64,000 nucleotides of DNA from Rhodococcus sp. 105337. GTDB lineage: Bacteria > Actinomycetota > Actinomycetes > Mycobacteriales > Mycobacteriaceae. A program made the translations under genes and the position numbers. The notes beneath the pieces are model-generated. The model ran no database searches and was not told where the DNA came from. It worked only from the letters and a program-made list of their open reading frames with translations. The stretch covers positions 62,001-126,000 of the forward strand of contig NZ_JABAGQ010000010.1 of NCBI RefSeq assembly GCF_012844225.1, read 5' to 3'. Of the stretch, positions 1-64,000 are shown in pieces (the first letter of the stretch is position 1; every line of letters starts with the position of its first letter).

Positions 1-94
1 GTCCGAGTCCCGGGTAGGCCGCCGCGTACCGGGCATCGACGGCGCCCAGCGCAACATCGAGCGAGTCGAGCAACCGCTCGCGTCCGTCTGCCAT
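1..94 (-). CDS. Hypothetical protein, N-terminal fragment running off the left edge
   Basis: Reading leftward from an ATG at 94-92, an open frame runs to the window edge with about 31 residues visible, beginning MADGRERLLDSLDVALG. A good ribosome binding site (GGGAGA) lies just upstream of the ATG. Codon use has the GC-rich third positions of a real gene. It points the same way as the thioesterase-like gene, with 108 bases between them, so it may be a third gene of that transcription unit or have its own promoter. The fragment is too short to assign a family. Confidence 0.5.
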   Translation of the reverse strand, partial: MADGRERLLDSLDVALGAVDARYAAAYPGLG

Positions 95-202
95 CCGGTC
101 TCCCCGTGTCTGCTCGGGTGTATCCACCCTTGTATACGTGCTCCGGGCGCAGACGGTAGTGCTCTCGGATCAACCGTTCGATTACCCCGGGTAACGACTG
201 CG

Positions 203-988
203 TTACGGGCCTTCCGGTGTGCCGGGGCGCACGGTGAGGACCTGCGACATCGTGCCGATCGGGCCGGACGTGTCGTGCAGCACGGTGCTCGTCAGACCGA
301 TCCCGTCGGCTCCGAACGAGACCGAGGTATCGAAACCGACCCAGTCGCCGCGGGGTTCGGCGAACAGGTGGACGGTGAGGTCGAGGTTGGGGAACGCGAC
401 CTTCTGCGGATCCGCCCGCACCGCCATGCCGTTCGCGATGTCGAACAGTCCTGCGGCAGCGGCGAGGGTGCTCACCTTGTCGTCGTCGACGAGCGTGATC
501 GGTGTGCGAACCCAGAAGGACGCACGCCCGGGCCCGGCGCTCGTCCGGCGAACCTCGACCGACTCGATGAAACCGCCCGGCCACACGGTGGTGGGATCCC
601 ACGGTTCGGTGTCCTCGGGCGGTGCGATGCGCGACAGCGTCGAACCTGCGAGTTCGGCGGTGGGCCGCGGCTGCATGAGCCATGCGCGTGCCCGCACGAC
701 GGTGCGGCCTCCGTGGCTCAGTGCGGCCTCGACCAGTTCGATCGTGCGTCCCGGCCGCAGGACCTCCACGGCGGTGTCGACGGGGCCGACGGGCACGGTT
801 CCCAGGATGTCGTACGACAGGCGGGCCATCACCGGCCCGTCGTCGCGGCGGGCGTCGCGGTCGGATTCGATGACGTGGGCGAGCAGGCCCAGCGCGGGGG
901 CGATGTGCTGTTCGGCCTCGTTCCACGCGCCGCTCACATGGCGGGTCGCGCGGAAGGACGCGGGGCCGAGTCGTTCGAAGTAGCTCAT
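203..988 (-). CDS. Acyl-CoA thioesterase-like protein (hot-dog fold)
   Basis: A 261-residue protein with the two-hot-dog layout of TesB-type thioesterase-like proteins. The N-terminal half contains a substrate-shell segment (ILGTVPVGPVDTAVEVLRPGR, around residues 61-80), and the C-terminal half ends in a second beta-rich hot-dog block (NLDLTVHLFAEPRGDWVGFD). This family hydrolyses or binds acyl-CoA thioesters in the cytoplasm; the substrate is unknown. Its ATG overlaps the stop of the upstream TetR gene by 4 bp, so the two are translationally coupled. The position beside a branched-chain acyl-CoA operon suggests that it trims acyl-CoA overflow. That role is inference. Confidence 0.8.
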   Translation of the reverse strand: MSYFERLGPASFRATRHVSGAWNEAEQHIAPALGLLAHVIESDRDARRDDGPVMARLSYDILGTVPVGPVDTAVEVLRPGRTIELVEAALSHGGRTVVRARAWLMQPRPTAELAGSTLSRIAPPEDTEPWDPTTVWPGGFIESVEVRRTSAGPGRASFWVRTPITLVDDDKVSTLAAAAGLFDIANGMAVRADPQKVAFPNLDLTVHLFAEPRGDWVGFDTSVSFGADGIGLTSTVLHDTSGPIGTMSQVLTVRPGTPEGP

Positions 989-1647
989 GAGTCCTTCGTG
1001 GGTGTCGTCGGTCGGAGGAGTGGGGCGGCGTCGAGCGCCGAGAGGGCCATCAGGCGGAGGACGGCACGGGTGCCCTCGGGTGAGCGCGGGTCGGCGCTGT
1101 GCGGTGTGGAGTTGATCAGGCCGAAGGTCGCGTGAGCCATCGTGCGTGCATCCGACTCGGCCAGACCCGGGGTGATGCGGCAGAGAGTCCCCACCCAGAT
1201 CTCGACGTAGCGGCGCTGGGTGACGCGCACCTCGCGTCGCGCGTCGTCGGGAAGCGAATGCAGTTCCCGGTCCTGGACGCGGATGAGGTCGGGGTCCCCG
1301 AGGGCGAAGTCGAGATGGAAGTCGACGAGTCTCCCGAGCGCGTCACGCGGGTCGGTGGTGTCGGCGACGACCGCGGTGCCGCCGGCGAGCAGCCGTCGGC
1401 TGATGTCGACGAGGAGTTCGACGAGCAGGGCGTCCTTGTTGGGGAAGTGCCGGTAGACGGCCGGGCCGCTGATGCCCACGGCCGCGCCGAGGTCCTCGAG
1501 CCGGACCCCGGCGAAGCCGCGCTCGGCGATCAGGCGGGCGGCGGCCCGGAGCAGCTGCGCGCGGCGCTCGGCTTTGGCGAGGCTCCGCCGGGTCGGCGCG
1601 GGAGGCGCCGCTTCTTCGGCAGGCTCATGCATGGCGGGAAACTCCAC
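985..1647 (-). CDS. TetR-family repressor of the adjacent branched-chain acyl-CoA operon
   Basis: A 220-residue TetR regulator. The N-terminal helix-turn-helix is typical (AARLIAERGFAGVRLEDLGAAV, then GISGPAVYRHFPNKDALL, about residues 36-75), followed by a helical ligand-binding domain. It diverges from accD1 across a short AT-richer gap that holds two inverted repeats. In Mycobacterium tuberculosis the equivalent accD1 operon is flanked by the TetR repressor Rv2506 (BkaR), so this is probably its counterpart, sensing a branched-chain acyl-CoA. Translation may start at the first ATG or at the sixth codon (MHEP). It overlaps the thioesterase-like gene by 4 bp. Confidence 0.85.
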   Translation of the reverse strand: MEFPAMHEPAEEAAPPAPTRRSLAKAERRAQLLRAAARLIAERGFAGVRLEDLGAAVGISGPAVYRHFPNKDALLVELLVDISRRLLAGGTAVVADTTDPRDALGRLVDFHLDFALGDPDLIRVQDRELHSLPDDARREVRVTQRRYVEIWVGTLCRITPGLAESDARTMAHATFGLINSTPHSADPRSPEGTRAVLRLMALSALDAAPLLRPTTPTKDS

Positions 1648-1669
1648 TCGTCTGTGATCTGGACAACTC

Positions 1670-1712
1670 GGTTAATCATAACTAACCTAGATTTCAGTTA
1701 ATGGCGATTAGT
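1670..1712. promoter_or_regulatory. Candidate TetR operators in the TetR/accD1 gap
   Basis: Two related AT-rich inverted repeats lie between the divergent genes. The first is GGTTA-N8-TAACC at 1670-1687. The second has TAAT/ATTA arms around GGCG (1699-1710), and both carry GTTAAT and ATTAGT-like half sites. In a gap of 79 bases with otherwise high GC, these are the obvious binding sites for the TetR repressor, placed to control both directions. Binding is inferred from position and symmetry only. Confidence 0.5.
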
Positions 1713-1726
1713 TCAATCTACCGAGG

Positions 1727-3373
1727 ATGGTGTCCGTGACGACCGCTCAGGCGATCTCGACAACCAGCCGCGACCAGCACGAACAGCTGGTCGGAGAGCT
1801 CCGCGACAGGCTTGCCGCGGCAGCGCTCGGCGGCAACGAAAAATCCCGTGAGCGGCATGTCTCCCGCGGCAAACTGCTTCCCCGCGACCGCGTCGACGGC
1901 CTCCTCGACACCGGCAGCCCGTTCCTGGAACTCTCACCGCTCGCCGCCACCGGCATGTACGGCGACGAGTGCCCCGGCGCCGGCATCATCACCGGAATCG
2001 GCCGGGTGGCCGGTCGCGAATGCGTGATCGTCGCCAACGACGCGACCGTCAAGGGCGGCACGTACTACCCCGTCACGGTGAAGAAGCACCTGCGGGCGCA
2101 AGAGGTGGCGTTGCAGAACAACCTGCCCTGCCTCTACCTCGTCGACTCCGGCGGCGCGTTCCTTCCCCGGCAGGACGAGGTCTTCCCGGACCGCGAGCAC
2201 TTCGGCCGCATCTTCTACAACCAGGCGACGATGAGCGCCAAGGGCATTCCGCAGATCGCCGCGGTGCTCGGGTCGTGCACCGCCGGCGGCGCCTACGTGC
2301 CCGCGATGAGCGACGAAGCCGTCATCGTCCGGAACCAGGGCACCATCTTCCTCGGCGGCCCCCCGCTCGTGAAGGCTGCGACCGGTGAGGTGGTCACCGC
2401 AGAGGAACTCGGCGGCGGCGACCTGCACTCGAAGGTCTCGGGCGTGACCGACCATCTCGCCGAGGACGACCGCGACGCCCTCCGCATCGTGCGCGACATC
2501 GCCTCCACCTTCGGTCCCCGGGCGGAGCGGCCCTGGGACGTCGAGCCCACCGTCGAACCCGAGAAGTCCCCGGAGACGCTGTACGACGTGGTCCCCACCG
2601 ACTCGCGGATCCCCTACGACGTGCACGAGGTCATCTCCCGCATCGTCGACGGCGCCGGCGGTGCCGACGGTACAGGCGGTGCCGGCGGTGCCGGCCGGGG
2701 GTCCAGCAGCTTCCACGAGTTCAAGGCGGAGTACGGCAAGACGCTCGTGACCGGATTCGCGCGCATCCACGGGCACCCGGTGGGCATCGTCGCAAACAAC
2801 GGCGTGCTCTTCGGCGAATCCGCCGTCAAGGGAGCGCATTTCATCGAACTGTGCGACAAGCGCTCGATCCCGCTGCTGTTCCTCCAGAACATTTCCGGCT
2901 TCATGGTCGGCCGCGACTACGAGGCCGGTGGCATCGCCAAGCACGGCGCCAAGATGGTCACCGCCGTCGCGTGCGCCCGGGTTCCGAAACTGACCGTCGT
3001 CATCGGCGGCTCGTACGGCGCCGGCAACTACTCGATGTGTGGCCGTGCGTACTCGCCGCGATTCCTGTGGATGTGGCCCAACGCGCGCATCTCCGTGATG
3101 GGCGGCGAGCAGGCCGCGTCGGTGCTCGCGACCGTACGGTCCGACCAGCTCGACGCCTCGGGCAACCCGTGGACCGCCGAGCAGGAAGAGGAATTCAAAG
3201 CGCCGATCCGCGCGCAGTACGAGGAGCAGGGCAACCCCTACTACTCGACGGCCCGACTCTGGGACGACGGCATCATCGACCCTGTCGATACCAGAAAAGT
3301 TCTCGGACTGGCACTTTCGGTGTGCGCCAACGCGCCCCTCGAGCCGGTCTCCTACGGCGTCTTCCGGATGTGA
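1727..3373 (+). CDS. accD1: Acyl-CoA carboxylase beta subunit, AccD1-like (3-methylcrotonyl-CoA carboxylase)
   Basis: A carboxyltransferase subunit of 548 residues that moves the carboxyl group from carboxybiotin to an acyl-CoA. With AccA1 it would carboxylate 3-methylcrotonyl-CoA to 3-methylglutaconyl-CoA in leucine breakdown. Family motifs include [40 protein letters not shown] and [16 protein letters not shown], which resemble methylcrotonyl-CoA rather than propionyl-CoA carboxylases. A GAGG Shine-Dalgarno at 1723-1726 touches the ATG at 1727. A GTG at 1736 is better spaced (9 bases) and may be the real start. An unusual glycine-rich insertion lies near residues 309-326. The gene heads the operon and its end overlaps or abuts accA1. 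Confidence 0.93.
2651..2703 (+). repeat. GGCGGTGCC-type simple repeat inside accD1
   Basis: A run of near-identical 9-base units (GGCGGTGCC and variants) encodes a Gly/Ala-rich stretch between RIVDG and SSSFHEFK. In the family these two motifs normally sit almost next to each other. The length is a multiple of three, so the frame is kept. It looks like replication-slippage expansion in a surface loop. Confidence 0.75.
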
Positions 3374-3378
3374 GCGAC

Positions 3379-5385
3379 ATGAGCGATACGAATCGGATCG
3401 ATACGGTCCTGGTAGCCAACCGCGGTGAGATCGCCGTGCGCGTCATCCGGACCCTGAAGGATATGGGACTGCGCTCGGTCGCGGTCTTCAGCGAAGCCGA
3501 CCGCGACGCGCGGCACGTGCGCGAGGCCGACACCGCCGTTCTGCTCGGTCCTGCGGCGGCACGCGAGAGCTACCTCGCGATCGACAAGGTCATCGACGCG
3601 GCCGTCGCGACGGGTGCGCAGGCGATCCATCCGGGATACGGGTTCCTCTCGGAGAACGCTGCATTCGCCGCCGCCTGCGCCACAGCGGGTATCGCATTCC
3701 TCGGCCCGTCGGCGCATGCCATCGAGACGATGGGCGACAAGATCACCGCGAAGAGCGCGGTCTCGGAATTCGGGGTTCCCGTCGTGCCCGGCATCTCGCG
3801 GCCGGGACTGACCGACGCCGACTTGATCGCCGGAGCCGACGAGGTCGGCTATCCGGTGCTGGTCAAGCCGTCCGCCGGTGGCGGCGGAAAGGGCATGCGT
3901 CTGGTCACCGATCCGGCGGACCTTCCCGCCGCGCTCGCGTCGGCCCGTCGTGAGGCCGCGTCGTCGTTCGGTGACGACACGCTGTTCCTGGAGCGGTTCG
4001 TCCAGCGCCCCCGCCACATCGAGGTGCAGATCCTCGCCGACACGCACGGCAACGTCGTCCACCTGGGCGAGCGCGAATGCAGTCTGCAGCGCCGCCACCA
4101 GAAGGTCGTCGAAGAGGCTCCGTCGCCGCTGCTCGACGCGGTCACACGCGCCCGCATCGGTGAAGCGGCCTGCAACACCGCCCGCAGTGTCGACTACACC
4201 GGTGCGGGCACCGTCGAGTTCATCGTGTCCGCGGACCGGCCCGACGAATTCTTCTTCATGGAGATGAACACCCGCCTGCAGGTCGAGCACCCCGTCACGG
4301 AAATGGTGACGGGTCTCGACCTCGTCGAATGGCAGGTCCGGATTGCCGCCGGTGAACCGCTGGGGTTCGGCCAGGAGGACATCACCCTCAACGGTCACGC
4401 CATCGAAGCGCGCATCTACGCAGAGGACCCGGCCCGCGGCTTCCTGCCCACCGGCGGCCATGTCGCCGACGTCGTCGAGCCTTCCGGACCGGGAGTGCGG
4501 GTCGATTCCGGCGTGCAGGCCGGCACGATCGTGGGCAGCGATTACGACCCGATGCTGGCCAAGGTCATCGCCCACGCCGCCGACCGCGCGGGCGCACTGC
4601 GCCGCCTCGACCGGGCACTCGCCGACACGGCCGTCCTGGGTGTGGTCACCAATGTCGACTTCGTGCGTTTCCTGCTCGCCGACGACGAAGTCGTCGCCGG
4701 TGCCCTCGACACGGGCCTGCTCGACCGGCGTCTCGAGGACTACGCCGCCCCGGGTACGTCGGACACCACGTTCGTCGCGGCTGCCGCACACCTCTGGTTG
4801 CAGCACTGGTCGGCCGCGAACTCCGACCCGTGGTCGGTGCCGGACGGCTGGCGCGTCGGTACCCATCTGCCCGCGACCTTCCGTCTCACCTCGGGCGATC
4901 GCACCGTGCACGTGGGGTTCAGCGGAACGCCCGCCGCCGGAGTCGCGAGTGTCGAAGACGGCGAACGTAGTTCGGTGTCCGTGACGCTCGACGGATCTGT
5001 GCTCGCCGTCGTGCTCGACGGACGCCGCCACGTCTTCCGCGTGGCCGAGTCCGACGGCGCGATCTGGCTCGCCGACGGCCACGGCAGTGTCTCGGTCCGT
5101 GAAGTCGCGGAGGCAGGGGTACGCGGGGACGACGCGCACGCCGGCAACGCCGACATCACCAGCCCGATGCCCGGCGCGGTCATCGCGGTCGCGGTGGAAT
5201 CAGGCGCCGAAGTCGCTGCCGGAGAGACGATCGTGGTCGTCGAAGCCATGAAGATGGAGCATTCGCTCACCGCGCCGGTCGCCGGCACCGTAGAGCTCTT
5301 CGCCGCTGCGGGTGAGCAGGTCAAGGTCGATCAACTTCTCGCGCGGGTCACCCCGCACGCCGATACGAAAGAGGCAACGGAATGA
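3379..5385 (+). CDS. accA1: Acyl-CoA carboxylase alpha subunit, AccA1-like (biotin carboxylase + BCCP)
   Basis: A 668-residue biotin-dependent subunit that carboxylates its own biotin using ATP and bicarbonate and passes the carboxyl group to AccD1. Order of parts: biotin carboxylase N-domain ([10 protein letters not shown] at 84-93), ATP-grasp glycine loop ([12 protein letters not shown] at 163-174), active-site [14 protein letters not shown] (from 295), and a C-terminal biotinyl domain with EAMKM, lysine 625 being the biotin site. The open frame extends far upstream, but that part is a shadow of accD1. The start is either the ATG at 3379 or a GTG at 3370 that overlaps the accD1 stop. Its end overlaps fadE19 by 4 bp. 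Confidence 0.94.
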
Positions 5386-6545
5386 CGGAATATCTGGCAA
5401 CCGGGCAGCTTCCCGACGAGTACGAGCAGCTGCGCAAGACGGTCGCCGACTTCGCGCGCACCGTCGTCGCGCCGGTCGCGGCCAAGCACGACGCCGAGCA
5501 TTCGTTCCCCTACGAAGTGGTCGCGGGCATGGCGGACATGGGTCTGTTCGGTCTGCCTTTCCCCGAGGAGTACGGCGGAATGGGCGGGGACTACTTCGCT
5601 CTGTGCCTCGCGCTCGAGGAACTCGGCAAAGTCGACCAGTCGGTCGCGATCACGCTCGAGGCCGGCGTGTCGCTCGGCGCCATGCCGATCTACCGGTTCG
5701 GTACCGAGGCGCAGAAGCAGGAATGGCTTCCGCAGCTCGCGAGCGGCCGGAACCTCGCGGCCTTCGGCCTGACCGAGCCCGGCGCGGGTAGCGACGCGGG
5801 CGGGACGAAGACCACCGCGAAGCTCGACGGCGGCGAGTGGGTCATCAACGGCAACAAGCAGTTCATCACGAACTCCGGCACCGACATCACCTCGCTCGTC
5901 ACCGTCACCGCGGTCACCGGCGTGCGGGACAACGGCAAGAAGGAGATCTCCACGATCCTCGTTCCGGCCTCCACTCCCGGATTCACCGCCGAACCCGCCT
6001 ACAACAAGGTGGGATGGAACGCGTCCGACACCCATCCGCTGACGTTCAGCGATGTGCGGGTGCCCGAGGAAAACCTGCTGGGCGAACGCGGCCGCGGGTA
6101 CGCCAACTTCCTGCGGATCCTCGACGAGGGCCGCATCGCGATCGCTGCGCTGTCCACCGGTGCCGCGCAGGGCTGCGTCGACGAGTCGGTCAAGTACGCC
6201 AAGGAACGCGAGGCATTCGGCAGCCCGATCGGCAGCAACCAGGCAATCGCGTTCAAGATCGCCCGGATGGACGCGCGTGCCCACACGGCGCGCACCGCGT
6301 ACTACGACGCCGCCTCGGCGATGCTCGCGGGCCGTCCGTTCAAGAAGCAGGCCGCGATCGCGAAGCTCGTGGCGTCGGAGGCGGCGATGGACAACGCCCG
6401 CGACGCCACCCAGATCCACGGCGGCTACGGATTCATGAACGAATACGCCGTCGCGCGGCACTACCGCGACAGCAAGATCCTCGAGATCGGAGAGGGCACC
6501 ACCGAGGTGCAGCTCATGCTCGTCGGACGGGAACTGGGACTGTGA
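5382..6545 (+). CDS. fadE19: Acyl-CoA dehydrogenase, FadE19-like (isovaleryl/branched-chain)
   Basis: A 387-residue FAD-dependent acyl-CoA dehydrogenase that introduces the alpha-beta double bond, probably in isovaleryl-CoA or another short branched acyl-CoA, producing the substrate for the carboxylase encoded upstream. Signatures are [11 protein letters not shown] (FAD/substrate), [12 protein letters not shown] and a C-terminal GEGTTEVQ in which Glu371 occupies the usual catalytic-base position. Human isovaleryl-CoA dehydrogenase instead carries its base on another helix, so substrate range is not settled by motif. The ATG overlaps the accA1 stop (ATGA), and its own stop overlaps the next gene (GTGA). 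Confidence 0.92.
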
Positions 6546-7039
6546 GCGACACGGCGCCCGCGGAGAACGCGAAACGCATCACGCAGCGTGGACTGTGGTT
6601 CGAAGAATTCGAACTCGGCGCGGTCTACGAGCACCGGCCCGGCCGCACCATCACCGAAGCCGACAACGTTCTGTTCACCACGCAGACCATGAATACTCAA
6701 GCGCTGCATCTCGATGCCGCGTATGCGGCGGGCACCGCGTTCGGGGAGCGGCTGGTGAACTCGATGTTCACCCTGTCGACCATGATCGGTCTCTCCGTCG
6801 CGCAGCTGACGCAGGGAACGATCGTCGCGAACCTCGGTTTCTCCGAGGTCTCCTTCCCGAAGCCGTTGTTCCACGGCGACACGCTGTACGTGGAGACCAA
6901 GATCCTCGACAAGCGTGAATCCAAGAGCCGCCCGGGCGAAGGCATCGTCACCCTCGAGCACACCGGGCGCAACCAGCACGGTGACGTTGTCGGGATCGCA
7001 GTCCGCCAGACCCTCGTGCAGAAGAGGCCCACGACATGA
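6542..7039 (+). CDS. MaoC-family hydratase of the leucine/isovalerate operon
   Basis: A 165-residue single hot-dog protein of the MaoC dehydratase family, matching in content and position the Mtb gene between fadE19 and citE (Rv2499c). It would hydrate an enoyl-CoA, most simply 3-methylglutaconyl-CoA, to the substrate of the lyase downstream. The start is a GTG at 6542 overlapping the fadE19 stop; an in-frame upstream extension is a shadow of fadE19. In the hydratase-2 motif (usually Asp-x-Asn-Pro-x-His) this protein has Asn-Thr-Gln-Ala-Leu-His, so the His is kept but the catalytic Asp appears as Asn. Catalysis may differ from classical R-hydratases. Confidence 0.85.
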   Translation: MSDTAPAENAKRITQRGLWFEEFELGAVYEHRPGRTITEADNVLFTTQTMNTQALHLDAAYAAGTAFGERLVNSMFTLSTMIGLSVAQLTQGTIVANLGFSEVSFPKPLFHGDTLYVETKILDKRESKSRPGEGIVTLEHTGRNQHGDVVGIAVRQTLVQKRPTT

Positions 7040-7857
7040 CATGGACACTTCCCGGCCCGGCGTGGCTGTTCTGCCCGGCCGACCGACCCGACCGCTACGC
7101 CAAGGCTGCCGCCCGTGCGGACGTGGTCATCATCGACCTCGAGGATGCCGTGGCGCCGGCCGACAAGCAGGCCGCCCGCGACGCACTCGTCGCCACACCG
7201 CTCGATCCCGAGCGCACCGTGGTGCGGATCAACCCGGTCGGCACCGAAGACCACGGACCCGACCTCGAGGCACTGAGCCGCACCCCGTACACGCGGGTGA
7301 TGCTGCCGAAGTGTGAGAGCGGCGAACAGGTGCGATCCCTCGCGCCGCTCGAGGTGGTCGCGCTCGTGGAGTCTCCGCTCGGTGTGCTCGCGGTCGAGAG
7401 CATCGCGAAGGCCGACAACACCATCGGAATGATGTGGGGTGCCGAGGATCTCGTGGCGGGACTGGGTGGCAACTCCAGCCGTGGGCCGGACGGGCTCTAC
7501 CGCGGGGTCGCCCAGCACGCCCGGGCGGTCACGTTGCTCGCGGCGAAGGGCTACGCGCGCTGGGCACTCGATTCGGTGTACCTGAACATCAAGGACACCG
7601 ACGGTCTGCACGACGAGGCACTCGACGCCGTAGCGGTCGGATTCGACATCAAGGTTGCGATCCACCCGGGCCAGATCGACGTGATCCGCCGCGCCTACGC
7701 ACCCACGCCGGACGAAGAAGATTGGGCGAGAAGGGTACTCGACGCGGCCGGGTCGGAGCGGGGGGTGTTCGACTTCGAGGGCAAGATGGTCGACGCTCCG
7801 GTATTGCGCCACGCCGAACGGCTGCTTCAGCGTGCCGCCGCGAGCACGCCGTCGTGA
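7036..7857 (+). CDS. citE: CitE-like beta-hydroxyacyl-CoA lyase
   Basis: A 273-residue HpcH/HpaI-CitE TIM-barrel lyase. Conserved features are ADVVIIDLEDAVAP (near residues 28-41, metal/substrate), arginine RINPVGTED, LVESPLGVL and MMWGAEDLV, and HPGQIDVI near the C-terminus. In M. tuberculosis the CitE-like protein at this operon position (Rv2498c) acts on 3-hydroxy-3-methylglutaryl-CoA and (S)-citramalyl-CoA, so here the expected reaction is cleavage to acetoacetate and acetyl-CoA, closing the leucine route. The ATG overlaps the maoC stop by 4 bp. It is the last gene of the operon; a convergent IclR gene ends 10 bases on. Confidence 0.88.
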   Translation: MTWTLPGPAWLFCPADRPDRYAKAAARADVVIIDLEDAVAPADKQAARDALVATPLDPERTVVRINPVGTEDHGPDLEALSRTPYTRVMLPKCESGEQVRSLAPLEVVALVESPLGVLAVESIAKADNTIGMMWGAEDLVAGLGGNSSRGPDGLYRGVAQHARAVTLLAAKGYARWALDSVYLNIKDTDGLHDEALDAVAVGFDIKVAIHPGQIDVIRRAYAPTPDEEDWARRVLDAAGSERGVFDFEGKMVDAPVLRHAERLLQRAAASTPS

Positions 7858-7867
7858 TCCGGAGGCG

Positions 7868-8635
7868 TCAGCGCGTGCGGTGACGTAACAGCTGGGTGAG
7901 GCGGTGTGCCCCACCGAGCAACAGAGCCCCGACGTCGGGTGTGCGATCGGCACGGAAGCGACTTTCCACGCCGGTCAGGCTCAGCGCCCACGTCGGGGCT
8001 CCTCTGTGGTCGAAGACGGCCGCGCCCATCCCCCAGCTGCCCTCGACGATCAGTGCGGGATTGACGGAGTAGCCGGCCAGGCGTGTCGCGGCGATCCGCT
8101 CTTCGACGGCGTCGCGCGAGTGCTGTGCCCCCCACGTGGCCGTGAGGTCGACGCGGGAGAGGTAATCGTCGATGTCCTTGTCGGACATGTGGGACAGGAT
8201 GGCGAGCCCGGCGGACGCGACCCCGAGCGGAAACCGGATTCCGATGTGCAGCACGTGTGAACGCAACGGGAAACTACCTTCTTCGCTTGCCACGCACACC
8301 GTTTCGTCTCCACGGCGCGCGGACAGGAACGCGCTTTCCCCGGATTCGCGGGCAAGGTCGCGAAGCACGTCTCCGGCCAGGTCGGTGATGTCGTATCGGG
8401 TGGCTGCCACCGAACCCAGCAGGTACAGCTCGGGCCCGAGCGACCATCGGCCCGACTTCGGGTCCCGGTCGACCAGACCTTCGTCGGCGAGCGAGCCGAG
8501 GAGCCGGTGGACGGTCGGCCGGGCCAGGTCGGTCGCCCGGGCAAGGTCCGACGTCGAGGCCCCGTCCGGTTCGTACGACGACACGGCCCGCAGCAGCGCG
8601 CTCACTCTGCCGATCAGCTGTCCTTGGGCGGTCAC
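7868..8635 (-). CDS. IclR-family regulator of scoAB
   Basis: A 255-residue IclR regulator with an N-terminal winged helix (TSDLARATDLARPTVHRLLGSL, about residues 28-49) and a C-terminal effector domain (GIRFPLGVASAGLAILSHM and onward). It is divergent from the scoA-scoB pair. Two nearly identical palindromes lie in the 197-base gap, one 14 bases before its own start and one about 50 bases before scoA. It probably controls acetoacetate activation and its own synthesis. The effector is unknown; acetoacetate or a related ketoacid is a guess. Confidence 0.88.
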   Translation of the reverse strand: MTAQGQLIGRVSALLRAVSSYEPDGASTSDLARATDLARPTVHRLLGSLADEGLVDRDPKSGRWSLGPELYLLGSVAATRYDITDLAGDVLRDLARESGESAFLSARRGDETVCVASEEGSFPLRSHVLHIGIRFPLGVASAGLAILSHMSDKDIDDYLSRVDLTATWGAQHSRDAVEERIAATRLAGYSVNPALIVEGSWGMGAAVFDHRGAPTWALSLTGVESRFRADRTPDVGALLLGGAHRLTQLLRHRTR

Positions 8636-8648
8636 GGGCTTATCCTAC

Positions 8649-8783
8649 GTCCACTGAATGAACGAATCTTGTCCGTGTGTCCGGATAGCGAGCAATTTTC
8701 GCATTCTCGGCGCGCTCACTTGTGAATCTCACCTGCAGCAACTTTATTGGTGGGACGAGAAGGACGACGTTCATTGAATGGAC
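8649..8783. promoter_or_regulatory. Twin IclR-type palindromes between the iclR gene and scoA
   Basis: At 8649-8663 (GTCCACTGAATGAAC) and 8769-8783 (GTTCATTGAATGGAC) lie two 15-base imperfect palindromes. The reverse complement of one matches the other at 13 of 15 positions. One sits against the regulator start and the other against scoA, as expected for an IclR protein controlling a divergent promoter region, possibly with looping over the 120 bases between them. Confidence 0.65.
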
Positions 8784-8832
8784 GTCGGCGGCCCGACGAG
8801 GTCGCGGATTCCCCTGACCCGAGAGGTGTGCG

Positions 8833-9594
8833 TTGGCAACGAAAGTGTTCCGGTCCGCGGTGGAGGCCGTCGCGGACGTGACAGACGGTTCGTCCCTTGC
8901 GGTGGGCGGGTTCGGCCTGTGCGGCATCCCCGACATTCTGATCCAGGCGCTCGCCGAGGCGGGCGTGACCGACCTCGAAGTGTTCTCCAACAACTGTGGG
9001 GTCGACGGCCACGGACTGGGAATACTTCTCGGCGACAAGAGAATCCGCCGGGTGACCGCGTCGTACGTGGGCGAGAACAAGGAGTTCGCCCGTCAGTACC
9101 TCTCCGGGGAACTCGAGGTGGAATTGACGCCACAAGGCACGCTGGCGGAGAAGTTGCGTGCCGGTGGCGCGGGCATTCCCGCGTTCTTCACCCCGGCCGG
9201 CGTGGGAACTCCGATCGCGCTCGGTGGGCTGCCGTGGCGGTACGACGCCGAGGGAGGCGTCGCGGTGGCGTCACCGGCGAAAGAGGTCCGTGAGTTCCGG
9301 GGCAAGAAGTACGTGCTCGAGGAGTCGATCACCGCGGACTTCGCCCTGGTGCACGCCCTGAAGGGGGACACCGAAGGGAACCTGGTGTTCAACAAGGCGG
9401 CGATGAACTTCAACCCGTTGGCCGCCATGGCCGGACGGGTGTGCATCGCGCAGGTCGAGGAACTTGTCGAGCCGGGCGAGATCGAGCCCGGAGAGGTGCA
9501 CCTGCCGGGGATCTTCGTCGACCGGATCGTGCACACCGGGGCGCAGGACAAGCAGATCGAGAAGCGGACCGTCAAGGCAGGAGCGGCATCATGA
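8833..9594 (+). CDS. scoA: 3-oxoacid CoA-transferase, subunit A
   Basis: A 253-residue CoA-transferase family I subunit A, matching ScoA of succinyl-CoA:3-ketoacid CoA-transferases. It transfers CoA to acetoacetate so the carbon can enter thiolysis. The typical N-terminal glycine-rich segment is [12 protein letters not shown] (about residues 25-36), with [20 protein letters not shown] further on. The start is a TTG at 8833 preceded by GAGAGG with 6 bases spacing. It overlaps scoB by 4 bp. In Mtb scoA-scoB sit directly beside accD1; here they have their own regulator on the far side of the operon, which fits acetoacetate being the product of the CitE step. Confidence 0.92.
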
Positions 9595-10253
9595 GCGTCG
9601 AGGTCGAACGGGCAGTGGGCTGGACGCGCACGCAGATGGCGGCGCGCGCCGCGCAGGAGCTGGAACCCGGCGAGTACGTGAACCTGGGGATCGGGCTGCC
9701 CACGCTGATTCCGAATTACCTGCCCGACGGCGTGCGGGTCACCCTGCACAGCGAGAACGGCATCCTCGGTACCGGCCCGTACCCCGAGGAAGAGGCGATC
9801 GACGCGGATCTGATCAATGCCGGCAAGGAGACCGTCACGGTCAACGCGGGCGCGGCGTTCTTCGACTCCGCGCTGAGCTTCGGGATGATTCGCGGCGGGC
9901 ACATCGACACCGCGGTACTCGGCGGCATGGAGGTCTCGGCCACGGGCGATCTGGCGAACTGGATGGTGCCGGGCAAGATGGTCAAGGGCATGGGTGGCGC
10001 GATGGATCTCGTGCACGGTGCCCGCAAGGTCATCGTGCTCATGGAGCACACCGACAAGACGGGCAAGCCGAAGATCGTCGAGCGGTGCTCGTTGCCGCTG
10101 ACCGGCGAGGGCGTGGTCCAGCGGATCATCACCGACCTCGCGGTCATCGACGTGACGGACGCCGGGTTGGTCCTGCGCGAATGCGCACCGGGTGTGACGG
10201 AAGAACAGGTGGCCGCCGCGACCGGCGCGCCGCTCACCGTCGACCTCGCATGA
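9591..10253 (+). CDS. scoB: 3-oxoacid CoA-transferase, subunit B
   Basis: A 220-residue catalytic subunit B of the same CoA-transferase. The active-site glutamate is Glu55 in the conserved HSENGILG motif, which forms the glutamyl-CoA intermediate. The ATG overlaps the scoA stop (ATGA), so the subunits are coupled for 1:1 assembly. An in-frame open stretch upstream of 9591 belongs to scoA in another frame and is not coding. A strong hairpin immediately after the stop probably ends the transcript. Confidence 0.93.
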
Positions 10254-10258
10254 CATCG

Positions 10259-10299
10259 CCGGTGGTTCCGGTGCCGGTCATCCGGCGCGGAACCACCGG
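10259..10299. terminator. Hairpin between convergent scoB and the DUF1992 gene
   Basis: A perfect 12-bp inverted repeat, CCGGTGGTTCCG at 10259-10270 and CGGAACCACCGG at 10288-10299. It lies just after the scoB stop and overlaps the last codons of the convergent DUF1992 gene. There is no T-run, which is common for actinobacterial terminators. It could serve both strands. Confidence 0.6.
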
Positions 10300-10796
10300 A
10301 AGAGCGACCGCCTCCGTGCCGGTCGTGCGCGGCTGGACGGGGGATCCGAACGGCCTTCCTGGGCAGCGAGGAGGGCGCGCCGGGCTTCTTCCCGGCGTGC
10401 CTGTCTCCCGGCCCGCCAGGTTTCGACCACTGCGTCGACGTCCACCTTGTGGACCGGGATCGGTAGCTGACCAGGCTGGAGCATGTATTCCACCACCCGC
10501 CGGTTGAGCCCCGCGACGATCTCCCGGACCGACTGCTCGGACGGCACGTTCGCCACGGTCTCGGGTAGCCGCTCGATTTCCCGGCGCAATTGGAGGGGCA
10601 GCGGCAGCAATGCCTCCGTCGAGAGTCCCTGCCGGGCGAGGTAGGCCTTGACCCACCACAATTCGTCGTCGCCGTGATCGGGGATGGGTTTTCCCGCACC
10701 AGGGAGGTCGTCGAAGTCGCCGCGCTCCTGTGCGGCGCGGATCTGCCGTTCGATCCACGTCTCGAAGGAGATGTCCGGTCGTTTCCGCTCGGTCAC
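10278..10796 (-). CDS. DUF1992 (DnaJ homologue subfamily C member 28-like) protein
   Basis: A 172-residue cytoplasmic protein with the DUF1992 signature: an N-terminal helix ending in IERQIRAAQERGDFDDLPG, followed by GKPIPDHGDDELWW and a helical body. No DnaJ J-domain is present despite the family name. The start is a GTG at 10796 (VTERKRPD). Upstream in-frame sequence is antisense to the next IclR gene and is not coding. The C-terminus is basic. Function is unknown. It converges on scoB and diverges from the IclR gene at 10879. Confidence 0.8.
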   Translation of the reverse strand: MTERKRPDISFETWIERQIRAAQERGDFDDLPGAGKPIPDHGDDELWWVKAYLARQGLSTEALLPLPLQLRREIERLPETVANVPSEQSVREIVAGLNRRVVEYMLQPGQLPIPVHKVDVDAVVETWRAGRQARREEARRALLAAQEGRSDPPSSRARPARRRSLFRWFRAG

Positions 10797-10878
10797 CGGT
10801 CCAGGATGCCACCGCGATCCGGCACCGCGCGGACGATGCGTTGCGGTTCGGTCTCGGCGGTGGCATACCCTGTGGCAC

Positions 10879-11676
10879 ATGGAAGGACAGCGGCCGACGC
10901 GCCGGGCGGCCGACCCGCCCGTGGACACTTCGACCGTGCTCGGCAAGGTCGTCACCGTCCTGCACGCCTTCACCGCCGACGACCACGGAGTGACCCTCGC
11001 CGAACTCGGCCGTCGCACGGGTCTGGCCAAGGGCACTCTCCACCGCGTGGTCAACGATCTGATCGACGTCCGATTGCTCGACAAGGATGCGTCCGGGTAT
11101 CGGCTCGGCGGCCGGATGTTCGAACTCGGCATGCGCGCGTCGGTGGAACGACGACTGCTCGAGGTCGCCATTCCGTTCATGGAAGACCTGTACGAGCGGA
11201 CCCATGAAACCGTGCACCTCGGAGTGCCCGAAGGCACCGAAGTCGTCTACGTCTCGAAGATCGGTGGCCATCGCCCGGCCCCGGCGCCGTCGCGAGTCGG
11301 TGGACGAATGCCCATGTACTGCACTGCCATCGGCAAGGCGCTGCTCGCGTTCTCGTCGCCGGCGCTGTTCGTGGACGTCGTGGATGCCGGGCTCGCCCGC
11401 AAGACACCGCGCACGATCACCGCGCCGGGCCGGTTCCGCGACCACATCGATCGCATCGCGAGCACGGGCGTCGCGTTCGAGCACGAGGAATCGGCGGTCG
11501 GGCTGGTGTGTGTCGCCGCACCCGTGCTTCTGGGAGACGAGGATCCGGTCGCCGCGATCAGCGTCACCGGGCCCGCCACGCGGTTCCGGCCCGAGAAACA
11601 CGCGGCGGCGGTGAAGGCGGCGGCGGCGGGCGTCGCATCGACCCTGGCCCGTCGTGCGGCCCTGCGGACTCTGTGA
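10879..11676 (+). CDS. IclR-family regulator of the hydratase/aldolase operon
   Basis: A 265-residue IclR protein: winged helix (TLAELGRRTGLAKGTLHRVVNDL, about residues 36-58) and the effector domain with YCTAIGKALLAF and EHEESAVGLVCVAAPV. The start is ATG at 10879 (MEGQRPTRR); the frame is open upstream but that stretch is antisense to the DUF1992 gene. It lies 110 bases upstream of, and in the same direction as, the meta-cleavage lower-pathway genes, with a 17-base palindrome in the gap. That placement makes it their likely regulator. Confidence 0.88.
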   Translation: MEGQRPTRRAADPPVDTSTVLGKVVTVLHAFTADDHGVTLAELGRRTGLAKGTLHRVVNDLIDVRLLDKDASGYRLGGRMFELGMRASVERRLLEVAIPFMEDLYERTHETVHLGVPEGTEVVYVSKIGGHRPAPAPSRVGGRMPMYCTAIGKALLAFSSPALFVDVVDAGLARKTPRTITAPGRFRDHIDRIASTGVAFEHEESAVGLVCVAAPVLLGDEDPVAAISVTGPATRFRPEKHAAAVKAAAAGVASTLARRAALRTL

Positions 11677-11704
11677 GCGGCTCCCGGATGATCCGGCGCC
11701 ACGC

Positions 11705-11721
11705 GTTCCACTGAGCGGAAC
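11705..11721. promoter_or_regulatory. Palindromic operator upstream of the hydratase operon
   Basis: GTTCC-N7-GGAAC at 11705-11721; the inner positions are also largely symmetric (ACTGAGC). It sits about 65 bases before the hydratase start and just after the iclR stop. IclR regulators commonly bind palindromes of this length, so it is the likely binding site. This is inference from symmetry and position. Confidence 0.6.
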
Positions 11722-11786
11722 CTACGGCTAGGTAAGCGGTACTCGTACCCCCACGATGGAGTTACCCATCGATCGACGAGGACCTG

Positions 11787-12629
11787 ATGACCACTACTCC
11801 CCATTCCGCGGGCGATGCCGCATCTCTCGACACCGTCGGCGCAGCGGCCGGCCGGCTCATCGATGCCGCTCGCACCGCCGTGCCGTGTGCGCCGGTGCGG
11901 GATCTGCTCGGTGAAACCGACATCGACCTGGCCTACGCGGTGCAGCAGCACCTGACCGAGCACAAACTCGCCTCCGGCGCCCGCATTGTGGGGCGCAAGA
12001 TCGGCCTCACCTCCCCGGCAGTCCAGCAGCAACTCGGCGTGAACCGCCCTGATTTCGGGGTGCTGTTCGACGATATGGATGTCACCGATCTCGACGAGGT
12101 CCCCAGCGACCGGCTGCTCCAGCCGAAGGCCGAGGCGGAGATCGCGTTCGTGCTCTCCGCAGACCTCGATGACGACGATCTCGACCTCGACAAGGTGCGG
12201 GGCGCCGTGGACTATGCGGTCGCGGCGCTGGAAATCGTCGACAGCAGGGTCGCCGGATGGGACATCAAGATCACCGATACGGTCGCGGACAATGCGTCGA
12301 GCGGTCTCTACGTGCTCGGCTCCCACCGCGTGTCCCTCGCCGATTTCGAGCCGATCGACACGACCATGCGGATGTACATCGACGACGAACTCGTCTCGGA
12401 GGGCACCGGGGCAGCCTGCCTCGGCGATCCGTTGAACGCCTTGCTGTGGCTCGCCCGCACTGCGCGCGAATTCGGACAGCCGCTGACCGCCGGCCAGGTG
12501 GTGCTGTCCGGTGCACTCGGACCGATGGTGTCCGCCCCTCCCGGGGTCACGGTGCGCGCCGAGATCTCCACTCTCGGCTCCGTCACCGCCCCCTTCTCGA
12601 CCTCACCGTCTTCGGCACAGGAGAACTGA
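11787..12629 (+). CDS. mhpD: 2-oxopent-4-enoate (2-hydroxypenta-2,4-dienoate) hydratase
   Basis: A 280-residue member of the fumarylacetoacetase-like hydratase/decarboxylase family. It adds water to 2-hydroxypenta-2,4-dienoate or a homologue to give 4-hydroxy-2-oxoacid. Family features include [17 protein letters not shown] (about 68-84), [11 protein letters not shown] with metal-binding glutamates, ALEIVDSR and [11 protein letters not shown]. The symbol is by function; the same step in the cholesterol route is called HsaE. It is followed after one base by the aldehyde dehydrogenase. No ring-cleavage enzyme is in the window, so the real substrate (C5, or longer) cannot be read here. Confidence 0.9.
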
Positions 12630-12630
12630 C

Positions 12631-13566
12631 ATGACCACGACCAAGGTCGCCATCATCGGGCCGGGCAACATCGGCACCGACCTGCTCATCAAGATCAAGA
12701 GGCTGGCGGACAGCGAACTCGAGACGATCGCCCTGGTGGGCATCGACCCCGAGTCCGACGGCCTGGCCCGCGCGAAGCGGCTGGGCATCGACGCCATCGC
12801 CACCGGCGTCGAAGGCCTCATCGAGCATCCCCGGTTCGGCGAGATCGAGATCGTGTTCGACGCGACCTCGGCGAAGGCGCACGAATACAACGAGAAGATG
12901 CTGCGCCCGCACGGCAAGATCCTGATCGATCTCACGCCCGCTGCGATCGGCCCCTACGTGGTGCCGCCGGTGAACCTCGACGAGCACCTCGACGCTCCCA
13001 ACGTCAACATGGTCACCTGCGGTGGCCAGGCGACCATCCCGATCGTCGCTGCCATCTCGCAGGTGACGCCGGTGTACTGGGCCGAGATCGTCGCATCGAT
13101 CTCCTCCAAGTCGGCCGGCCCCGGCACGCGCGCCAACATCGACGAGTTCACCGAGACCACGTCGCAAGCGATCGAGAAGATCGGCGGCGCCGCCCGCGGC
13201 AAGGCGATCATCATCCTGAACCCGGCCGAACCCCCGATGATCATGCGCGACACCGTTCTTGCGCTGGTCGGCGAAGACCGCAAGGACGAGATCGTCGCGT
13301 CGGTCGAGGCGATGGTCGCGAAGGTATCCACCTACGTGCCCGGATACAAGCTCAAGCAGGAAATCCAGTTCACCCCGATGACCGAGACCGTCGGAACGCT
13401 GACCGAACACACCGGACCGATGTGGAAGGTCGCGGTGTTCCTCGAAGTCAAGGGCGCAGCGCACTACCTGCCCGAGTACGCGGGCAATCTCGACATCATG
13501 ACGTCCGCGGCCCTGCAGGTCGGCCGGGCAGTCGCGGCACGCAAGAAGGAGCAGGTTTCGGCATGA
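12631..13566 (+). CDS. mhpF: Acetaldehyde dehydrogenase (acylating)
   Basis: A 311-residue NAD-dependent acylating aldehyde dehydrogenase converting acetaldehyde (or propanal) and CoA to the acyl-CoA. It shows the nucleotide-binding GPGNIGTD at residues 10-17 and the catalytic Cys130 in MVTCGGQAT. The GAG-rich Shine-Dalgarno (ACAGGAGAACTGAC) lies inside the end of the hydratase gene, and the ATG follows that stop by one base; the frame open upstream of 12631 is not coding. It forms a channelling complex with the aldolase, whose start overlaps its stop by 4 bp. Confidence 0.94.
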
Positions 13567-14627
13567 GCGAGACGACCACCAACGACGCCGGACAGCGCGA
13601 GTACGCGAGTCACGGCACGGCCCTGTACATCCAGGACGTCACCCTGCGCGACGGCATGCACGCCATCCGTCACCGCATCACCCCCGACGACGTCGCAGCG
13701 ATCGCGGGCGCACTGGACCGTGCCGGCGTGGACGCGATCGAGGTCTCGCACGGCGACGGGCTCACCGGCCATTCCCTCACGTACGGCCCGGGTAGCAACA
13801 CCGACTGGGAATGGCTCGAAGCCGCAGCGGGAGCGATCAATTCGGCCATCCTGACCACGTTGCTGCTGCCGGGTATCGGCACCGTGCACGAGCTGAAGCG
13901 CGCCTACGAACTCGGTGTGCGGTCGGTGCGTGTGGCCACCCACTGCACCGAGGCCGACGTGTCGGCGCAGCACATCGCCGCCGCCAAGGAACTGGGCATG
14001 GACGTGTCCGGCTTCCTGATGATGTCGCACATGGCTCCCGCGGAAGAACTCGCTCGCCAGGCCAAGCTCATGGAGTCCTACGGCGCCGACTGCGTCTACG
14101 TCACCGACTCCGGTGGACGGCTGACGATGGACGGCGTCCGTGAGCGTGTCCGCGCCTACCGTGACGTTCTCGAGGAGGGCACGCAGATCGGTATCCACGC
14201 CCACCAGAACCTGTCGCTCTCGGTCGCCAACTCCGTCGTCGCCGTCGAGGAAGGCGTCATCCGCGTCGATGCGTCACTGGCCGGGCAGGGCGCGGGTGCG
14301 GGCAACTGCCCGATCGAACCCTTCGTCGCGGTCGCCGATCTGCACGGATGGAAGCACTCGTGCGATCTGTTCGGCCTGCAGGATGCTGCCGACGATCTCG
14401 TCCGTCCGTTGCAGGACCGGCCGGTCCAGGTGGACCGCGAGACCCTCACGCTCGGCTACGCCGGTGTGTACTCGAGCTTCCTGCGTCACGCGGAGACCGC
14501 TGCGGACATCTACGGCCTCGACACCCGCGACATCCTCGTCGAGATCGGGCGTCGCGGGCTGGTCGGCGGCCAGGAGGACATGATCACCGACGTCGCACTC
14601 GACCTGCGTAACCGCGCGGGGCACTGA
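13563..14627 (+). CDS. mhpE: 4-hydroxy-2-oxovalerate aldolase
   Basis: A 354-residue DRE-TIM metalloaldolase that splits 4-hydroxy-2-oxoacids to pyruvate plus an aldehyde. [11 protein letters not shown] (residues 27-37) carries the catalytic Arg29, metal-binding Asp30 and His33; [11 protein letters not shown] provides the two metal histidines, and the C-terminal region contacts the dehydrogenase partner. The ATG overlaps the dehydrogenase stop, a coupling expected for a two-enzyme channel. It is the last gene of the module, and a hairpin follows shortly after. Comparable genes in the cholesterol and biphenyl pathways are hsaF and bphI. Confidence 0.94.
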
Positions 14628-14652
14628 CCGTCGCGTGTAAGGCGGGTCGTGG

Positions 14653-14679
14653 CAGGACCTCTCAGGCGACGAGGTCCTG
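14653..14679. terminator. Hairpin between the aldolase and the convergent GNAT gene
   Basis: A perfect 9-bp inverted repeat, CAGGACCTC at 14653-14661 and GAGGTCCTG at 14671-14679, in the narrow gap after the aldolase; the right arm covers the last codons of the GNAT gene. It is a likely bidirectional terminator without a T-run. Confidence 0.5.
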
Positions 14680-14952
14680 GTACTCCGGATGCTTGTCGAT
14701 GAAGCTGTCGACGAACGGGCATACCGGCACGACCCGCTTTCCACGTTCGCGCACGTCGTCCAGCGCGAACCGAACGAGTTTGCCGGCGAGGCCCTGACCG
14801 GAATAGGCGTCGTCGACCACGGTGTGGTCGAACACGAGCTGAGTGTCGTCGGCGGGGTGATAGTCGGCGTAACCGATGACGGAACCGTTGTCGTCCAGTT
14901 CGTATCGCTGCCGGTCGGGATTGTGAACCACTTTCACGGACGAATCACTCAC
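14662..14952 (-). CDS. Small GNAT-fold (YidJ/NATD1-like) N-acetyltransferase
   Basis: A 96-residue protein of the short GCN5-related acetyltransferase family. It keeps the acetyl-CoA pyrophosphate-binding signature YSGQGLAGKLVRFALDD (about residues 50-66) and the C-terminal VCPFVDSFIDKHPEY typical of the YidJ group. The start is GTG at 14952. It stands alone, converging on the aldolase operon. The acceptor substrate is unknown for most of this group. Confidence 0.85.
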   Translation of the reverse strand: MSDSSVKVVHNPDRQRYELDDNGSVIGYADYHPADDTQLVFDHTVVDDAYSGQGLAGKLVRFALDDVRERGKRVVPVCPFVDSFIDKHPEYQDLVA

Positions 14953-15012
14953 GGTGTTTCCTCACTCTCGAGACCAGATGACCGAGCACGTCGAAGATAC
15001 CTGCACGTGAAG

Positions 15013-15043
15013 ACGGGCCGCGACATCTGTCGCGGCCCGTTTT
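15013..15043. terminator. Strong intergenic hairpin downstream of bfr
   Basis: A 12-bp perfect stem, ACGGGCCGCGAC at 15013-15024 pairing with 15029-15040, with a 4-base loop (ATCT). TTTT follows on the plus strand and CTTC on the minus strand. On the minus strand it lies about 35 bases after the bfr stop, so it probably terminates bfd-bfr. The better T-run is on the other strand, where no gene reads into it directly. Confidence 0.7.
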
Positions 15044-15074
15044 CACGGCGAGGGCGCTGCGTGCCCGTAGCTGG

Positions 15075-15551
15075 TTACTCCGGGGGCGAGATGTGCTGAG
15101 CGATGTAGAGCGGTTCGCCCAGCTGCTCGAGCAGGTCGAGCTGGGTTTCGAGGTAGTCGATATGTTCTTCCTCGTCGGCGAGGATCGCCTCGAAGATGTT
15201 CGCGGAGGTGATGTCGCTGACCGACCGCATGTACTCCGATCCCTTGCGGAGCCGGTCGCGAGCCTCGATCTCGACCTGGAGATCCGCCTGGAGCATCTCC
15301 TTCACGGTCTGTCCCAGACGCAGCGAACCGAGCCGCTGGTAGTTGGGCAGTCCGTCGAGGTAGAGAATGCGATCGGTGAGGGTCTCGGCGTGGCGCATTT
15401 CGTCGAACGACTCGGCGCGGGTGTGTGCCGCGAGCTTCGACCAACCGCGGTCTTCTTGCATCTTGGAATGCAGGAAGTACTGATTGATGGCGGTGAGTTC
15501 CGCCGTCAACTGCTCGTTCAGGTATTCGATGACCTTCTTGTCGCCCTTCAT
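15075..15551 (-). CDS. bfr: Bacterioferritin
   Basis: A 158-residue haem-containing ferritin that stores iron as a 24-mer shell. All di-iron ferroxidase ligands are present: Glu18, Glu51, His54, Glu94, Glu127 and His130. The haem ligand Met52 is also there, so this is an active bacterioferritin rather than a ferritin. It lies 48 bases downstream of bfd on the same strand, forming a storage/release pair. Two IdeR-like boxes lie upstream of bfd. In M. tuberculosis IdeR with iron activates bfrA through boxes of this type, so iron-induced expression is likely. Confidence 0.96.
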   Translation of the reverse strand: MKGDKKVIEYLNEQLTAELTAINQYFLHSKMQEDRGWSKLAAHTRAESFDEMRHAETLTDRILYLDGLPNYQRLGSLRLGQTVKEMLQADLQVEIEARDRLRKGSEYMRSVSDITSANIFEAILADEEEHIDYLETQLDLLEQLGEPLYIAQHISPPE

Positions 15552-15599
15552 GGCACCTCCCGGGGTGAACCATCAGGTTTACCGCCGGGCAGGGGCTGG

Positions 15600-15797
15600 C
15601 TACACGGCGGTCTCGAGCTCGATCGTCTCATTTCGGACGCGCGCCTGCCGGATGATCGCCGAGATGTTGCGTACGCAGTTGCCGCAGTCGGTTCCTGCGC
15701 GGCACGCGGCGCTCACTTCGCGGGTGCATCGTGCGCCCGCTGCCACCTCTGCTTCGATGTGGTGGTGCGTGAGGGCGTGGCAACTACAGACGATCAT
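15600..15797 (-). CDS. bfd: Bacterioferritin-associated ferredoxin
   Basis: A 65-residue (2Fe-2S) ferredoxin with the Bfd cysteine pattern CSCHALT then CRAGTDCGNC. It reduces the iron core of bacterioferritin so that Fe2+ can leave. Two starts are possible: ATG at 15809 (too close to its own CAGG) or ATG at 15797 (MIVCSC), which has GGTGG upstream at good spacing and matches family length, so the latter was chosen. It sits directly downstream of IdeR-like boxes and upstream of bfr. Confidence 0.9.
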   Translation of the reverse strand: MIVCSCHALTHHHIEAEVAAGARCTREVSAACRAGTDCGNCVRNISAIIRQARVRNETIELETAV

Positions 15798-15819
15798 GTG
15801 AGCCACCATCCTGAGGTTG

Positions 15820-15864
15820 TTAGGTTGCCCAAACCTTACCTCTGGTTAGGTCTGCCTATCCTGT
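15820..15864. promoter_or_regulatory. Tandem IdeR/DtxR-type iron boxes upstream of bfd-bfr
   Basis: Two 19-base sites resemble the IdeR consensus TTAGGTTAGSCTAACCTAA. TTAGGTTGCCCAAACCTTA at 15820-15838 matches at about 14-15 of 19, and TTAGGTCTGCCTATCCTGT at 15846-15864 at about 14 of 19. Their centres are 26 bases apart and the nearer one is 23 bases from the bfd start. Paired boxes upstream of an iron-storage gene fit activation by IdeR-iron rather than repression, though a box this close to the start could also repress. Confidence 0.75.
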
Positions 15865-15934
15865 GAGCGTAGTCACAATTCGATCTACTTGCTCCGCGCG
15901 GTGTCCGGTCTCACGTCACCGTCCGGTACCCCTG

Positions 15935-16684
15935 TTAGCCCTGTTGCATCTGTTGCGAAACGACGTGATTGATGCGGTGCAGACCGCTTTGTGAGAGGCC
16001 CGGAATTTGATGCTCGAGGGTACGGACCAGCGATGAGTCGTCGATCACCTTCTCGCTCGACTGGACGAGCACCGTCCCGGCGCCGGTGAAGTCGAACTGG
16101 CGTTCCTCCCCCGACTGGACCCCGAACCGGCGTGCGCCGGCGGAGACGAATCCCGTGATCCACGATTCGTCGTAGTGGTGGCTCGGGGACGGACAGTCGG
16201 CCCAGCCGACGAGTGCCTCGGGATCGACGCGCAGCGGCGGTTCGGCGAACATCACCGGTCCGTTCGACGACGCGAGGAACCGTCCCGTCCCGATCAGCGT
16301 GAGGAATCCCGGCACGATCGACTGATTCAGCGACAGACCCGGCTCGAAGGCCAGCAGGTTCGACTGCCGGATCGTGAGGTTGCCGTCGTCGAGATCGTAG
16401 GAGTTGATGTCGTAACCGCGGTCCCCGAGGATCAGCTTCCCGAAGCCGTCCGCCACCACGTAGTCGCCGAGATACATCGGTGCCGAGAACCGGCGGGCCA
16501 CCATGTCGAGCAGGCCGCCCTGAAGTCCGTGGGTGAGGGCGGAGAACCGCACCTGCCCGTAGTACGCGATCATCGCGCCCTTCGACAGGAACCACGGCGT
16601 CTGCAGGTCGATGCAGTAGGCGTAGCTGTTTCCGGGAACGTTGTCGCTCTCGGTGAAGCTCGCGGGATTGAGGACGACGCTCAC
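15935..16684 (-). CDS. AIM24-family protein (third of three tandem copies)
   Basis: A 249-residue member of the AIM24/DUF124 family (beta-helical fold, TIGR00266-like). Visible family features are GAMIAYYGQVRF near the start, the central glycine-rich LYLG-DYVVADGFGKLIL region and FTGAGTVLVQSSE near the end. It starts at GTG 16684, overlapping the stop of the upstream paralogue (GTGA). An open frame further upstream belongs to that paralogue. It is the most divergent of the three. The biochemical role of bacterial AIM24 proteins is unknown; mitochondrial AIM24 supports inner-membrane architecture. Confidence 0.85.
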   Translation of the reverse strand: MSVVLNPASFTESDNVPGNSYAYCIDLQTPWFLSKGAMIAYYGQVRFSALTHGLQGGLLDMVARRFSAPMYLGDYVVADGFGKLILGDRGYDINSYDLDDGNLTIRQSNLLAFEPGLSLNQSIVPGFLTLIGTGRFLASSNGPVMFAEPPLRVDPEALVGWADCPSPSHHYDESWITGFVSAGARRFGVQSGEERQFDFTGAGTVLVQSSEKVIDDSSLVRTLEHQIPGLSQSGLHRINHVVSQQMQQG

Positions 16685-17382
16685 AGTTTCTCCTCCGATG
16701 CCTGCACGTAGACGATGCCTTGACCGGTGCACTCGAGTTGCATGGCCTCTCCGCCGCTGCGGCCCACATTGCGCCAGCTCATCGACGATTTCAGTTCGGT
16801 ACGGACCGCACCGCTCGCCGCGACGAAGGCCTGGGGATCGACGATCACGGGCGCAGGTCCACCCACACGAAGTTCGAAGACGCCGCCGTGCGCGAGCAGC
16901 ACCGCGGCGCCGTAGCCGGACAGCTGTGTCGTGAACATTCCCGTGCCGGTCACCGCGCCCGTCGCGGCGCCCCGGAGTGCGCCCAGCAGGCCGCCGCCTC
17001 CCCCACCCGCCTGCGCGGCACCCGACGACACCACCGTGCTCTGCAGCCCCGCCGTGTGTGCAAGCAGCCGCGACGCATCCACGCGAAGCTCCCCGCCGGC
17101 GGACATGTCCACCACATGGGTCTCCAGTCCGCGGAATCCGTAGTGCACGGTGCCGTTGCCCTGAGCGAGCATGGTCGACTCGTGCTCGCCCTGCATCATC
17201 CGCCCGGCCATGCCGGCGAGCCCGCCGAGACCGGGAGCGCTTCCTGCCCCGCCGGGCACGCCGTGGGGAGCGAAGCGGACGTCACCGGTGTAGAAGAGCA
17301 TCGCGCCGCGACGAGCGACGACGGGTCCCGACCGGTTCAGGTCCACGCTGACGACCTTGCTGTTGACCTTGGTGAAAGTCAC
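16681..17382 (-). CDS. AIM24-family protein (second of three tandem copies)
   Basis: A 233-residue AIM24/DUF124 protein: RRGAMLFYTGDVRF near residue 20, ending in CTGQGIVYVQASEEKL. A flexible stretch with six consecutive glycines (AAQAGGGGGGLLGAL, near the middle) interrupts the beta core. The start is a GTG at 17382 (VTFTKVNSK), 8 bases past the stop of the first copy. Its stop overlaps the third copy. Close spacing and shared strand point to one transcript and perhaps a hetero-oligomer of three related subunits. Confidence 0.85.
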   Translation of the reverse strand: MTFTKVNSKVVSVDLNRSGPVVARRGAMLFYTGDVRFAPHGVPGGAGSAPGLGGLAGMAGRMMQGEHESTMLAQGNGTVHYGFRGLETHVVDMSAGGELRVDASRLLAHTAGLQSTVVSSGAAQAGGGGGGLLGALRGAATGAVTGTGMFTTQLSGYGAAVLLAHGGVFELRVGGPAPVIVDPQAFVAASGAVRTELKSSMSWRNVGRSGGEAMQLECTGQGIVYVQASEEKL

Positions 17383-17390
17383 TCTCGCCC

Positions 17391-18011
17391 CTACCGTTCC
17401 GCCGGCTGGATGGACACCACGCCCGTGCCGTCCCATTTGAGGGAGAAGGCTTCGCCACTGCCCTGTCCGACCACCGACCGCCACGACACGTCGGTGACGA
17501 AGGACTGCGTCAGTTGTCCCTTGGCACAGACGAATGCGTCGGGATCGACGACGAGGGGATACTGCGGCGACACCTCGAGATGGATCAGCGGACCACCCGC
17601 GGACAGCAACGCGACCTGACCCGTGCCCGACACCGTCGTGGTGAACAGGCCCTGCCCGCTCATGCCGCCTCGCAATCCCGCGAACGTCACGTTGGTGTTC
17701 AGGTTGCCGTTCAGCGCGAGCAGTTGCTCGGACTCGACCTGCAGGGTCTCGTTGTTCAGTTCGAGAATCGTGACGTCCTGCCCCTGATGTGCGAGGTAGA
17801 CGACGCCCGTCCCGGTGCATTCCATCAGCGACAAGCCCTCGCCCGTGGCGCGCTGGCGCAGACCCGCGAGGACGCCTTCACCGCCGCCGAAGCCTGCCGA
17901 TTTGAACGCGACCTGTCCCTCGTAGGCCACCATCGAGCCCGACAGGGCCCGGATCCCGGAGTTGCTCAACTGGGCCTCGATGACCCGTTTCGATTTCACG
18001 AGCAGTCGCAT
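17391..18011 (-). CDS. AIM24-family protein (first of three tandem copies)
   Basis: A 206-residue AIM24/DUF124 protein (start ATG at 18011, MRLLVKSK). It carries GSMVAYEGQVAF at residues 24-35, CTGTGVVYLA in the middle and a C-terminal WDGTGVVSIQPAE. It is the first gene of the trio on this strand. A hairpin between it and the acyl-CoA dehydrogenase gene upstream makes a separate promoter likely. The open frame extending upstream to about 18.7 kb is antisense shadow of the dehydrogenase gene. Confidence 0.87.
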   Translation of the reverse strand: MRLLVKSKRVIEAQLSNSGIRALSGSMVAYEGQVAFKSAGFGGGEGVLAGLRQRATGEGLSLMECTGTGVVYLAHQGQDVTILELNNETLQVESEQLLALNGNLNTNVTFAGLRGGMSGQGLFTTTVSGTGQVALLSAGGPLIHLEVSPQYPLVVDPDAFVCAKGQLTQSFVTDVSWRSVVGQGSGEAFSLKWDGTGVVSIQPAER

Positions 18012-18064
18012 GTCGCGAACGATATCGGGTGGGCGATCGCACCGCGCAGCCGCATTCGCGAACA

Positions 18065-18099
18065 ACGGCGCCGCCCACTCCCGGAGCGGGCGGCGCCGT
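18065..18099. terminator. Terminator of the 18.1-21.7 kb minus-strand operon
   Basis: A perfect 12-bp stem, ACGGCGCCGCCC at 18065-18076 and GGGCGGCGCCGT at 18088-18099, starting 14 bases after the acyl-CoA dehydrogenase stop at 18113. On the minus strand it is followed by TGTTCG, a short T-rich run. It separates the dehydrogenase operon from the AIM24 trio. Confidence 0.7.
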
Positions 18100-18112
18100 C
18101 GCGGCAGTCGTC

Positions 18113-19270
18113 CTACAACCCGAGATCCTTCGCGATGATCGTCTTCATGACCTCGCTGGTACCGCCGAAGATCCGGGTCACGCGCGTGTCCGCGTACAGG
18201 CGCGCGATCGGGTATTCGGTGATGTAGCCGTAGCCACCGTGCAACTGCAGGCACTTGTCGATGATGCGACCGGCCGCTTCGGTGGAGAAGAGCTTCGCCC
18301 GCGCCGCGTCGGCCACCGACAGTTCGCCGCGGTCGTTGAGTTCGATCGCGTTGTCGACCATGATCTGCATCGCCTGCAACTCCGTCGAGCATTCGGCGAG
18401 CACGAACTTCGAGTTCTGGAACGAGGCCACCGGCTTGCCGAACACCGTGCGCTCCTTGGTGTATGCGATCGCATGATCGATCGCCGCGGCTGCCGTCGCG
18501 GCCGCGCCGAAGGCGATGGTCAGCCGCTCCTGCGCGAGATTCTGGGTCAGGTACGAGAACGCTTCGCCTTCGTTGCCGAGCAGGTCCGTCACGGGGACCT
18601 TCACGTCGTCGAACGACAACTCGGCTGTGTCGGACGTCTTCAACCCGATCTTGTCGAGTTTGCGTCCGACGGCGAATCCTTCGCTCGTGGTGTCGACGAC
18701 GAGCATCGACAGGCCACCACGGCGGTTCTCCGGGTCGAACGGCGAGGTCCGGCACACCAGCAGGATCCGATCGGCGAGTGCGCCACCGGTGATGAACGTC
18801 TTGGAGCCGTTGACGACGTAATGGCTGCCGTCGTCCGAAAGCTTCGCGGTGGTCGAGATGTTCGCGAGGTCGGAGCCGGTGCCGGGCTCGGTCATCGCGA
18901 TCGCGAACATCAGGTCACCCGAGGCGAATCCGGGAATCCACCGCTGCTTCTGCTCTTCCGTCGCGTGCTGCATGATGTACGGCAGGATCAGGTTCGAATG
19001 CACCGAGTACGAGCCGAACGTCACGCCCGCAGCGGCGGTCTCCTCCGTCACCACGACGTTGAACTTCAGCGACGACTCGCCACCGCCGCCGTACTCTTCG
19101 GGCGCCTGGATCCCGAGAATTCCGAGGTCACCGAGGCGGTTGTAGAACTTGCGGGGAGGATGACCCTCGATCTCCCACTCGTGGTAGACGGGCGTGACCT
19201 CTTTGGCGATGAAATCGCGGACCGTCTGACGGAACGCTTCGTGGTCTTCGTCGAACACCGTACGCTGCAC
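18113..19270 (-). CDS. Acyl-CoA dehydrogenase (long/branched-chain type, shifted catalytic Glu)
   Basis: A 385-residue FAD-dependent acyl-CoA dehydrogenase. MTEPGTGSDLANI (126-138) and LHGGYGYITEYPIARLY are standard. The C-terminal motif is IFGGTSEVMK, in which the usual catalytic Glu is Gly369. A Glu in LAQERL (Glu248) is at the place used as base by long-chain and isovaleryl-CoA dehydrogenases, so the enzyme should be active with that arrangement. It lies 35 bases after another dehydrogenase gene and belongs to the CoA-transferase/dehydrogenase operon that diverges from a thiolase operon. The substrate is unknown. Confidence 0.9.
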   Translation of the reverse strand: MQRTVFDEDHEAFRQTVRDFIAKEVTPVYHEWEIEGHPPRKFYNRLGDLGILGIQAPEEYGGGGESSLKFNVVVTEETAAAGVTFGSYSVHSNLILPYIMQHATEEQKQRWIPGFASGDLMFAIAMTEPGTGSDLANISTTAKLSDDGSHYVVNGSKTFITGGALADRILLVCRTSPFDPENRRGGLSMLVVDTTSEGFAVGRKLDKIGLKTSDTAELSFDDVKVPVTDLLGNEGEAFSYLTQNLAQERLTIAFGAAATAAAAIDHAIAYTKERTVFGKPVASFQNSKFVLAECSTELQAMQIMVDNAIELNDRGELSVADAARAKLFSTEAAGRIIDKCLQLHGGYGYITEYPIARLYADTRVTRIFGGTSEVMKTIIAKDLGL

Positions 19271-19305
19271 GCGGATTCCTTCCGGAGTTGAAGTGGGGCA
19301 GACGG

Positions 19306-20499
19306 TTACAGGGCGTAGTCGCGGAGGACACCTTTGCTGATGATCGTCTTCTGGATTTCGCTGGTGCCTTCCCCGATGAGCAGGAAGGGTGCCTCGCGCA
19401 TGAGGCGCTCGATTTCGTACTCCTTGGAATAGCCGTACCCGCCGTGGATGCGGAAGCTGGCCTGGGTGACTTCCGAGCAGTACTCGCTCGCGAGATACTT
19501 CGCCATCCCTGCCGCGACGTCGTTGCGCTCGCCCGAATCCTTGAGGCGCGCCGCGTTGACCATCATCAGGTGCGCTGCTTCGACCTTGGTGGCCATCTCG
19601 GCGAGCGAGAACGAGATCGCCTGGTGTTGTGCGATGGGCTTACCGAAGGTGCTGCGCTGCTGCGCGTACCGGGCGGCGAGTTCGAACGCGCGGATCGCCA
19701 CACCGCAGGCGCGGGCGGACACGTTCACGCGACCGACTTCCACTCCGTCCATCATGTGGGAGAACCCGCGACCCGGGATGCCGCCGAGGATCGACTCGGC
19801 CGGGGCCGCGTAGTTGTCGAAGACGAGTTCGGTGGTGTCGATGCCCTTGTACCCCATCTTGTCGATCTTGCCGGGGATGGTGAGACCGGGAGCGACTTCG
19901 CCGAATCCCGCCGGCTTCTCGACGAGGAAGGTCGTGAGGTTCTTGTGGGGTTTGTCGGCGCCTTCCTCGGTCTTCACGAGTGCTGCGACGAGTGTCGAGC
20001 TGCCGCCGTTGGTCAGCCACATCTTCTGTCCGTTGATGATGTAGTTGCCACCGGCGTCGCGCTTGGCTTTCGTGCGGATCGCCGCGACATCCGAACCGAG
20101 TTCGGGCTCGGACATCGAGAACGCACCGCGCACCTCGCCGGTCGCCATGCGCGGCAGGAAGTGTTCCTTCTGGGCGTCGGTTCCGTGCTGACGGATCATG
20201 TACGCCACGATGAAATGCGTGTTGATGACCCCGGAGACACTCATCCATCCCCGAGCGAGTTCCTCGACGCACAAGGCGTAAGTCAGCAGGGACTCGCCGA
20301 GTCCGCCGTACTCTTCGGGAATCATCAGACCGAACAGGCCCATCTCGCGCATCCGGTCGACGATCGCCTGCGGATAGGTGTCCGAATGCTCGAGTTCCTG
20401 TGCATTCGGGATGATGTCGCGCTCGACGAACGTGCGGACGGTATCGAGTATCTCGGACTGGAACTCCGTGAGTCCGAGGGTCTGGGCGAGGCGGGTCAT
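19306..20499 (-). CDS. Acyl-CoA dehydrogenase (second of the minus-strand operon)
   Basis: A 397-residue acyl-CoA dehydrogenase with SMSEPELGSDVAAIRT, IHGGYGYSKEYEIERL and the C-terminal GEGTSEIQ, in which Glu377 is the standard catalytic base. It overlaps the upstream CoA-transferase gene by 4 bp. Its combination with a class III CoA-transferase suggests that the acid is activated by CoA transfer and then oxidised. The two consecutive dehydrogenases in one operon use different base positions, so they may form a heteromer or act on different chain lengths. Confidence 0.9.
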   Translation of the reverse strand: MTRLAQTLGLTEFQSEILDTVRTFVERDIIPNAQELEHSDTYPQAIVDRMREMGLFGLMIPEEYGGLGESLLTYALCVEELARGWMSVSGVINTHFIVAYMIRQHGTDAQKEHFLPRMATGEVRGAFSMSEPELGSDVAAIRTKAKRDAGGNYIINGQKMWLTNGGSSTLVAALVKTEEGADKPHKNLTTFLVEKPAGFGEVAPGLTIPGKIDKMGYKGIDTTELVFDNYAAPAESILGGIPGRGFSHMMDGVEVGRVNVSARACGVAIRAFELAARYAQQRSTFGKPIAQHQAISFSLAEMATKVEAAHLMMVNAARLKDSGERNDVAAGMAKYLASEYCSEVTQASFRIHGGYGYSKEYEIERLMREAPFLLIGEGTSEIQKTIISKGVLRDYAL

Positions 20500-21740
20500 G
20501 CGGGGTCCTTCTGCTGGGTGCGGACGGCGCCGGCGGCGACGAGCGCATCGATTTCGTCGTCGGTCAGACCGAGATGCTCGGACAGGACGGCGGCAGTGTC
20601 GTCACCGTTGGCGGGTGCGGGCCGGACTGTCGGGTGAACTCCGTCGAACGACATCGGTGTGCTCGGCGCGAGGTGTTCGCCGATGCGAGGCTGGTCGAGT
20701 TTCTGGAACATCGGGTTGTCGGTCACGCGCGGGTCGCGCGCCAGTTCGGCGAAGGTGCGGTACCGCTCGTGCAGGATCGAGGTGGCACCGAGAGCCGCCT
20801 CGACCTCGGTGGCGGTCCGCTTGCCGAACCACGCGCCGAACAGGCTGTCGAGCACGTGGCGATGTTCGAAGCGGGCGCCTTCGTCGCGGAAGTCGACGTC
20901 GAGCGCGGCTTCGAGTGCGGTGACGGCGGCGGCGGTCCCGGTGAGTTCGGTGAGGTCGCGGAAATGCCGGGGCGTCAGGGCGACGATCATGAAACGGGCA
21001 CCGTCGGCGGTGGCGAAGTCGCACCCGTAGGTGCCGTAGACGGCATTCCCTGTTCGGGTGCGACCGGATCCTCCGAGCTGAGCTTCGGCGAGGTAGCCGA
21101 GGTTTCCTACGGTCGCGAATGCGACGTCCTCCAGTGGAAGCACGATCCTCGTTCCGGCGCCGGTGATTTCGCGGCGGTACACAGCGGACGCGATCGACAG
21201 GGCGGCATAGAGACCGCAGGCGACGTCCCACGCCGGCAGGACGTGGTTCACCGGATCGGAGAGGTTCTCGGGTCCGGTGACCCGAGGGAAACCCGCCGCG
21301 GCGTTGACGGTGTAATCGACGGCACCGGTGCCGTCGGCGCGACCGAGGACCTGGACATGGATGAGGTCGGGCCGGATCGCGGCGAGTTCGTCGTAGTCGA
21401 GCCACTGCCGCCCCGCGGCGTTGGTGACGAGGATCCCGGCATCGATCACGAGATCGCGGATCAGTTGCTGAGCATCGGGGTTGCGGAAGTCTGCGGCGAA
21501 CGAGCGCTTGCCTTTGTTGAGACCCGCCCAGTAGATGGACTCGTTGTCCTCGGTGAGGGGCCAGCGCTTGTAGTCGGCAGCGCCACCGATCGGGTCGACG
21601 CGGATCACGTCGGCCCCGAGATGCGCGAGCGTCATGCCGCACAGAGGCGCGGCTACGAAGCTCGATACTTCGACCACGCGCACGCCCGCGAGGGGTGCGG
21701 TGGACGAGGGCAGCCCGTCGGTGGAAGCGGTGGAGTTCAT
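20496..21740 (-). CDS. Class III (CaiB/BaiF) CoA-transferase
   Basis: A 414-residue family III CoA-transferase. The N-terminal GVRVVEVSSFVAAPLCGMTLAHLGADVIRVD block and the catalytic aspartate Asp172 in PAWDVACGLYAA are intact. Such enzymes move CoA between carboxylic acids through an aspartyl thioester; alpha-methylacyl-CoA racemases share the fold, so racemisation is an alternative. It is the first gene of the minus-strand operon, with the dehydrogenase gene overlapping its end. It diverges from the thiolase at 22028 across a 287-base gap. Confidence 0.88.
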   Translation of the reverse strand: MNSTASTDGLPSSTAPLAGVRVVEVSSFVAAPLCGMTLAHLGADVIRVDPIGGAADYKRWPLTEDNESIYWAGLNKGKRSFAADFRNPDAQQLIRDLVIDAGILVTNAAGRQWLDYDELAAIRPDLIHVQVLGRADGTGAVDYTVNAAAGFPRVTGPENLSDPVNHVLPAWDVACGLYAALSIASAVYRREITGAGTRIVLPLEDVAFATVGNLGYLAEAQLGGSGRTRTGNAVYGTYGCDFATADGARFMIVALTPRHFRDLTELTGTAAAVTALEAALDVDFRDEGARFEHRHVLDSLFGAWFGKRTATEVEAALGATSILHERYRTFAELARDPRVTDNPMFQKLDQPRIGEHLAPSTPMSFDGVHPTVRPAPANGDDTAAVLSEHLGLTDDEIDALVAAGAVRTQQKDPA

Positions 21741-22027
21741 GCCTGCTCGCCTGTCCTGGTCGCGGTCGTTCGGGTCGTGCTGCCCGAACCTGATGTCCAG
21801 TCAGCATGCAACAGGGATTCACCGGGGACCAGAGCCGGCTATCGATCGGTTAGCGCAGACCAATACCGTTCGAGCGCCGTTCGGTGGCGGCTGCTGTTCC
21901 GTCATTCCGGCCGGCATAGCTTCCACCTAACGGAAGCTTCCGCCGAAAGCCTTTCCTTCACCGTCGTGCGCGTGGTCCCCTCGACGGTGAGAACAACGCA
22001 CCCGTCTGCACCAGAGAAGGACATCTC
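21741..22027. promoter_or_regulatory. Divergent regulatory gap between CoA-transferase and thiolase
   Basis: No gene is seen in these 287 bases. Near the thiolase end are two linked symmetric elements: GCTTCC-N7-GGAAGC at 21919-21937 and the perfect 10-base palindrome GGAAGCTTCC at 21932-21941, which share an arm. They lie about 90 bases before the thiolase start and are good operator candidates. Which of the nearby LysR proteins, or another regulator, binds is unknown. Confidence 0.5.
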
Positions 22028-23158
22028 ATGCGTGATGCCGTGATCGTCGACGCCGTCCGTACACCCATAGGCCGTCGCGGGGGTGCGCTGTCCGAGATCC
22101 ACCCCGTCGATCTGTCGGCCCACGTGCTCACCGCCCTGACCGACCGCACCGGCCTCGACCCTGCGACCGTCGACGACGTGGTGTGGGGCTGCGTGAGCCA
22201 GGTCGGTGAACAGGCCGGGATCGTCGCCCGTACCGCGGTCTTTGCGGCGGGCTGGCCCGTGTCCGTTCCCGCGACCACCGTCAACCGTGCGTGTGGGTCG
22301 AGCCAGCAGGCGGTCGCATTCGCCGCGGCAACCGTGATCTCGGGCCAGAACGACGTGGTGATCGCCGGTGGGGTCGAGACCATGAGCCGCGTCCCCATGG
22401 GTAGCGCCGCCAAGAACGGTGAGCATTTCCCGCCGAACGTGCTCGAGCGGTTCGGAGTCGAGGGCTTCAGCCAGGGAATCGGCGCCGAGATGGTCGCCGA
22501 GAAATGGGGACTCTCCCGCACCCGGCTCGACGAGTACTCGCTGCGCTCGCACGAACTGTCCGCAGCTGCCACCGACTCGGGGGCCTTCGAAAAGCAGCTC
22601 GCACCCGTCGCGGGCCTGACCTCGGACGAAGGTATCCGGCGCGGCGGCACCGTCGAATCGCTGGCGAAGCTGAAGACAGTGTTCAAGGAGAACGGCGTGA
22701 TCCACGCCGGAAACTCCTCGCAGATCTCCGACGGTGCAGGCGCACTGCTGGTCACCACCAGCGAGTACGCCGCGGCACACGGCTGGACACCGATCGCGCG
22801 GATCCACACCACCGTCGTCGCTGCCGACGACCCGGTCGTCATGCTCACCGGCCCCATCCCCGCCACGGCGAAAGTGCTGAAACGTTCCGGCCTGTCGATC
22901 GACGAGATCGGTGCATTCGAGATCAACGAGGCGTTCGCCCCCGTACCCCTCGCATGGCTCGCCGAGACCGGCGCGGACAGTACCCGCGTCAATGCGCTCG
23001 GCGGCGCGATCGGTGTCGGCCACCCGCTGGGCGGGTCCGGTGCGATTCTCATGACCCGCCTCGTGCACCACATGCGCGACAACAACATCCGCTACGGTCT
23101 GCAGTCGATGTGTGAGGCCGGCGGAATGGCGAACGCCACCGTCCTCGAACTGCTGTAG
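22028..23158 (+). CDS. Acetyl-CoA C-acyltransferase (thiolase)
   Basis: A 376-residue thiolase with all catalytic residues: Cys89 in VNRACGSSQQ, the His of GVGHPLGGSGA and the second Cys in SMCEAGGMANA. It cleaves a 3-oxoacyl-CoA with CoA to give acetyl-CoA (or propionyl-CoA) and a shortened acyl-CoA. It is the first gene of a plus-strand run with an SDR and a truncated acyl-CoA ligase, facing the CoA-transferase/dehydrogenase operon. Together these supply most steps of one beta-oxidation turn. Confidence 0.93.
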   Translation: MRDAVIVDAVRTPIGRRGGALSEIHPVDLSAHVLTALTDRTGLDPATVDDVVWGCVSQVGEQAGIVARTAVFAAGWPVSVPATTVNRACGSSQQAVAFAAATVISGQNDVVIAGGVETMSRVPMGSAAKNGEHFPPNVLERFGVEGFSQGIGAEMVAEKWGLSRTRLDEYSLRSHELSAAATDSGAFEKQLAPVAGLTSDEGIRRGGTVESLAKLKTVFKENGVIHAGNSSQISDGAGALLVTTSEYAAAHGWTPIARIHTTVVAADDPVVMLTGPIPATAKVLKRSGLSIDEIGAFEINEAFAPVPLAWLAETGADSTRVNALGGAIGVGHPLGGSGAILMTRLVHHMRDNNIRYGLQSMCEAGGMANATVLELL

Positions 23159-23247
23159 ATCTCGAACTGCGCTGACCTCGAACTGCTCTCCGACCGCGAA
23201 ACTGCACAGTCAAAGCACTCGCACTCCACGCAAGGATTGATACGACC

Positions 23248-24012
23248 ATGGAACTCAAGGATCTTTCCGTCGCCGTGACCGGCGGTGCTTCGGGTCTCGG
23301 TCTTGCCACCGCCCGTCGTGTGCTCGCGGCCGGCGGTACCGTCACCCTCATCGACCTGCCGTCGTCGAACGGCGCGGACATCGCCACCGAACTCGGTGAC
23401 GGCGCGATCTTCGCGCCCGCCGACATCACCGACGAGGAGCAGTTCGCAGCCGCACTGGACGTCGCACACGAACGCGGTGGCCTCCGGGGCCTCGTGCACT
23501 GCGCCGGTGCCGGTCGCAAGATGCGCATCCTCGACAAGAACGGCAAGGCCGGGTCGCTCGAGGATTTCGAGTTCGTGATCCGGCTCAACCTGACCGGTTC
23601 CTTCAACGCACTGCGACTCGGCGCCGAGCGCATGGCCGAACTCGAACCGATCGACGGAGAGCGTGGCGCGATCGTGATGACGGCGTCGGCTGCCGCGTTC
23701 GAAGGACAGATCGGGCAGATCAACTACTCCGCGTCCAAAGCCGGCATCGTCGGAATGACGATCGTCGCGGCCCGCGACCTCGCGAGCAAGGGTATCCGCG
23801 TCAACACCATCGCACCCGGCATCATGGATACCCCGTTGCTGGCGCGACTGCGCGAGGACGTGCGCAAGTCGCTGGAAGCGACCGTGCCGAATCCCTCGCG
23901 GCTGGGCGACCCCGACGAATTCGGCCGTCTCGCAGTCAATATCCTCGAGAACGGTTACCTCAACGGCGAGACGATCCGTCTCGACGGAGCCATCCGCATG
24001 GCACCGCGCTGA
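23248..24012 (+). CDS. SDR oxidoreductase, 17-beta-HSD10-like (3-hydroxyacyl-CoA dehydrogenase type)
   Basis: A 254-residue short-chain dehydrogenase. It has cofactor motif TGGASGLG (11-18), CAGAG in place of NNAG, and catalytic Ser147, Tyr160 and Lys164. Asp36 after the second strand (LIDLP) points to NAD. The sequence resembles the type-10 hydroxysteroid/3-hydroxy-2-methylacyl-CoA dehydrogenases, which oxidise branched 3-hydroxyacyl-CoAs. It lies 89 bases after the thiolase. No classical crotonase or hydroxyacyl-CoA dehydrogenase gene is in the block, so this SDR is the likely 3-hydroxyacyl oxidation step. Confidence 0.88.
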   Translation: MELKDLSVAVTGGASGLGLATARRVLAAGGTVTLIDLPSSNGADIATELGDGAIFAPADITDEEQFAAALDVAHERGGLRGLVHCAGAGRKMRILDKNGKAGSLEDFEFVIRLNLTGSFNALRLGAERMAELEPIDGERGAIVMTASAAAFEGQIGQINYSASKAGIVGMTIVAARDLASKGIRVNTIAPGIMDTPLLARLREDVRKSLEATVPNPSRLGDPDEFGRLAVNILENGYLNGETIRLDGAIRMAPR

Positions 24013-24025
24013 TCGGGGCGCGGCA

Positions 24026-25393
24026 ATGAATCCCAGCAGTTCGACGTGGACGTCGACGAGCCTGTCGTATCCGCAGACGTCGATGGCGGTGTGGGCGTCG
24101 AGCATGGCGGCCGCGTACGGCGACCGGCCCGCGATCGTCGATGGTGAGCGCGTGTACAGCTACCGCGAACTCGACGAGCAGTCGGCGCAATTCGCTCGTG
24201 CGCTTGGCTCCACGGGTGTGGAACCTGGTGACGTCGTGCTCCTCCACCTCGGGAACTGCGCTGAATTCCACGTCGCGTACTACGGGGCGCTCCGTGTGGG
24301 TGCGGCTGTGGCGCCGGTGAATCCGTTGCTGCCCGAGCCTGAATTGCGCCGACGGATCGAGGAGACCGGTGCTGTCGCGGCCGTCACCGGGCAACAACAA
24401 TTCGACACGCTCCTGCGCGCTCAGGCCGATACGACGGTCGGTCTGATCGCGGTCGTCTCCGACGAGCCGGTGCGCGGCGGCAACCCCGCGACGATGCGCT
24501 TCAGCGATGTGATCGCCGGGCAGCGCACGTCGTTCATCCCCGCGACCGTAGCCCCCGACGACGTTGCACACATCGCGTATACCGGTGGCACATCGGGCAT
24601 TTCGAAAGGCGTGCGCGTTCTACATCGCAACGTCCTGGCCAACGTCACGCAGATGTGCGGGTGGTGTGCCGGCACTCAGCTGGTAGCCGGGCCGGACGGT
24701 CTCGTGACCCTCGAGCCCATCGAAGGCCTCGATATCGCGGGTGTGGTCCCGGGCACCGGATCCACAATTGTGGTGTCACCGCTGTTCCACGCGCACGCAC
24801 TGATCAACACGTCGTTCCTGCTCATGTGCGGTGTGACCCAGGTGTTGTCGGGCAGGTTCGACCCTGCCCGCGTGCTGAAGGAGATCGAGCAGCACCGCGT
24901 CTCGTACATCACCGGTACGCCGGCGATGTGGCACGCGCTGGCGATCCACCCGGACGTGGCGTCGCGAGACCTCTCGTCGGTACGTGCGGTGTCGTGCGGA
25001 GCTGCCCCGGTCGACCCCGGGACGCTCGATAATCTCCGGCGCGCATTCCCCGGCGCCCGTGTGGCCGAGGAATACGGGCTCACCGAAGCCACCTGCGTCG
25101 TCACGGCAGTGCCGCTCGTCGCCGATGTCGAGTACCGGCTCGGTAGTGTCGGCCTCCCTGTGTTCGACACCGAGATCGAGATCCGCGCGCAGGGCGATCC
25201 GTCGCTCGTTCTCGGAGACGGCGAGCACGGCGAACTGTGGGTGCGCGGCCCCCAGGTCACCGACGGCTACCTGGGCCATCCTGAGCTCACCGCGCAGCAG
25301 TACGTCGACGGGTGGCTCGCCACCGGCGACATCGCGTACCTGGACGCCGACGGCTTCGTCTATATCGCCGATCGCGGGCGGGCAAGTTCCTGA
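24026..25393 (+). CDS. AMP-forming acyl-CoA ligase lacking its C-terminal domain
   Basis: A 455-residue adenylate-forming enzyme of the ANL superfamily. The large N-terminal domain looks complete: AYTGGTSGISKGVRVLHRN (P-loop-like), VSPLFHAHAL, EEYGLTEATC and WLATGDIAYLDADGFVYIADR. The protein then stops after GRASS, exactly where the hinge and the roughly 100-residue C-terminal domain with the catalytic lysine should begin. Only 36 bases separate its stop from the convergent dehydrogenase stop, so the missing part is not nearby in any frame. It is probably a deletion remnant, or a domain acting with a partner. No RBS-optimal alternative start was needed; the ATG follows the SDR by 13 bases. 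Confidence 0.75.
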   Translation: MNPSSSTWTSTSLSYPQTSMAVWASSMAAAYGDRPAIVDGERVYSYRELDEQSAQFARALGSTGVEPGDVVLLHLGNCAEFHVAYYGALRVGAAVAPVNPLLPEPELRRRIEETGAVAAVTGQQQFDTLLRAQADTTVGLIAVVSDEPVRGGNPATMRFSDVIAGQRTSFIPATVAPDDVAHIAYTGGTSGISKGVRVLHRNVLANVTQMCGWCAGTQLVAGPDGLVTLEPIEGLDIAGVVPGTGSTIVVSPLFHAHALINTSFLLMCGVTQVLSGRFDPARVLKEIEQHRVSYITGTPAMWHALAIHPDVASRDLSSVRAVSCGAAPVDPGTLDNLRRAFPGARVAEEYGLTEATCVVTAVPLVADVEYRLGSVGLPVFDTEIEIRAQGDPSLVLGDGEHGELWVRGPQVTDGYLGHPELTAQQYVDGWLATGDIAYLDADGFVYIADRGRASS

Positions 25394-25429
25394 AAACGGA
25401 TCTACGCGAGCGGGTCCGGGAGCGGACGA

Positions 25430-26608
25430 TCAACCCCGCTGAGCAGCCTTCACAAGCCCGCCACCGATGATCAGCCGCTGGATCTCACTGGTGCCCTCGT
25501 ACAGACGCAGCAGACGCACGTCGCGGTAGATCCGCTCGACCGGCACCTCGCGCATGTAGCCGGTGCCGCCGTGGATCTGGACCGCCAGATCCGCAACCTT
25601 GCCTGCCATTTCGGTGCAGTAGAGCTTCGCTACCGACGGCGCGATGCGACGGTCGGTCTCTTCAACCCATGCTCGTGCCGCATCGCGCACCAGCGCGCGA
25701 CCGGCCATCACGCCCGTCTGCTGGTCGGCGATCATCGCCTGCACGAGTTGGAAGTTCCCGATGGGCGCACCGCCCTGGGTGGCGGTCGCAGCGTAGGCCA
25801 CCGACTCGTCGAGTGCCCGCTGCGCCTGCCCGACCGACAGGGCGGCGATGTGCACGCGGCCCCGGGCCAGCGATACCATCGCTGCCTTGTACCCCACGTC
25901 CTCGCTGCCCCCGACCAGCGCGGAGGCGGGAACCCGTACGCCGTCGAAGTGCACGTCGGCGGTCCAGGCGCCCTCCTGGCCCATCTTCGAGTCCTTGCCC
26001 GCCACCTGTACACCGTCGGTGCCGGAAGGGACGAGGAACACCGCGATGCCGGGGCCGTGGTCGTCGGCGGGCCGGGTACGGGCGAAGACGACGAACAAGT
26101 CTGCCAGCGGCGCGTTGGTGATGAACCGTTTCTCGCCGGTGATCACCCAGTCGTCCCCGTCGCGCACGGCCTGGGTGCGCAGTCCGGACGGATTCGATCC
26201 GGCGCCGGGTTCGGTGAGTGCGAAGGACGCGACGACCTCCCCTGAGGCGATGCCTTCGAGCCACTGCCGCTTCTGCTCGTCGGTGCCGAAGTTGACCAGC
26301 ACCTGACCGGCGATTCCGTTGTTGGTGCCGAACATCGACCGCAACGCCAGGGTGGTGTAGCCGAACTCCATCGCGAGTTCGACGTCCTGGACGAGGTTCA
26401 GGCCGAGCCCACCCCACTGCTGCGGAATCGCATACCCGAACAGGCCCATGTCCTTCGCGGCCCGGCGGATGTCGTCGGGGATTGCGTCGGTTTCGGCAAT
26501 CTCCTGTTCTCGCGGCACGACCACGGTGCGCACGAACGCCCGCGTCTGGGCGAGGATCTCGCGGAAGTCGTCGTCGTCGACCTCGGCGGCCGGTGTCGAG
26601 AGTGTCAT
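25430..26608 (-). CDS. Acyl-CoA dehydrogenase (third of the block)
   Basis: A 392-residue acyl-CoA dehydrogenase with [35 protein letters not shown] and LYEGTSEIQ, Glu371 being the catalytic base. The start is ATG at 26608 ([10 protein letters not shown]); upstream open sequence in that frame is antisense to the SDR gene. It diverges from the SDR-thiolase pair at 26775, so dehydrogenation, hydroxyacyl oxidation and thiolysis are again grouped around one promoter region. Its end lies just past the truncated ligase gene. Confidence 0.92.
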
Positions 26609-26659
26609 GTCCTCAACTCTCCGGGTTGGCCACACAGGATGTCCAATACGAATAGCGCC

Positions 26660-26704
26660 ATTCCCGTATAGGCAGTGTCGATGGATGAGAAGGGGTGTGA
26701 CCCC
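26660..26704. promoter_or_regulatory. Candidate regulatory sites between dehydrogenase and SDR
   Basis: The 166-base divergent gap holds an inverted repeat GGGGT-GTG-ACCCC at 26692-26704. It also holds the segment ATTCCCGTATAGGCAG followed by TCGATG (26660-26683), which closely resembles a segment at 32329-32350 upstream of the ligase/LysR genes (ATTCCCTATCGGGTAG then TCGATG). Shared non-coding sequence in two promoter gaps of one catabolic block suggests a common regulator, most simply one of the two LysR proteins. Confidence 0.45.
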
Positions 26705-26774
26705 ATATCCCACCGTTATATTCGACGCATCCACACGTCTGCGGGCACTTCTCGACCCGCCGAAAGGAAATCTG

Positions 26775-27515
26775 ATGTCTTTGCTGGAGAACCGCACTGC
26801 TGTCATTACCGGCGGTGCCCAGGGAATCGGTTTTGCCATCGCGCGCGAATTCGTCGACGCGGGTGCTCGCGTGGTGATCGGTGACCTGGACCTCGACGCT
26901 GCCACCGCGGCGGCAGAGAAACTCGGCGGACGCGAGGTCGCCCGCGCGGTGCGCAGCAACGTCGTCGAGGCAGATGACTGGGACACGCTGCTGGCAGAGG
27001 CTGTCGACGGATTCGGCTCGCTCGACGTGGTGGTCAACAACGCCGGCATCACCCGCGACGCCACTATGCGCACGATGACGGAAGAAGACTTCGACCTCGT
27101 GATCGACGTGCACCTCAAAGGCACGTGGCACGGCACCCGCAAGGCCTCGGCGATCATGCGGGAGGCCAAGCGCGGCGCGATCGTCAACATCTCGTCGTTG
27201 TCGGGCAAGGTGGGCATGGTCGGTCAGACGAACTACTCCGCGGCGAAGGCGGGGATCGTCGGTCTGACGAAAGCGGCTGCCAAGGAGATGGCGCATCACG
27301 GTGTGCGCATCAATGCAATCCAGCCCGGTCTGATCCGCTCCGCGATGACCGAGGCCATGCCGCAGAAGGCATGGGATCGGAAGATGAGTGAAATCCCGAT
27401 GGGACGTCCGGGCGAGGTTGCCGAAGTTGCTTCCGTCGCACTGTTTCTCGCATCGGATATGTCGTCGTACATGACCGGCACTGTCCTCGAGGTCACCGGC
27501 GGCCGCTTCATGTGA
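26775..27515 (+). CDS. SDR oxidoreductase, FabG-like 3-hydroxyacyl-CoA dehydrogenase
   Basis: A 246-residue SDR with TGGAQGIG (12-19), NNAG (88-91), catalytic serine in NISSLSG (about 140) and Tyr154/Lys158. An Asp after the second strand (IGDLDL) predicts NAD(H) and thus an oxidative role. It is closest to FabG-type enzymes, which in catabolic clusters oxidise 3-hydroxyacyl-CoA. ATG at 26775 is preceded by GAAAGGA with good spacing. The thiolase follows after 40 bases. Confidence 0.88.
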
Positions 27516-27555
27516 CGCTCGGCCGTCACCTCGTCACTCCTTCCGAAAGGCCGTC

Positions 27556-28767
27556 ATGCGCGAAGTTGTCATCTGTGAACCTGTCCGGACCCCTATCGGC
27601 CGGTACGGGGGAATGTTCAAGTCCCTCACCGCCGTCGATCTCGGCGTCGCGGCACTGAAGGGTCTGCTCGACCGCACGGGTATCGCTCCCGACGAGATCG
27701 GGGACGTCATCCTCGGTCACTGCAACGGCAACAGCGAGGCTCCCGCGATCGGCCGGGTCGTCGCGCTCGACGCCGGCCTGCCCGTCACCGTCCCCGGTAT
27801 GCACATCGATCGCCGTTGCGGGTCGGGCCTTCAGGCCGTGATCCAGGCCGCGTTGCAGGTGGGCAACGGAGACAACGACGTGGTCGTCGCCGGGGGCACC
27901 GAGTCGATGAGCAATGCCGCGTTCTACTCCACCGATATCCGCTGGGGCGGCGCCCGCACGGGGGTGCAGATGCACGACGGCCTGGTGCGTGCCCGCTCCA
28001 CCGCCGGCGGCCGCTTCTACCCGGTACCCGGCGGCATGATCGAAACGGCCGAGAACCTGCGGGCCGAATATTCGATCTCCCGCGCGGAGCAGGACGAACT
28101 CGCTCTCAACTCGCACCTGCGGGCGGTGGCAGCGCAGAACAACGGCATCCTCGCGGAGGAAATCGTGCCGGTCACGGTGAGTACCCGTAGAGGTGAGCAG
28201 GTCATCGACACCGACGAGCATCCTCGCGCGGACATCAGCCTCGAGTCGCTCGCCGCGCTCCGTCCCGTCATGGGCACGCAGGACCCCGATGCCACCGTGA
28301 CCGCCGGCAACGCCAGCGGTCAGAACGACGCCGCGTCGATGGCGCTGGTGACCACCCCGCAGAAGGCTGCCGAGTTGGGTCTGACACCGCTGGTGCGCAT
28401 CGTGTCGTGGGGCGTGGCAGGGGTCGCGCCCAAGGTCATGGGCATCGGTCCGGTGCCGGCGACCGAGATCGCTCTCGCCAAGGCCGGAATCACCCTGGCC
28501 GATGTCGATGTCGTCGAATTGAACGAGGCGTTCGCGGCGCAGGCCCTGGCGGTGACCCGCGAGTGGAAGTTCGGTGCCGCCGACTTCGAGCGCACCAACG
28601 TCCACGGTTCCGGCATCTCGCTCGGTCACCCGGTGGGCGCGACCGGCGGCCGGATGCTCGCGACACTCGCCCGTGAGTTGCAGCGCCGCGAGGGCCGCTA
28701 CGGCCTCGAGACCATGTGCATCGGTGGCGGACAGGGTCTCGCGGCGATCTTCGAACGCGTGTCCTGA
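27556..28767 (+). CDS. Acetyl-CoA C-acyltransferase (thiolase), FadA/PcaF-like
   Basis: A 403-residue thiolase with nucleophile Cys88 (DRRCGSG), ELNEAFAAQ, SLGHPVGATG and CIGGGQGLA. It resembles 3-oxoacyl-CoA and beta-ketoadipyl-CoA thiolases. It completes a second oxidation set with the SDR directly upstream and the divergent dehydrogenase. Two thiolases and two SDRs in one 10-kb block suggest sequential rounds on different chain lengths or branched intermediates. It ends 7 bases before a convergent LysR gene. Confidence 0.93.
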   Translation: MREVVICEPVRTPIGRYGGMFKSLTAVDLGVAALKGLLDRTGIAPDEIGDVILGHCNGNSEAPAIGRVVALDAGLPVTVPGMHIDRRCGSGLQAVIQAALQVGNGDNDVVVAGGTESMSNAAFYSTDIRWGGARTGVQMHDGLVRARSTAGGRFYPVPGGMIETAENLRAEYSISRAEQDELALNSHLRAVAAQNNGILAEEIVPVTVSTRRGEQVIDTDEHPRADISLESLAALRPVMGTQDPDATVTAGNASGQNDAASMALVTTPQKAAELGLTPLVRIVSWGVAGVAPKVMGIGPVPATEIALAKAGITLADVDVVELNEAFAAQALAVTREWKFGAADFERTNVHGSGISLGHPVGATGGRMLATLARELQRREGRYGLETMCIGGGQGLAAIFERVS

Positions 28768-28774
28768 CCGCTGC

Positions 28775-29659
28775 TCAGGGCTGGGTCGTCGTGGACCGGA
28801 CCAGGTCCACGAACGCCCGCCCGGCTTTCGACAGGGATTCGGGTGCGAAGGCGAGACCGAACGGCCGGGTGAACGCGGGTTCGCACGCCCGCACGACGGC
28901 GACGTCCTGGGCTGCCTCGGCCAGAGAACGTTCGACGAACGAACCGCCGAGCCCGGCGAGCACCATCGGCAGCCGCGCTTCGCGGTGGGCGGTCAGCACC
29001 GCGATCGGGCGTCGCACCCCTGCCCGGCGCATCGCGTAGTCGATCTCGTCGCTCATCGACCCACCGCCGCGCGGAACGAACACCATGGGGATGTCGGGCA
29101 ACGCGGTCAGGGCCACGGGGCCCGGCGGCAGATCCGTGCCCGGTGGGTATGCGAGCCAGTACTCCTGCTCGCCGAGTTCGATCACCTCGAGTCCCACCCC
29201 GTCTTCGAGTGGGAGATGGGCGAGCACGAATTCGCAATGTCCGTCGCGGATCACGCCGGAGGCGAGTTCTTCGGACTTGAGGTCGGAGAACCGCACCGTG
29301 GACTTGGGGTGGGCGCGCCGGAACCGGGCGACCAGGTCGACGATCGGCCCGCCGGCAAGTGCCGGGAACACCATCAGGTCGAGGCTGCCCGTGACCTCGT
29401 CGGTCGGCGCGGAGAGCAACTCTTCCACCGCATCGACATCGCGCAGAATCTGACGGCTGGGACCGATGAGGCTCTTCCCCGCTGCGGTGAGGACCATCCC
29501 GCGACCGATGCGGTGGAACAGGTTGACGCCGAGTTCGCGTTCGAGGCTCCGGAGCGCTTGGGACACGGTGGGCTGCGCGACACCCAGCGCGGCGGCGGCA
29601 CCGTTGATGCCGTCGTTTTCGACGACGGCGAGGAAGTACTCGACCTGACGAAACTCCAT
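28775..29659 (-). CDS. LysR-family regulator (second of a tandem pair)
   Basis: A 294-residue LysR regulator. The winged helix at the N-terminus reads AAAALGVAQPTVSQALRSLERELGVNLFHR (about residues 21-50), followed by a two-lobed effector domain. Its start lies two bases after the stop of the upstream LysR gene, so they are co-transcribed, probably together with the ligase gene further up. Tandem non-identical LysR genes are unusual and suggest that two signals are read, or that one copy is an evolving duplicate. Confidence 0.9.
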   Translation of the reverse strand: MEFRQVEYFLAVVENDGINGAAAALGVAQPTVSQALRSLERELGVNLFHRIGRGMVLTAAGKSLIGPSRQILRDVDAVEELLSAPTDEVTGSLDLMVFPALAGGPIVDLVARFRRAHPKSTVRFSDLKSEELASGVIRDGHCEFVLAHLPLEDGVGLEVIELGEQEYWLAYPPGTDLPPGPVALTALPDIPMVFVPRGGGSMSDEIDYAMRRAGVRRPIAVLTAHREARLPMVLAGLGGSFVERSLAEAAQDVAVVRACEPAFTRPFGLAFAPESLSKAGRAFVDLVRSTTTQP

Positions 29660-29661
29660 GC

Positions 29662-30531
29662 TCAGGCTCCCGGGGTCTCGGCGGTGGCAGTCGCAAGGAA
29701 CGCTGCGGCCGCCGGGGACGGTTCCCCGGGGCGCAGCACCAGGCCGACGGGCCGCATGAACGGCGGGTCCAGCGACCGGATCACCGCACTGGGCATTCGC
29801 TGCTGGGCCACCTGCCGGGAGACCACCGTCGCTCCGGTGCCGCGTATGACGAACTCCCAGATGGCCGCCGGATGGGCACAGTCGACGACGACGTTCTGCT
29901 CACCGAGCAACTCACCCGCGCGCGCAGCACTCGCGCGCGACCCCAGGTCGAGGACGAGCGGAATCTCCCGGACTCGTGCACGAGTCACCGGGTCGGGGAC
30001 ACCGGTGGCGAGGTCGGGGTGCATCGCGAGCACCATTTCCTGTTCGAGGAGCGGGATCGTGATCATGCCCGCGTGCTCGACGGACATGTCGGTGACGCCG
30101 ATCTCCGCCTCCCCGCGTCGCAGTGCCGCATGGATGCCCGGCGGTCCGTCCGCGTCGGAGATGTTGACGGTGATGCCGGGATAGCGGGCGCGGAACCGCT
30201 GGACGAGCGCCACGACGGGGTGGACGGAGAACGCGGAGAACGTCACGATCTCCACCCGTCCCGCCTCGAGGTCACGGACCGCCGCGACCTTCCGCTTGGC
30301 ACGGTCGACATCGGCGAGGATGCGGCGTGCCGCAACCTCGAGCGCCCTGCCGTCGTCCGTGAGCGTGAGCCGGCGACCGGTGCGGTCGAAGAGTGTTGTC
30401 CCCAGGCGACGTTCCAGGGTGCGGATGGCCTGGGAGAGCGAGGGTTGCGAAATGTAGAGCGACTGAGCAGCTTTCGTGATCCCACCGTGGTCGACGACGG
30501 CCACGAAATAGGTCACGAGATGCAGGTCCAC
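29662..30531 (-). CDS. LysR-family regulator (first of a tandem pair)
   Basis: A 289-residue LysR protein with the helix-turn-helix AAQSLYISQPSLSQAIRTLERRLGTTLFDR and a typical effector lobe (TVNISDADGPPGIHAALRRGEAEIGV). It is clearly related to the second LysR gene but not a recent copy. It lies 52 bases after the CoA ligase stop on the same strand. Regulation of the surrounding catabolic promoters is inferred from location. Confidence 0.9.
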   Translation of the reverse strand: MDLHLVTYFVAVVDHGGITKAAQSLYISQPSLSQAIRTLERRLGTTLFDRTGRRLTLTDDGRALEVAARRILADVDRAKRKVAAVRDLEAGRVEIVTFSAFSVHPVVALVQRFRARYPGITVNISDADGPPGIHAALRRGEAEIGVTDMSVEHAGMITIPLLEQEMVLAMHPDLATGVPDPVTRARVREIPLVLDLGSRASAARAGELLGEQNVVVDCAHPAAIWEFVIRGTGATVVSRQVAQQRMPSAVIRSLDPPFMRPVGLVLRPGEPSPAAAAFLATATAETPGA

Positions 30532-30583
30532 GCCGTCATCGTAGGCGACTGCGGAAACCCGGCCGCTGCGCGTGCCTCGGCGT

Positions 30584-32164
30584 TCAGTTCGGCGGGGTCA
30601 TCACCGGGGAGGCGGTGTCGGGTGTGCTCAGCGTGGCGCGGAGCGTGCGTTTGAGGATCTTGCCGCTCGCGTTGCGCGGCAGTTCGTCCACGAGGTGGAT
30701 GCGCTGCGGTTTCTTGTACGACGCGAGACGCCCGGCGGTGAAGGCGACGAGTTCCTGCTCGGAGGGGCGTTCGACGCCGTCGGCGATGCGGACGACAGCG
30801 GTGACTGCTTCTCCCCAGCGCGGGTCCGGGAGGCCCACCACCGCTACCTCGGCGACTGCGGGATGTTCCGCGAGCACGGCTTCCACCTCGACGGGATATA
30901 CATTTTCTCCGCCGGTGATGATCATGTCCTTGACCCGGTCGGTGACGAACAGGTAGCCGTTCTCGTCGAGGTACCCGGCGTCGCCGGTCCGCAGGAAGCC
31001 GTCCTCGGTGTACAGCGCCGCTGATTCGGCGTCGCGACGCCAGTAGCCCGAGACGTTGTTGCGGGAACGCGACACGATCTCCCCGGTCTCACCCTGCGGA
31101 AGCGGTTCACCCGTTGCGATATCGCGGATCTGGACCTCGGTGCCCGGCAGGGGTGTACCGGCCGAACGGAGAAGGTGGGTGCGCGTCCCGCGGGGATCGT
31201 GGTCGCCGGAGCGCAGTGCGGTGAGCGCGCCCATCGTCTCCGTCATGCCGTAGCGCTGCACCATCCGGCAGCCCAGGGTGTCCATCGTCCGCTCGAGCAG
31301 CGTGGGGGTGATCGGCGACGCACCGTACGCGATCACCTTCAGACTCGACAGATCGTAGTTCGCCAGGTCGGGTAGTTCGAGCAGCATGCCGATCGCTGAC
31401 GGCACCATGAATGTATGGGTGACGCGGTGTTCGGCGATCGTTGCCGCCACCTGCGCTGGACGCATCTCACCGAGCAGAATCGTGTGCACACCCGCAGACA
31501 ACGACGTGGTGAGCCAACCCGCGCCCGCGATGTGGAACAGCGGGAGGGCGTCCAGCGAAACGGATGCGTCCTCGAATTCGTACAGGGCAAAGGTTTCCGG
31601 GACGTTGTACAGATTGCGGTGAACCGCGACAACACCTTTCGGCCTGCCCGTGGTGCCGGAGGTATAGAGCTGCAGGAACGCCGTTTCGGGGTCGTCGCCC
31701 GCTCCGGGGTCGATGTTGTCCCCCGACGCGACGAACTCCTCCCACGACCGCGCCCCGGCGACGGCGGCGCCGTCACCGACCACGACGATGTGCACGTGCG
31801 GCAGTGCCGCCGCGATCGCTGCTGCCGACGCCGCGAAGTCCGGCTCGACGATCAAGACCTCCAGCCCGGCGTCCACTGCGATCGCCGCGACCTCGCCGGG
31901 AGTGAGACGCCAGTTGAGCGGGGTGAAGACGAGACCGGCCTTCGCGCACCCGACGAGGGTCGCCGCACCGGGCAGGCCCATGCGCAGCAACGCACCGATG
32001 CGACCGGGTGCCGACGCCAACGTGGTGAGCGCAGACGCCACCCGGTTGGTGCAGGAGTCGAATTCCCCGTAGGTCAAGGTTGTGTCGCCTGCGGTGACTG
32101 CCGGCCGGTCGCGGCGCTCGACTGCGAATCGCCGGATTCTGTTCGGGAGGTGCAGTTCGCTCAC
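30584..32164 (-). CDS. AMP-forming acyl-CoA ligase (complete FadD-type)
   Basis: A 526-residue ANL-superfamily acyl-CoA synthetase with every core motif: LYTSGTTGRPKGVVAVHRN, QRYGMTETMGA, FLRTGDAGYLDENGYLFVTDRVKDMIITGGENVYP and the C-terminal catalytic lysine region PRNASGKILKRTL. It activates a carboxylic acid through an acyl-AMP intermediate. It is the intact counterpart of the shortened ligase at 24026 and probably supplies acyl-CoA to the block. The start is GTG at 32164. Upstream open sequence in that frame is not coding. It is followed by the two LysR genes. Confidence 0.92.
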   Translation of the reverse strand: MSELHLPNRIRRFAVERRDRPAVTAGDTTLTYGEFDSCTNRVASALTTLASAPGRIGALLRMGLPGAATLVGCAKAGLVFTPLNWRLTPGEVAAIAVDAGLEVLIVEPDFAASAAAIAAALPHVHIVVVGDGAAVAGARSWEEFVASGDNIDPGAGDDPETAFLQLYTSGTTGRPKGVVAVHRNLYNVPETFALYEFEDASVSLDALPLFHIAGAGWLTTSLSAGVHTILLGEMRPAQVAATIAEHRVTHTFMVPSAIGMLLELPDLANYDLSSLKVIAYGASPITPTLLERTMDTLGCRMVQRYGMTETMGALTALRSGDHDPRGTRTHLLRSAGTPLPGTEVQIRDIATGEPLPQGETGEIVSRSRNNVSGYWRRDAESAALYTEDGFLRTGDAGYLDENGYLFVTDRVKDMIITGGENVYPVEVEAVLAEHPAVAEVAVVGLPDPRWGEAVTAVVRIADGVERPSEQELVAFTAGRLASYKKPQRIHLVDELPRNASGKILKRTLRATLSTPDTASPVMTPPN

Positions 32165-32445
32165 TCGTGCTCCTGGTCGGCAGCGCGCGGGCCGGCGTGC
32201 CCGCGCGGCTTCAGTCGAACACGGTCGTGCGGCCGCGACAAAGACCTGCGGCCGCACGACGCCATAGGGGAAACCTATGGAGAGCCGGGGCACGCGCTTC
32301 CCCGGCAATCCGTTTGTCGGATGTCACGATTCCCTATCGGGTAGTCGATGCAGGGTCCACAGGGCTTCGAGGACTCCCACCGTCGGCCGTGGTCGATGGC
32401 ACACTGCGGCACAGCCCGATCCGATCATGTTCCGAAGGGATTCGA
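32165..32445. promoter_or_regulatory. Divergent gap with two perfect inverted repeats
   Basis: No gene is seen here. Three features stand out: a perfect 13-bp inverted repeat (GTCGTGCGGCCGC at 32224-32236, its complement at 32248-32260, 11-base centre); CCATAGG-N5-CCTATGG at 32262-32280; and the ATTCCCTATCGGGTAG/TCGATG segment at 32329-32350 shared with the 26.7-kb gap. The first would form a strong hairpin in the ligase leader RNA. The second has the size of a LysR or TetR operator. Confidence 0.6.
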
Positions 32446-33069
32446 ATGAGCGCTGCACGACGGACAGTGGCCTCGGCCCTGGTCGCGGCCACGGTCACAT
32501 TGGGAGTTTCGACAGGGCAGGCGAGCGCCGACCCTGCCGTCGACACCGTCGTGAACGGGATTCTGTCCGTGACGCCGCTGTGTCAGGGGATGATCGACGA
32601 GTTGATCATCGTCTGCACGGAACTGGAGCAACTGACTCCGCGATTTCCGGTGATGCTGGATCTGAATCCGATCGGCACTCACCTCGTTGTTCTCGGCGCG
32701 GGACTGACCGAGGACGGGAGGATCCGGCCGGTACTGGAACAGCGTCTCGAGGCTGCTCTCGCGGCGGCACACCGCTACCCGGCGTCGCCGATCGTCGTGA
32801 CCGGCGGCGTACCGCGCAACGGCGTCACCGAAGCCCAGGCGATGAAGGACTGGCTTGTCGCACGCGGCATTCATCCCGATCGGGTCACCGAGGAAACTGC
32901 TTCGACGTCCACCGTGGAGAACGCACGCTTCACCAATGACGTCCTTCTCAGGCGTGGCGCAACGGGTGCCGTCCTGGTCACCAACCGGGACCATCTCGAG
33001 CGGGCGATGGTCAACTTCCGGCAGGCCGTCGACGCTCGTATCCCGGTGGCGGGCATCGTCGCTGCGTGA
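32446..33069 (+). CDS. Secreted DUF218 (YdcF/SanA-like) protein
   Basis: A 207-residue protein with a Sec signal peptide (ATVTLGVSTGQASA, cut probably before DPAV near residue 29) and a DUF218 domain: HLVVLGAGLTEDGRI, IVVTGGVPRNGVTEAQAM, and TSTVENARFTND. This family keeps a Rossmann-like fold in YdcF and SanA proteins linked to envelope metabolism, but its reaction is unknown. The start at 32446 has GAAGGGA upstream and removes an out-of-frame-looking N-terminal extension. It converges on the Ter operon, ending 5 bases before its last gene. Confidence 0.85.
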   Translation: MSAARRTVASALVAATVTLGVSTGQASADPAVDTVVNGILSVTPLCQGMIDELIIVCTELEQLTPRFPVMLDLNPIGTHLVVLGAGLTEDGRIRPVLEQRLEAALAAAHRYPASPIVVTGGVPRNGVTEAQAMKDWLVARGIHPDRVTEETASTSTVENARFTNDVLLRRGATGAVLVTNRDHLERAMVNFRQAVDARIPVAGIVAA

Positions 33070-33074
33070 TGCGA

Positions 33075-34595
33075 TCAGGTTCTGACGGCTCCGAGAACTG
33101 CCACCACCGTGCGCAGCAATTCCTCGTCGGTGGGGAGCGTGTCGGCCGCGAACCGCCAGTCGGTGTTCGTCCACGGGTCGGCGAGGTGACCGTCCTCGGC
33201 CGCGGGTAGATGCTGCGACACGTCGCGTAAGAGGGCGTACGCGGGATTGTCCACGACTTTGTCGTCCGCGCCGGTGATCACAATCGAAATGTCCTGGGAC
33301 GAACCCATTCTTGCCAGATGCACGACATTCACCAGATCGATGCTGCCGAACCCGTGCGGCAGGCCCGCCAGCACGATGACGCGGGGTTCGGGCCGGAGCG
33401 TCTCGGCGCCGGACGACAGTGCGAGGCCCGTAAGGTCCGCGGCTTCGGCGAGGCCTTTCAGTTTCGGCGCCACCCCGGCGATGTCGTGAATGGGAGGGCC
33501 GGCGAGCATCGGCCGTGCCAGTTCGCTCAACGCGAGCAACGATCCGGACGGATCGATGATGTCGAGGCGGGATCCGGGGCGCGCGGACAACAGACGCAAC
33601 GCCAACGACGACGCGACCGCGCCGGCAATCGCGGCCTCACCGTCGATCCACAACGGCCTACCGAGGGGAAGCGGTACGCACATCGGTAACCGGAGCGCCC
33701 CGCGATCCGGCGCCGACAACTCGCCCACGCGCACACCGTCTCCCTGGACCAGCGTGCCGCGCCATGCGCCCGAGTCCCACGAGGCAAGCGACGCGGGCAG
33801 CACCGCATCGACCGTGTCGAGTTCGGCGGCGAGCGTCACGCTGTCGTCACGATGCCGGGACTCCGCTGCCGCCACGAGTTCTTCGCAGCGCCGGTGTGCT
33901 TGTGCGCGGGCCGTTTCTGCTGCCCGACCGGTACGGGCGGAGGGGTCCGCCACCGCCGCCGACAACTCGTCGTCGAGCCGATGCTGCGCGTATTCGTGCG
34001 CAGCGACGTAGGCGGCGGCCGACCGGGAAGCGTCTTCGAAGATCCGCCACACCAGTTCGCAGGACGGGGGAAGTTCGGTTCCTGTCGTCGTCGGCAACGC
34101 ATCCGCCTGTGCGGGAGCAACATCGGCGGGCTCGTCGACCGCGACGCCGTGCGCGGTGAACATCTCCGCGAGTCCACCGGCATAACCCGCACCGAGCGCG
34201 CGAATCTTCCAGGTTCCGTTGCGGCGGTATATCTCCCAGCACAGCAGTGCGGATTCTGTGCCCGTCGCGGGCGTGATGTGGAAGGACGCGAGAGGCGTTC
34301 CGTCGGCGTCACACAGCGTGGTCGATACCGGCGTCGTCGACGCTGCTCCCACGGCGCACAGCACTCGCGCGCCCGGGCGCAGGGCGTCCGGCTCGAGGAC
34401 GATGGTCTCGCCCTCGACCCGGACGCCCGCCGTGGCCGGCTGATTGTAGAAGACCACGTCGTCCGAGGTCGCGACCTGCAGCAGGTCGTCCACCACGAAT
34501 GCGCACAGGTCCAGCGGAACCTGCGCGGACGCGGCGAAACGCAGCGTGCGGACCGTCAGCGGACCGTTCTGCCCCGCCGAGAACTCATACGTCAT
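33075..34595 (-). CDS. TerD-domain protein fused to a degenerate FtsK-like ATPase domain
   Basis: A 506-residue protein. Residues 1-150 are a TerD-type domain (SAGQNGPLTV, CWEIYRRNGTWKIRALGAGYAGGL). A helical Ala/Arg/Glu-rich middle follows (about 180-270). The C-terminal part resembles the FtsK/HerA core (PLPLGRPLWIDGEAA, LDIIDPSGSLLALSEL, PRVIVLAGLP), but the P-loop Gly-Lys-Ser is missing, so ATP hydrolysis is doubtful. It is the last gene of the Ter operon, five bases after the TerD-TerD gene. TerD domains bind Ca2+ and assemble into membrane-linked complexes; this fusion may connect them to DNA or other cargo, which is inference. Confidence 0.8.
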   Translation of the reverse strand: MTYEFSAGQNGPLTVRTLRFAASAQVPLDLCAFVVDDLLQVATSDDVVFYNQPATAGVRVEGETIVLEPDALRPGARVLCAVGAASTTPVSTTLCDADGTPLASFHITPATGTESALLCWEIYRRNGTWKIRALGAGYAGGLAEMFTAHGVAVDEPADVAPAQADALPTTTGTELPPSCELVWRIFEDASRSAAAYVAAHEYAQHRLDDELSAAVADPSARTGRAAETARAQAHRRCEELVAAAESRHRDDSVTLAAELDTVDAVLPASLASWDSGAWRGTLVQGDGVRVGELSAPDRGALRLPMCVPLPLGRPLWIDGEAAIAGAVASSLALRLLSARPGSRLDIIDPSGSLLALSELARPMLAGPPIHDIAGVAPKLKGLAEAADLTGLALSSGAETLRPEPRVIVLAGLPHGFGSIDLVNVVHLARMGSSQDISIVITGADDKVVDNPAYALLRDVSQHLPAAEDGHLADPWTNTDWRFAADTLPTDEELLRTVVAVLGAVRT

Positions 34596-34600
34596 CCGCG

Positions 34601-35845
34601 CTACGTAGCCAGGAACCGGCCCAGCTGGGGTGCGGCCTCACCGGGATGCTTGGCCTGGATGCCCTCGCCGATCGCCTGCAGCTTCCAGGAGTTGCCCTCG
34701 CGGTACACCTTCGCCATCACCATGCCCGTGAACGGCATACCGCCCTGCATGGTGTACCGGGCGAGTTCGCCGTTGGTTGTGCCGTCGACGAGGCGGCAGA
34801 ACGCATTCTGAACCTGCTCGAAGGAATGACCCTTGTACGACGTGACGACGAACATCACGGTGGTGATGTGCGCCGGGATGCGCGTGAGGTCGACGAGCAC
34901 GACCTCGTCGTCGCCTGCTCCCTCACCCGTCAGGTTGTCGCCCTGGTGCTGGATCGATCCGTCCTTCGACTGCAACTGGCCGTAGTAGGCCACGTCCACG
35001 ATGTTGTGGTCGGCGAACAGGACTGCGGACGCGTCGAGGTCGATGTCGGCGGAACGATTGCCGAACAGCCCGCGCTTCTCGATGGGATCCCAGCCGAGGC
35101 CCATGCGCAGGTACGTCAGTGCCACGCCGCCGTCCTTGCGGAGCGTGACCTTCTGGCCCTTGACGAGGCTCACGGGACGGTTCTTCGTCAGGCTGACCTC
35201 GGCGGGCTCCGCGGGTGCGGCCGCCGGCGGCGGAGCCTGGTTGTACTGCTGCTGCGGTGCGGGCGGCGGGGTGGCCGCCTGCGGCGGCGGGGGCGGCGTC
35301 TGGGCGACGCTCGGTGCAGGCGCAGACGCCGCTGCCGGTGCGTCGTCGACGGACACTCCGTGATCGGTGACGAGCGCAGCGAATCCTCCCGCGTAGCCCT
35401 GGCCGACCGCGCGCACCTTCCACGATCCCTGCCGTCGGTACAGCTCGAGGGCGATCACGATGGACTCGCTGGACAACCCTTCGATCCGGTACTCGAACAG
35501 CACGTTGCCCGCTGCGTCGGAGACGCGGGCGGTGGGCGGTGCGAACCGGCCGAAACTGCTCGTCGCATCGTCGAGTGTGATCACCGCGCGCACCTGGTCG
35601 ATATCGGCGGGTACCTGCGGCAGCGACACTGCCAGCGACGAGTTCTGTCCCGCCTGTCCGGGCACCAGACGCACACCCGGCCCGACCGGCTGATTGAAGA
35701 ACACGAAGTCGGCGTCGGACCGTACCTTGCCGTCGGCCTTGACGAGCAGCGCCGACAGGTCGGCGGGTGTCGTGAGTTCGAGCGAAACGACGACGTCGGA
35801 GACGGTGAGCGGTCCGTTCTGACCCTTGGAGAGCGAAGTCGGCAA
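34601..35845 (-). CDS. Double TerD-domain protein with Pro/Ala/Gln linker
   Basis: About 414 residues: TerD domain 1 (SLSKGQNGPLTVSDVVVSLE, DFVFFNQP, ELYRRQGSWKVRAVGQGYAGG), a flexible Pro/Ala/Gln linker (PPPPPQAATPPPAPQQQY), and TerD domain 2 (SLVKGQKVTLRKDGG, DIDLDASAVLF, HQGDNLTGEGAGDDEVV) with the acidic Ca2+-binding residues. I place the start at a TTG at 35845 because GAGGA lies 8 bases before it and the protein then begins like other TerD proteins. A TTG at 35893 would add 16 residues. It probably acts as a scaffold of the tellurite/stress-response complex. It lies 56 bases after the HAD gene. Confidence 0.85.
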   Translation of the reverse strand: MPTSLSKGQNGPLTVSDVVVSLELTTPADLSALLVKADGKVRSDADFVFFNQPVGPGVRLVPGQAGQNSSLAVSLPQVPADIDQVRAVITLDDATSSFGRFAPPTARVSDAAGNVLFEYRIEGLSSESIVIALELYRRQGSWKVRAVGQGYAGGFAALVTDHGVSVDDAPAAASAPAPSVAQTPPPPPQAATPPPAPQQQYNQAPPPAAAPAEPAEVSLTKNRPVSLVKGQKVTLRKDGGVALTYLRMGLGWDPIEKRGLFGNRSADIDLDASAVLFADHNIVDVAYYGQLQSKDGSIQHQGDNLTGEGAGDDEVVLVDLTRIPAHITTVMFVVTSYKGHSFEQVQNAFCRLVDGTTNGELARYTMQGGMPFTGMVMAKVYREGNSWKLQAIGEGIQAKHPGEAAPQLGRFLAT

Positions 35846-35901
35846 GAGATGTGTCCTCACTGTGTCGGCAACCGTGTTGGCGGTCGCGTGCAAGTCCTAC
35901 T

Positions 35902-36738
35902 CTACGAACCGCCCTCGGCGCGGGCGGACCGGGCGAACCAGGAGAGGATTTCTTCGCCGGCTGCGATGCCCGAGTGTTCGGTCACCGAGAGGTTCGCATG
36001 CTGCCATTCGAGCAGTTCGAGTTCGCCGTGACGTGGGCGGATGGCCGCGTCCGCAGCCCTCAGCATCTCGGCATCGAGCGCTCCGTCGCCGGCTGCGAAC
36101 ACGGGGGCGTCGGCGTCGATCACTCCCTCGTCGGCGAGCCGGCGGTGCACTTCGGCCACCGCGTGGGACTTACAGACGCTGTCGGGCATCGTGTAGATCT
36201 TGCGGCCCTGCTGCGAGACGTTCCACCCGCGGATACCGCACCATTCCTGCCAGTCTTCGACGAATCCGGCCGGCTGTGCCGCGACGTCGACGACGAGGTA
36301 GCAGAACAACCCGTCGGCGATCCGGAACTTCGACACCCAGCTCTCGGAGATGCGCCGCCGCAACTCGGCGATGACCTCCTCGAGGGAGGCACCACCCTCG
36401 CGTACCGCCGTCTCCACGTGCCGGCGCCACTGCTCGTCCGGTTCCCCGTCCGCCAGCAACGCGCCGCCGTTGCTGGTGATGGCATATCGCCACGGGCCGC
36501 CGGGCAGGTCGATGCGGCGGAATTGCTCCGGTGTCCGGGTGGTCGTGGGCACCACGGTATGCGCGGACGTGAGGTCTTCGAGTTGTCGTGCGGCGGTCTC
36601 GGTGACGTACGACAGCGGTGCGCCCTCGTAGTACTCGATGCACCGCAGATTTCCGGCCGAATACTGCGTGCCTGTCATCGCCGCACGCGAGTAGATCAGG
36701 GTGCGGTCGAGGTCGGTGGCGATCAATGCTGCTGTCAC
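35902..36738 (-). CDS. HAD-superfamily phosphatase of the Ter operon
   Basis: A 278-residue Cof/sucrose-phosphatase-like HAD hydrolase. The nucleophile motif is ATDLDRTLIY (Asp9 and Asp11), motif II is in TTTRTPEQ, and the late metal site is AAGDGALDAEML. It would dephosphorylate a small phosphorylated metabolite. The start is a GTG at 36738 overlapping the StiP/PELOTA gene stop by 4 bp; the longer open frame upstream is shadow. In Ter-linked biosynthetic operons a HAD phosphatase regularly accompanies phosphoribosyltransferase-fold proteins and a CitE-like lyase. Confidence 0.85.
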   Translation of the reverse strand: MTAALIATDLDRTLIYSRAAMTGTQYSAGNLRCIEYYEGAPLSYVTETAARQLEDLTSAHTVVPTTTRTPEQFRRIDLPGGPWRYAITSNGGALLADGEPDEQWRRHVETAVREGGASLEEVIAELRRRISESWVSKFRIADGLFCYLVVDVAAQPAGFVEDWQEWCGIRGWNVSQQGRKIYTMPDSVCKSHAVAEVHRRLADEGVIDADAPVFAAGDGALDAEMLRAADAAIRPRHGELELLEWQHANLSVTEHSGIAAGEEILSWFARSARAEGGS

Positions 36739-37841
36739 GGTAGGTCCTTGATGAGTCCCATACACGAATACGCGAGGTCGGGAACCTCTTCGACGGGAAC
36801 GTTGCGGGCAGCGGCGAGCATCCGGATGTGCGCGTGCTCGTCGGCGGTCAAATCGCGTACGAGGATCTTCCACGGCACCCGGCGCAGCAGTACCCGGGTC
36901 GTCTCTCCGACACCGGGTTTGACGAAATTGATGCTGGAGATGCCGTACCGCACACGGATGCGCTCCACCGACTCCCACCCTGCCCAGGTGGGTTCGCGGT
37001 CGGACCCGAGCAGTTCGCGTGCGCTCGCCAGTGCCGCTGCCCGATCGCCGAATTCGGCCGACACCGTATCGAGCAGGAGCGTCGAGACGTCGTCGCCGGC
37101 GAGTTCGGCGTAGTACTTCGCACCGTGGAATTCGCCGGGCCCTATCCACGTGTCGTTCAGGACCGTGCGCGACACCAGACCCGACACCGTCGAGTTCAGG
37201 CACGCCGACGCGATGAGAAAGTCGTCGCGGGTGCCGTAGGTACGCACGCAGTAACCGGGATCGGCGAGCACGGCGAGGTCGTCCGACAGCGCCGGGCCAC
37301 CGGCGGCGGAGTACTCGGCCAGCGCGGCCGCCAGCTCCCGCGCGATCGCGCCCTTGCCGGTCCAGCCGTCGACGAACACGACCGAGGCCGGGTCGTGGTG
37401 TTCGGTGATGTAATCGAGTGCTGCGGAGTCGATTCCGCGTCCCCGCACGATCGAGACCGCGTAGTGCGGCAGCGACAGGCCGTGGTGCTGTTGCGCCCAG
37501 CGGCGGATCAGGATTCCGACCGGCGTTCCCGCGCGCGCCAGCGACACGAGAGTGAGGTTCGTCCCGCGTTCGGCGATCAGGAGTTCGGTCAGGGTTCCCA
37601 CCGCGTGGGCAAGTCGTCCCGCGGTGGACGCGAGTGCCTTGTCGAACAACTCCCGGTACGGGGCGTCGGGCTGGTACTCGACCGGCAACGACTCCGCGTA
37701 GTGCGCGAGTCCCGCCTGGATGCGGGCCTCACGCTCGGCGATGTCGCCTTCGAGGTCGACGTGCGAGAGATCCTTGAGCAGCCAGGTCACCTCGTCCGGG
37801 GCGTACGAACCGAAATCGGGTCCGGTCAACGGTGTGGTCAT
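36735..37841 (-). CDS. StiP-type phosphoribosyltransferase-fold protein with C-terminal PELOTA-like domain
   Basis: A 368-residue protein typical of Ter operons. The N-terminal three quarters carry the StiP/PRTase_1 family pattern (LVSLARAGTPVGILIRRW, HYAVSIVRGRGID, VVFVDGWTGKGAI, LADPGYC, LNSTVSGLVSR). The conserved Cys and a glycine-rich WTGKG loop replace the usual PRPP loop. The C-terminal 80 residues (WKILVRDLTADEHAHIRMLA) fit the PELOTA RNA-binding-like domain. It has been annotated elsewhere as a cysteine protease or a phosphoribosyltransferase; the fold argues for nucleotide chemistry. It is coupled to its neighbours by 4-bp overlaps on both sides. Confidence 0.82.
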   Translation of the reverse strand: MTTPLTGPDFGSYAPDEVTWLLKDLSHVDLEGDIAEREARIQAGLAHYAESLPVEYQPDAPYRELFDKALASTAGRLAHAVGTLTELLIAERGTNLTLVSLARAGTPVGILIRRWAQQHHGLSLPHYAVSIVRGRGIDSAALDYITEHHDPASVVFVDGWTGKGAIARELAAALAEYSAAGGPALSDDLAVLADPGYCVRTYGTRDDFLIASACLNSTVSGLVSRTVLNDTWIGPGEFHGAKYYAELAGDDVSTLLLDTVSAEFGDRAAALASARELLGSDREPTWAGWESVERIRVRYGISSINFVKPGVGETTRVLLRRVPWKILVRDLTADEHAHIRMLAAARNVPVEEVPDLAYSCMGLIKDLP

Positions 37842-39133
37842 CGTGTCTCCCTCGAAGCAGCCAGTGCTGCCGGATCTGTGGCCGGCACAACCGCCACCAG
37901 TACGTCCTCGCCGGCCGCGCTCACTACGTCGAGCACGCCCCCGTCGGCGCGCAGGCGTTCGGTATCGGCCGGAGAGTCGACCACGAGGATCAACTCGGGG
38001 CGTACTTCGGCGGGTTCCGGCCACCGGGCGTTGTACAGGTACCGGGCGGCCTCGGTTTCGTGTTCGGACGGGATGTGTTCGGGTGCGACGAAAGAGAATC
38101 CGCGCCGCAGTGGGTAGCCCGGGACATCCCGGACGTACGCGGGCGACCGTGTCGTGGTCTGGAATCTGGTCGCGGTGCCACGCTCGGAGAGCGCCTGTGC
38201 CAGTCGCAGCGGCAGGTACATGAGTTCTTCGTGGCCGATGACGATCGCCGGACGATCGCTCTCCCGGACGGACTCGACCGTCGCTGCCGCCGCGGCGACC
38301 GCGGAGTCGTAGGCCGCGAAGTCGCTGCCCAGAACGCCGTGCCGTCCTCCGTCGGGGACGTCCGAGGGCCAGGGCACAGAGACGAACCGAACGGTACCGC
38401 GGTGAGCAGCGACAGGATTGAGGTCGGGAGCCGGTAGCGCGGTGACCCGGTCGGTGAGATCGGTGGGCAGCACGGTGTGACCGTCCGCGAGGCTCACGTG
38501 CTCGATCGTCGCGCCGAGGTCGAGTTCCGCCGCCGCCGTCTGGCGACGGTGCTCCTCGCCGCGCATGTCCACGAGCGACGCGACGATGTAACGGTCACGG
38601 GGATGAATCCGGTGCAGCGCACGGATGGCATCGACAGCTGTTGCACCGGTCGAGATTTCGTCGTCGACGAGAACGAGCGGCGCGGCGTTGGCGAAGAGAT
38701 CCGGCGAAGTGGGCTGCAGCAGGTGCGATGTCGCGTGGGAGTGTCCCTCCTCGAAACCGGCGAACACCACCGCGCCCGGCACGCGGCGACGTGTCGAATG
38801 CAGGTAGCACCCGGCACCCACCGCCTCGGCGACACAGTGTCCCAAACCCGTTGCGGTCTCTGCGAATCCCAGAACGAGCGCATTCGAAGCGTCGTCGCCG
38901 AGCAGGTCGGAGACGAGGAGCCCGAGGTCGCGGCCCGCCGCCAGCACCGCGGCGGGGTCGGTGGGGATGTGCTTGCCGAGCACCGTCGATACCAGCAGAT
39001 GTGCCCGGCGCGGGTTCCGGCGAAGTCCGGGCTGGACGAGTTCCGGGACGGTGTAGCCGCTCGAAGTTCCTCGATGCTCGAGGGCGAGCCCGAACTCCTC
39101 GGTGGCCCAATACTTCTGGAGAATGTCGGTCAT
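37838..39133 (-). CDS. Phosphoribosyltransferase with TRSP domain
   Basis: A 431-residue protein. The first half is a true type I phosphoribosyltransferase with the PRPP-binding loop LVLVDDEISTGATA (residues 153-166). The second half is a TRSP-type domain (IVIGHEELMYLPLRLAQAL, FQTTTRSPAYVRDVPGYPLR) found only with these PRTases. It would attach a base-like group to PRPP. Start ATG at 39133, overlapping the CitE-like gene stop; its own stop overlaps the StiP-type gene. It is the clearest indication that the operon makes a nucleotide- or nucleoside-like compound. Confidence 0.87.
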   Translation of the reverse strand: MTDILQKYWATEEFGLALEHRGTSSGYTVPELVQPGLRRNPRRAHLLVSTVLGKHIPTDPAAVLAAGRDLGLLVSDLLGDDASNALVLGFAETATGLGHCVAEAVGAGCYLHSTRRRVPGAVVFAGFEEGHSHATSHLLQPTSPDLFANAAPLVLVDDEISTGATAVDAIRALHRIHPRDRYIVASLVDMRGEEHRRQTAAAELDLGATIEHVSLADGHTVLPTDLTDRVTALPAPDLNPVAAHRGTVRFVSVPWPSDVPDGGRHGVLGSDFAAYDSAVAAAAATVESVRESDRPAIVIGHEELMYLPLRLAQALSERGTATRFQTTTRSPAYVRDVPGYPLRRGFSFVAPEHIPSEHETEAARYLYNARWPEPAEVRPELILVVDSPADTERLRADGGVLDVVSAAGEDVLVAVVPATDPAALAASRETR

Positions 39134-40320
39134 CGGTCCACCAGCGCCGTCAACAGTTCGACGAACGTGACGCCCTTGTTGGTGACTCCGAATACGGACG
39201 CACGGACCAGCGTCTGCTCCGCCCAGGTGCGGTGGGGACGGCGTTCGTTCATCTTGTTGCCGTACCCGGACGCGCTGACTCCACCGGTGTCGCGATCGAG
39301 AATGTCGGTCGCGTCGTGGAACTCCTCGTGCGTGACCGCCGACAACGCGTGTACCGCGGCGACGTGCGAGGGATGGATCACCGTCTTGCCCTGGATGCCG
39401 TTCGCGCGGTCGAGTGCGATCTCCCGCAGGAGACCGTCGAGATCCCGGCTGACGAGTTGCTGGCGGAACACCACCGCGTCCTGCTCCTCGAACGGGGTAG
39501 CGCGCAGCATCGGCCGGAACATGCGTTCGTGATCGGCGAAGTACTCCCACACCGGCCCGGTGATGACGAACCCGGTGCCGTCGGTGCGGCCGAGGTGGTT
39601 GACGATGTCGGCGATCACGTCGACGACGACCCGCACGTCGTAGATCGTCAGGTCGCGGTCGCGGCGGATGCCGAAGGTCGCACACATGTCGGTCGCGCCG
39701 ATCCGGACGGCGAGGATCCGGTGGCGATGTTCGGCGAGCAGCCGAGCGATCGCGCGCAGTTCGTCGTCGCGGGTTTCGCGGTGCACCACAGCAGCCGATT
39801 CGATGACGGGCATCGCGTAGAGGTTCCGCCCGACCCGCTCGGAGGCGACGGCGACCGCGTCGAGGAAGTTGCCCCCGGTAGTGGCACCGAACTTGGGAAG
39901 CACGAATCCGGTGAGCACGCTGCTTCCGGGACCCAGCATCTCGGTGAGCCGGTCGATCCCGTCGGGGGTGCGGACGCGAACGAACAACATCATCGGCGCT
40001 TCGCCACGGAGAGCGAGTTCGTCGAGGGTCGCGACGGCGTTGCGGAGTCCGTCCTCGACCTCGTCGTCGGCCACGGCGTCCTCGAGATCGAGCACCATCG
40101 AGGTCACGCCTTCGGCGGAGCGCCGGACGATGGTGGCCGTGAGGTCGTGCCGGGTCGCGGGGACGTACAACGTGGCCCCGAGCGCCATCGCGAGCCGCTC
40201 ACGGGCGTCGGCGTGACCGAAAGGTTGGGGGTGGTGCAGGAACAGGCGGTCCAAGGTGGGCCGGTCCAGATGTCGGAAGTGCCGCATCGCGCGCACCCCG
40301 GTGTGAGTAGCCCCGGTCAT
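39130..40320 (-). CDS. HpcH/HpaI (CitE-like) lyase of the Ter operon
   Basis: A 396-residue CitE-superfamily TIM-barrel protein, about 120 residues longer than the catabolic CitE at 7036. Key sites are SMVLDLEDAVAD, FVRVRTPDGID, MPVIESAAVVH and GKTVIHPSH. It probably forms or breaks a C-C bond next to a carboxylate or thioester. The extra length includes a C-terminal segment GNKMNERRPHRTWAEQTL specific to the Ter group. Start ATG at 40320 overlaps the coiled-coil gene stop (ATGA). It is unlikely to take part in leucine breakdown. Confidence 0.85.
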   Translation of the reverse strand: MTGATHTGVRAMRHFRHLDRPTLDRLFLHHPQPFGHADARERLAMALGATLYVPATRHDLTATIVRRSAEGVTSMVLDLEDAVADDEVEDGLRNAVATLDELALRGEAPMMLFVRVRTPDGIDRLTEMLGPGSSVLTGFVLPKFGATTGGNFLDAVAVASERVGRNLYAMPVIESAAVVHRETRDDELRAIARLLAEHRHRILAVRIGATDMCATFGIRRDRDLTIYDVRVVVDVIADIVNHLGRTDGTGFVITGPVWEYFADHERMFRPMLRATPFEEQDAVVFRQQLVSRDLDGLLREIALDRANGIQGKTVIHPSHVAAVHALSAVTHEEFHDATDILDRDTGGVSASGYGNKMNERRPHRTWAEQTLVRASVFGVTNKGVTFVELLTALVDR

Positions 40321-41516
40321 CGGTCCGTGTTCCGTCCTCTCATTCGATTCACCACTCCGGTGATGAACGTCGATACCGCGTCCAGGTCTTTGACGTACGC
40401 CCAGTAGTCGGGATGTACACCGGTCAGCGCATCGACTGCCCGGTCGATTCGATTCAGCTGGGCGTCGAGGACGGATCCCCATTCTGCTGTGAGTCCACGC
40501 TGTACCGCGAGGTGTTGTGCATCACGCAGCCGGAACCGCACGTCACGGACCTTCGACTCCGGGTTTTCCTTGACGGCTCGCAGCGTGGCGAGCCGGTCGG
40601 TCACCGCATCGACGAGTTCTTCGGCCCGCGCGAGCTCCGCGCGCACCACACCGGCCTGGGCGAGCGCTTCTTCGGGGCGTCCTGCGGCGAGGGACGCGCG
40701 GGCGACGTCGAGTTCCTCGGCGGCGCGCTCGAGCAGAAGAAGGGCTTGTTGTTCGTTGTCGGACAGATCCGCCGAACTGGCGGCGTTGAATTCGCGCAGC
40801 AGGGCGGAGTAGGCCGGTGCGAGACCTTCCGACCGAGTGCGTACTGCGCCGAGCCGGGTGGTGACGGAGGCGAGGGTGTTGCGTGCCTCGGCCTGCCGTC
40901 CCGGTGCCTCCGCGAGCGCTTCACGAAACGCCGCGGTTGCTTCCTCCACCTGGTGGGCGGCGGTACGCACCGCACCCGCACCGGTCGCGGCACCGAGGGT
41001 GTGGAGTGCGCGTTGCACCGCGTCGGTGGTCGCGCGGACGGACGGGTACTCGGCGAACGCGCTGTTCGCGGGTGTGTCCAGCGCTCCGAGGGCGTCGCGG
41101 GCATCGGCGCTCACCCGGGCGGCCAGCTGGGGTGCGGTCTGCGCGACCGTGACCGCGTGCTCGAGATGACCGCGGTAGCGCTCGTAGAACTCGTCCAGAG
41201 TTCTTGCGGCGTCCGCAATCTGGTGGATCACCTGCTCGTAGGCTGCGGCAGGGGCCAGCTCTTCCTCGGGTTCGGTGCGAGCGAGTTGCAGATACGCCTC
41301 GGCTGCCTGGTAGCACTTCTGCCGGATCGGTTCCCACCTGCGGAGCAGGTCCCGTTCCGGCGCGACCTCGTGGGAGGCGATGACGCCGGCCTCTGCGATG
41401 GACTGTCGCTTGTCCATGTCGAGGAACGCGGCCACCATCGCGTCATGGGCGCGGAGGGCCGCGGGATCATCGGTGCGCCCGCCGCCGAAGAGGCGGCGCG
41501 TCCATCGGCTCGCCAC
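40317..41516 (-). CDS. Uncharacterised alpha-helical coiled-coil protein heading the Ter operon
   Basis: A protein of about 399 residues that I cannot assign to a named family. Nearly the whole length is predicted amphipathic helix rich in Ala, Glu, Arg and Leu (for example LSDNEQQALLLLERAAEELD and RAELARAEELVDAVTDRLA), with a basic N-terminus (VASRWTRRLFGGGR). No signal peptide or membrane segment is seen. The start is probably GTG at 41516. The frame is open further upstream but with weaker coding character. As first gene of the operon and coupled by overlap to the CitE-like gene, it may scaffold the enzymes or link them to TerD proteins. Confidence 0.7.
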   Translation of the reverse strand: MASRWTRRLFGGGRTDDPAALRAHDAMVAAFLDMDKRQSIAEAGVIASHEVAPERDLLRRWEPIRQKCYQAAEAYLQLARTEPEEELAPAAAYEQVIHQIADAARTLDEFYERYRGHLEHAVTVAQTAPQLAARVSADARDALGALDTPANSAFAEYPSVRATTDAVQRALHTLGAATGAGAVRTAAHQVEEATAAFREALAEAPGRQAEARNTLASVTTRLGAVRTRSEGLAPAYSALLREFNAASSADLSDNEQQALLLLERAAEELDVARASLAAGRPEEALAQAGVVRAELARAEELVDAVTDRLATLRAVKENPESKVRDVRFRLRDAQHLAVQRGLTAEWGSVLDAQLNRIDRAVDALTGVHPDYWAYVKDLDAVSTFITGVVNRMRGRNTDR

Positions 41517-41736
41517 AAGACCGAATGGTACTGCTCGCCCGGCCCGCGCCTGTCGACTCGACCTCCCGGGACCCCGTACGGGGGCCTCGGCTGGGCATTC
41601 GGGGCGTGACCCGGCACGGAGTCGGCATAGTGGGTAGGGGCGCACCTCACAGAGACCTATTACTGTGGGGGCATACGCGCACACTGGGCGTGCCCTTCCG
41701 GTACGTCGACCGTAGGAACGATCGAAAGGACCCCGC

Positions 41737-42312
41737 ATGGGCGTCAGCTTGACCAAGGGTGGCAACGTTTCGCTCACCAAGGAAGCGCCGAACCTCACGG
41801 CTGTGGCCGTCGGCCTCGGCTGGGACGTGCGTACCACCACCGGTACCGACTTCGACCTCGACGCCAGTGCGATCGCTACGGGTGCCGACAAGAAGGTCGT
41901 CTCCGACCAGCACTTCGTGTTCTTCAACAACATGAAGTCGCCCGACGGCTCCATCGAGCACGCCGGCGACAACCGCACCGGTGAGGGCGAGGGCGACGAC
42001 GAGGTCATCAACGTCGACCTGTCCGCCGTGCCGGCGAACATCGAGTCCATCTTCTTCCCCGTCTCGATCTACGACGGTGAGACCCGCAGCCAGTCGTTCG
42101 GCCAGGTTCGCAACGCGTACATCCGCGTCGTCGACCGCGCCAACGGCTCCGAGCTGGCCCGTTACGACCTCTCCGAGGATGCGTCCACCGAGACCGCGAT
42201 GGTCTTCGGTGAGCTGTACCGCAACGGTGCCGAGTGGAAGTTCCGGGCCATCGGCCAGGGCTACGCCTCGGGCCTGTCGGGCATTGCGCGCGATTACGGT
42301 GTCAACGTCTAG
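41737..42312 (+). CDS. terD: TerD-family Ca2+-binding stress protein
   Basis: A 191-residue canonical TerD protein: [15 protein letters not shown] at the start, DFDLDASA (about 38-45) and [13 protein letters not shown] (77-89) as Ca2+ ligands, ending [17 protein letters not shown]. TerD proteins confer tellurite and general stress tolerance and work with TerC-type membrane proteins. GAAAGGA lies upstream of the ATG. It is divergent from the Ter biosynthetic operon across a 220-base gap without a gene. In that gap CACAG-N10-CTGTG near 41648-41667 is the main symmetric element. Confidence 0.95.
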
Positions 42313-42325
42313 TTCGATCAGTCGT

Positions 42326-42356
42326 GATCCGGTCCCGGCCGTGCCGGGGCCGGATC
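42326..42356 (+). terminator. Stem-loop between terD and terC
   Basis: A 13-bp stem with one G-T pair (GATCCGG...CCGGATC, 42326-42356) and a 5-base loop, 13 bases after the terD stop and 70 before the terC start. No T-run follows. It could be a partial terminator that lets terD be made in excess over the membrane protein, or an mRNA-stabilising element. Confidence 0.55.
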
Positions 42357-42425
42357 GACGCTCTCCGGAGCCTGCAGTAACCACCCTGCACCGCCCCTGA
42401 CTTCTACTCAGAAAGGCCACGCTTC

Positions 42426-43526
42426 GTGGTTCTGCGAATATTCGGCCCGTCGCTGGCCGTCACCGTCATCTCTCTTGTGGTGGCGTTTCTCTACGGTGGC
42501 CCCCAGGCTCTGTTCCTCTGTGTGATCCTCGGCATCCTCGAAGTCTCGCTCTCGTTCGACAACGCGGTCATCAACGCGACCGTCCTGCGCCGGATGAGCG
42601 AGTTCTGGCAGAAGATCTTCCTCACCGTCGGCATCCTCATCGCCGTCTTCGGCATGCGTCTGGTGTTCCCGCTGCTCATCGTGTGGGTGGCATCCGGGCT
42701 CGGTCCGATCGCGGCACTCGATCTTGCGCTCAATCCGCCGGAGGACGGGGCCGCATACTTCCCCGACGGCAGCGCGAGCTACGAGACGCTGATCACCGAC
42801 GCGCACCCCCAGATCGCTGCGTTCGGCGGCATGTTCCTGCTGATGCTGTTCCTGCACTTCATGCTCGAAGAGCGTGAGATCAAGTGGCTGAAGTGGCTCG
42901 AAGTTCCGCTCGCGAAGGCAGGCAAGCTCGACCAGCTCGAGGTTGTCGTCGCCACCGCACTGCTGCTGATCACCGCCACCGTCATCGCACCCGACGACAA
43001 GGTGTCGACGGTGATGATCGCCGGTGCGCTCGGCATGATCACCTACATCGCGGTCAACGGTCTCGGCGAGATGTTCCATGTCCCGGAAGAAGACGAAGTA
43101 CCCACCGGTGGGCCGAGCGGACTGGCCAAGGCCACCGGTAAGGCCGGGTTCTTCCTGTTCCTCTACCTCGAGGTCCTCGACGCTTCGTTCTCGTTCGACG
43201 GCGTCATCGGGGCGTTCGCGATCACGTCCGACCCGATCATCATCGCCCTGGGTCTGGGCTTCATCGGCGCGATGTTCGTCCGATCCATCACCATCTACCT
43301 CGTCCGCAAGGGCACGCTGAACGATTACGTGTATCTCGAGCACGGCGCCCACTGGGCGATCGGCGCACTCGCGTTGATCCTGCTGTACTCGATCGGCACG
43401 CACGTTCCCGAGGTGATCACCGGCCTGGTCGGTATCGCCCTGATCGGCGCAGCCTTCGCTTCGAGCGTCTACCGCAATCGCAACAACGCCAAGAAGGCGG
43501 ACGCGGACGAAATAGTGTCCGCCTGA
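42426..43526 (+). CDS. terC: TerC/DUF475-family membrane protein
   Basis: A 366-residue integral membrane protein with about nine hydrophobic segments. Two symmetric halves each carry the family motif with a membrane Asp: SFDNAVINA (about 38-46) and SFDGVIGAF (from about 258). This pattern defines the TerC superfamily, whose members act in metal (Mn2+) export and tellurite resistance. It is the DUF475/YkoY-like branch rather than short TerC. The start is GTG at 42426. TerD-type proteins are thought to gather around TerC at the membrane, which fits its position next to terD. Confidence 0.92.
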   Translation: MVLRIFGPSLAVTVISLVVAFLYGGPQALFLCVILGILEVSLSFDNAVINATVLRRMSEFWQKIFLTVGILIAVFGMRLVFPLLIVWVASGLGPIAALDLALNPPEDGAAYFPDGSASYETLITDAHPQIAAFGGMFLLMLFLHFMLEEREIKWLKWLEVPLAKAGKLDQLEVVVATALLLITATVIAPDDKVSTVMIAGALGMITYIAVNGLGEMFHVPEEDEVPTGGPSGLAKATGKAGFFLFLYLEVLDASFSFDGVIGAFAITSDPIIIALGLGFIGAMFVRSITIYLVRKGTLNDYVYLEHGAHWAIGALALILLYSIGTHVPEVITGLVGIALIGAAFASSVYRNRNNAKKADADEIVSA

Positions 43527-43548
43527 GCAGTCCGACAGTGAGTTCGAC

Positions 43549-43597
43549 AGCGAAGGGAGCCTCCGACCCGGATTTCGGGAAGAGGGCTCCCTTCGCT
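43549..43597 (+). terminator. Terminator after terC
   Basis: A perfect 13-bp inverted repeat, AGCGAAGGGAGCC at 43549-43561 and GGCTCCCTTCGCT at 43585-43597, followed by GTTTCG. It starts about 20 bases after the terC stop and ends the terD-terC transcript before the terA-like gene. Confidence 0.8.
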
Positions 43598-43649
43598 GTT
43601 TCGTACCCCCAGTGCAGTCCGCACACCGCAGTTCCGACGAAAGGTAATC

Positions 43650-44306
43650 GTGGCCATCGACTACAGCAAGAAGCCTGAACAGAATTCGGGCGTCAACCTC
43701 AGCAAGATCAACCTCACGAAAGAGTCCCCGACGGTCAGCCTGTCCAAGGGCGGGTCCGCTCGGGGCGTCACGCGCGTCAACCTCGACTGGTCGCGCGGGG
43801 AGCAGAAGAAGGGCTTCCTCGCCAAGCTGACCGGCGCGAGCAACGGTGTCGACCTCGACCTCGGCTGCCTCTTCGAGCTTGCCGACGGGTCCAAGGGTGT
43901 CATCCAGGCTCTCGGCAACAGCTTCGGAGCGCTGAACACGCCGCCGTACATCCACCTCGACGGTGACGACCGCACCGGTTCGGTGGCGGGTGGCGAGAAC
44001 ATGCACATCAACCTCGAACGCCCCGAACTCTTCAAGCGCGTGCTGATCTTCGCGATGATCTACCAGGGCGCGCCCAACTGGGCCGCGGTCGACGGCGTGG
44101 TCACGCTGTCCCCGCCGTCCGGACCGCAGATCGAGGTCCGCCTCGATTCCCCCAACAACGGGGCACGCATCTGCGCCATCGCGATGATCGAGAACACCGG
44201 TCAGGGAGTCACCGTCAACCGCCTGGTGGAGTACATCGACGGCAGTCAGTCCGACCTCGACCGCAAGTACGGGTGGGGCATGAAGTGGCAGGCCGGCCGC
44301 AAGTAG
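43650..44306 (+). CDS. TerA-like tellurium-resistance/stress protein
   Basis: A 218-residue protein of the TerD/TerA superfamily. NLSKINLTKESPTVSLSKGG at the start is followed by DLDLGCLFELADGSKGVIQALG and DGDDRTGSVAGGENM, the last being the acidic metal loop. The end (RLVEYIDGSQSDLDRKYGWGMKW) is typical of TerA-like rather than TerD proteins. GTG start at 43650 with GAAAGG 6 bases before. It lies after the terC terminator, so it may have its own promoter. It completes the plus-strand Ter genes. Confidence 0.9.
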   Translation: MAIDYSKKPEQNSGVNLSKINLTKESPTVSLSKGGSARGVTRVNLDWSRGEQKKGFLAKLTGASNGVDLDLGCLFELADGSKGVIQALGNSFGALNTPPYIHLDGDDRTGSVAGGENMHINLERPELFKRVLIFAMIYQGAPNWAAVDGVVTLSPPSGPQIEVRLDSPNNGARICAIAMIENTGQGVTVNRLVEYIDGSQSDLDRKYGWGMKWQAGRK

Positions 44307-44321
44307 CGGACGGACGGGGCA

Positions 44322-44353
44322 GGGGTGCGGCCACGGTCGCGTGGCCGCACCCC
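44322..44353 (+). terminator. Terminator after the terA-like gene
   Basis: A 14-bp perfect stem (GGGGTGCGGCCACG at 44322-44335, complement at 44340-44353) with a GTCG tetraloop, 15 bases after the stop. No T-run. It separates the Ter genes from the oxidoreductase gene. Confidence 0.75.
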
Positions 44354-44383
44354 GCGGCTCTTCGACCTCCCGGTTCTATGGGT

Positions 44384-44401
44384 TCTGTCACACTGGACAG
44401 A
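44384..44401. promoter_or_regulatory. Inverted repeat upstream of the YdeP-type gene
   Basis: TCTGTC-N6-GACAGA at 44384-44401, about 33 bases before the ATG, in the position of a core promoter or operator. No candidate regulator gene is adjacent. Confidence 0.4.
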
Positions 44402-44433
44402 GCACAAAACGCTGCGCTGTGAGGAGTGATCTG

Positions 44434-46806
44434 ATGCGGGACGATCAACGACGCGAGTACGACGAGCAGGACTTGCGCGTCGGAGACCACAAGAACAGTG
44501 CCGCCGGCGTCACCGGCGTTGCGGTCGCGTTGAAACGCTCGTTGCGGGAAATGGGCATAGTGCGCTCGGCCGAGACCCTTCTCCAGCTCAATCAGGAGGA
44601 GGGATTCGACTGCATGAGCTGCGCGTGGCCCGACCCGGAGCCGGGGCACCGGAAGACCGCGGAGTTCTGCGAGAACGGTGCCAAGGCGGTTGCCGAGGAG
44701 GCCACCCGCGACCGGGTCACTCCCGAGTTCTTCGCGCGGCACAGCATCGCCGATCTCTCCCAGCACAGTGAGCTCTGGCTGGGCAAGCAGGGACGCATCA
44801 CGCACCCGATGGTCAAACGCCCCGGTGCCACCCATTACACACCGATCGACTGGGACGACGCCTACGCGCTCATCGGCGAGCAGCTGCGTTCACTCGACAG
44901 CCCCGACGAAGCCCTCTTCTACACCTCCGGCCGGGCCTCGAACGAGGCGGCGTTCGTGTACCAGTTGTTCGCCCGTGCATTCGGCACCAACAACCTGCCC
45001 GATTGCTCCAACATGTGCCACGAGTCCACCAGCATCGCGTTGCAGGAGTCGATCGGTATCGGCAAGGCCAGCGTCACGCTCGACGACGTCTACAACGCCG
45101 AGCTGATTGTTCTCCAGGGCCAGAATCCCGGCACCAATCATCCGCGCATGCTCACCGCACTCGAAGATGCCAAGCGCAACGGAGCAAAGATCCTCGCGAT
45201 CAATCCGCTCCGCGAGGCGGGCCTGGTCAACTTCCGTAATCCGCAGACCCCGCGCGGTGTCGTCGGGCACGGCACGGACCTCGCCGACCTGCACCTGCCC
45301 ATCGCGGTGAACGGCGACCTCGCGTTGATGCAGGGGATCGCGTCGTTGCTCGTCGAGTGGGATGCGATCGATCACGATTTCGTGCGGGAGTACACCGACG
45401 GTTTCGAGGACTGGAAGCGGCATGTCCAGAACGTCGACTGGGACGAGGTGATCTCGGCGACCGGGCTGTCGCGGCAACTGATCACCGAGGCGGCCCAGAT
45501 GCTGCGGCGGTCGAAGGCCACGGTGTTCTGCTGGGCGATGGGTGTGACGCAGCATCGCAACGCCGTGGCGACCATCAAAGAAATCTGCAATGTCGCGTTC
45601 GCACAGGGGAACATCGGCCGACGGGGTGCCGGCCTCATGCCGGTGCGCGGCCATTCCAACGTGCAGGGCGACCGCACCATGGGCATCTGGGAGCGCCCGC
45701 CGCAGCACTTCCTCGACGCGCTCGAGAAGGAGTTCGGTTTCGACCCGCCGCGCGAATACGGCTTCGACACAGTCGATTCCATCCGCGCGATGCGGGACGG
45801 CAAGGCGAAGTTCTTCCTCGGCCTCGGAGGCAACTTCGTGCAATCCGCCCCCGACACGGTGGTCACGTCCGAAGCCATGTCCGGAATCGACATGACCGTC
45901 CACATCTCCACCAAGCTCAACCGGTCTCATCTGGTGTGCGGAGATACAGCGCTCATCCTGCCGACGCTCGGACGAACCGAGAAGGACGTGCAGGCATCCG
46001 GTCACCAGTTCGTCTCCGTCGAAGACACGGAATGCTCGGTGCACGCCTCCCGTGGTCCGCTCGAACCGGCCAGTGAGCATCTCCGGTCGGAGGTCTCGAT
46101 CATCACGAGCATCGCCGAGGCGACGATCGGGGACCGTTACGGCATCGACTGGAAGGCGATGCGCGACGACTACGCGAACATCCGCTCGCGGATCGCGAGG
46201 GTGGTACCCGGATGCGAGGGGTACGAGGTCAATGTCCGGCGGCCCGGCGGATTCATCCTCCCGCACCCGCCGCGAGATACACGGACTTTCCAAACCGAGA
46301 CGGGGAAAGCAGAATTCGCGGTGTCCCCGATCGAGGTCGTCCAGGTGCCCCCGGGGCATCTCCTCTTGCAGACGCTGCGCAGTCACGACCAGTTCAACAC
46401 CACCATCTACGGGCTGAGCGACCGCTATCGCGGTATCGAGGGCGGTCGTCGTGTGGTGTTCATGCATCGTGAGGACATCGCCGCGGCGGGGCTCGACCCG
46501 GGCGACATCGTCGACCTTTTCACCCGGTGGGACGGTGACGAGCGGGTGCGCTGCGCCCATCGGTTCCGCGTCGTCGAGTACGACGTGCCGCGCGGGTCTG
46601 CGGCGGCCTACTACCCGGAGACCAACCCGTTGGTCCCTCTCGATTCCACTGCTCTCGAAAGCAATTGCCCGACCTACAAATCGGTCGTGATCTCGATTGC
46701 GCCCACGGGCACCCGCAGCAGCGAGTGCCCCGACGTGTGCAGCACTCAGGAAGTGGGATCCGACTGGTCGCACAAGACGCGCCCCCAGCCGGAGCATCTG
46801 TCGTAA
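44434..46806 (+). CDS. FdhF/YdeP-family molybdopterin oxidoreductase
   Basis: A 790-residue molybdopterin-guanine-dinucleotide oxidoreductase related to formate dehydrogenase alpha subunits and E. coli YdeP. The N-terminal cysteine motif is short (FDCMSCAWPDPE, about 60-71), then come TSGRASNEAAF, LPDCSNMCHESTS, GQNPGTNHPRM and MPVRGHSNVQGDRTMG; the C-terminal Mo-cofactor domain follows. The YdeP branch is linked to acid resistance and its electron partner is not known. Start ATG at 44434 has GAGGAG 7 bases upstream; the open frame before it is not coding. Confidence 0.9.
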   Translation: MRDDQRREYDEQDLRVGDHKNSAAGVTGVAVALKRSLREMGIVRSAETLLQLNQEEGFDCMSCAWPDPEPGHRKTAEFCENGAKAVAEEATRDRVTPEFFARHSIADLSQHSELWLGKQGRITHPMVKRPGATHYTPIDWDDAYALIGEQLRSLDSPDEALFYTSGRASNEAAFVYQLFARAFGTNNLPDCSNMCHESTSIALQESIGIGKASVTLDDVYNAELIVLQGQNPGTNHPRMLTALEDAKRNGAKILAINPLREAGLVNFRNPQTPRGVVGHGTDLADLHLPIAVNGDLALMQGIASLLVEWDAIDHDFVREYTDGFEDWKRHVQNVDWDEVISATGLSRQLITEAAQMLRRSKATVFCWAMGVTQHRNAVATIKEICNVAFAQGNIGRRGAGLMPVRGHSNVQGDRTMGIWERPPQHFLDALEKEFGFDPPREYGFDTVDSIRAMRDGKAKFFLGLGGNFVQSAPDTVVTSEAMSGIDMTVHISTKLNRSHLVCGDTALILPTLGRTEKDVQASGHQFVSVEDTECSVHASRGPLEPASEHLRSEVSIITSIAEATIGDRYGIDWKAMRDDYANIRSRIARVVPGCEGYEVNVRRPGGFILPHPPRDTRTFQTETGKAEFAVSPIEVVQVPPGHLLLQTLRSHDQFNTTIYGLSDRYRGIEGGRRVVFMHREDIAAAGLDPGDIVDLFTRWDGDERVRCAHRFRVVEYDVPRGSAAAYYPETNPLVPLDSTALESNCPTYKSVVISIAPTGTRSSECPDVCSTQEVGSDWSHKTRPQPEHLS

Positions 46807-46825
46807 CGCTGCTGCACGTGGTGGT

Positions 46826-47818
46826 TCAGAGAATCCCCTCGCGGAGGAGCGTCTCCGCGTCCGCGAATGCGCGGGCGCGGCGGCGGATCGCCGGGGGGCC
46901 GGGGGGATTCCCGTTCCACTGATCGAAGAGCGTGCTCAGGCTCAGTACGAGGCGTTCCGGCGACTCCCACTCGCGCCACTGCCGGAATTCCGGGCTGCGC
47001 ACGAGTTCTCGTGCCGCCTGCAGAGGTGAGAGGCCGGCCCTGTGCCGGTCACGACCCGCGTCGTTCACCCACGCCCAGTAATCGCGCAGCGCCCGGATCT
47101 CGGCGTGGCCGCACAGTGGCCCGTGGCCCGGAACGTAGGTTGCGGCGTCCCACGAGATCAGTCGCTCGAGTGCGGAGAACCAGTTCTCCATCGGCCCGTG
47201 CCACAGGATCGGCGTCGAACCGATGAAGAGCAGGTCGCCTGCGAACACGACACCGGCGTCGGGAACATGGGCGACGAGATCGCCGGCGGTGTGACACGGC
47301 CCGAGCCGTTCGAGTTCTATTCGGCGGTCGCCGATGTCGATGATGTCCCGCGTGTCGAAGGTGCGGTCGGGCAGGCGTGGGGTGCGACGGGGAAAGCGAG
47401 CGCCGCCGCGCACGCGGGCAACATACGCACCTGCGGCGCCGACCGGCCCCGGCAGTGCGCCGAGCACCCCGCCGATCCCCGCCAGCGCACCGAGCGCCGC
47501 TGGTGGAAGATCCTCGTGCATGCCGGCCAGGGCGGCACGGCTCGTCGTGATCCGCGTGGACGACGGCAGGGTGTCGTTGCCCCACCAGTGGTCACCGTCG
47601 CTGTGGGTATTGACGGCCTCGGTGATCGGAGCGTGCGCCACGAGAGGTTGCTGCACCTCCGCAACGCGCTTCGCCCACGCCGTGTCCCAGACGGTGTCCA
47701 CAACCATCGACGCCGTACCCGGAGCGACGATCAGCCCGGTGTTGGCCTCGCCCCAACCTCCCGACGGACGCACGAAAGCCCATACCCCGTCGCCGATCTG
47801 TGTGAGTCCGCTCATCAT
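46826..47818 (-). CDS. Metallo-beta-lactamase-fold hydrolase
   Basis: A 330-residue MBL-fold protein. The zinc motif is THSDGDHWWGN, with His72, Asp76 and His77; the second histidine of the usual HxHxDH is Asp74. Further ligands are GPCHTAGD, VFAGDLLF and YVPGHGPL. The altered motif is seen in some lyase and dioxygenase relatives, so the reaction is unassigned. The start is one of two adjacent ATGs (47818 or 47815). It diverges from tspO. Confidence 0.85.
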   Translation of the reverse strand: MMSGLTQIGDGVWAFVRPSGGWGEANTGLIVAPGTASMVVDTVWDTAWAKRVAEVQQPLVAHAPITEAVNTHSDGDHWWGNDTLPSSTRITTSRAALAGMHEDLPPAALGALAGIGGVLGALPGPVGAAGAYVARVRGGARFPRRTPRLPDRTFDTRDIIDIGDRRIELERLGPCHTAGDLVAHVPDAGVVFAGDLLFIGSTPILWHGPMENWFSALERLISWDAATYVPGHGPLCGHAEIRALRDYWAWVNDAGRDRHRAGLSPLQAARELVRSPEFRQWREWESPERLVLSLSTLFDQWNGNPPGPPAIRRRARAFADAETLLREGIL

Positions 47819-47931
47819 CCGCCCCCGTCGCCGTCCCCTGCGTGCTCGCGGGGTCAGGTTACTCGCCGGGGTGCCGGGAGCGTTTCGAGGCGCGAGAGCC
47901 CGGGTAGCCGGTCGGAGCCGCGAGCCGGCCC

Positions 47932-47981
47932 CCGACCGACACAGAAGTCCGACCGACACAGAAGTCCGACCGACACAGAGG
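47932..47981. repeat. Three direct 17-bp repeats upstream of tspO
   Basis: Two perfect copies of CCGACCGACACAGAAGT (47932-47948, 47949-47965) are followed by a third that matches for 14 bases (47966-47981). They lie 27 bases before the tspO start, between divergent genes. This could be an iterated activator site, or slippage. Confidence 0.85.
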
Positions 47982-48007
47982 AATGCACTCGACAGGAGTC
48001 ACCCCGC

Positions 48008-48487
48008 ATGAAGCTCACTACCGTCCTCGCCACCGCCGCAGCGACCACTGTGACCACGGTCGTCGGTTCCATCGCTTCCCGCGAAACGGATTCCAAGTGG
48101 TACCGCAGGCTGCGCAAGCCCGGCATCCAGCCTCCGGCTGCGGCATTCCCCGTGGTGTGGACGGCGCTCTACGCGGATATCGCGGCCACCTCGGCGGTCG
48201 CGATCGACTCGCTGACCGAACGCGGGGATCACGACGGCCGGCGCAAGTACGTCACTGCGCTCGGCGTCAACCTGGTGCTCAATGCGTCCTGGTCGTGGGT
48301 GTTCTTCGCGTGGCACCGGCTCGTTCCCGCGACGCTCGTGGCCGCTGCTCTGGCCGCGAGTACGGTCGACCTCACGCGCCGGACGGCGGCGGCGAACCCG
48401 GTGGCCGGGGCGGCGCTCGCTCCCTACGCCGGCTGGACGAGTTTCGCGACCGTGCTCTCCGGCCGGATCACGCAGCTCAATCGCTGA
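48008..48487 (+). CDS. tspO: TspO/MBR family membrane protein
   Basis: A 159-residue tryptophan-rich membrane protein with five predicted transmembrane helices. Family signatures are KWYRRLRKPGIQPP, PVVWTALYADIAATSA and NLVLNASWSWVFF. TspO binds porphyrins and affects stress and tetrapyrrole metabolism. The ATG at 48008 is preceded by a purine-rich ACAGGAG. The 17-bp repeats immediately upstream suggest specific regulation. Confidence 0.92.
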   Translation: MKLTTVLATAAATTVTTVVGSIASRETDSKWYRRLRKPGIQPPAAAFPVVWTALYADIAATSAVAIDSLTERGDHDGRRKYVTALGVNLVLNASWSWVFFAWHRLVPATLVAAALAASTVDLTRRTAAANPVAGAALAPYAGWTSFATVLSGRITQLNR

Positions 48488-48553
48488 TCGCGCTCACGCG
48501 CTCGGCGGACGGGCCCGCGTGAGGCCACCGCCCGCGTGGGCGATGATGGAACC

Positions 48554-48736
48554 ATGCTCGAAACATCGGTGATCATCGGGATCGGCTCCATCTGCATCGG
48601 CTTCGTCTTCTTTCTTCTTGCGGCGACGGGAGCACGGTCGCGCTGGGACAGGAAGGTCACGATCACTTTGTTCGTGATCGCGATCGTGTTCATGACGATC
48701 ATTCCGGTGATCGGTGCGGTCGGCTTCGCCGCCTGA
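48554..48736 (+). CDS. Small two-helix membrane protein
   Basis: A 60-residue protein starting at ATG 48554 (MLETSVIIG). It consists of two hydrophobic helices (VIIGIGSICIGFVFFLLAA and ITLFVIAIVFMTIIPVIG) joined by a basic loop (GARSRWDRK), so both ends probably face the outside. No family recognised. A longer GTG start at 48536 has a poorer context. It stands between tspO and the DinB-like gene. Confidence 0.65.
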   Translation: MLETSVIIGIGSICIGFVFFLLAATGARSRWDRKVTITLFVIAIVFMTIIPVIGAVGFAA

Positions 48737-48843
48737 CCACCTTGTGTACCGAATCCGGCACGAGGCGCAGATCTAGGACCGAAGCCGACCGCAATCGTTT
48801 CTACCGTGACAGCATCGACGGAATCCGGAAACGAGGAGTGGTC

Positions 48844-49380
48844 ATGAACCAGAGCACAGTCACCGGTGAACACGCGGACATCCTCGAGATGCTGGCCGAG
48901 CAGCGCGAGATGTTTCTCATCACCGTCCGCGGAATCGACGACGAGCAGGCCCGCACGCGCTCGACCGCGAGCGAGCTGACGCTGGGTGGCCTCGTCAAGC
49001 ACGTCGCGAACACCGAGCGGTCCTGGATCGAGACGATTCGTGAGATGGACGAAAACGCCGAGGTCACGGACATGGATGCGCAGATGGAGCAGTACTTCAT
49101 GCGCGACGACGAGTCCCTCGCCGACCTGCTCGAGAACTACCGCGCGATCGCGGATGCGACGGAGGAGTACGTCGCGACACTCGACCTGAACCGACAGGTG
49201 CCGCTTCCCATTGCTCCGTGGACGCCTACACGGGAATGGATGAGTGCCCGCAAGATCCTCATCCACATCATTCGCGAGACCGCCCACCACAGCGGACACG
49301 CCGACATCATTCGTGAATCACTCGACGGCGCCAACACGACGCGACAGCGCGGCGAGGCGGCGGGCATGGAATTCGACTGA
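48844..49380 (+). CDS. DinB/DUF664-family putative metal-dependent enzyme
   Basis: A 178-residue four-helix-bundle protein. The metal-binding histidines occur in LGGLVKHVANTERSW and HIIRETAHHSGHADIIRE, the typical DinB/DUF664 pattern. Actinobacterial relatives include mycothiol-dependent transferases, so a thiol-detoxifying role is possible but not shown. AGGAGTGG precedes the ATG. Upstream in-frame sequence does not look coding. Confidence 0.87.
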   Translation: MNQSTVTGEHADILEMLAEQREMFLITVRGIDDEQARTRSTASELTLGGLVKHVANTERSWIETIREMDENAEVTDMDAQMEQYFMRDDESLADLLENYRAIADATEEYVATLDLNRQVPLPIAPWTPTREWMSARKILIHIIRETAHHSGHADIIRESLDGANTTRQRGEAAGMEFD

Positions 49381-49414
49381 TCGCCCCGCCCGCAGGACGA
49401 CGGTTCGGTACGGG

Positions 49415-50761
49415 ATGAGCGAGACGTTCGAGGACGCACTGGCGGAGCGACTGTCGACGGTCCTGGGCGCGTCGTGCGTGTTCACCGGCGTCGAACGGCT
49501 CACCGGCGGGGCCAGCCGCGAGACCTGGTCGCTGACGACGAAGTCCGATCCCGCGGTGCCACCCGAACTGATCCTGCGCCGCGACCCGCCGGGCCGAGAA
49601 GATCCCACCCGAATGTCCATGGAAGCAGCGGCTTTCGTGGAAGCGGGCAGAGCGGGAGTCCCAGTACCGGAGATCCTGGACAGCAGTGGCACCGAGCCGT
49701 CGCCGGGTATCGGCTCGTACCTGGTGATGTCACGACTGCCCGGCGAGGCGCTGCCCCAGCGTCTGCTGCGCGACGAGCGGTTCGGTTCCGTGCGACCGCG
49801 CCTACCGTACGACCTCGGGCGCGCGCTCGCCCGACTGCACCGGATGGACCCGGTGGCGGTGCCGGGCCTTCCGGACTACGACCCGATGGAGTTTCTGTTC
49901 GGCCAGTACACGCGGACCGGAGCTCCGTTGCCCGCTCTGGAGGCGGCGTTCTCCTGGCTGAGAGACAACCGGCCAACGGCCACACGGAAGTCGGTCGTGC
50001 ACGGCGATTTCCGTAACGGAAACATCCTCGTCGACGAGGACGGCATCCGGGGGGTGCTGGACTGGGAGCTGGCGCACGTGGGCGACCCGATGGAAGATCT
50101 CGGCTGGCTGTGCACGAAGACATGGCGATTCGGGTCGCCGCACCCCGTCGGAGGATTCGGGTCGCGCGACGACCTGTTTCGCGGTTACGCCGAGGAATGC
50201 GGTGTCACACCGGATCCGGATGCGGTGCGCTGGTGGGAGGTCTTCGGGTCGCTGCGGTGGGCGGTCATCTGCCGGGTGCAGGCGATGCGTGCGGGCGAGG
50301 TCGGCGACAACACCCTCGAACTGCTGGCCATCGGCCGCCGCGTCGCGGAATGCGAACACGACCTGCTGGACCTGCTCGGTGTGCCGGCGAGTGCGACCGG
50401 TGACGTCGCACAGGCCGGTGACGATCGGGCAGACGAGTTGTTCGGCACTCCCCGCATCGGCGAGTTGCTGCGGGCGGTCCAGGATTTCGTCGTCGACGCG
50501 TCAGCAGGGGCCGACCCGCGGACCGTCTATCGCTCTCGTGTCGCCGCGCATGTTCTCGGTATCGCCGCGCGCGAGTCGGAGGTCGGATACGCGGTGCGAG
50601 AACAACTTCGCGCGCGGCTAGCGGCTCTCGGCTATCGCACGGAATCGGAACTCGCACTCGGCCTGCGTGCAGGTGACGTCACTCTGGGGGACACACCGGT
50701 CGGCTGCGTCATCCGAGATCTGGCAGAAACGCGGCTGAGGGTTGCCAACCCGCGGTATTGA
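49415..50761 (+). CDS. Aminoglycoside-phosphotransferase-fold kinase with C-terminal DUF6285-like domain
   Basis: A 448-residue protein. Residues 1-340 are an APH-fold kinase (TGGASRETW, VVHGDFRNGNILVDE, GVLDWELAHVGDPMEDLGW), with the catalytic His-Gly-Asp-Phe motif intact. The last 100 residues form a helical domain of the kind often fused to or beside such kinases in acyl-CoA catabolic clusters (DUF6285). Related proteins (acyl-CoA dehydrogenase-associated phosphotransferases) act on small alcohols rather than on antibiotics. The ATG at 49415 follows the DinB-like gene by 34 bases. Confidence 0.87.
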   Translation: MSETFEDALAERLSTVLGASCVFTGVERLTGGASRETWSLTTKSDPAVPPELILRRDPPGREDPTRMSMEAAAFVEAGRAGVPVPEILDSSGTEPSPGIGSYLVMSRLPGEALPQRLLRDERFGSVRPRLPYDLGRALARLHRMDPVAVPGLPDYDPMEFLFGQYTRTGAPLPALEAAFSWLRDNRPTATRKSVVHGDFRNGNILVDEDGIRGVLDWELAHVGDPMEDLGWLCTKTWRFGSPHPVGGFGSRDDLFRGYAEECGVTPDPDAVRWWEVFGSLRWAVICRVQAMRAGEVGDNTLELLAIGRRVAECEHDLLDLLGVPASATGDVAQAGDDRADELFGTPRIGELLRAVQDFVVDASAGADPRTVYRSRVAAHVLGIAARESEVGYAVREQLRARLAALGYRTESELALGLRAGDVTLGDTPVGCVIRDLAETRLRVANPRY

Positions 50762-50862
50762 GCGTCGGCGCGCTGTCTTCTCGGTGCACTTCCGGCGGAC
50801 GACCCGCGTGCTCGGGCATAGGCTTGTCCGGTACCGATCCTCACCTCGAGAAAGGCTCGATT

Positions 50863-51270
50863 GTGCCGAAGCCTCCGGTTCCTGCCGCCGTTGCCGAGTT
50901 CCTTGCCCAGCCCAATTACGCCACCATCAGCACGCTGCGGGCCGACGGGCAACCGGTGTCGGTGCCCACCTGGTACATGTACGAGAACGGTCGCATTCTC
51001 GTGAACATGGACGAGGGACGAAAGCGGCTCGAATACCTGCGCCACGACCCGCGTGTGAGCCTGTCCGCGATGGATCCCCAGGACTGGATCACCCACGTCA
51101 GCATCCAGGGCCGGGTGGTGGAATTCGTCGACGATCCGGATCTGGCCGATATCGACCGCATCTCGACGCACTACACCGGCCGCCCCTACCACCAGCGCGA
51201 CAGGCGGCGGGTGAGCGCGTGGATCGAGATCGATCATTGGCACGCGTGGGGACGACTCGCGAACGCCTGA
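50863..51270 (+). CDS. PPOX-class F420-dependent oxidoreductase
   Basis: A 135-residue split-beta-barrel flavin/deazaflavin-binding protein. AVAEFLAQPNYATISTLRADGQPVSVPTW carries the core, then LVNMDEGRKRLEYLRHDPRVSLS, ending in WIEIDHWHAWG. It belongs to the F420-dependent PPOX-class group common in actinobacteria; the substrate is unknown. The start is GTG at 50863 with GAGAAAGG upstream; earlier open sequence is not coding. Confidence 0.88.
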   Translation: MPKPPVPAAVAEFLAQPNYATISTLRADGQPVSVPTWYMYENGRILVNMDEGRKRLEYLRHDPRVSLSAMDPQDWITHVSIQGRVVEFVDDPDLADIDRISTHYTGRPYHQRDRRRVSAWIEIDHWHAWGRLANA

Positions 51271-51315
51271 CCGGTCGCTATCGGGTCGGCGGATGCCGCC
51301 TGCACCGCCAGGAGG

Positions 51316-51990
51316 CTACTTTTCGCAGGCGATGCCGTCCCCGTCCCTGTCCAGGTGGGCTGCATACCCGGGTTCGCCTCTACGGATGGGAGCGGCACCT
51401 GCTGCCTTTACCTCGCCGCAGTTCTTGTACGACGCACTCGGTTGCGGCGGAGGCGTGTACTCCGTCGTGGGCGGAGGTGTGTACTCCGCGGTGGGCGGAG
51501 GCGTGTATTGCGTTGCCGGGGGCGGGGTGTACGCCGGGGCAGCCGGTGGCGTGTAGTCCGTTGTCGCGCTGGTTGTCGTTTCCACCTGAGGGACCAACGG
51601 CACCGGAGCGGGAGCCTCCGAGGTCGTGGTGGGCGCCGGGGTAGTCGTCCGGAGCGTTGTCGTCGTGGTGGGTCGCGCCGTCGTTGTGGTCTGAGCTGCC
51701 GAACTGGTCGTCGTAGACACGACCGAGGTGGAATCAGGCGCCGGTTGTTCCTCGCCTACGGCTGCTCCGAGGGCCAACAGCCCCACGAACCCTGCGCCGA
51801 CCACCCACGGCCACTTCCGGCGCTTCTTTTCCTCGGCCGGCGGGTTGCCCCCTGGATCGACAGAACCGAAGACCTGGGTGGGAGTATCGCTACCTTTCGG
51901 CCTGGTTTGCTCCGTCCACCGTTCACCGTCCCAATAGCGGTCGACGGACGGGTCGAAGGGGTCGGGATGCCAGCCGGCAGGAGGATTCAT
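51316..51990 (-). CDS. DUF2510/Excalibur surface protein with repeat linker
   Basis: A 224-residue protein built of four parts. The N-terminal DUF2510 domain reads GWHPDPFDPSVDRYWDGERWTEQ. One transmembrane helix follows (WPWVVGAGFVGLLALGAAVG, about 60-79), then a Thr/Pro-rich extracellular linker with several YTPPP-type repeats, and finally an Excalibur Ca2+-binding domain (NCGEVKAAG to LDRDGDGIACE). It is therefore a membrane-anchored, surface-exposed Ca2+-binding protein. The repeats are also visible as about 24-base units in the DNA (around 51447-51560). Confidence 0.88.
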   Translation of the reverse strand: MNPPAGWHPDPFDPSVDRYWDGERWTEQTRPKGSDTPTQVFGSVDPGGNPPAEEKKRRKWPWVVGAGFVGLLALGAAVGEEQPAPDSTSVVSTTTSSAAQTTTTARPTTTTTLRTTTPAPTTTSEAPAPVPLVPQVETTTSATTDYTPPAAPAYTPPPATQYTPPPTAEYTPPPTTEYTPPPQPSASYKNCGEVKAAGAAPIRRGEPGYAAHLDRDGDGIACEK

Positions 51991-52076
51991 AGTCGATCCG
52001 TTCTGAGGAAGTGTGTTCCGTCAGAACGTCGGGGATACCGGTCGGTTTGTTACACCGCAAGCAGGAGCGCCGCCCG

Positions 52077-52664
52077 TCAGATGACGCCGATCCGCTTCGC
52101 GGAGTTGCGCACCTGGAACGCCATCACGATCAGCAGCGCGCCGAACAGGATCGCGTAGATGCCGACGAGGAAGATCAGGCTGAGGATGCCTTCTCCGGGG
52201 AAGATGAGAAGGATCAGGCCGAACACCACCGCGAGGACCCCGGCGATCACCGACCAGACCCACCCGGATTCCGGGACCTTCCGGAATCGAAGGCCGCCGA
52301 CGATGCCGGTGATGCCGTACAGGATGGCGTAGAAGGCGACCACGTACAGCAGGGCGAGCGCGGTGATCCCGGGCCAGACGAGAGCCACGATGCCGGCGAC
52401 AACCGACACGACAGCCATCGCGAGCCACCACCCCCACCCGGCGAGCGACGCGCGGTCGCGTACCGCGTGGGCACCGAGCACCACCCCGTCGACGATCGCG
52501 TAGATCGCGAAGACGATGACCAGTGCCCACACCGTGATGTTCGGCCACGCGAGCGCGACGATGCCGAAGAGCACGGCGAGAATGCCGCGGATGAGGACTA
52601 CCCACCAGATTTGCTTGAACAGCGACCTGAACGGGTCGGAGGGAGAAACAGGGTTCGCGGACAT
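52077..52664 (-). CDS. HdeD-like (DUF308) membrane protein
   Basis: A 195-residue membrane protein with six predicted helices in three repeated pairs (IRGILAVLFGIVALAWP, MAVVSVVAGIVALVWPG, IAGVLAVVFGLILLIFPG), the DUF308/HdeD signature. In enterobacteria HdeD helps acid tolerance; the role here is inferred only. ATG at 52664 has GAGGAG five bases before it. Confidence 0.9.
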   Translation of the reverse strand: MSANPVSPSDPFRSLFKQIWWVVLIRGILAVLFGIVALAWPNITVWALVIVFAIYAIVDGVVLGAHAVRDRASLAGWGWWLAMAVVSVVAGIVALVWPGITALALLYVVAFYAILYGITGIVGGLRFRKVPESGWVWSVIAGVLAVVFGLILLIFPGEGILSLIFLVGIYAILFGALLIVMAFQVRNSAKRIGVI

Positions 52665-52805
52665 GGGAACTCCTCGTGATGACACCTCGAAGTCGTGATC
52701 TTGGTGTGCTCAGAATAGGCCCGCGGCAGTGGCCGTGACCCGAAAACGGCACCGCTGCATCGCGGGGGGGGTCCCTATGTTCTCGTCAACCCTTGAGGCT
52801 GCGAG

Positions 52806-53627
52806 TCAGGATGCCTGCTCGGGTTGCTGACGGGTCACCCTGACGAGGTGTGCGCGCAGGGCATCGGCAACGATTCCGGGATTCTCGAGCATCGGAATGT
52901 GCCCGACCCCGGGCAGGGTCACTTCCTCCACATGGTCGGGCAGTTCGTCGATCAGCCGCTGCATGCACTCGTTCCTGGTGAGGAAGGTGTCGAACTCGGA
53001 CATGATCAACGTGGTCGGCGCGGTGACCCGGTCGAGGTGTGCGAGTGGTCCATCCCGGAGAAACGCCAGTTGGATCGGCAGGTAGATGGGGCAGTGTGAG
53101 ACCGCGCGGAGTACGTTGGCCGCGTCTTCGGGAGTGACGGCAGCCGTGTCCTTGCTGCAGTTTCGGATGATCGGGCGCTGGAAGCGCTCACGAGTAGCGA
53201 CGCGATCACCGAACACGCGTGCAACCGCCGCCAGCGGAAATTGTGCGGCGAAACCCATCCCGAGACGGAACTCGGTTACCGAGAATCGCTTCCACCCTCC
53301 GCTGGGATTGATCGCGACGAGGGATCTCGCACGTCCTCGCCGCTCGAGTTCGAAGCCCACCTGACCTCCCAGGGAGTTTCCCGCGACGTGGCAGGTGTCC
53401 CAGCCGAGGTCATCGAGTTCACGTTCGATTCCGTCGGCGATCCCACGAACACCCAGATCGCGCACACGCAGGCGTGGCCCGCGCCAGTGCCCAGGCATAG
53501 TCATCGCCAGGACGTCGTAGTTGCTCGAGAGGTCGTCGACGACGCCGTGCCACACATGATGCGAGAGGGTGAATCCGTGTAGCAATAGCACAGGCTCACC
53601 AGCTCCAGATCGGTTCGCAGTGGTCAC
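52806..53627 (-). CDS. Alpha/beta-fold hydrolase
   Basis: A 273-residue alpha/beta hydrolase with oxyanion motif LLLHGFTLS, nucleophile elbow AGNSLGGQVG (Ser about 88), acid in MSEFDTFL and His in LPGVGHIPMLE. It starts at GTG 53627 with GGGGGGA upstream. It resembles haloalkane dehalogenase/esterase-type family members without a specific match. The IS110 element begins within about 100 bases upstream of its start and may have displaced its promoter. Confidence 0.87.
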   Translation of the reverse strand: MTTANRSGAGEPVLLLHGFTLSHHVWHGVVDDLSSNYDVLAMTMPGHWRGPRLRVRDLGVRGIADGIERELDDLGWDTCHVAGNSLGGQVGFELERRGRARSLVAINPSGGWKRFSVTEFRLGMGFAAQFPLAAVARVFGDRVATRERFQRPIIRNCSKDTAAVTPEDAANVLRAVSHCPIYLPIQLAFLRDGPLAHLDRVTAPTTLIMSEFDTFLTRNECMQRLIDELPDHVEEVTLPGVGHIPMLENPGIVADALRAHLVRVTRQQPEQAS

Positions 53628-53659
53628 CGAGTCCCCCCATCTCCCTGTTCATCCCCTTT

Positions 53660-55050
53660 TAGCAGACCGGCCTGGAGGAGTCCAAGACTCGGAGTTTGCG
53701 CTGCTCAGAGTTTCCATTGTCATGCAGCTTCCGCTGATACAGGAGCTCGGTAGAGCGCCTTGTTCTTGAGCATGGCGTGCAGGACGTCGCAGCGGCGGCG
53801 AGCGAGGCAGATCAGGGCGGCGTTGTGCTTCTTGCCCTCGGCGCGTTTGCGGTCGTAGTAGGCGCGGCTGGTCGGGTCGTGCAGGGCGGCGAACGCGGAC
53901 AGGAACAGCGCGCGTTTGAGTTTCCGGTTGCCCGAGCGGGCGGGGTGTTCGCCGCGGATCGACGATCCGGATCGGTGGGTGACCGGCGCGATGCCGGCGT
54001 AGGCGGCGAGGTGGCCGGCCGTCGCGAAGCCCGAGCCGTCACCGATCTCGATGAGGATGCGTGCAGCGGTCCTGACGCCGATGCCGGGCATCGAGGTCAG
54101 GACCTGGGAAAGAGGGTGATCGTCGAGCATCCTCTCGACATCGACGGCGATGCTCCGACGTTGCTGCATAACCTCTTTCAGGGAGTCGGCGAGTTTGGGC
54201 AACACGATCTCGGCGGCTTTGCTTCCGGGCACCGTCACGGTCTGCGCGTCCAGGGCAGCGAAGACCTCCTCGGCCAGCCGGGCACCCATGCGCGGTGCGT
54301 GTTTGACCGCGAGAGTGGTGATCCGACGCTTGCCGGCCTGCCGGATCCCGGCCGGGCCACCGAAACGGGACAGGATTTCCAGGACGGCCGGATGCGCCAC
54401 TCGGGGACCGAGTGCCCGTTCGAGGGCGGGGTGGATCCCGGTGAGCAGGCCGCGGATGCGGTTGCTGATCCTGGTGGCCTCGCCGGCGAGGTCGTCGTCG
54501 AACCCGACGAGCACTCCGAGTTCGGTCAGGGTCTCGTCGCCGACGTCGACCCGGCGCAGCGTGTGGGGCATGGTGCGGGCGGTATCCGCGATGATGAACG
54601 CATCGCGGGCATCGGTTTTCGCCTGCCCAGGGTAGAGGTCGGCGACACGGCGCATGGACAGCCCCGGTAGATAGGCGACGTCGTGGCCGCAGGCGCGGGC
54701 GACGGTGACCGGCAGCGCGCCGATGGTGTTCGGTTGGTCGACGACCACCAGGATCGGCCCGTGCGCGGCCAGGTCCGCGAACACAGCTCGCAGTCGGGCC
54801 TCGTCGTTCGGTAGCGCCTTGTCGAACAGTCGGGCGCCGGCGGCGTCCAGTCCGACCGCGTGGTGTTCGCCTTTGCCCACGTCGATGCCGCAAAACACGG
54901 CGTAACTCGTGTCCATGAAGCAGTCTTTCGTCCGGCTCAACCGGTCGCCGATCCAGCATCGATACCCGGCACCCACGTTACAAAGAGACCTACCTCGAAC
55001 CCGGCGGCCCTGTCCCTATCAGCGGTCCATCGATGCCACCAGGCCCGGCG
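53660..55050 (-). mobile_element. IS110-family insertion sequence
   Basis: The transposase gene with flanking non-coding DNA. Exact ends cannot be read because IS110 elements usually lack clear terminal inverted repeats. A weak subterminal match (CCGGCCTGG at 53667-53675 against CCAGGCCCGG at 55039-55048) gives the limits used here and is not proof. No obvious gene is split by it. Confidence 0.6.
53720..54916 (-). CDS. IS110-family transposase (DEDD)
   Basis: A 398-residue transposase with the DEDD RuvC-like N-terminal domain (CGIDVGK, VVVDQPN, KTDARDAFIIAD) and the C-terminal transposase_20 region with a helix-hairpin-helix (SMPGIGVRTAARILIEIG) and HRSGSSIRGEHPARSGNRKLKRAL, which supplies the catalytic serine. 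It appears full length and uninterrupted, so the element may be active. The start is ATG at 54916. The open frame extends slightly upstream. Confidence 0.95.
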   Translation of the reverse strand: MDTSYAVFCGIDVGKGEHHAVGLDAAGARLFDKALPNDEARLRAVFADLAAHGPILVVVDQPNTIGALPVTVARACGHDVAYLPGLSMRRVADLYPGQAKTDARDAFIIADTARTMPHTLRRVDVGDETLTELGVLVGFDDDLAGEATRISNRIRGLLTGIHPALERALGPRVAHPAVLEILSRFGGPAGIRQAGKRRITTLAVKHAPRMGARLAEEVFAALDAQTVTVPGSKAAEIVLPKLADSLKEVMQQRRSIAVDVERMLDDHPLSQVLTSMPGIGVRTAARILIEIGDGSGFATAGHLAAYAGIAPVTHRSGSSIRGEHPARSGNRKLKRALFLSAFAALHDPTSRAYYDRKRAEGKKHNAALICLARRRCDVLHAMLKNKALYRAPVSAEAA

Positions 55051-55258
55051 ACACCACCCCCCGGATCATTGGAGAGACAGGGGAAGAAAGTCATACCGAA
55101 CCCGGCGACCGTGGCCCCGCGGCGCGGGACTACGAAGAAGGTAACGGGGGGGGTGCGGCCCGTTCGCAGAAGGGTCGGTGGCATCGTGAAAACTGATGCG
55201 GCAGGATTCGCCGCCCCGACCCCCGGCGGACCTGCGACCGAAAGCGAGGCGAAGTACT

Positions 55259-55738
55259 GTGTGGCCCGATCATTGGCCGAAGACGACCCAGCGGATCGCG
55301 TCCGCGACCGATGCGGCTCTCGTTGCTGCGCGCGCCGGAGCGAGCGAGGTCTTCGGCGATGCACTCGACGATCTGGTCGGGCTGCCGTACGAGACGGTCA
55401 CCGCGGTCCATGCCGGGATGATGCGGGAGTTGTTCGAAGAACTTCATCCCGACGGCCTGACGGGTGAGGACGTGCAGACCGTTCTCACGCGAGCCGTACG
55501 CGACGGTGTGCGATGGCTTCCGTCGATGCAGCCCGACGCGGTGGTCGCGGTGATCACCGGCGCTCTGGGGGTGCAGGACGTCGAGGCGACGGATCCTCGT
55601 ATCGCGCCGGAGCAGTACCTCACCGCCGGGCTGTTGGTACTGACCGATCTGCTCGCCGCGCGGAAGGCGGCCCCCGGTCCCTGCCTGCGCCGGGCGATCG
55701 CGGAGATCGAACGGTCGGAAACGATGGAGATGCCCTGA
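55259..55738 (+). CDS. Hypothetical protein next to the IS110 element
   Basis: A helical, Ala/Asp/Glu-rich protein of 159 residues (from GTG 55259, GAGG at 55246-55249). An ATG at 55196 would add 21 residues that look non-coding. No family recognised. GLTGEDVQTVLTRAVRDGVRWLPSM and PEQYLTAGLLVLTDLLAAR are its best-structured stretches. It is separated from the IS by about 200 bases with no gene and converges on the MarR gene. It may be the remaining part of a host operon cut by the IS insertion. Confidence 0.6.
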   Translation: MWPDHWPKTTQRIASATDAALVAARAGASEVFGDALDDLVGLPYETVTAVHAGMMRELFEELHPDGLTGEDVQTVLTRAVRDGVRWLPSMQPDAVVAVITGALGVQDVEATDPRIAPEQYLTAGLLVLTDLLAARKAAPGPCLRRAIAEIERSETMEMP

Positions 55739-55787
55739 TCTCGCAGCGCCGGATGGGATCACGGCGTGCCGGCGATGCGGCTGCCGA

Positions 55788-56300
55788 TCAGGAGAACGTC
55801 TGATCTTCGACGTTGCGTGCGATGCGCCGCAGCAGGCCCGTCAGTACCTCGAGTTCGTCCTCACTCAGCCCGTCCAGCATGAGCCGCTCGCTCTGCACCC
55901 GCCGCGGTAGTTCCGACTCGACCAGGGCACGGCCGGTATCGGTGAGGGACAACAGCACGACGCGTCCGTCCCGCTCGAGGCGAAGCCGTTCCACGAGTCC
56001 GAGTTTCGCGAGTCGCTCGGTGTGCTTGGTGGTGGACGCACCGGAAATGCCGGTGACCGAGGTGACTTCGCTGGCACGCAGCGGATGGGGGCTTCGCGCA
56101 AGTGCGCTGAGCACCTCGAATTCGGTGCGTCCGATGCCGCGCGGTTCGAGTTCCCGTTCGAGTCGGGTGAGGGCGAGTGCACCGATGCGCGTGATGCGGC
56201 CGATCACGTCGAGGGGTCGGAGATCGAGGTCGGGGTAGAGGTCTTCCCATGCGCGACGGACGCGGTCGACGTAGTCGGGGCGGTCGGAAGACGAGGGCAT
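55788..56300 (-). CDS. MarR-family regulator
   Basis: A 170-residue MarR protein with the winged helix ASEVTSVTGISGASTTKHTERLAKLGLVER (about 76-105) and the wing RLERDGRVVLLSLTDTG. It diverges from a FUSC membrane protein gene, the classic arrangement of a MarR repressor with its exporter. A short palindrome lies in the gap. Confidence 0.9.
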   Translation of the reverse strand: MPSSSDRPDYVDRVRRAWEDLYPDLDLRPLDVIGRITRIGALALTRLERELEPRGIGRTEFEVLSALARSPHPLRASEVTSVTGISGASTTKHTERLAKLGLVERLRLERDGRVVLLSLTDTGRALVESELPRRVQSERLMLDGLSEDELEVLTGLLRRIARNVEDQTFS

Positions 56301-56336
56301 ATGCGCATTCTAACGGCCGGAGCGAATCGCTTCGTA

Positions 56337-56347
56337 GATAATTTATC
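56337..56347. promoter_or_regulatory. Candidate MarR operator
   Basis: GATAA-T-TTATC, a perfect 11-base palindrome, 24 to 34 bases before the FUSC-gene start and near the marR start, in an AT-rich strip between the two genes. MarR proteins usually bind longer AT-rich palindromes, so this may be the core of the site. Confidence 0.5.
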
Positions 56348-56370
56348 CCCAAAGTATTATCGTGGGGGGA

Positions 56371-57780
56371 ATGCAGCGTTCCTCCTTCGACACGCGTGAC
56401 AGTCGCGTGCAGCACTCGGTACGCGCGCTGGCCCATTCCGTCTCGCCGTCCGCTTGGCACGACGTGGTCGAAATGCGCCGCGCAGACCCGACTGTCGCGA
56501 TCGCGATACGCGTCGGTCTCGCGACGCTCATCGCGCTCGTCGGTGGTGGATTGCTCGGATACAGCGAGGTCGCAGGTTTTGCGGCGCTCGGATCGCTGTG
56601 CTGTGCCTTCCTCCGCCACGAGCCGTACCCGCGGATGGCGGGAAAGCTCGCGTGTATCGGAGCGTGTGTCGTCGCATACACGTTCGCCGGTGCGGTGCTC
56701 GGCGTGCTCGGACTCTCGATATGGCTCCAGATCGCGGTGCTGTCGGTGGCGGCAGGACTGGCCTATCTATTCCTGTCCGCATTCAGGATGACGGGCCCGG
56801 GACCCGTCATCCTGATCTTCGCCGCCGCTGGCGCGGCAGGTTTCGCCCACACCGGTTCCGACGTGCGGATCGCCACCGCCGCGGCCGCGATGGGCGCACT
56901 GGTCGGCTGGATCGTCGCGCTGCTCCCGGCGCTCTGGAATCCACACGGGCCGGCGCGCGTCGCCGTGGCGCGTGCCCTCGCGGCGACCGCTGCTCTCGAG
57001 ACCGAGGGTGAAGCAGCCGTGTCCGCCGCCCGCGTGGCGGCCGCGCGGGCGCGGGAAGTGATCGCGCTCGGCAGCCGCAGGGATTCACACACCGCCGAAC
57101 TACTGGCACTCGTGGTCGCCGCGGAAGCAGTGATCGACAGCGGGCCACACGACACCTTCGCGGGACGCCGCGCCGACTTCGTCCGATTCGAGGCGGAACT
57201 GCGGAAGACGCGCCCCACCATCGATATTCCTCGCGAGGACATCTCGGCCGTGCCGGACCTCGAGCGCCCCCGGGGTTTCGTCCGTGAGGGAGCGCTGCTC
57301 CTGCGAGACCGGGCGCTGTTCATCGGCGCGTGCCGCGTCCTGGCAGCTTCGGCACTCGCGGGAGGCTTCGCGGCGGTCGTCGGGTTGGAGCATCCGCTGT
57401 GGGCGACGATGGGCGCGATGGCCGCCCTGCAGGGCGTCAATTACCGGCACACCGTCGCCCGTGCGATTCAACGTCTGCTCGGCAACGTCGTCGGGGCTCT
57501 CATCGCGGCGGCGGTGCTGGTACTCGATCTCGGTTATTGGCCGGTCGTCGCGGTCATCGTGCTGCTCCAGACGATCACCGAGTTGTTCGTCACCCGCAAT
57601 TACGCCGTCGCAAGTATCTTCGTCACCGCAATGGCGCTGTTACTCACCGGAATCGGCGAACCACTCGGTGCCGATATCGCGCTCAGTCGAGTCGGGGACA
57701 CCCTCATCGGCGTGGTGGTGGGTGTAGTCGTCGCCGCGGTGACCATCCACCGCGACGATCGACATCACCTGACTTCCTGA
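56371..57780 (+). CDS. FUSC-family membrane protein (aromatic acid/toxic compound exporter-like)
   Basis: A 469-residue membrane protein (from ATG 56371; GTG 56362 is possible). Two blocks of transmembrane helices (about 45-190 and 320-460) flank a hydrophilic middle, the fusaric-acid-resistance (FUSC) architecture. The second block has the family signature WATMGAMAALQGVNYRHTVARAIQRLLGNVVGAL. It would export aromatic acids or similar toxic compounds under control of the divergent MarR repressor. Its stop abuts the convergent lsr2-like gene without a spacer. Confidence 0.85.
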   Translation: MQRSSFDTRDSRVQHSVRALAHSVSPSAWHDVVEMRRADPTVAIAIRVGLATLIALVGGGLLGYSEVAGFAALGSLCCAFLRHEPYPRMAGKLACIGACVVAYTFAGAVLGVLGLSIWLQIAVLSVAAGLAYLFLSAFRMTGPGPVILIFAAAGAAGFAHTGSDVRIATAAAAMGALVGWIVALLPALWNPHGPARVAVARALAATAALETEGEAAVSAARVAAARAREVIALGSRRDSHTAELLALVVAAEAVIDSGPHDTFAGRRADFVRFEAELRKTRPTIDIPREDISAVPDLERPRGFVREGALLLRDRALFIGACRVLAASALAGGFAAVVGLEHPLWATMGAMAALQGVNYRHTVARAIQRLLGNVVGALIAAAVLVLDLGYWPVVAVIVLLQTITELFVTRNYAVASIFVTAMALLLTGIGEPLGADIALSRVGDTLIGVVVGVVVAAVTIHRDDRHHLTS

Positions 57781-58176
57781 TCAGGAGTGCGCTGCCTCGA
57801 ACCGCTCGAGGATGTGCGACGGAATGCGGCCCCGCGAACTGACGTCGAACCCTTCGTTGCGGGCCCAGTGCCGGATCGCCGCCAGTTGTTCCGGGGAGCG
57901 GGTGGACGGAATGGTCTTGCGCTTGCGGGCCGCCCGTGGCCGGGACGGCTTGATCACCCGTTCCGTGACATCGGCGCGCGCGGCCGGTGTGCGTGCGCCG
58001 GGGGGCTTCTTCAGCCACGGACGTAGAACGGCCCAGAACTTGTCCGCGTTGGCCGGACGGAGGTCGATTTCGTACTCCACGTCGTCCACGGAGATCCGAA
58101 ACGATTGCGCCAGACCATCGGCGATGGGTTGACCGTCGATGTCGTCGAAATACTCGACGCGCACTTTCTGCGCCAC
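57781..58176 (-). CDS. lsr2: Lsr2-type nucleoid-associated protein (divergent paralogue)
   Basis: A 131-residue H-NS-like protein. The N-terminal dimerisation domain is VRVEYFDDIDG to VEYEIDL. A basic linker follows (RPRAARKRKT), then the DNA-binding domain with the AT-hook-like SSRGRIPSHILERFEAAH, in which Arg-Gly-Arg inserts in the minor groove of AT-rich DNA. It is about 20 residues longer than M. tuberculosis Lsr2 and departs from it in the N-terminal domain, so it is probably a second Lsr2 of the strain. GTG start at 58176 with AAGGAG 6 bases upstream. Confidence 0.9.
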   Translation of the reverse strand: MAQKVRVEYFDDIDGQPIADGLAQSFRISVDDVEYEIDLRPANADKFWAVLRPWLKKPPGARTPAARADVTERVIKPSRPRAARKRKTIPSTRSPEQLAAIRHWARNEGFDVSSRGRIPSHILERFEAAHS

Positions 58177-58214
58177 GCTATTCTCCTTGTCCCCGAAATG
58201 TTGCAAACGCGACG

Positions 58215-59309
58215 CTAGTTGTTACTCCCGGGTACGTACAACTCGCGCACATAAAGTGCGACTCGCTCGACGAGATGAGTGAAGAAATATTCGGGTTCCG
58301 TACCGACCACGATGTCGGCATCGGGTTCTCGTCCCCAGATTCCCGACCAGTCGGCGACCGTCGTGCCCCGAGTGATCCGCCCGTCGAGTTCGACATCGAC
58401 GGTGGCGGGTCGTGTCACGAAGGGGACGGTGCCGAGTGCCACCGCCGCGGCGAACGGATCGTGCACGTGGGCGAGGTATCCCAGGTTCTGGTCTCGATGG
58501 AACTCCATGTAGAACCGCAACGCATCGGACAGGTGGCGTACGACAGGAACGGACGCCCGTGATCGCCGGCCGCGGGGATCGTCCGGCGACAAGTCTTCTC
58601 CGGGAACACTTCCCGCGAGCTCTGCGATCCGGGCGATGTGCGCGGGATGCATCTCGATCGACTCGGTCGTATCCAACGGGCAGAGCAGCGGACGCCGCTC
58701 GGGGGCGAGTCCCGCGAAGGCATCGAACACGACTTTCGCGGCCTCGGGATCGACCGCGACGTTCCACTCCGAAGTCGGCGTGGTGTTGCCCGGGTGATTG
58801 AAGCAACCTCCCATCACGACCAGTCGGCGGAGCCGGGTGAGAACACCGGGGTCGAGTCGCACAGCGAGAGCGAGGTTCGTCAGCGGTCCGGTGACGAGTC
58901 CGGTCAGTTCCCCGGGCCGCTCGCGCGTGAGTTCGACCCAGGCTTCGGCAGCGGAGCGTGCCGAGGGGTCGCGCGTCGGCGCAGGCAGTTCCGCGTAACC
59001 GACACCGCGGGGGCCGTGCGTATCCTCGGTCGTCATCAACGGCGCGACGAGGGGCACCGCCGATCCCACCGCGACTTCGATATCCGGGCGGCCGCACACC
59101 TCCAGCCACGCAAGGGTATTCGTCGCCACCTGGTGCACCGGGACATTTCCCGCGGTGCACAGGACTGTGGCGATCTCCGCCTCCGGGCTCGCCAGCAGGT
59201 ACAGCAGGGCGAGGGCGTCGTCGATGCCGGTGTCGACATCGACGAGCAGTGGGATCGGTGCCCGGGCCGTATCTACCTCGTGTGCGCGCACGCGCTCATC
59301 TTGGCCCAT
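58215..59309 (-). CDS. Nucleoside hydrolase family protein
   Basis: A 364-residue nucleoside N-ribohydrolase-like protein. The Ca2+-binding DVDTGIDD motif (Asp24, Asp26, Asp30, Asp31) is intact, with MGGCFNHPGNTTPTSEWN and the late metal residue in HVHDPFAAAV. It splits nucleosides to base and ribose; the specificity is unknown. The start is ATG at 59309, with a GTG at 59324 as alternative. It stands alone between lsr2 and a thioesterase-fold gene. Confidence 0.88.
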   Translation of the reverse strand: MGQDERVRAHEVDTARAPIPLLVDVDTGIDDALALLYLLASPEAEIATVLCTAGNVPVHQVATNTLAWLEVCGRPDIEVAVGSAVPLVAPLMTTEDTHGPRGVGYAELPAPTRDPSARSAAEAWVELTRERPGELTGLVTGPLTNLALAVRLDPGVLTRLRRLVVMGGCFNHPGNTTPTSEWNVAVDPEAAKVVFDAFAGLAPERRPLLCPLDTTESIEMHPAHIARIAELAGSVPGEDLSPDDPRGRRSRASVPVVRHLSDALRFYMEFHRDQNLGYLAHVHDPFAAAVALGTVPFVTRPATVDVELDGRITRGTTVADWSGIWGREPDADIVVGTEPEYFFTHLVERVALYVRELYVPGSNN

Positions 59310-59379
59310 CGCTTTCGGTGCCACCTCCGGGGGCGTCCCCGGTGAACGGGCTCACACCTGTACTTGCGAGAATCCGGGA

Positions 59380-60180
59380 ATGCCGCAACGCCCGGAACGT
59401 GGATTCTTCACCGAAGCCGACGGTATCTACACGCCGACGAAATATGCGGCCAGTCCGTGGTCGGACACCATGCTCAACGGGCCGTGTGTGAGCGGGCTGA
59501 TCGCCCGGGAACTCGAGAATGCGCACGCGCCGGACGGATTCGTGCCGGCGCGCTTCACTCTCGATCTGTTCGCACCGGTCCGCAACGAGCCGATCACCTT
59601 CACCACGACCCGGGTGCGGGACGGGAACCGGATTCGGGTCGCCGACGCAAGCCTGATCCAGGGCGGGAAGGTGTCCGCACGGGCAACGGTCGTGTACCTG
59701 CGGCGGTCGGAGCAGCCTCCGGGATCGGTCTGGACCCGCGACGAGCATCCGGAGCCACCACGGGAAGTACTCGATTCCCCTCCGGCCACGGACACCTACT
59801 CCTGGTACAGCAGTGACGGGCGGTGGTCGAGGGGGCGGTCGGAACACCAGAATGCGGATCGCAAACGCCTGTGGTCGAGGCAACTCCCGGTGATCGTCGG
59901 GGAAGAACAGTCGCCCTTCGTCAACACCGCGATGGTGGGTGAGGGAACGAGTTTCGTGACCAACTGGGGCGACAAGGGTGTGGGATTCATCAACGCCGAC
60001 GTGACGCTGGCGTTGTCGCGCCTCCCCGAAGGCCTCGAAGTGGGTGTGGAGGCGGACAATCACATCGGCACCGACGGGGTCGCGGTGGGCACGGCCGTAC
60101 TGTTCGACAGGCTCGGTCCGTTCGGGACCGGGGTGGTCACCGCGCTGGCCAATGCGCACCGGCAGGTCGACTTCGGCTGA
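59380..60180 (+). CDS. Thioesterase-fold (acyl-CoA thioesterase-like) protein
   Basis: A 266-residue double-hot-dog protein of the TesB-like group, similar in layout to the gene at 203-988. It contains GPCVSGLIARELE and RFTLDLFAPVRNEPITFTT in the first domain and WGDKGVGFINADVTLALSRLP plus GTAVLFDRLGPFGTG in the second. The usual catalytic Asp is not obvious by eye. The ATG at 59380 was chosen because earlier in-frame sequence overlaps the divergent nucleoside hydrolase gene. Confidence 0.82.
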   Translation: MPQRPERGFFTEADGIYTPTKYAASPWSDTMLNGPCVSGLIARELENAHAPDGFVPARFTLDLFAPVRNEPITFTTTRVRDGNRIRVADASLIQGGKVSARATVVYLRRSEQPPGSVWTRDEHPEPPREVLDSPPATDTYSWYSSDGRWSRGRSEHQNADRKRLWSRQLPVIVGEEQSPFVNTAMVGEGTSFVTNWGDKGVGFINADVTLALSRLPEGLEVGVEADNHIGTDGVAVGTAVLFDRLGPFGTGVVTALANAHRQVDFG

Positions 60181-60256
60181 CCCGCTCAGCTTCGTCCGGT
60201 TCGGCGTCCGTCCCCATGATCGGGATTCCTGCCGGGCCCGTTGCGGCCGGGCGCGT

Positions 60257-60279
60257 TCCTCGGATCGGTGATCCGAGGA
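60257..60279. promoter_or_regulatory. 23-base palindrome upstream of the DUF5995 gene
   Basis: Perfect 10-bp arms TCCTCGGATC and GATCCGAGGA with a 3-base centre (GGT), 52 bases before the start of the secreted protein. It is either a transcription-factor site or the stem of a terminator for the thioesterase-fold gene, which ends 76 bases upstream. Confidence 0.5.
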
Positions 60280-60330
60280 CGAATGGCCGCGTTTGTCCGA
60301 AACAGGTGGACCGGGCTAGCCTTGATCCTC

Positions 60331-61182
60331 ATGAAAAAACCGGCTGGCTTCATGGTCTCTGCGTTCACCGCTGTCACGATGGCCGTAGGTCTCCTCGTCG
60401 GTACGGCCACGTCCACTGCCCAGGCGCGCCCCGCTTCCGCCTGCGCGCCCCGCGTGGACGCCGCGGTCATGGCGGAAATAGCGGACATATCGGCAGCCGA
60501 GAACAACCGGACCCTGCAGGACGCTCGCGACAACGTCACCGAGATCGCCGAGCTGTGGGGTGACGCGGGAGACCCGCGCGGCGGATTCGCGGTCGTCTAC
60601 AAGGAGATCCTCGACACCACCGTCCCCTCGATCGAGCGCGGCGACTACGACGATTCGCAATGGGCCGAGGACCTCGCCGTGGACTTCGTGCAGCGCTATC
60701 TGGCAGGCGTGCACGCGCATGCGACGGGCGCGCCGGTGCCCGCGCCGTGGGAGCTCTACTACCGGACCGCGACGGACTGCGAGCACTCCGGCGGTCGTGT
60801 GGCCACCAGCGGGATGAGCGCGCATCTGCTGCTCGACCTGCCCGCCGCGCTCGCCGCGGTCGATACCCCGGCTGAGCGGTGGGACGACTTCAACCGGTAC
60901 GGCGAGGTCCTCGGCACGGCGACGCCGAACATCATCCGCGAGATCGAGGCCGACTACGGAACCGATCTCAGCGAACTCTTCTCGGTGTCGATCGTGGGCG
61001 ACGTCATCGGGAGTGAGCGTGCCGCCGGGATCTTCTTCCAGACGGTGCGCGCGGTGGCATGGGCCAGCAGCCGGGCACTGATGTCCCCGGCCACGGAGGG
61101 CGCGGGCGAGGCCGCGATGTGGGCCGAGTGGCACGCCTCGGAGGTCGTTCTCGACACCGCGGAAGCCATCGGGATCTTCTGA
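60331..61182 (+). CDS. Secreted DUF5995-family protein
   Basis: A 283-residue protein with a clear Sec signal (MKKPAGFMVSAFTAVTMAVG to AQARPASA, cleaved around residue 34). The mature part has WAEDLAVDFVQRYLAGVHAH, WELYYRTATD, SGMSAHLLLDLPAALAAVDTP and DFNRYGEVLG, the pattern of DUF5995, an actinobacterial family of unknown role that may be related to phospholipase-like helical proteins. The start at 60331 follows a palindrome and a weak promoter-like TAGCCT. Confidence 0.82.
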   Translation: MKKPAGFMVSAFTAVTMAVGLLVGTATSTAQARPASACAPRVDAAVMAEIADISAAENNRTLQDARDNVTEIAELWGDAGDPRGGFAVVYKEILDTTVPSIERGDYDDSQWAEDLAVDFVQRYLAGVHAHATGAPVPAPWELYYRTATDCEHSGGRVATSGMSAHLLLDLPAALAAVDTPAERWDDFNRYGEVLGTATPNIIREIEADYGTDLSELFSVSIVGDVIGSERAAGIFFQTVRAVAWASSRALMSPATEGAGEAAMWAEWHASEVVLDTAEAIGIF

Positions 61183-61216
61183 CCGGCCGAGCGCCGGCAG
61201 TGCGACCGCGGGGCGG

Positions 61217-61957
61217 TCACCCGAGGTGGGTCACCACGACCCGCACCGTCCCGTACACGGCGGTCCCCGCCGTGACGAGCGCGAAGATCGCGATCCAGAT
61301 CCCGGCCGGTATCCGGGTGAGCCCCCGCAACTGATCGGCGTCCGAGCCGCGCCCGCGACCCTGCCGGTGGGTGCGTGCCAGTTCCAGAACCGGACGCGTC
61401 GCGCCGAGGAGCAGAATCCAGGTGATCAGATACGCGGCTGCGTAGCGGACCACGGGATCACCGAAGTAGGCGGCCGCACCGACCAGGGCGCCGGCGAGAA
61501 CCACCGAGATGAACCCGTAGAGGTTGCGGATCAGCAGCAGCAGGACCGCGAGCGCTGCGAGGATCGACCACAGCACCGCGGCGGGACGATCGAGGGTCAG
61601 CAGCGTCGCGGCCGCGAAGCCCAGGACGGCGGGGCCGGTGTACCCGGCGAAGGTCGTCGCGATCATTCCGGGTCCGCGGGGGTTTCCGGAGGACACCATC
61701 ACACCGGAGGTGTCGCTGTGCAGCCGGATCCCGGAGAGTTTCCGCCCGACGAGAGCGGCGACGAGCGCGTGGGAGCCCTCGTGCGCCTGCGTGATGACAT
61801 GCCGGGTCTTGAGCCACAGCGGCCGCACCCACACCAGCGCAAGGGCGATGACCGCGGTACCGACCACCAGCCATGTCGGAGCCGGCTCATCGACCGTGGA
61901 GACGGCCTGCCACGCGGACTGCACCGCATTCGTGAAGGAATCGAGGGTGGACGCCAC
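61217..61957 (-). CDS. M50-family membrane metallopeptidase-like protein
   Basis: A 246-residue membrane protein with a zinc-protease motif HEGSH (His59, Glu60, His63) at the start of a helix and about six hydrophobic segments. NPRGPGMIATTFAGYTGPAVLGF is typical of the M50B-like group of actinobacteria, which cleave proteins in or near the membrane. The second metal region is less clear. GTG start at 61957. Convergent with the DUF5995 gene and divergent from azlC. Confidence 0.85.
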   Translation of the reverse strand: MASTLDSFTNAVQSAWQAVSTVDEPAPTWLVVGTAVIALALVWVRPLWLKTRHVITQAHEGSHALVAALVGRKLSGIRLHSDTSGVMVSSGNPRGPGMIATTFAGYTGPAVLGFAAATLLTLDRPAAVLWSILAALAVLLLLIRNLYGFISVVLAGALVGAAAYFGDPVVRYAAAYLITWILLLGATRPVLELARTHRQGRGRGSDADQLRGLTRIPAGIWIAIFALVTAGTAVYGTVRVVVTHLG

Positions 61958-62074
61958 CGGTCACCTTTCCGTGTCGGGCCGCCGAGTGCGGCCCCGTCGA
62001 ACTGTCGGGGAGGACGGACGCGTCATCGTACGGTGCGCGCGGAGGGCAATGCGCCCGTCGATAACCTGGGAGCC

Positions 62075-62767
62075 ATGCTCAACCCTCGCACCACGCAGAT
62101 CCGTGCGGGTATCGCCGATTCGTGGGCCGTCGGCCTCGGCCTCGTCCCCCTCGGACTCGCGTTCGGCGTGGTGCTCACGCAGGGCGGGTTCGAGTGGTGG
62201 TGGGCGCCGGTCTTCTCCACCGTGATCTACGCGGGGTCGATGGAGTTCCTCGCGATCGGTCTGATCGGCGCCGTGACGCCCCTTGCGTCGATCGCCGCCG
62301 CGACGCTGCTGGTCAATTTCCGTCATGTCTTCTACGGACTGTCGTTTCCGCTGCACCGGATCCGCAGTCGTATCGGACGGCTCTACGGCGTCTACGCGCT
62401 CACCGACGAGTCGTACGCGATCGTCGCGCCCAAGGCACGCGACGACCTGTCCGGCACCCGGATCCTCACCGTGCAAGTGGTGTGCCAGATCGTGTGGGTC
62501 GCGTCGGGCACGGTCGGTGCGCTGATAGGAGCGGTGCTGCCCGCCGGACTGGAGGGTCTCGAGTTCGCCCTCACCGCGTTGTTCGCGGTGCTCGCGATCG
62601 ATGCGTTCCGTGCGAACCGGGACGTGCCCGCGCCCGTGATCGCACTGGTGTGCGGTCTCGTGGCGATGCTGGTCGCGAAAGAGCAGATGCTGGTGATCGG
62701 CCTGACGCTGTTCGTCGCGGCGCTGTTCGTCCGGTTCGTCTACCGGAATGCGACGACCCGTGCCTGA
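62075..62767 (+). CDS. azlC: AzlC-family branched-chain amino acid exporter, large subunit
   Basis: A 230-residue membrane protein of the AzlC family: LGLVPLGLAFGVVLTQ, VIYAGSMEFLAIGLIG, NFRHVFYGLSFPLH and YALTDESYAI. With AzlD it exports branched-chain amino acids or analogues. The ATG at 62075 starts the recognisable protein; the long open frame before it is antisense to the M50 gene. Its end overlaps azlD. Confidence 0.92.
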   Translation: MLNPRTTQIRAGIADSWAVGLGLVPLGLAFGVVLTQGGFEWWWAPVFSTVIYAGSMEFLAIGLIGAVTPLASIAAATLLVNFRHVFYGLSFPLHRIRSRIGRLYGVYALTDESYAIVAPKARDDLSGTRILTVQVVCQIVWVASGTVGALIGAVLPAGLEGLEFALTALFAVLAIDAFRANRDVPAPVIALVCGLVAMLVAKEQMLVIGLTLFVAALFVRFVYRNATTRA

Positions 62768-63089
62768 CTCGGTGCCGGGTGCCGGATACGTATTCACCGC
62801 GTTGTTGGTGATGTTCGCGGTGACCGTGGCGCTGCGCGCGGCGCCTTTCGTGGCGTTGTCCGCTTTGCGGGACTCGGCCTTCGTCGGCTTTCTCGGCCGC
62901 ACGATGCCCGCGGGGGTCATGGTGATCCTGGTGATGTACACACTGCGTGACGTCGGGCAGACGACGTGGCTGCCCGCGACCGTCGGCCTGGCGGGAACCG
63001 TCGCGGTGCACGTGTGGCGCCGCAACGCCGCTCTCAGCACGGTGGTGGGGACAGGTCTCTATCTGGTCGCGTCCACCGTGTGGGGCTGA
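62748..63089 (+). CDS. azlD: AzlD-family branched-chain amino acid exporter, small subunit
   Basis: A 113-residue membrane protein with four predicted helices and the AzlD pattern RAAPFVALSALRDSAFVGFLGRTMPAGVMVILV. It starts at ATG 62748 inside the azlC end (or GTG 62760), so the two are coupled. Its last 31 bases overlap the convergent glycosyltransferase gene. Confidence 0.88.
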   Translation: MRRPVPDSVPGAGYVFTALLVMFAVTVALRAAPFVALSALRDSAFVGFLGRTMPAGVMVILVMYTLRDVGQTTWLPATVGLAGTVAVHVWRRNAALSTVVGTGLYLVASTVWG

Positions 63090-64000
63090 GCCTCCTGCTG
63101 CGCCGCCGGTACGTCTTCGGACACTCCGGATTCTTCGGCCAGTGCCGGGCGGCGGCTGCGCGCCGCGATCACCGCGGCGACGAACACCGCGATGGCTGCG
63201 AGGCACTGCGACGTGCCGAGTACTTCGAGAAGGAGTTGTTCCACCCATCCTCGCGACGCCGCGTCGCGCAGCAGGTGGTTGGGCCCGGCGAGGAAGACCA
63301 GGGTGGCGGGGAGCAGGACGGGCCACCAGGAGCGATACCGGGGTGCGACGAGAAGCGGCACGAGGAACAGCGCGTACACCCAGTGATGGGTGACCGCGAT
63401 GGGTGCGGCGAGCAGCGACGCGAGGCCGACGAGCGCGAGCGCCACCACGGGTTCGTCCGCGCGGAGGAAGCGGTAGGCGGCCCACGCGGTGGCGGCCACG
63501 ATCAGCGCGGCGCCGGCCAGCCACAGGGCTTTGCTGAGGCCCTCGGACAAGTCGAATCGCGCGATGAGCCCGGTCAGTGCCTGATTCCGGAAGAATCCGG
63601 GGTCGCCCGCACGATCGGTCGCGAAGAATTCCTCGGTCCAGAAGAAGACGGTCGACTCGGGCCGCAGCCAGTAGCCGAACGCGACGGTCGCGATGAACGC
63701 GCCGAACGCGCGCGCTACCGACGGCAGATCCCGGCGCAGCAACAGGAGCAGGCCGAATGCTGCCGGAGTGACCTTGATCGCGGCGGCCAGGGCGATACCC
63801 ACACCGCGGAAGCGCTTGGGGATGACCCCGAGGACGTCGGCGACGACGAGCGCCATCAGCACGATGTTGATCTGGCCGAACGCGAAGTTCGAGCGGAACG
63901 GTTCGAGGAAGAGGACGACACCGAGCGTGGCCGACGCGATCAGGCCGGCGTGACCGATGTCCAGGCGACGGTAGATCACCTGCAGCATCCACCACACGAG
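63059..64000 (-). CDS. GT87-type polyprenyl-phosphate glycosyltransferase, partial
   Basis: At least 313 residues of a multi-spanning membrane glycosyltransferase (DUF2029/GT87 family) whose N-terminus lies beyond the right edge. FRSNFAFGQINIVLMAL is the family signature, with AAIKVTPAAFGLL, HHWVYALFLVPLL and a hydrophilic C-terminal tail (EESGVSEDVPAAQQ). Relatives in Mycobacteriales use polyprenyl-phosphate-mannose or -arabinose for lipomannan and arabinan synthesis; the sugar here is not determinable. Confidence 0.85.
   Translation of the reverse strand, partial: LVWWMLQVIYRRLDIGHAGLIASATLGVVLFLEPFRSNFAFGQINIVLMALVVADVLGVIPKRFRGVGIALAAAIKVTPAAFGLLLLLRRDLPSVARAFGAFIATVAFGYWLRPESTVFFWTEEFFATDRAGDPGFFRNQALTGLIARFDLSEGLSKALWLAGAALIVAATAWAAYRFLRADEPVVALALVGLASLLAAPIAVTHHWVYALFLVPLLVAPRYRSWWPVLLPATLVFLAGPNHLLRDAASRGWVEQLLLEVLGTSQCLAAIAVFVAAVIAARSRRPALAEESGVSEDVPAAQQEAQPHTVDATR

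Follow-up and report, generated by a model that had tools for sequence, protein, structure and literature searches.

The locus studied here raises the question of what a compact set of biosynthetic genes does opposite the Ter stress genes terD and terC. It lies in a 64,000-nucleotide stretch of Rhodococcus sp. 105337 (hereafter, the window), whose genome is near R. coprophilus, and it is chromosomal. An ORF check of the window found all ten reading frames, with ends exactly as noted earlier. Seven genes on the minus strand (41516-33075) face terD, terC and the C-terminal half of a terA gene on the plus strand (41737-44306), and a divergent intergenic region (41517..41736) separates the coiled-coil gene from terD. 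The genes had been described as contiguous, and the coordinates agree with this, giving four overlaps of 4 nt (HAD/StiP, StiP/PRTase, PRTase/lyase and lyase/coiled-coil). From the gene list of the original prediction, TerD, TerC/DUF475, C-C_Bond_Lyase, PRTase_2 with TRSP, StiP with PELOTA_1 and two TerD-containing proteins all scored above the Pfam cut-offs.

Three enzymes of the operon retain their catalytic motifs. In the CitE-like lyase (39130..40320, minus strand; C-C_Bond_Lyase PF15617, 409 bits in Pfam), residues E80, D81, K143, E174, R206 and D211 and the GK..IHP motif are kept in 80 of 81 sequences, with one gap, and R115 is kept in all 81. The phosphoribosyltransferase PRTase_2-TRSP (37838..39133, minus strand; PF15609 222 bits, PF12500 103 bits) consists of a PRTase_2 domain (38480-39040) and a C-terminal TRSP domain (37952-38353), and its loop residues D157, D158, E159, T162, G163 and T165 are kept in 82 of 83 sequences, again with one gap. 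The gene at 35902..36738 (minus strand) had been called a HAD phosphatase, and the DxDxT and GDxxxD motifs, kept in 83/83 sequences, speak for this assignment; profile recognition is weak, with HAD-IIB and related models of Pfam and NCBIfam below their cut-offs, and we refer to it as HAD-IIB-like. For these three enzymes the motifs are kept in every sequence without a gap at these sites, from actinobacterial, plasmid and phage relatives (actinobacterial and plasmid relatives for the lyase).

The gene set also recurs in relatives, as the original prediction had proposed to check. Eighty loci were examined, and in all 78 that hold the four genes, lyase, PRTase, StiP and HAD stand in the same order on one strand, which is more than expected by chance; the PRTase match is split in two pieces in several loci. 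Among 296 genomes of the phylum, StiP and PRTase_2 exceed the cut-off in the same 17, the lyase exceeds 380 bits in 16 of these, and the coiled-coil protein is found in the same 16. HAD-IIB phosphatases and CitE-like lyases are often housekeeping or salvage enzymes, and TRSP is present in all 18 genomes of the genus. Both points suit an explanation without any signal, in which a cofactor or nucleotide damaged by stress is salvaged or detoxified by the enzymes; the TRSP count also speaks for the main reading given below. Against salvage, which we consider unlikely, stands the association with ter genes, seen both in actinobacteria and on plasmids of gammaproteobacteria; PRTase, HAD and StiP, together with the lyase, lie beside ter genes on an IncHI2 plasmid and on a Pseudomonas plasmid.

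The StiP protein (36735..37841, minus strand; StiP and PELOTA_1, 350 and 122 bits in Pfam) belongs to a family with matches in 2567 of 72,556 plasmid records, most of them from enterobacteria, and carried also by many actinobacteria. It was formerly named PRTase_1. Pfam (PF11202), RefSeq and UniRef name it a cysteine protease, and a 2025 gut-enzyme survey lists it among cysteine proteases (PMC12111023). If the name were right, the locus would couple proteolysis to the Ter response, and the retention of Cys198, Cys214 and Cys360 in 80, 80 and 81 of 81 actinobacterial sequences would fit. In the three plasmid and phage references, however, Cys214 is replaced by Ile and Cys360 by Ala in all, and position 198 holds Cys in one, Arg in another and Ile in the third; a cysteine common to all 84 rows is found in no column of the alignment, and none of the three cysteines of the window protein occurs in all three references. 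Structure comparison further showed that residues 55-255 of the StiP model resemble type-I PRTases, the stretch 209-218 around Cys214 being poorly modelled. From the cysteines that are not conserved in these references and the PRTase-like fold, we judged a protease function of StiP unlikely, and a proteolytic role of the locus is highly improbable.

The predicted structure of StiP has the type-I PRTase fold at approximately 37074-37676, and a PELOTA/L7Ae-like RNA-binding domain is predicted at 36738-36983. We thus model StiP as a type-I PRTase-like fold joined to an L7Ae-like RNA-binding domain. The Foldseek list for StiP also contained PLP enzymes, which were set aside for their rmsd near 20 Å and low TM-scores. 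Peptidase folds are absent among the structure matches listed, an absence that was not used as evidence. The presumed phosphate loop, VDGWTGKG, is present in 84/84 sequences, but it has one acidic residue and is two residues shorter than the canonical PRPP loop, and the canonical form (two acidic residues, then TG) is absent from these 84 sequences. The earlier view that all enzyme motifs are intact therefore applies to the lyase, PRTase_2 and HAD, and fails for StiP, whose loop is invariant but noncanonical. Because of this loop, catalysis by StiP is not claimed. A profile comparison of StiP with PRTase_2 gave a probability of 0.4 percent, with the two loops falling near register, and kinship of the two is therefore not demonstrated by sequence.

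PRTase_2-TRSP and StiP are encoded in one continuous frame in 46 of 79 loci (one locus with an ambiguous frame relation, L099, was scored as separate), while the comparison pairs lyase/PRTase and StiP/HAD are fused in 0/78 and 0/79 loci. This single polypeptide, together with the 4-nt coupling in the window, suggests that StiP and the PRTase cooperate. One tentative extension, which we regard as doubtful, is that StiP is an RNA-linked PRTase-fold protein that would bind the nucleotide-like product of its coupled or fused PRTase in a PyrR-like manner, with the L7Ae-like domain reading or modifying K-turn-type RNA. If so, the Ter system would work as a nucleotide-to-RNA switch under stress, with the coiled-coil protein as its dedicated partner and the TerD-FtsK-like protein as adaptor. 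The pathway might instead act on RNA itself and make no free metabolite, PRTase_2 and StiP exchanging or adding a base or ribosyl group on RNA held by the PELOTA/L7Ae domain. It is hard to see what the lyase and the HAD phosphatase would do in such an RNA-only reaction, and a comparison of 32000-46000 with Rfam yielded nothing at E values up to 0.1; we give this proposal a low probability.

The first gene of the operon (40317..41516, minus strand; GTG start picked by hand) encodes a coiled-coil protein of 399 aa that matches no Pfam or NCBIfam family above cut-off. Its homologues number 325 among 7,997 scored candidates. Strong matches were obtained in 98 of 104 StiP-positive genomes of the family as against 0 of 97 StiP-negative ones (raw counts, shared descent included), the latter giving six weak partial matches. 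The coil gene is found in 73 of 80 loci, and in 59 the lyase gene follows it immediately. The protein is co-inherited with StiP and represents a partner family of actinobacteria that has no name in Pfam. A TelA gene was considered as partner and rejected, with 0 TelA profile matches in the own genome; the coil protein itself did not match TelA at E values up to 0.1. The single PADLOC match at E <= 0.01 was that of JetC to the coiled coil (E 0.0033). Matches of the coil profile to chemoreceptor and EzrA chains (E 0.001-0.006) were taken as generic coiled-coil similarity. A recurrent in-frame TGA was seen by profile match in the coil gene of one genus (g217, six genomes). It was rejected in part, because the two of the six that were aligned cover residues 1-395 with no stop inside, so that the profile match probably extends beyond the end of the gene.

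The divergent intergenic region between coil and terD was extracted from 55 loci and searched for a stress-sigma promoter. A GGAA-type pattern occurred in 10 of the regions (shuffled mean 0.9) and a second form in 8 (0.7), counts that are qualified by the trial of nine self-chosen patterns, the relatedness of the regions and the use of mononucleotide shuffles. When 29 of the 55 were aligned, conservation was confined to the ribosome-binding site and, in part, to a promoter-like stretch, and no such conserved GGAA-type site appeared.

On the plus strand, terD (41737..42312) encodes a single complete TerD domain (PF02342 284 bits, profile 1-187 of 187). It is followed by a terC-family membrane protein of DUF475 type (42426..43526; PF04332 441 bits, PF03741 55 bits, NCBIfam NF010613 582 bits), which bears only a weak resemblance to plasmid TerC (28% over 86 residues); a TerC homologue is present in 73/80 loci, and five of the seven misses are loci shorter than 12 kb. 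The last gene (43650..44306), without a Pfam family, had been called terA-like. It does match TerA, with 47% identity, and the likeness is limited to residues 180-385 of TerA from plasmid pHZ011; such a gene is found in 36/80 loci. Pfam detected no TerB or vWA protein among the ten proteins of the locus. One TerB-family gene lies on another contig (C1:542154), and plasmid TerB has matches in 2/80 loci. Counts of TerD-type genes across loci were not used, as these genes cross-match each other.

The two TerD proteins predicted at the end of the operon both contain TerD, and they can be described more exactly. The first (34601..35893, minus strand; 430 aa, TTG start as listed) has two TerD domains (PF02342 263 bits in two stretches), the second covering profile positions 3-178 of 187. 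The other (33075..34595, minus strand) has one TerD domain, a helical hairpin and a part of EssC/EccC/FtsK-like fold at approximately 33075-33788, this fold being found in the predicted structure. The lower operon might be a translocation or DNA-handling module, with the fusion protein as adaptor for type VII secretion or an FtsK-type motor. However, Walker A is absent from all 42 aligned sequences, so the protein itself is probably no motor, and we hold this module to be rather improbable.

Our main reading, with a probability of about 0.5, is that the locus makes a nucleotide-like compound in a PRPP-dependent way, that StiP is the RNA-binding partner of the PRTase and that the Ter and coil proteins use or sense the product. 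We infer the following order of reactions. The lyase would supply a small carbon acid or base precursor for PRTase_2-TRSP to join to ribose-5-phosphate from PRPP, which would give the nucleotide-like compound, and the HAD phosphatase would remove a phosphate. StiP would act with the PRTase as a second, RNA-binding PRTase-fold subunit. On the cytoplasmic and membrane side, the product may be used or sensed under stress by the TerD-type proteins together with the DUF475 TerC, the coiled-coil protein and the TerD-FtsK-like adaptor; signalling, the stress role and any link of the product to TerC, to a TerC/TerD membrane complex, to tellurite or to phage are putative.

The present analysis adds the relabelling of StiP and its fusion with the PRTase, the co-inheritance of the coil, whose gene the original prediction had already listed, and the TerD-FtsK-like fusion. 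The literature search, which did not target the coiled-coil partner or the PRTase-StiP fusion, found no paper on either of them or on the TerD-FtsK-like fusion, and the 2012 Ter paper may cover some of the three. A misleading protease name for StiP diverts work. StiP as PRTase partner, together with the coiled-coil protein, provides a concrete protein set for a metabolite search.

Anantharaman, Iyer and Aravind reportedly predicted a Ter-linked biosynthetic module in 2012. The locus likewise has PRTase_2-TRSP, StiP-PELOTA, HAD and a CitE-like lyase beside terD/terC, but it has no ATP-grasp gene. It also carries the coiled-coil protein and the TerD-FtsK-like fusion. ATP-grasp is absent among the ten proteins of the locus by Pfam, and a homologue of the plasmid enzyme occurs in 1/80 loci. 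In the own genome the sole match, from a frame of 1182 aa on a different contig, lies below the cut-off, which 6/18 genomes of the genus pass. The 2012 prediction, as represented in citing papers (among PMC8115787, PMC9933665, PMC12054061 and PMC7824862), means that the core idea of a Ter-linked, PRPP-using operon facing terD-terC, which our results support, was already published.

Compared with the IncHI2-type plasmid ter locus (pHZ011), PRTase, HAD, StiP and lyase are 27-37% identical over the aligned parts, and the biosynthetic genes are divergent from the ter genes as in the window, which differs in its DUF475 TerC and in having half of TerA only. In Acinetobacter phage vB_AbaM_ME3, PRTase, HAD and StiP stand in a row among Ter genes, as in the window; StiP is named 'phosphoribosyl transferase' there and, unlike in the window, no CitE-like gene is annotated adjacent. 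Relative to PyrR and other type-I PRTases, StiP has its presumed loop two residues shorter, with one acidic residue, and is followed by the L7Ae-like domain. The TerD-FtsK-like protein differs from the EssC/EccC/FtsK ATPases in lacking Walker A and in being fused to TerD. The locus can be described as the form that the Ter-linked biosynthetic module takes on an actinobacterial chromosome, with the ATP-grasp gene missing.

The Ter locus with a biosynthetic operon, as described in the original prediction, was confirmed in its open reading frames, its protein families and its facing terD-terC-terA-like genes. On the minus strand, the genes for a coiled-coil protein, a CitE-like lyase, PRTase_2-TRSP, StiP-PELOTA, a HAD phosphatase, a double TerD protein and a TerD fusion follow one another from 41516 down to 33075, and the plus strand carries terD, a DUF475-type terC and the C-terminal half of TerA from 41737. 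In window coordinates, the coil/lyase, lyase/PRTase, PRTase/StiP and StiP/HAD junctions show 4-nt overlaps, and the last two intergenic gaps are 8 and 5 nt; therefore, the seven minus-strand genes look like one operon. The closest named StiP match, among the matches listed, was from R. coprophilus (94%). By eye, an 821-aa ORF 3' of the TerA-like gene (44341-46806, +) resembles a formate-dehydrogenase-type molybdopterin oxidoreductase, and an ORF convergent with the operon end (32167-33069, +) resembles a secreted YdcF-type protein.

The window sequence was aligned with those of the fetched loci and of plasmid and phage references. The PRTase_2 loop DDE..TG.T was conserved in 82 of 83 aligned sequences, the remaining one having a gap, and all 83 sequences of the HAD alignment had the motifs DxDxT and GDxxxD intact. 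For the lyase, E80, D81, R115, K143, E174, R206, D211 and GK..IHP were each kept in 80 or 81 of 81 sequences, with at most one gap. The roles of these residues are known from the PRTase_2, HAD and lyase families in general.

A search of relatives for the same gene set, proposed with the original prediction, was performed with StiP as the anchor, and 80 genome loci, the best 80 of at least 583 confirmed stretches, were fetched. The order lyase-PRTase-StiP-HAD on one strand was kept in all 78 of these loci that held all four genes, and the coil gene lay immediately upstream in 59. The lyase was present in 78 of the 80, PRTase in 79, HAD in 80, the coil gene and TerC in 73 each and TerA in 36, some of the absences falling in short loci.

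PRTase and StiP belong together. Among these best 80 loci, 79 held both, which shared a single open frame with no intervening stop in 46 and were counted as separate in 33, including the window; no common frame was found for lyase/PRTase (0/78 pairs) or StiP/HAD (0/79 pairs). In a phylum sample of 296 genomes, PRTase_2 and StiP exceeded their cut-offs in the identical 17 genomes, 16 of which had a lyase above 380 bits. Another 79 genomes, including G142, passed the lyase cut-off through paralogues, none above 56 bits among the matches listed. A further CitE-like hit, scoring 31 bits against PF15617, lies distant from the Ter locus at about 7597-7839 (+) of the window (G000:C2:69597-69839 in its own genome). 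A StiP relative with 41% identity (H31, MT836648.1 7244-8275) occurs in an unannotated 15-kb 'Bacteriophage sp.' record from human faeces. Prescottella equi from soil (H1, NZ_CP121764.1) carries a StiP gene with 75% identity on a 432-kb plasmid, and thus actinobacterial plasmids carry StiP as well.

The coiled-coil family had no match above cut-off in Pfam or NCBIfam. The protein was found in 16 of the 296 phylum-sample genomes (11 from a single genus), exactly those with a lyase above 380 bits, PRTase_2 and StiP. In a family sample of 201 genomes, StiP was present in 104, and the coil search also matched 104 at E ≤ 0.001; 98 had E < 1e-80, all StiP-positive, and six matched weakly and partially (E between 4e-5 and 6e-4, 20-24 bits), each of them StiP-negative, with the threshold set in the gap after viewing the match list. 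Six StiP-positive genomes of this sample gave no coil match (G321, G326, G333, G361, G404 and G425). The co-occurrence gave a Fisher p of 1e-50 in a test that ignores descent. In Streptomyces-type loci, the coil gene was found in 14 of 16, on the opposite strand and 1.7-9.3 kb from the HAD start; therefore, its co-inheritance is more than operon linkage, but it is still neighbourhood linkage. An in-frame TGA appeared in the coil matches of six genomes of genus g217 in the profile search, and two of these (L113 and L114) showed no internal stop within the aligned coil region.

A homologue of the plasmid loci's ATP-grasp enzyme was found in one of the best 80 of at least 583 loci (L073). The own genome (4.46 Mb, 34 contigs) gave a single sub-cut-off match, within a 1182-aa frame that is presumably carbamoyl-phosphate synthase. 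Of 18 genomes of the genus, all have TRSP and six passed the ATP-grasp cut-off; in three of these six, the frame is about 449 aa long and lies on a different contig from the TRSP gene, and so an ATP-grasp enzyme acting from elsewhere in the genome is possible. TelA was not found in the own genome, and its single TerB lies on a separate contig (C1:542154). Four more TerD matches occur in other parts of this genome (G000:C34:29161-31516, C33:206133 and C1:350006), two of them close together.

We suggest that the lyase would form its product, PRTase_2-TRSP would then carry out PRPP transfer, and HAD would dephosphorylate, while StiP may be bound to PRTase and to RNA, and the TerD/TerC proteins may serve as receivers. 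A 2021 jumbo-phage survey (PMC7824862) proposes that Ter-system PRTases and HADs produce a signal, which TerB/TerD could perceive, and in a 2021 Klebsiella paper (PMC8115787) the connection between the two halves is described as unclear. The window system is a variant of this already known Ter-linked type and is new as a variant, the main additions being the re-reading of StiP, the PRTase-StiP fusion, a coiled-coil partner that is co-inherited, and the TerD-FtsK-like protein.
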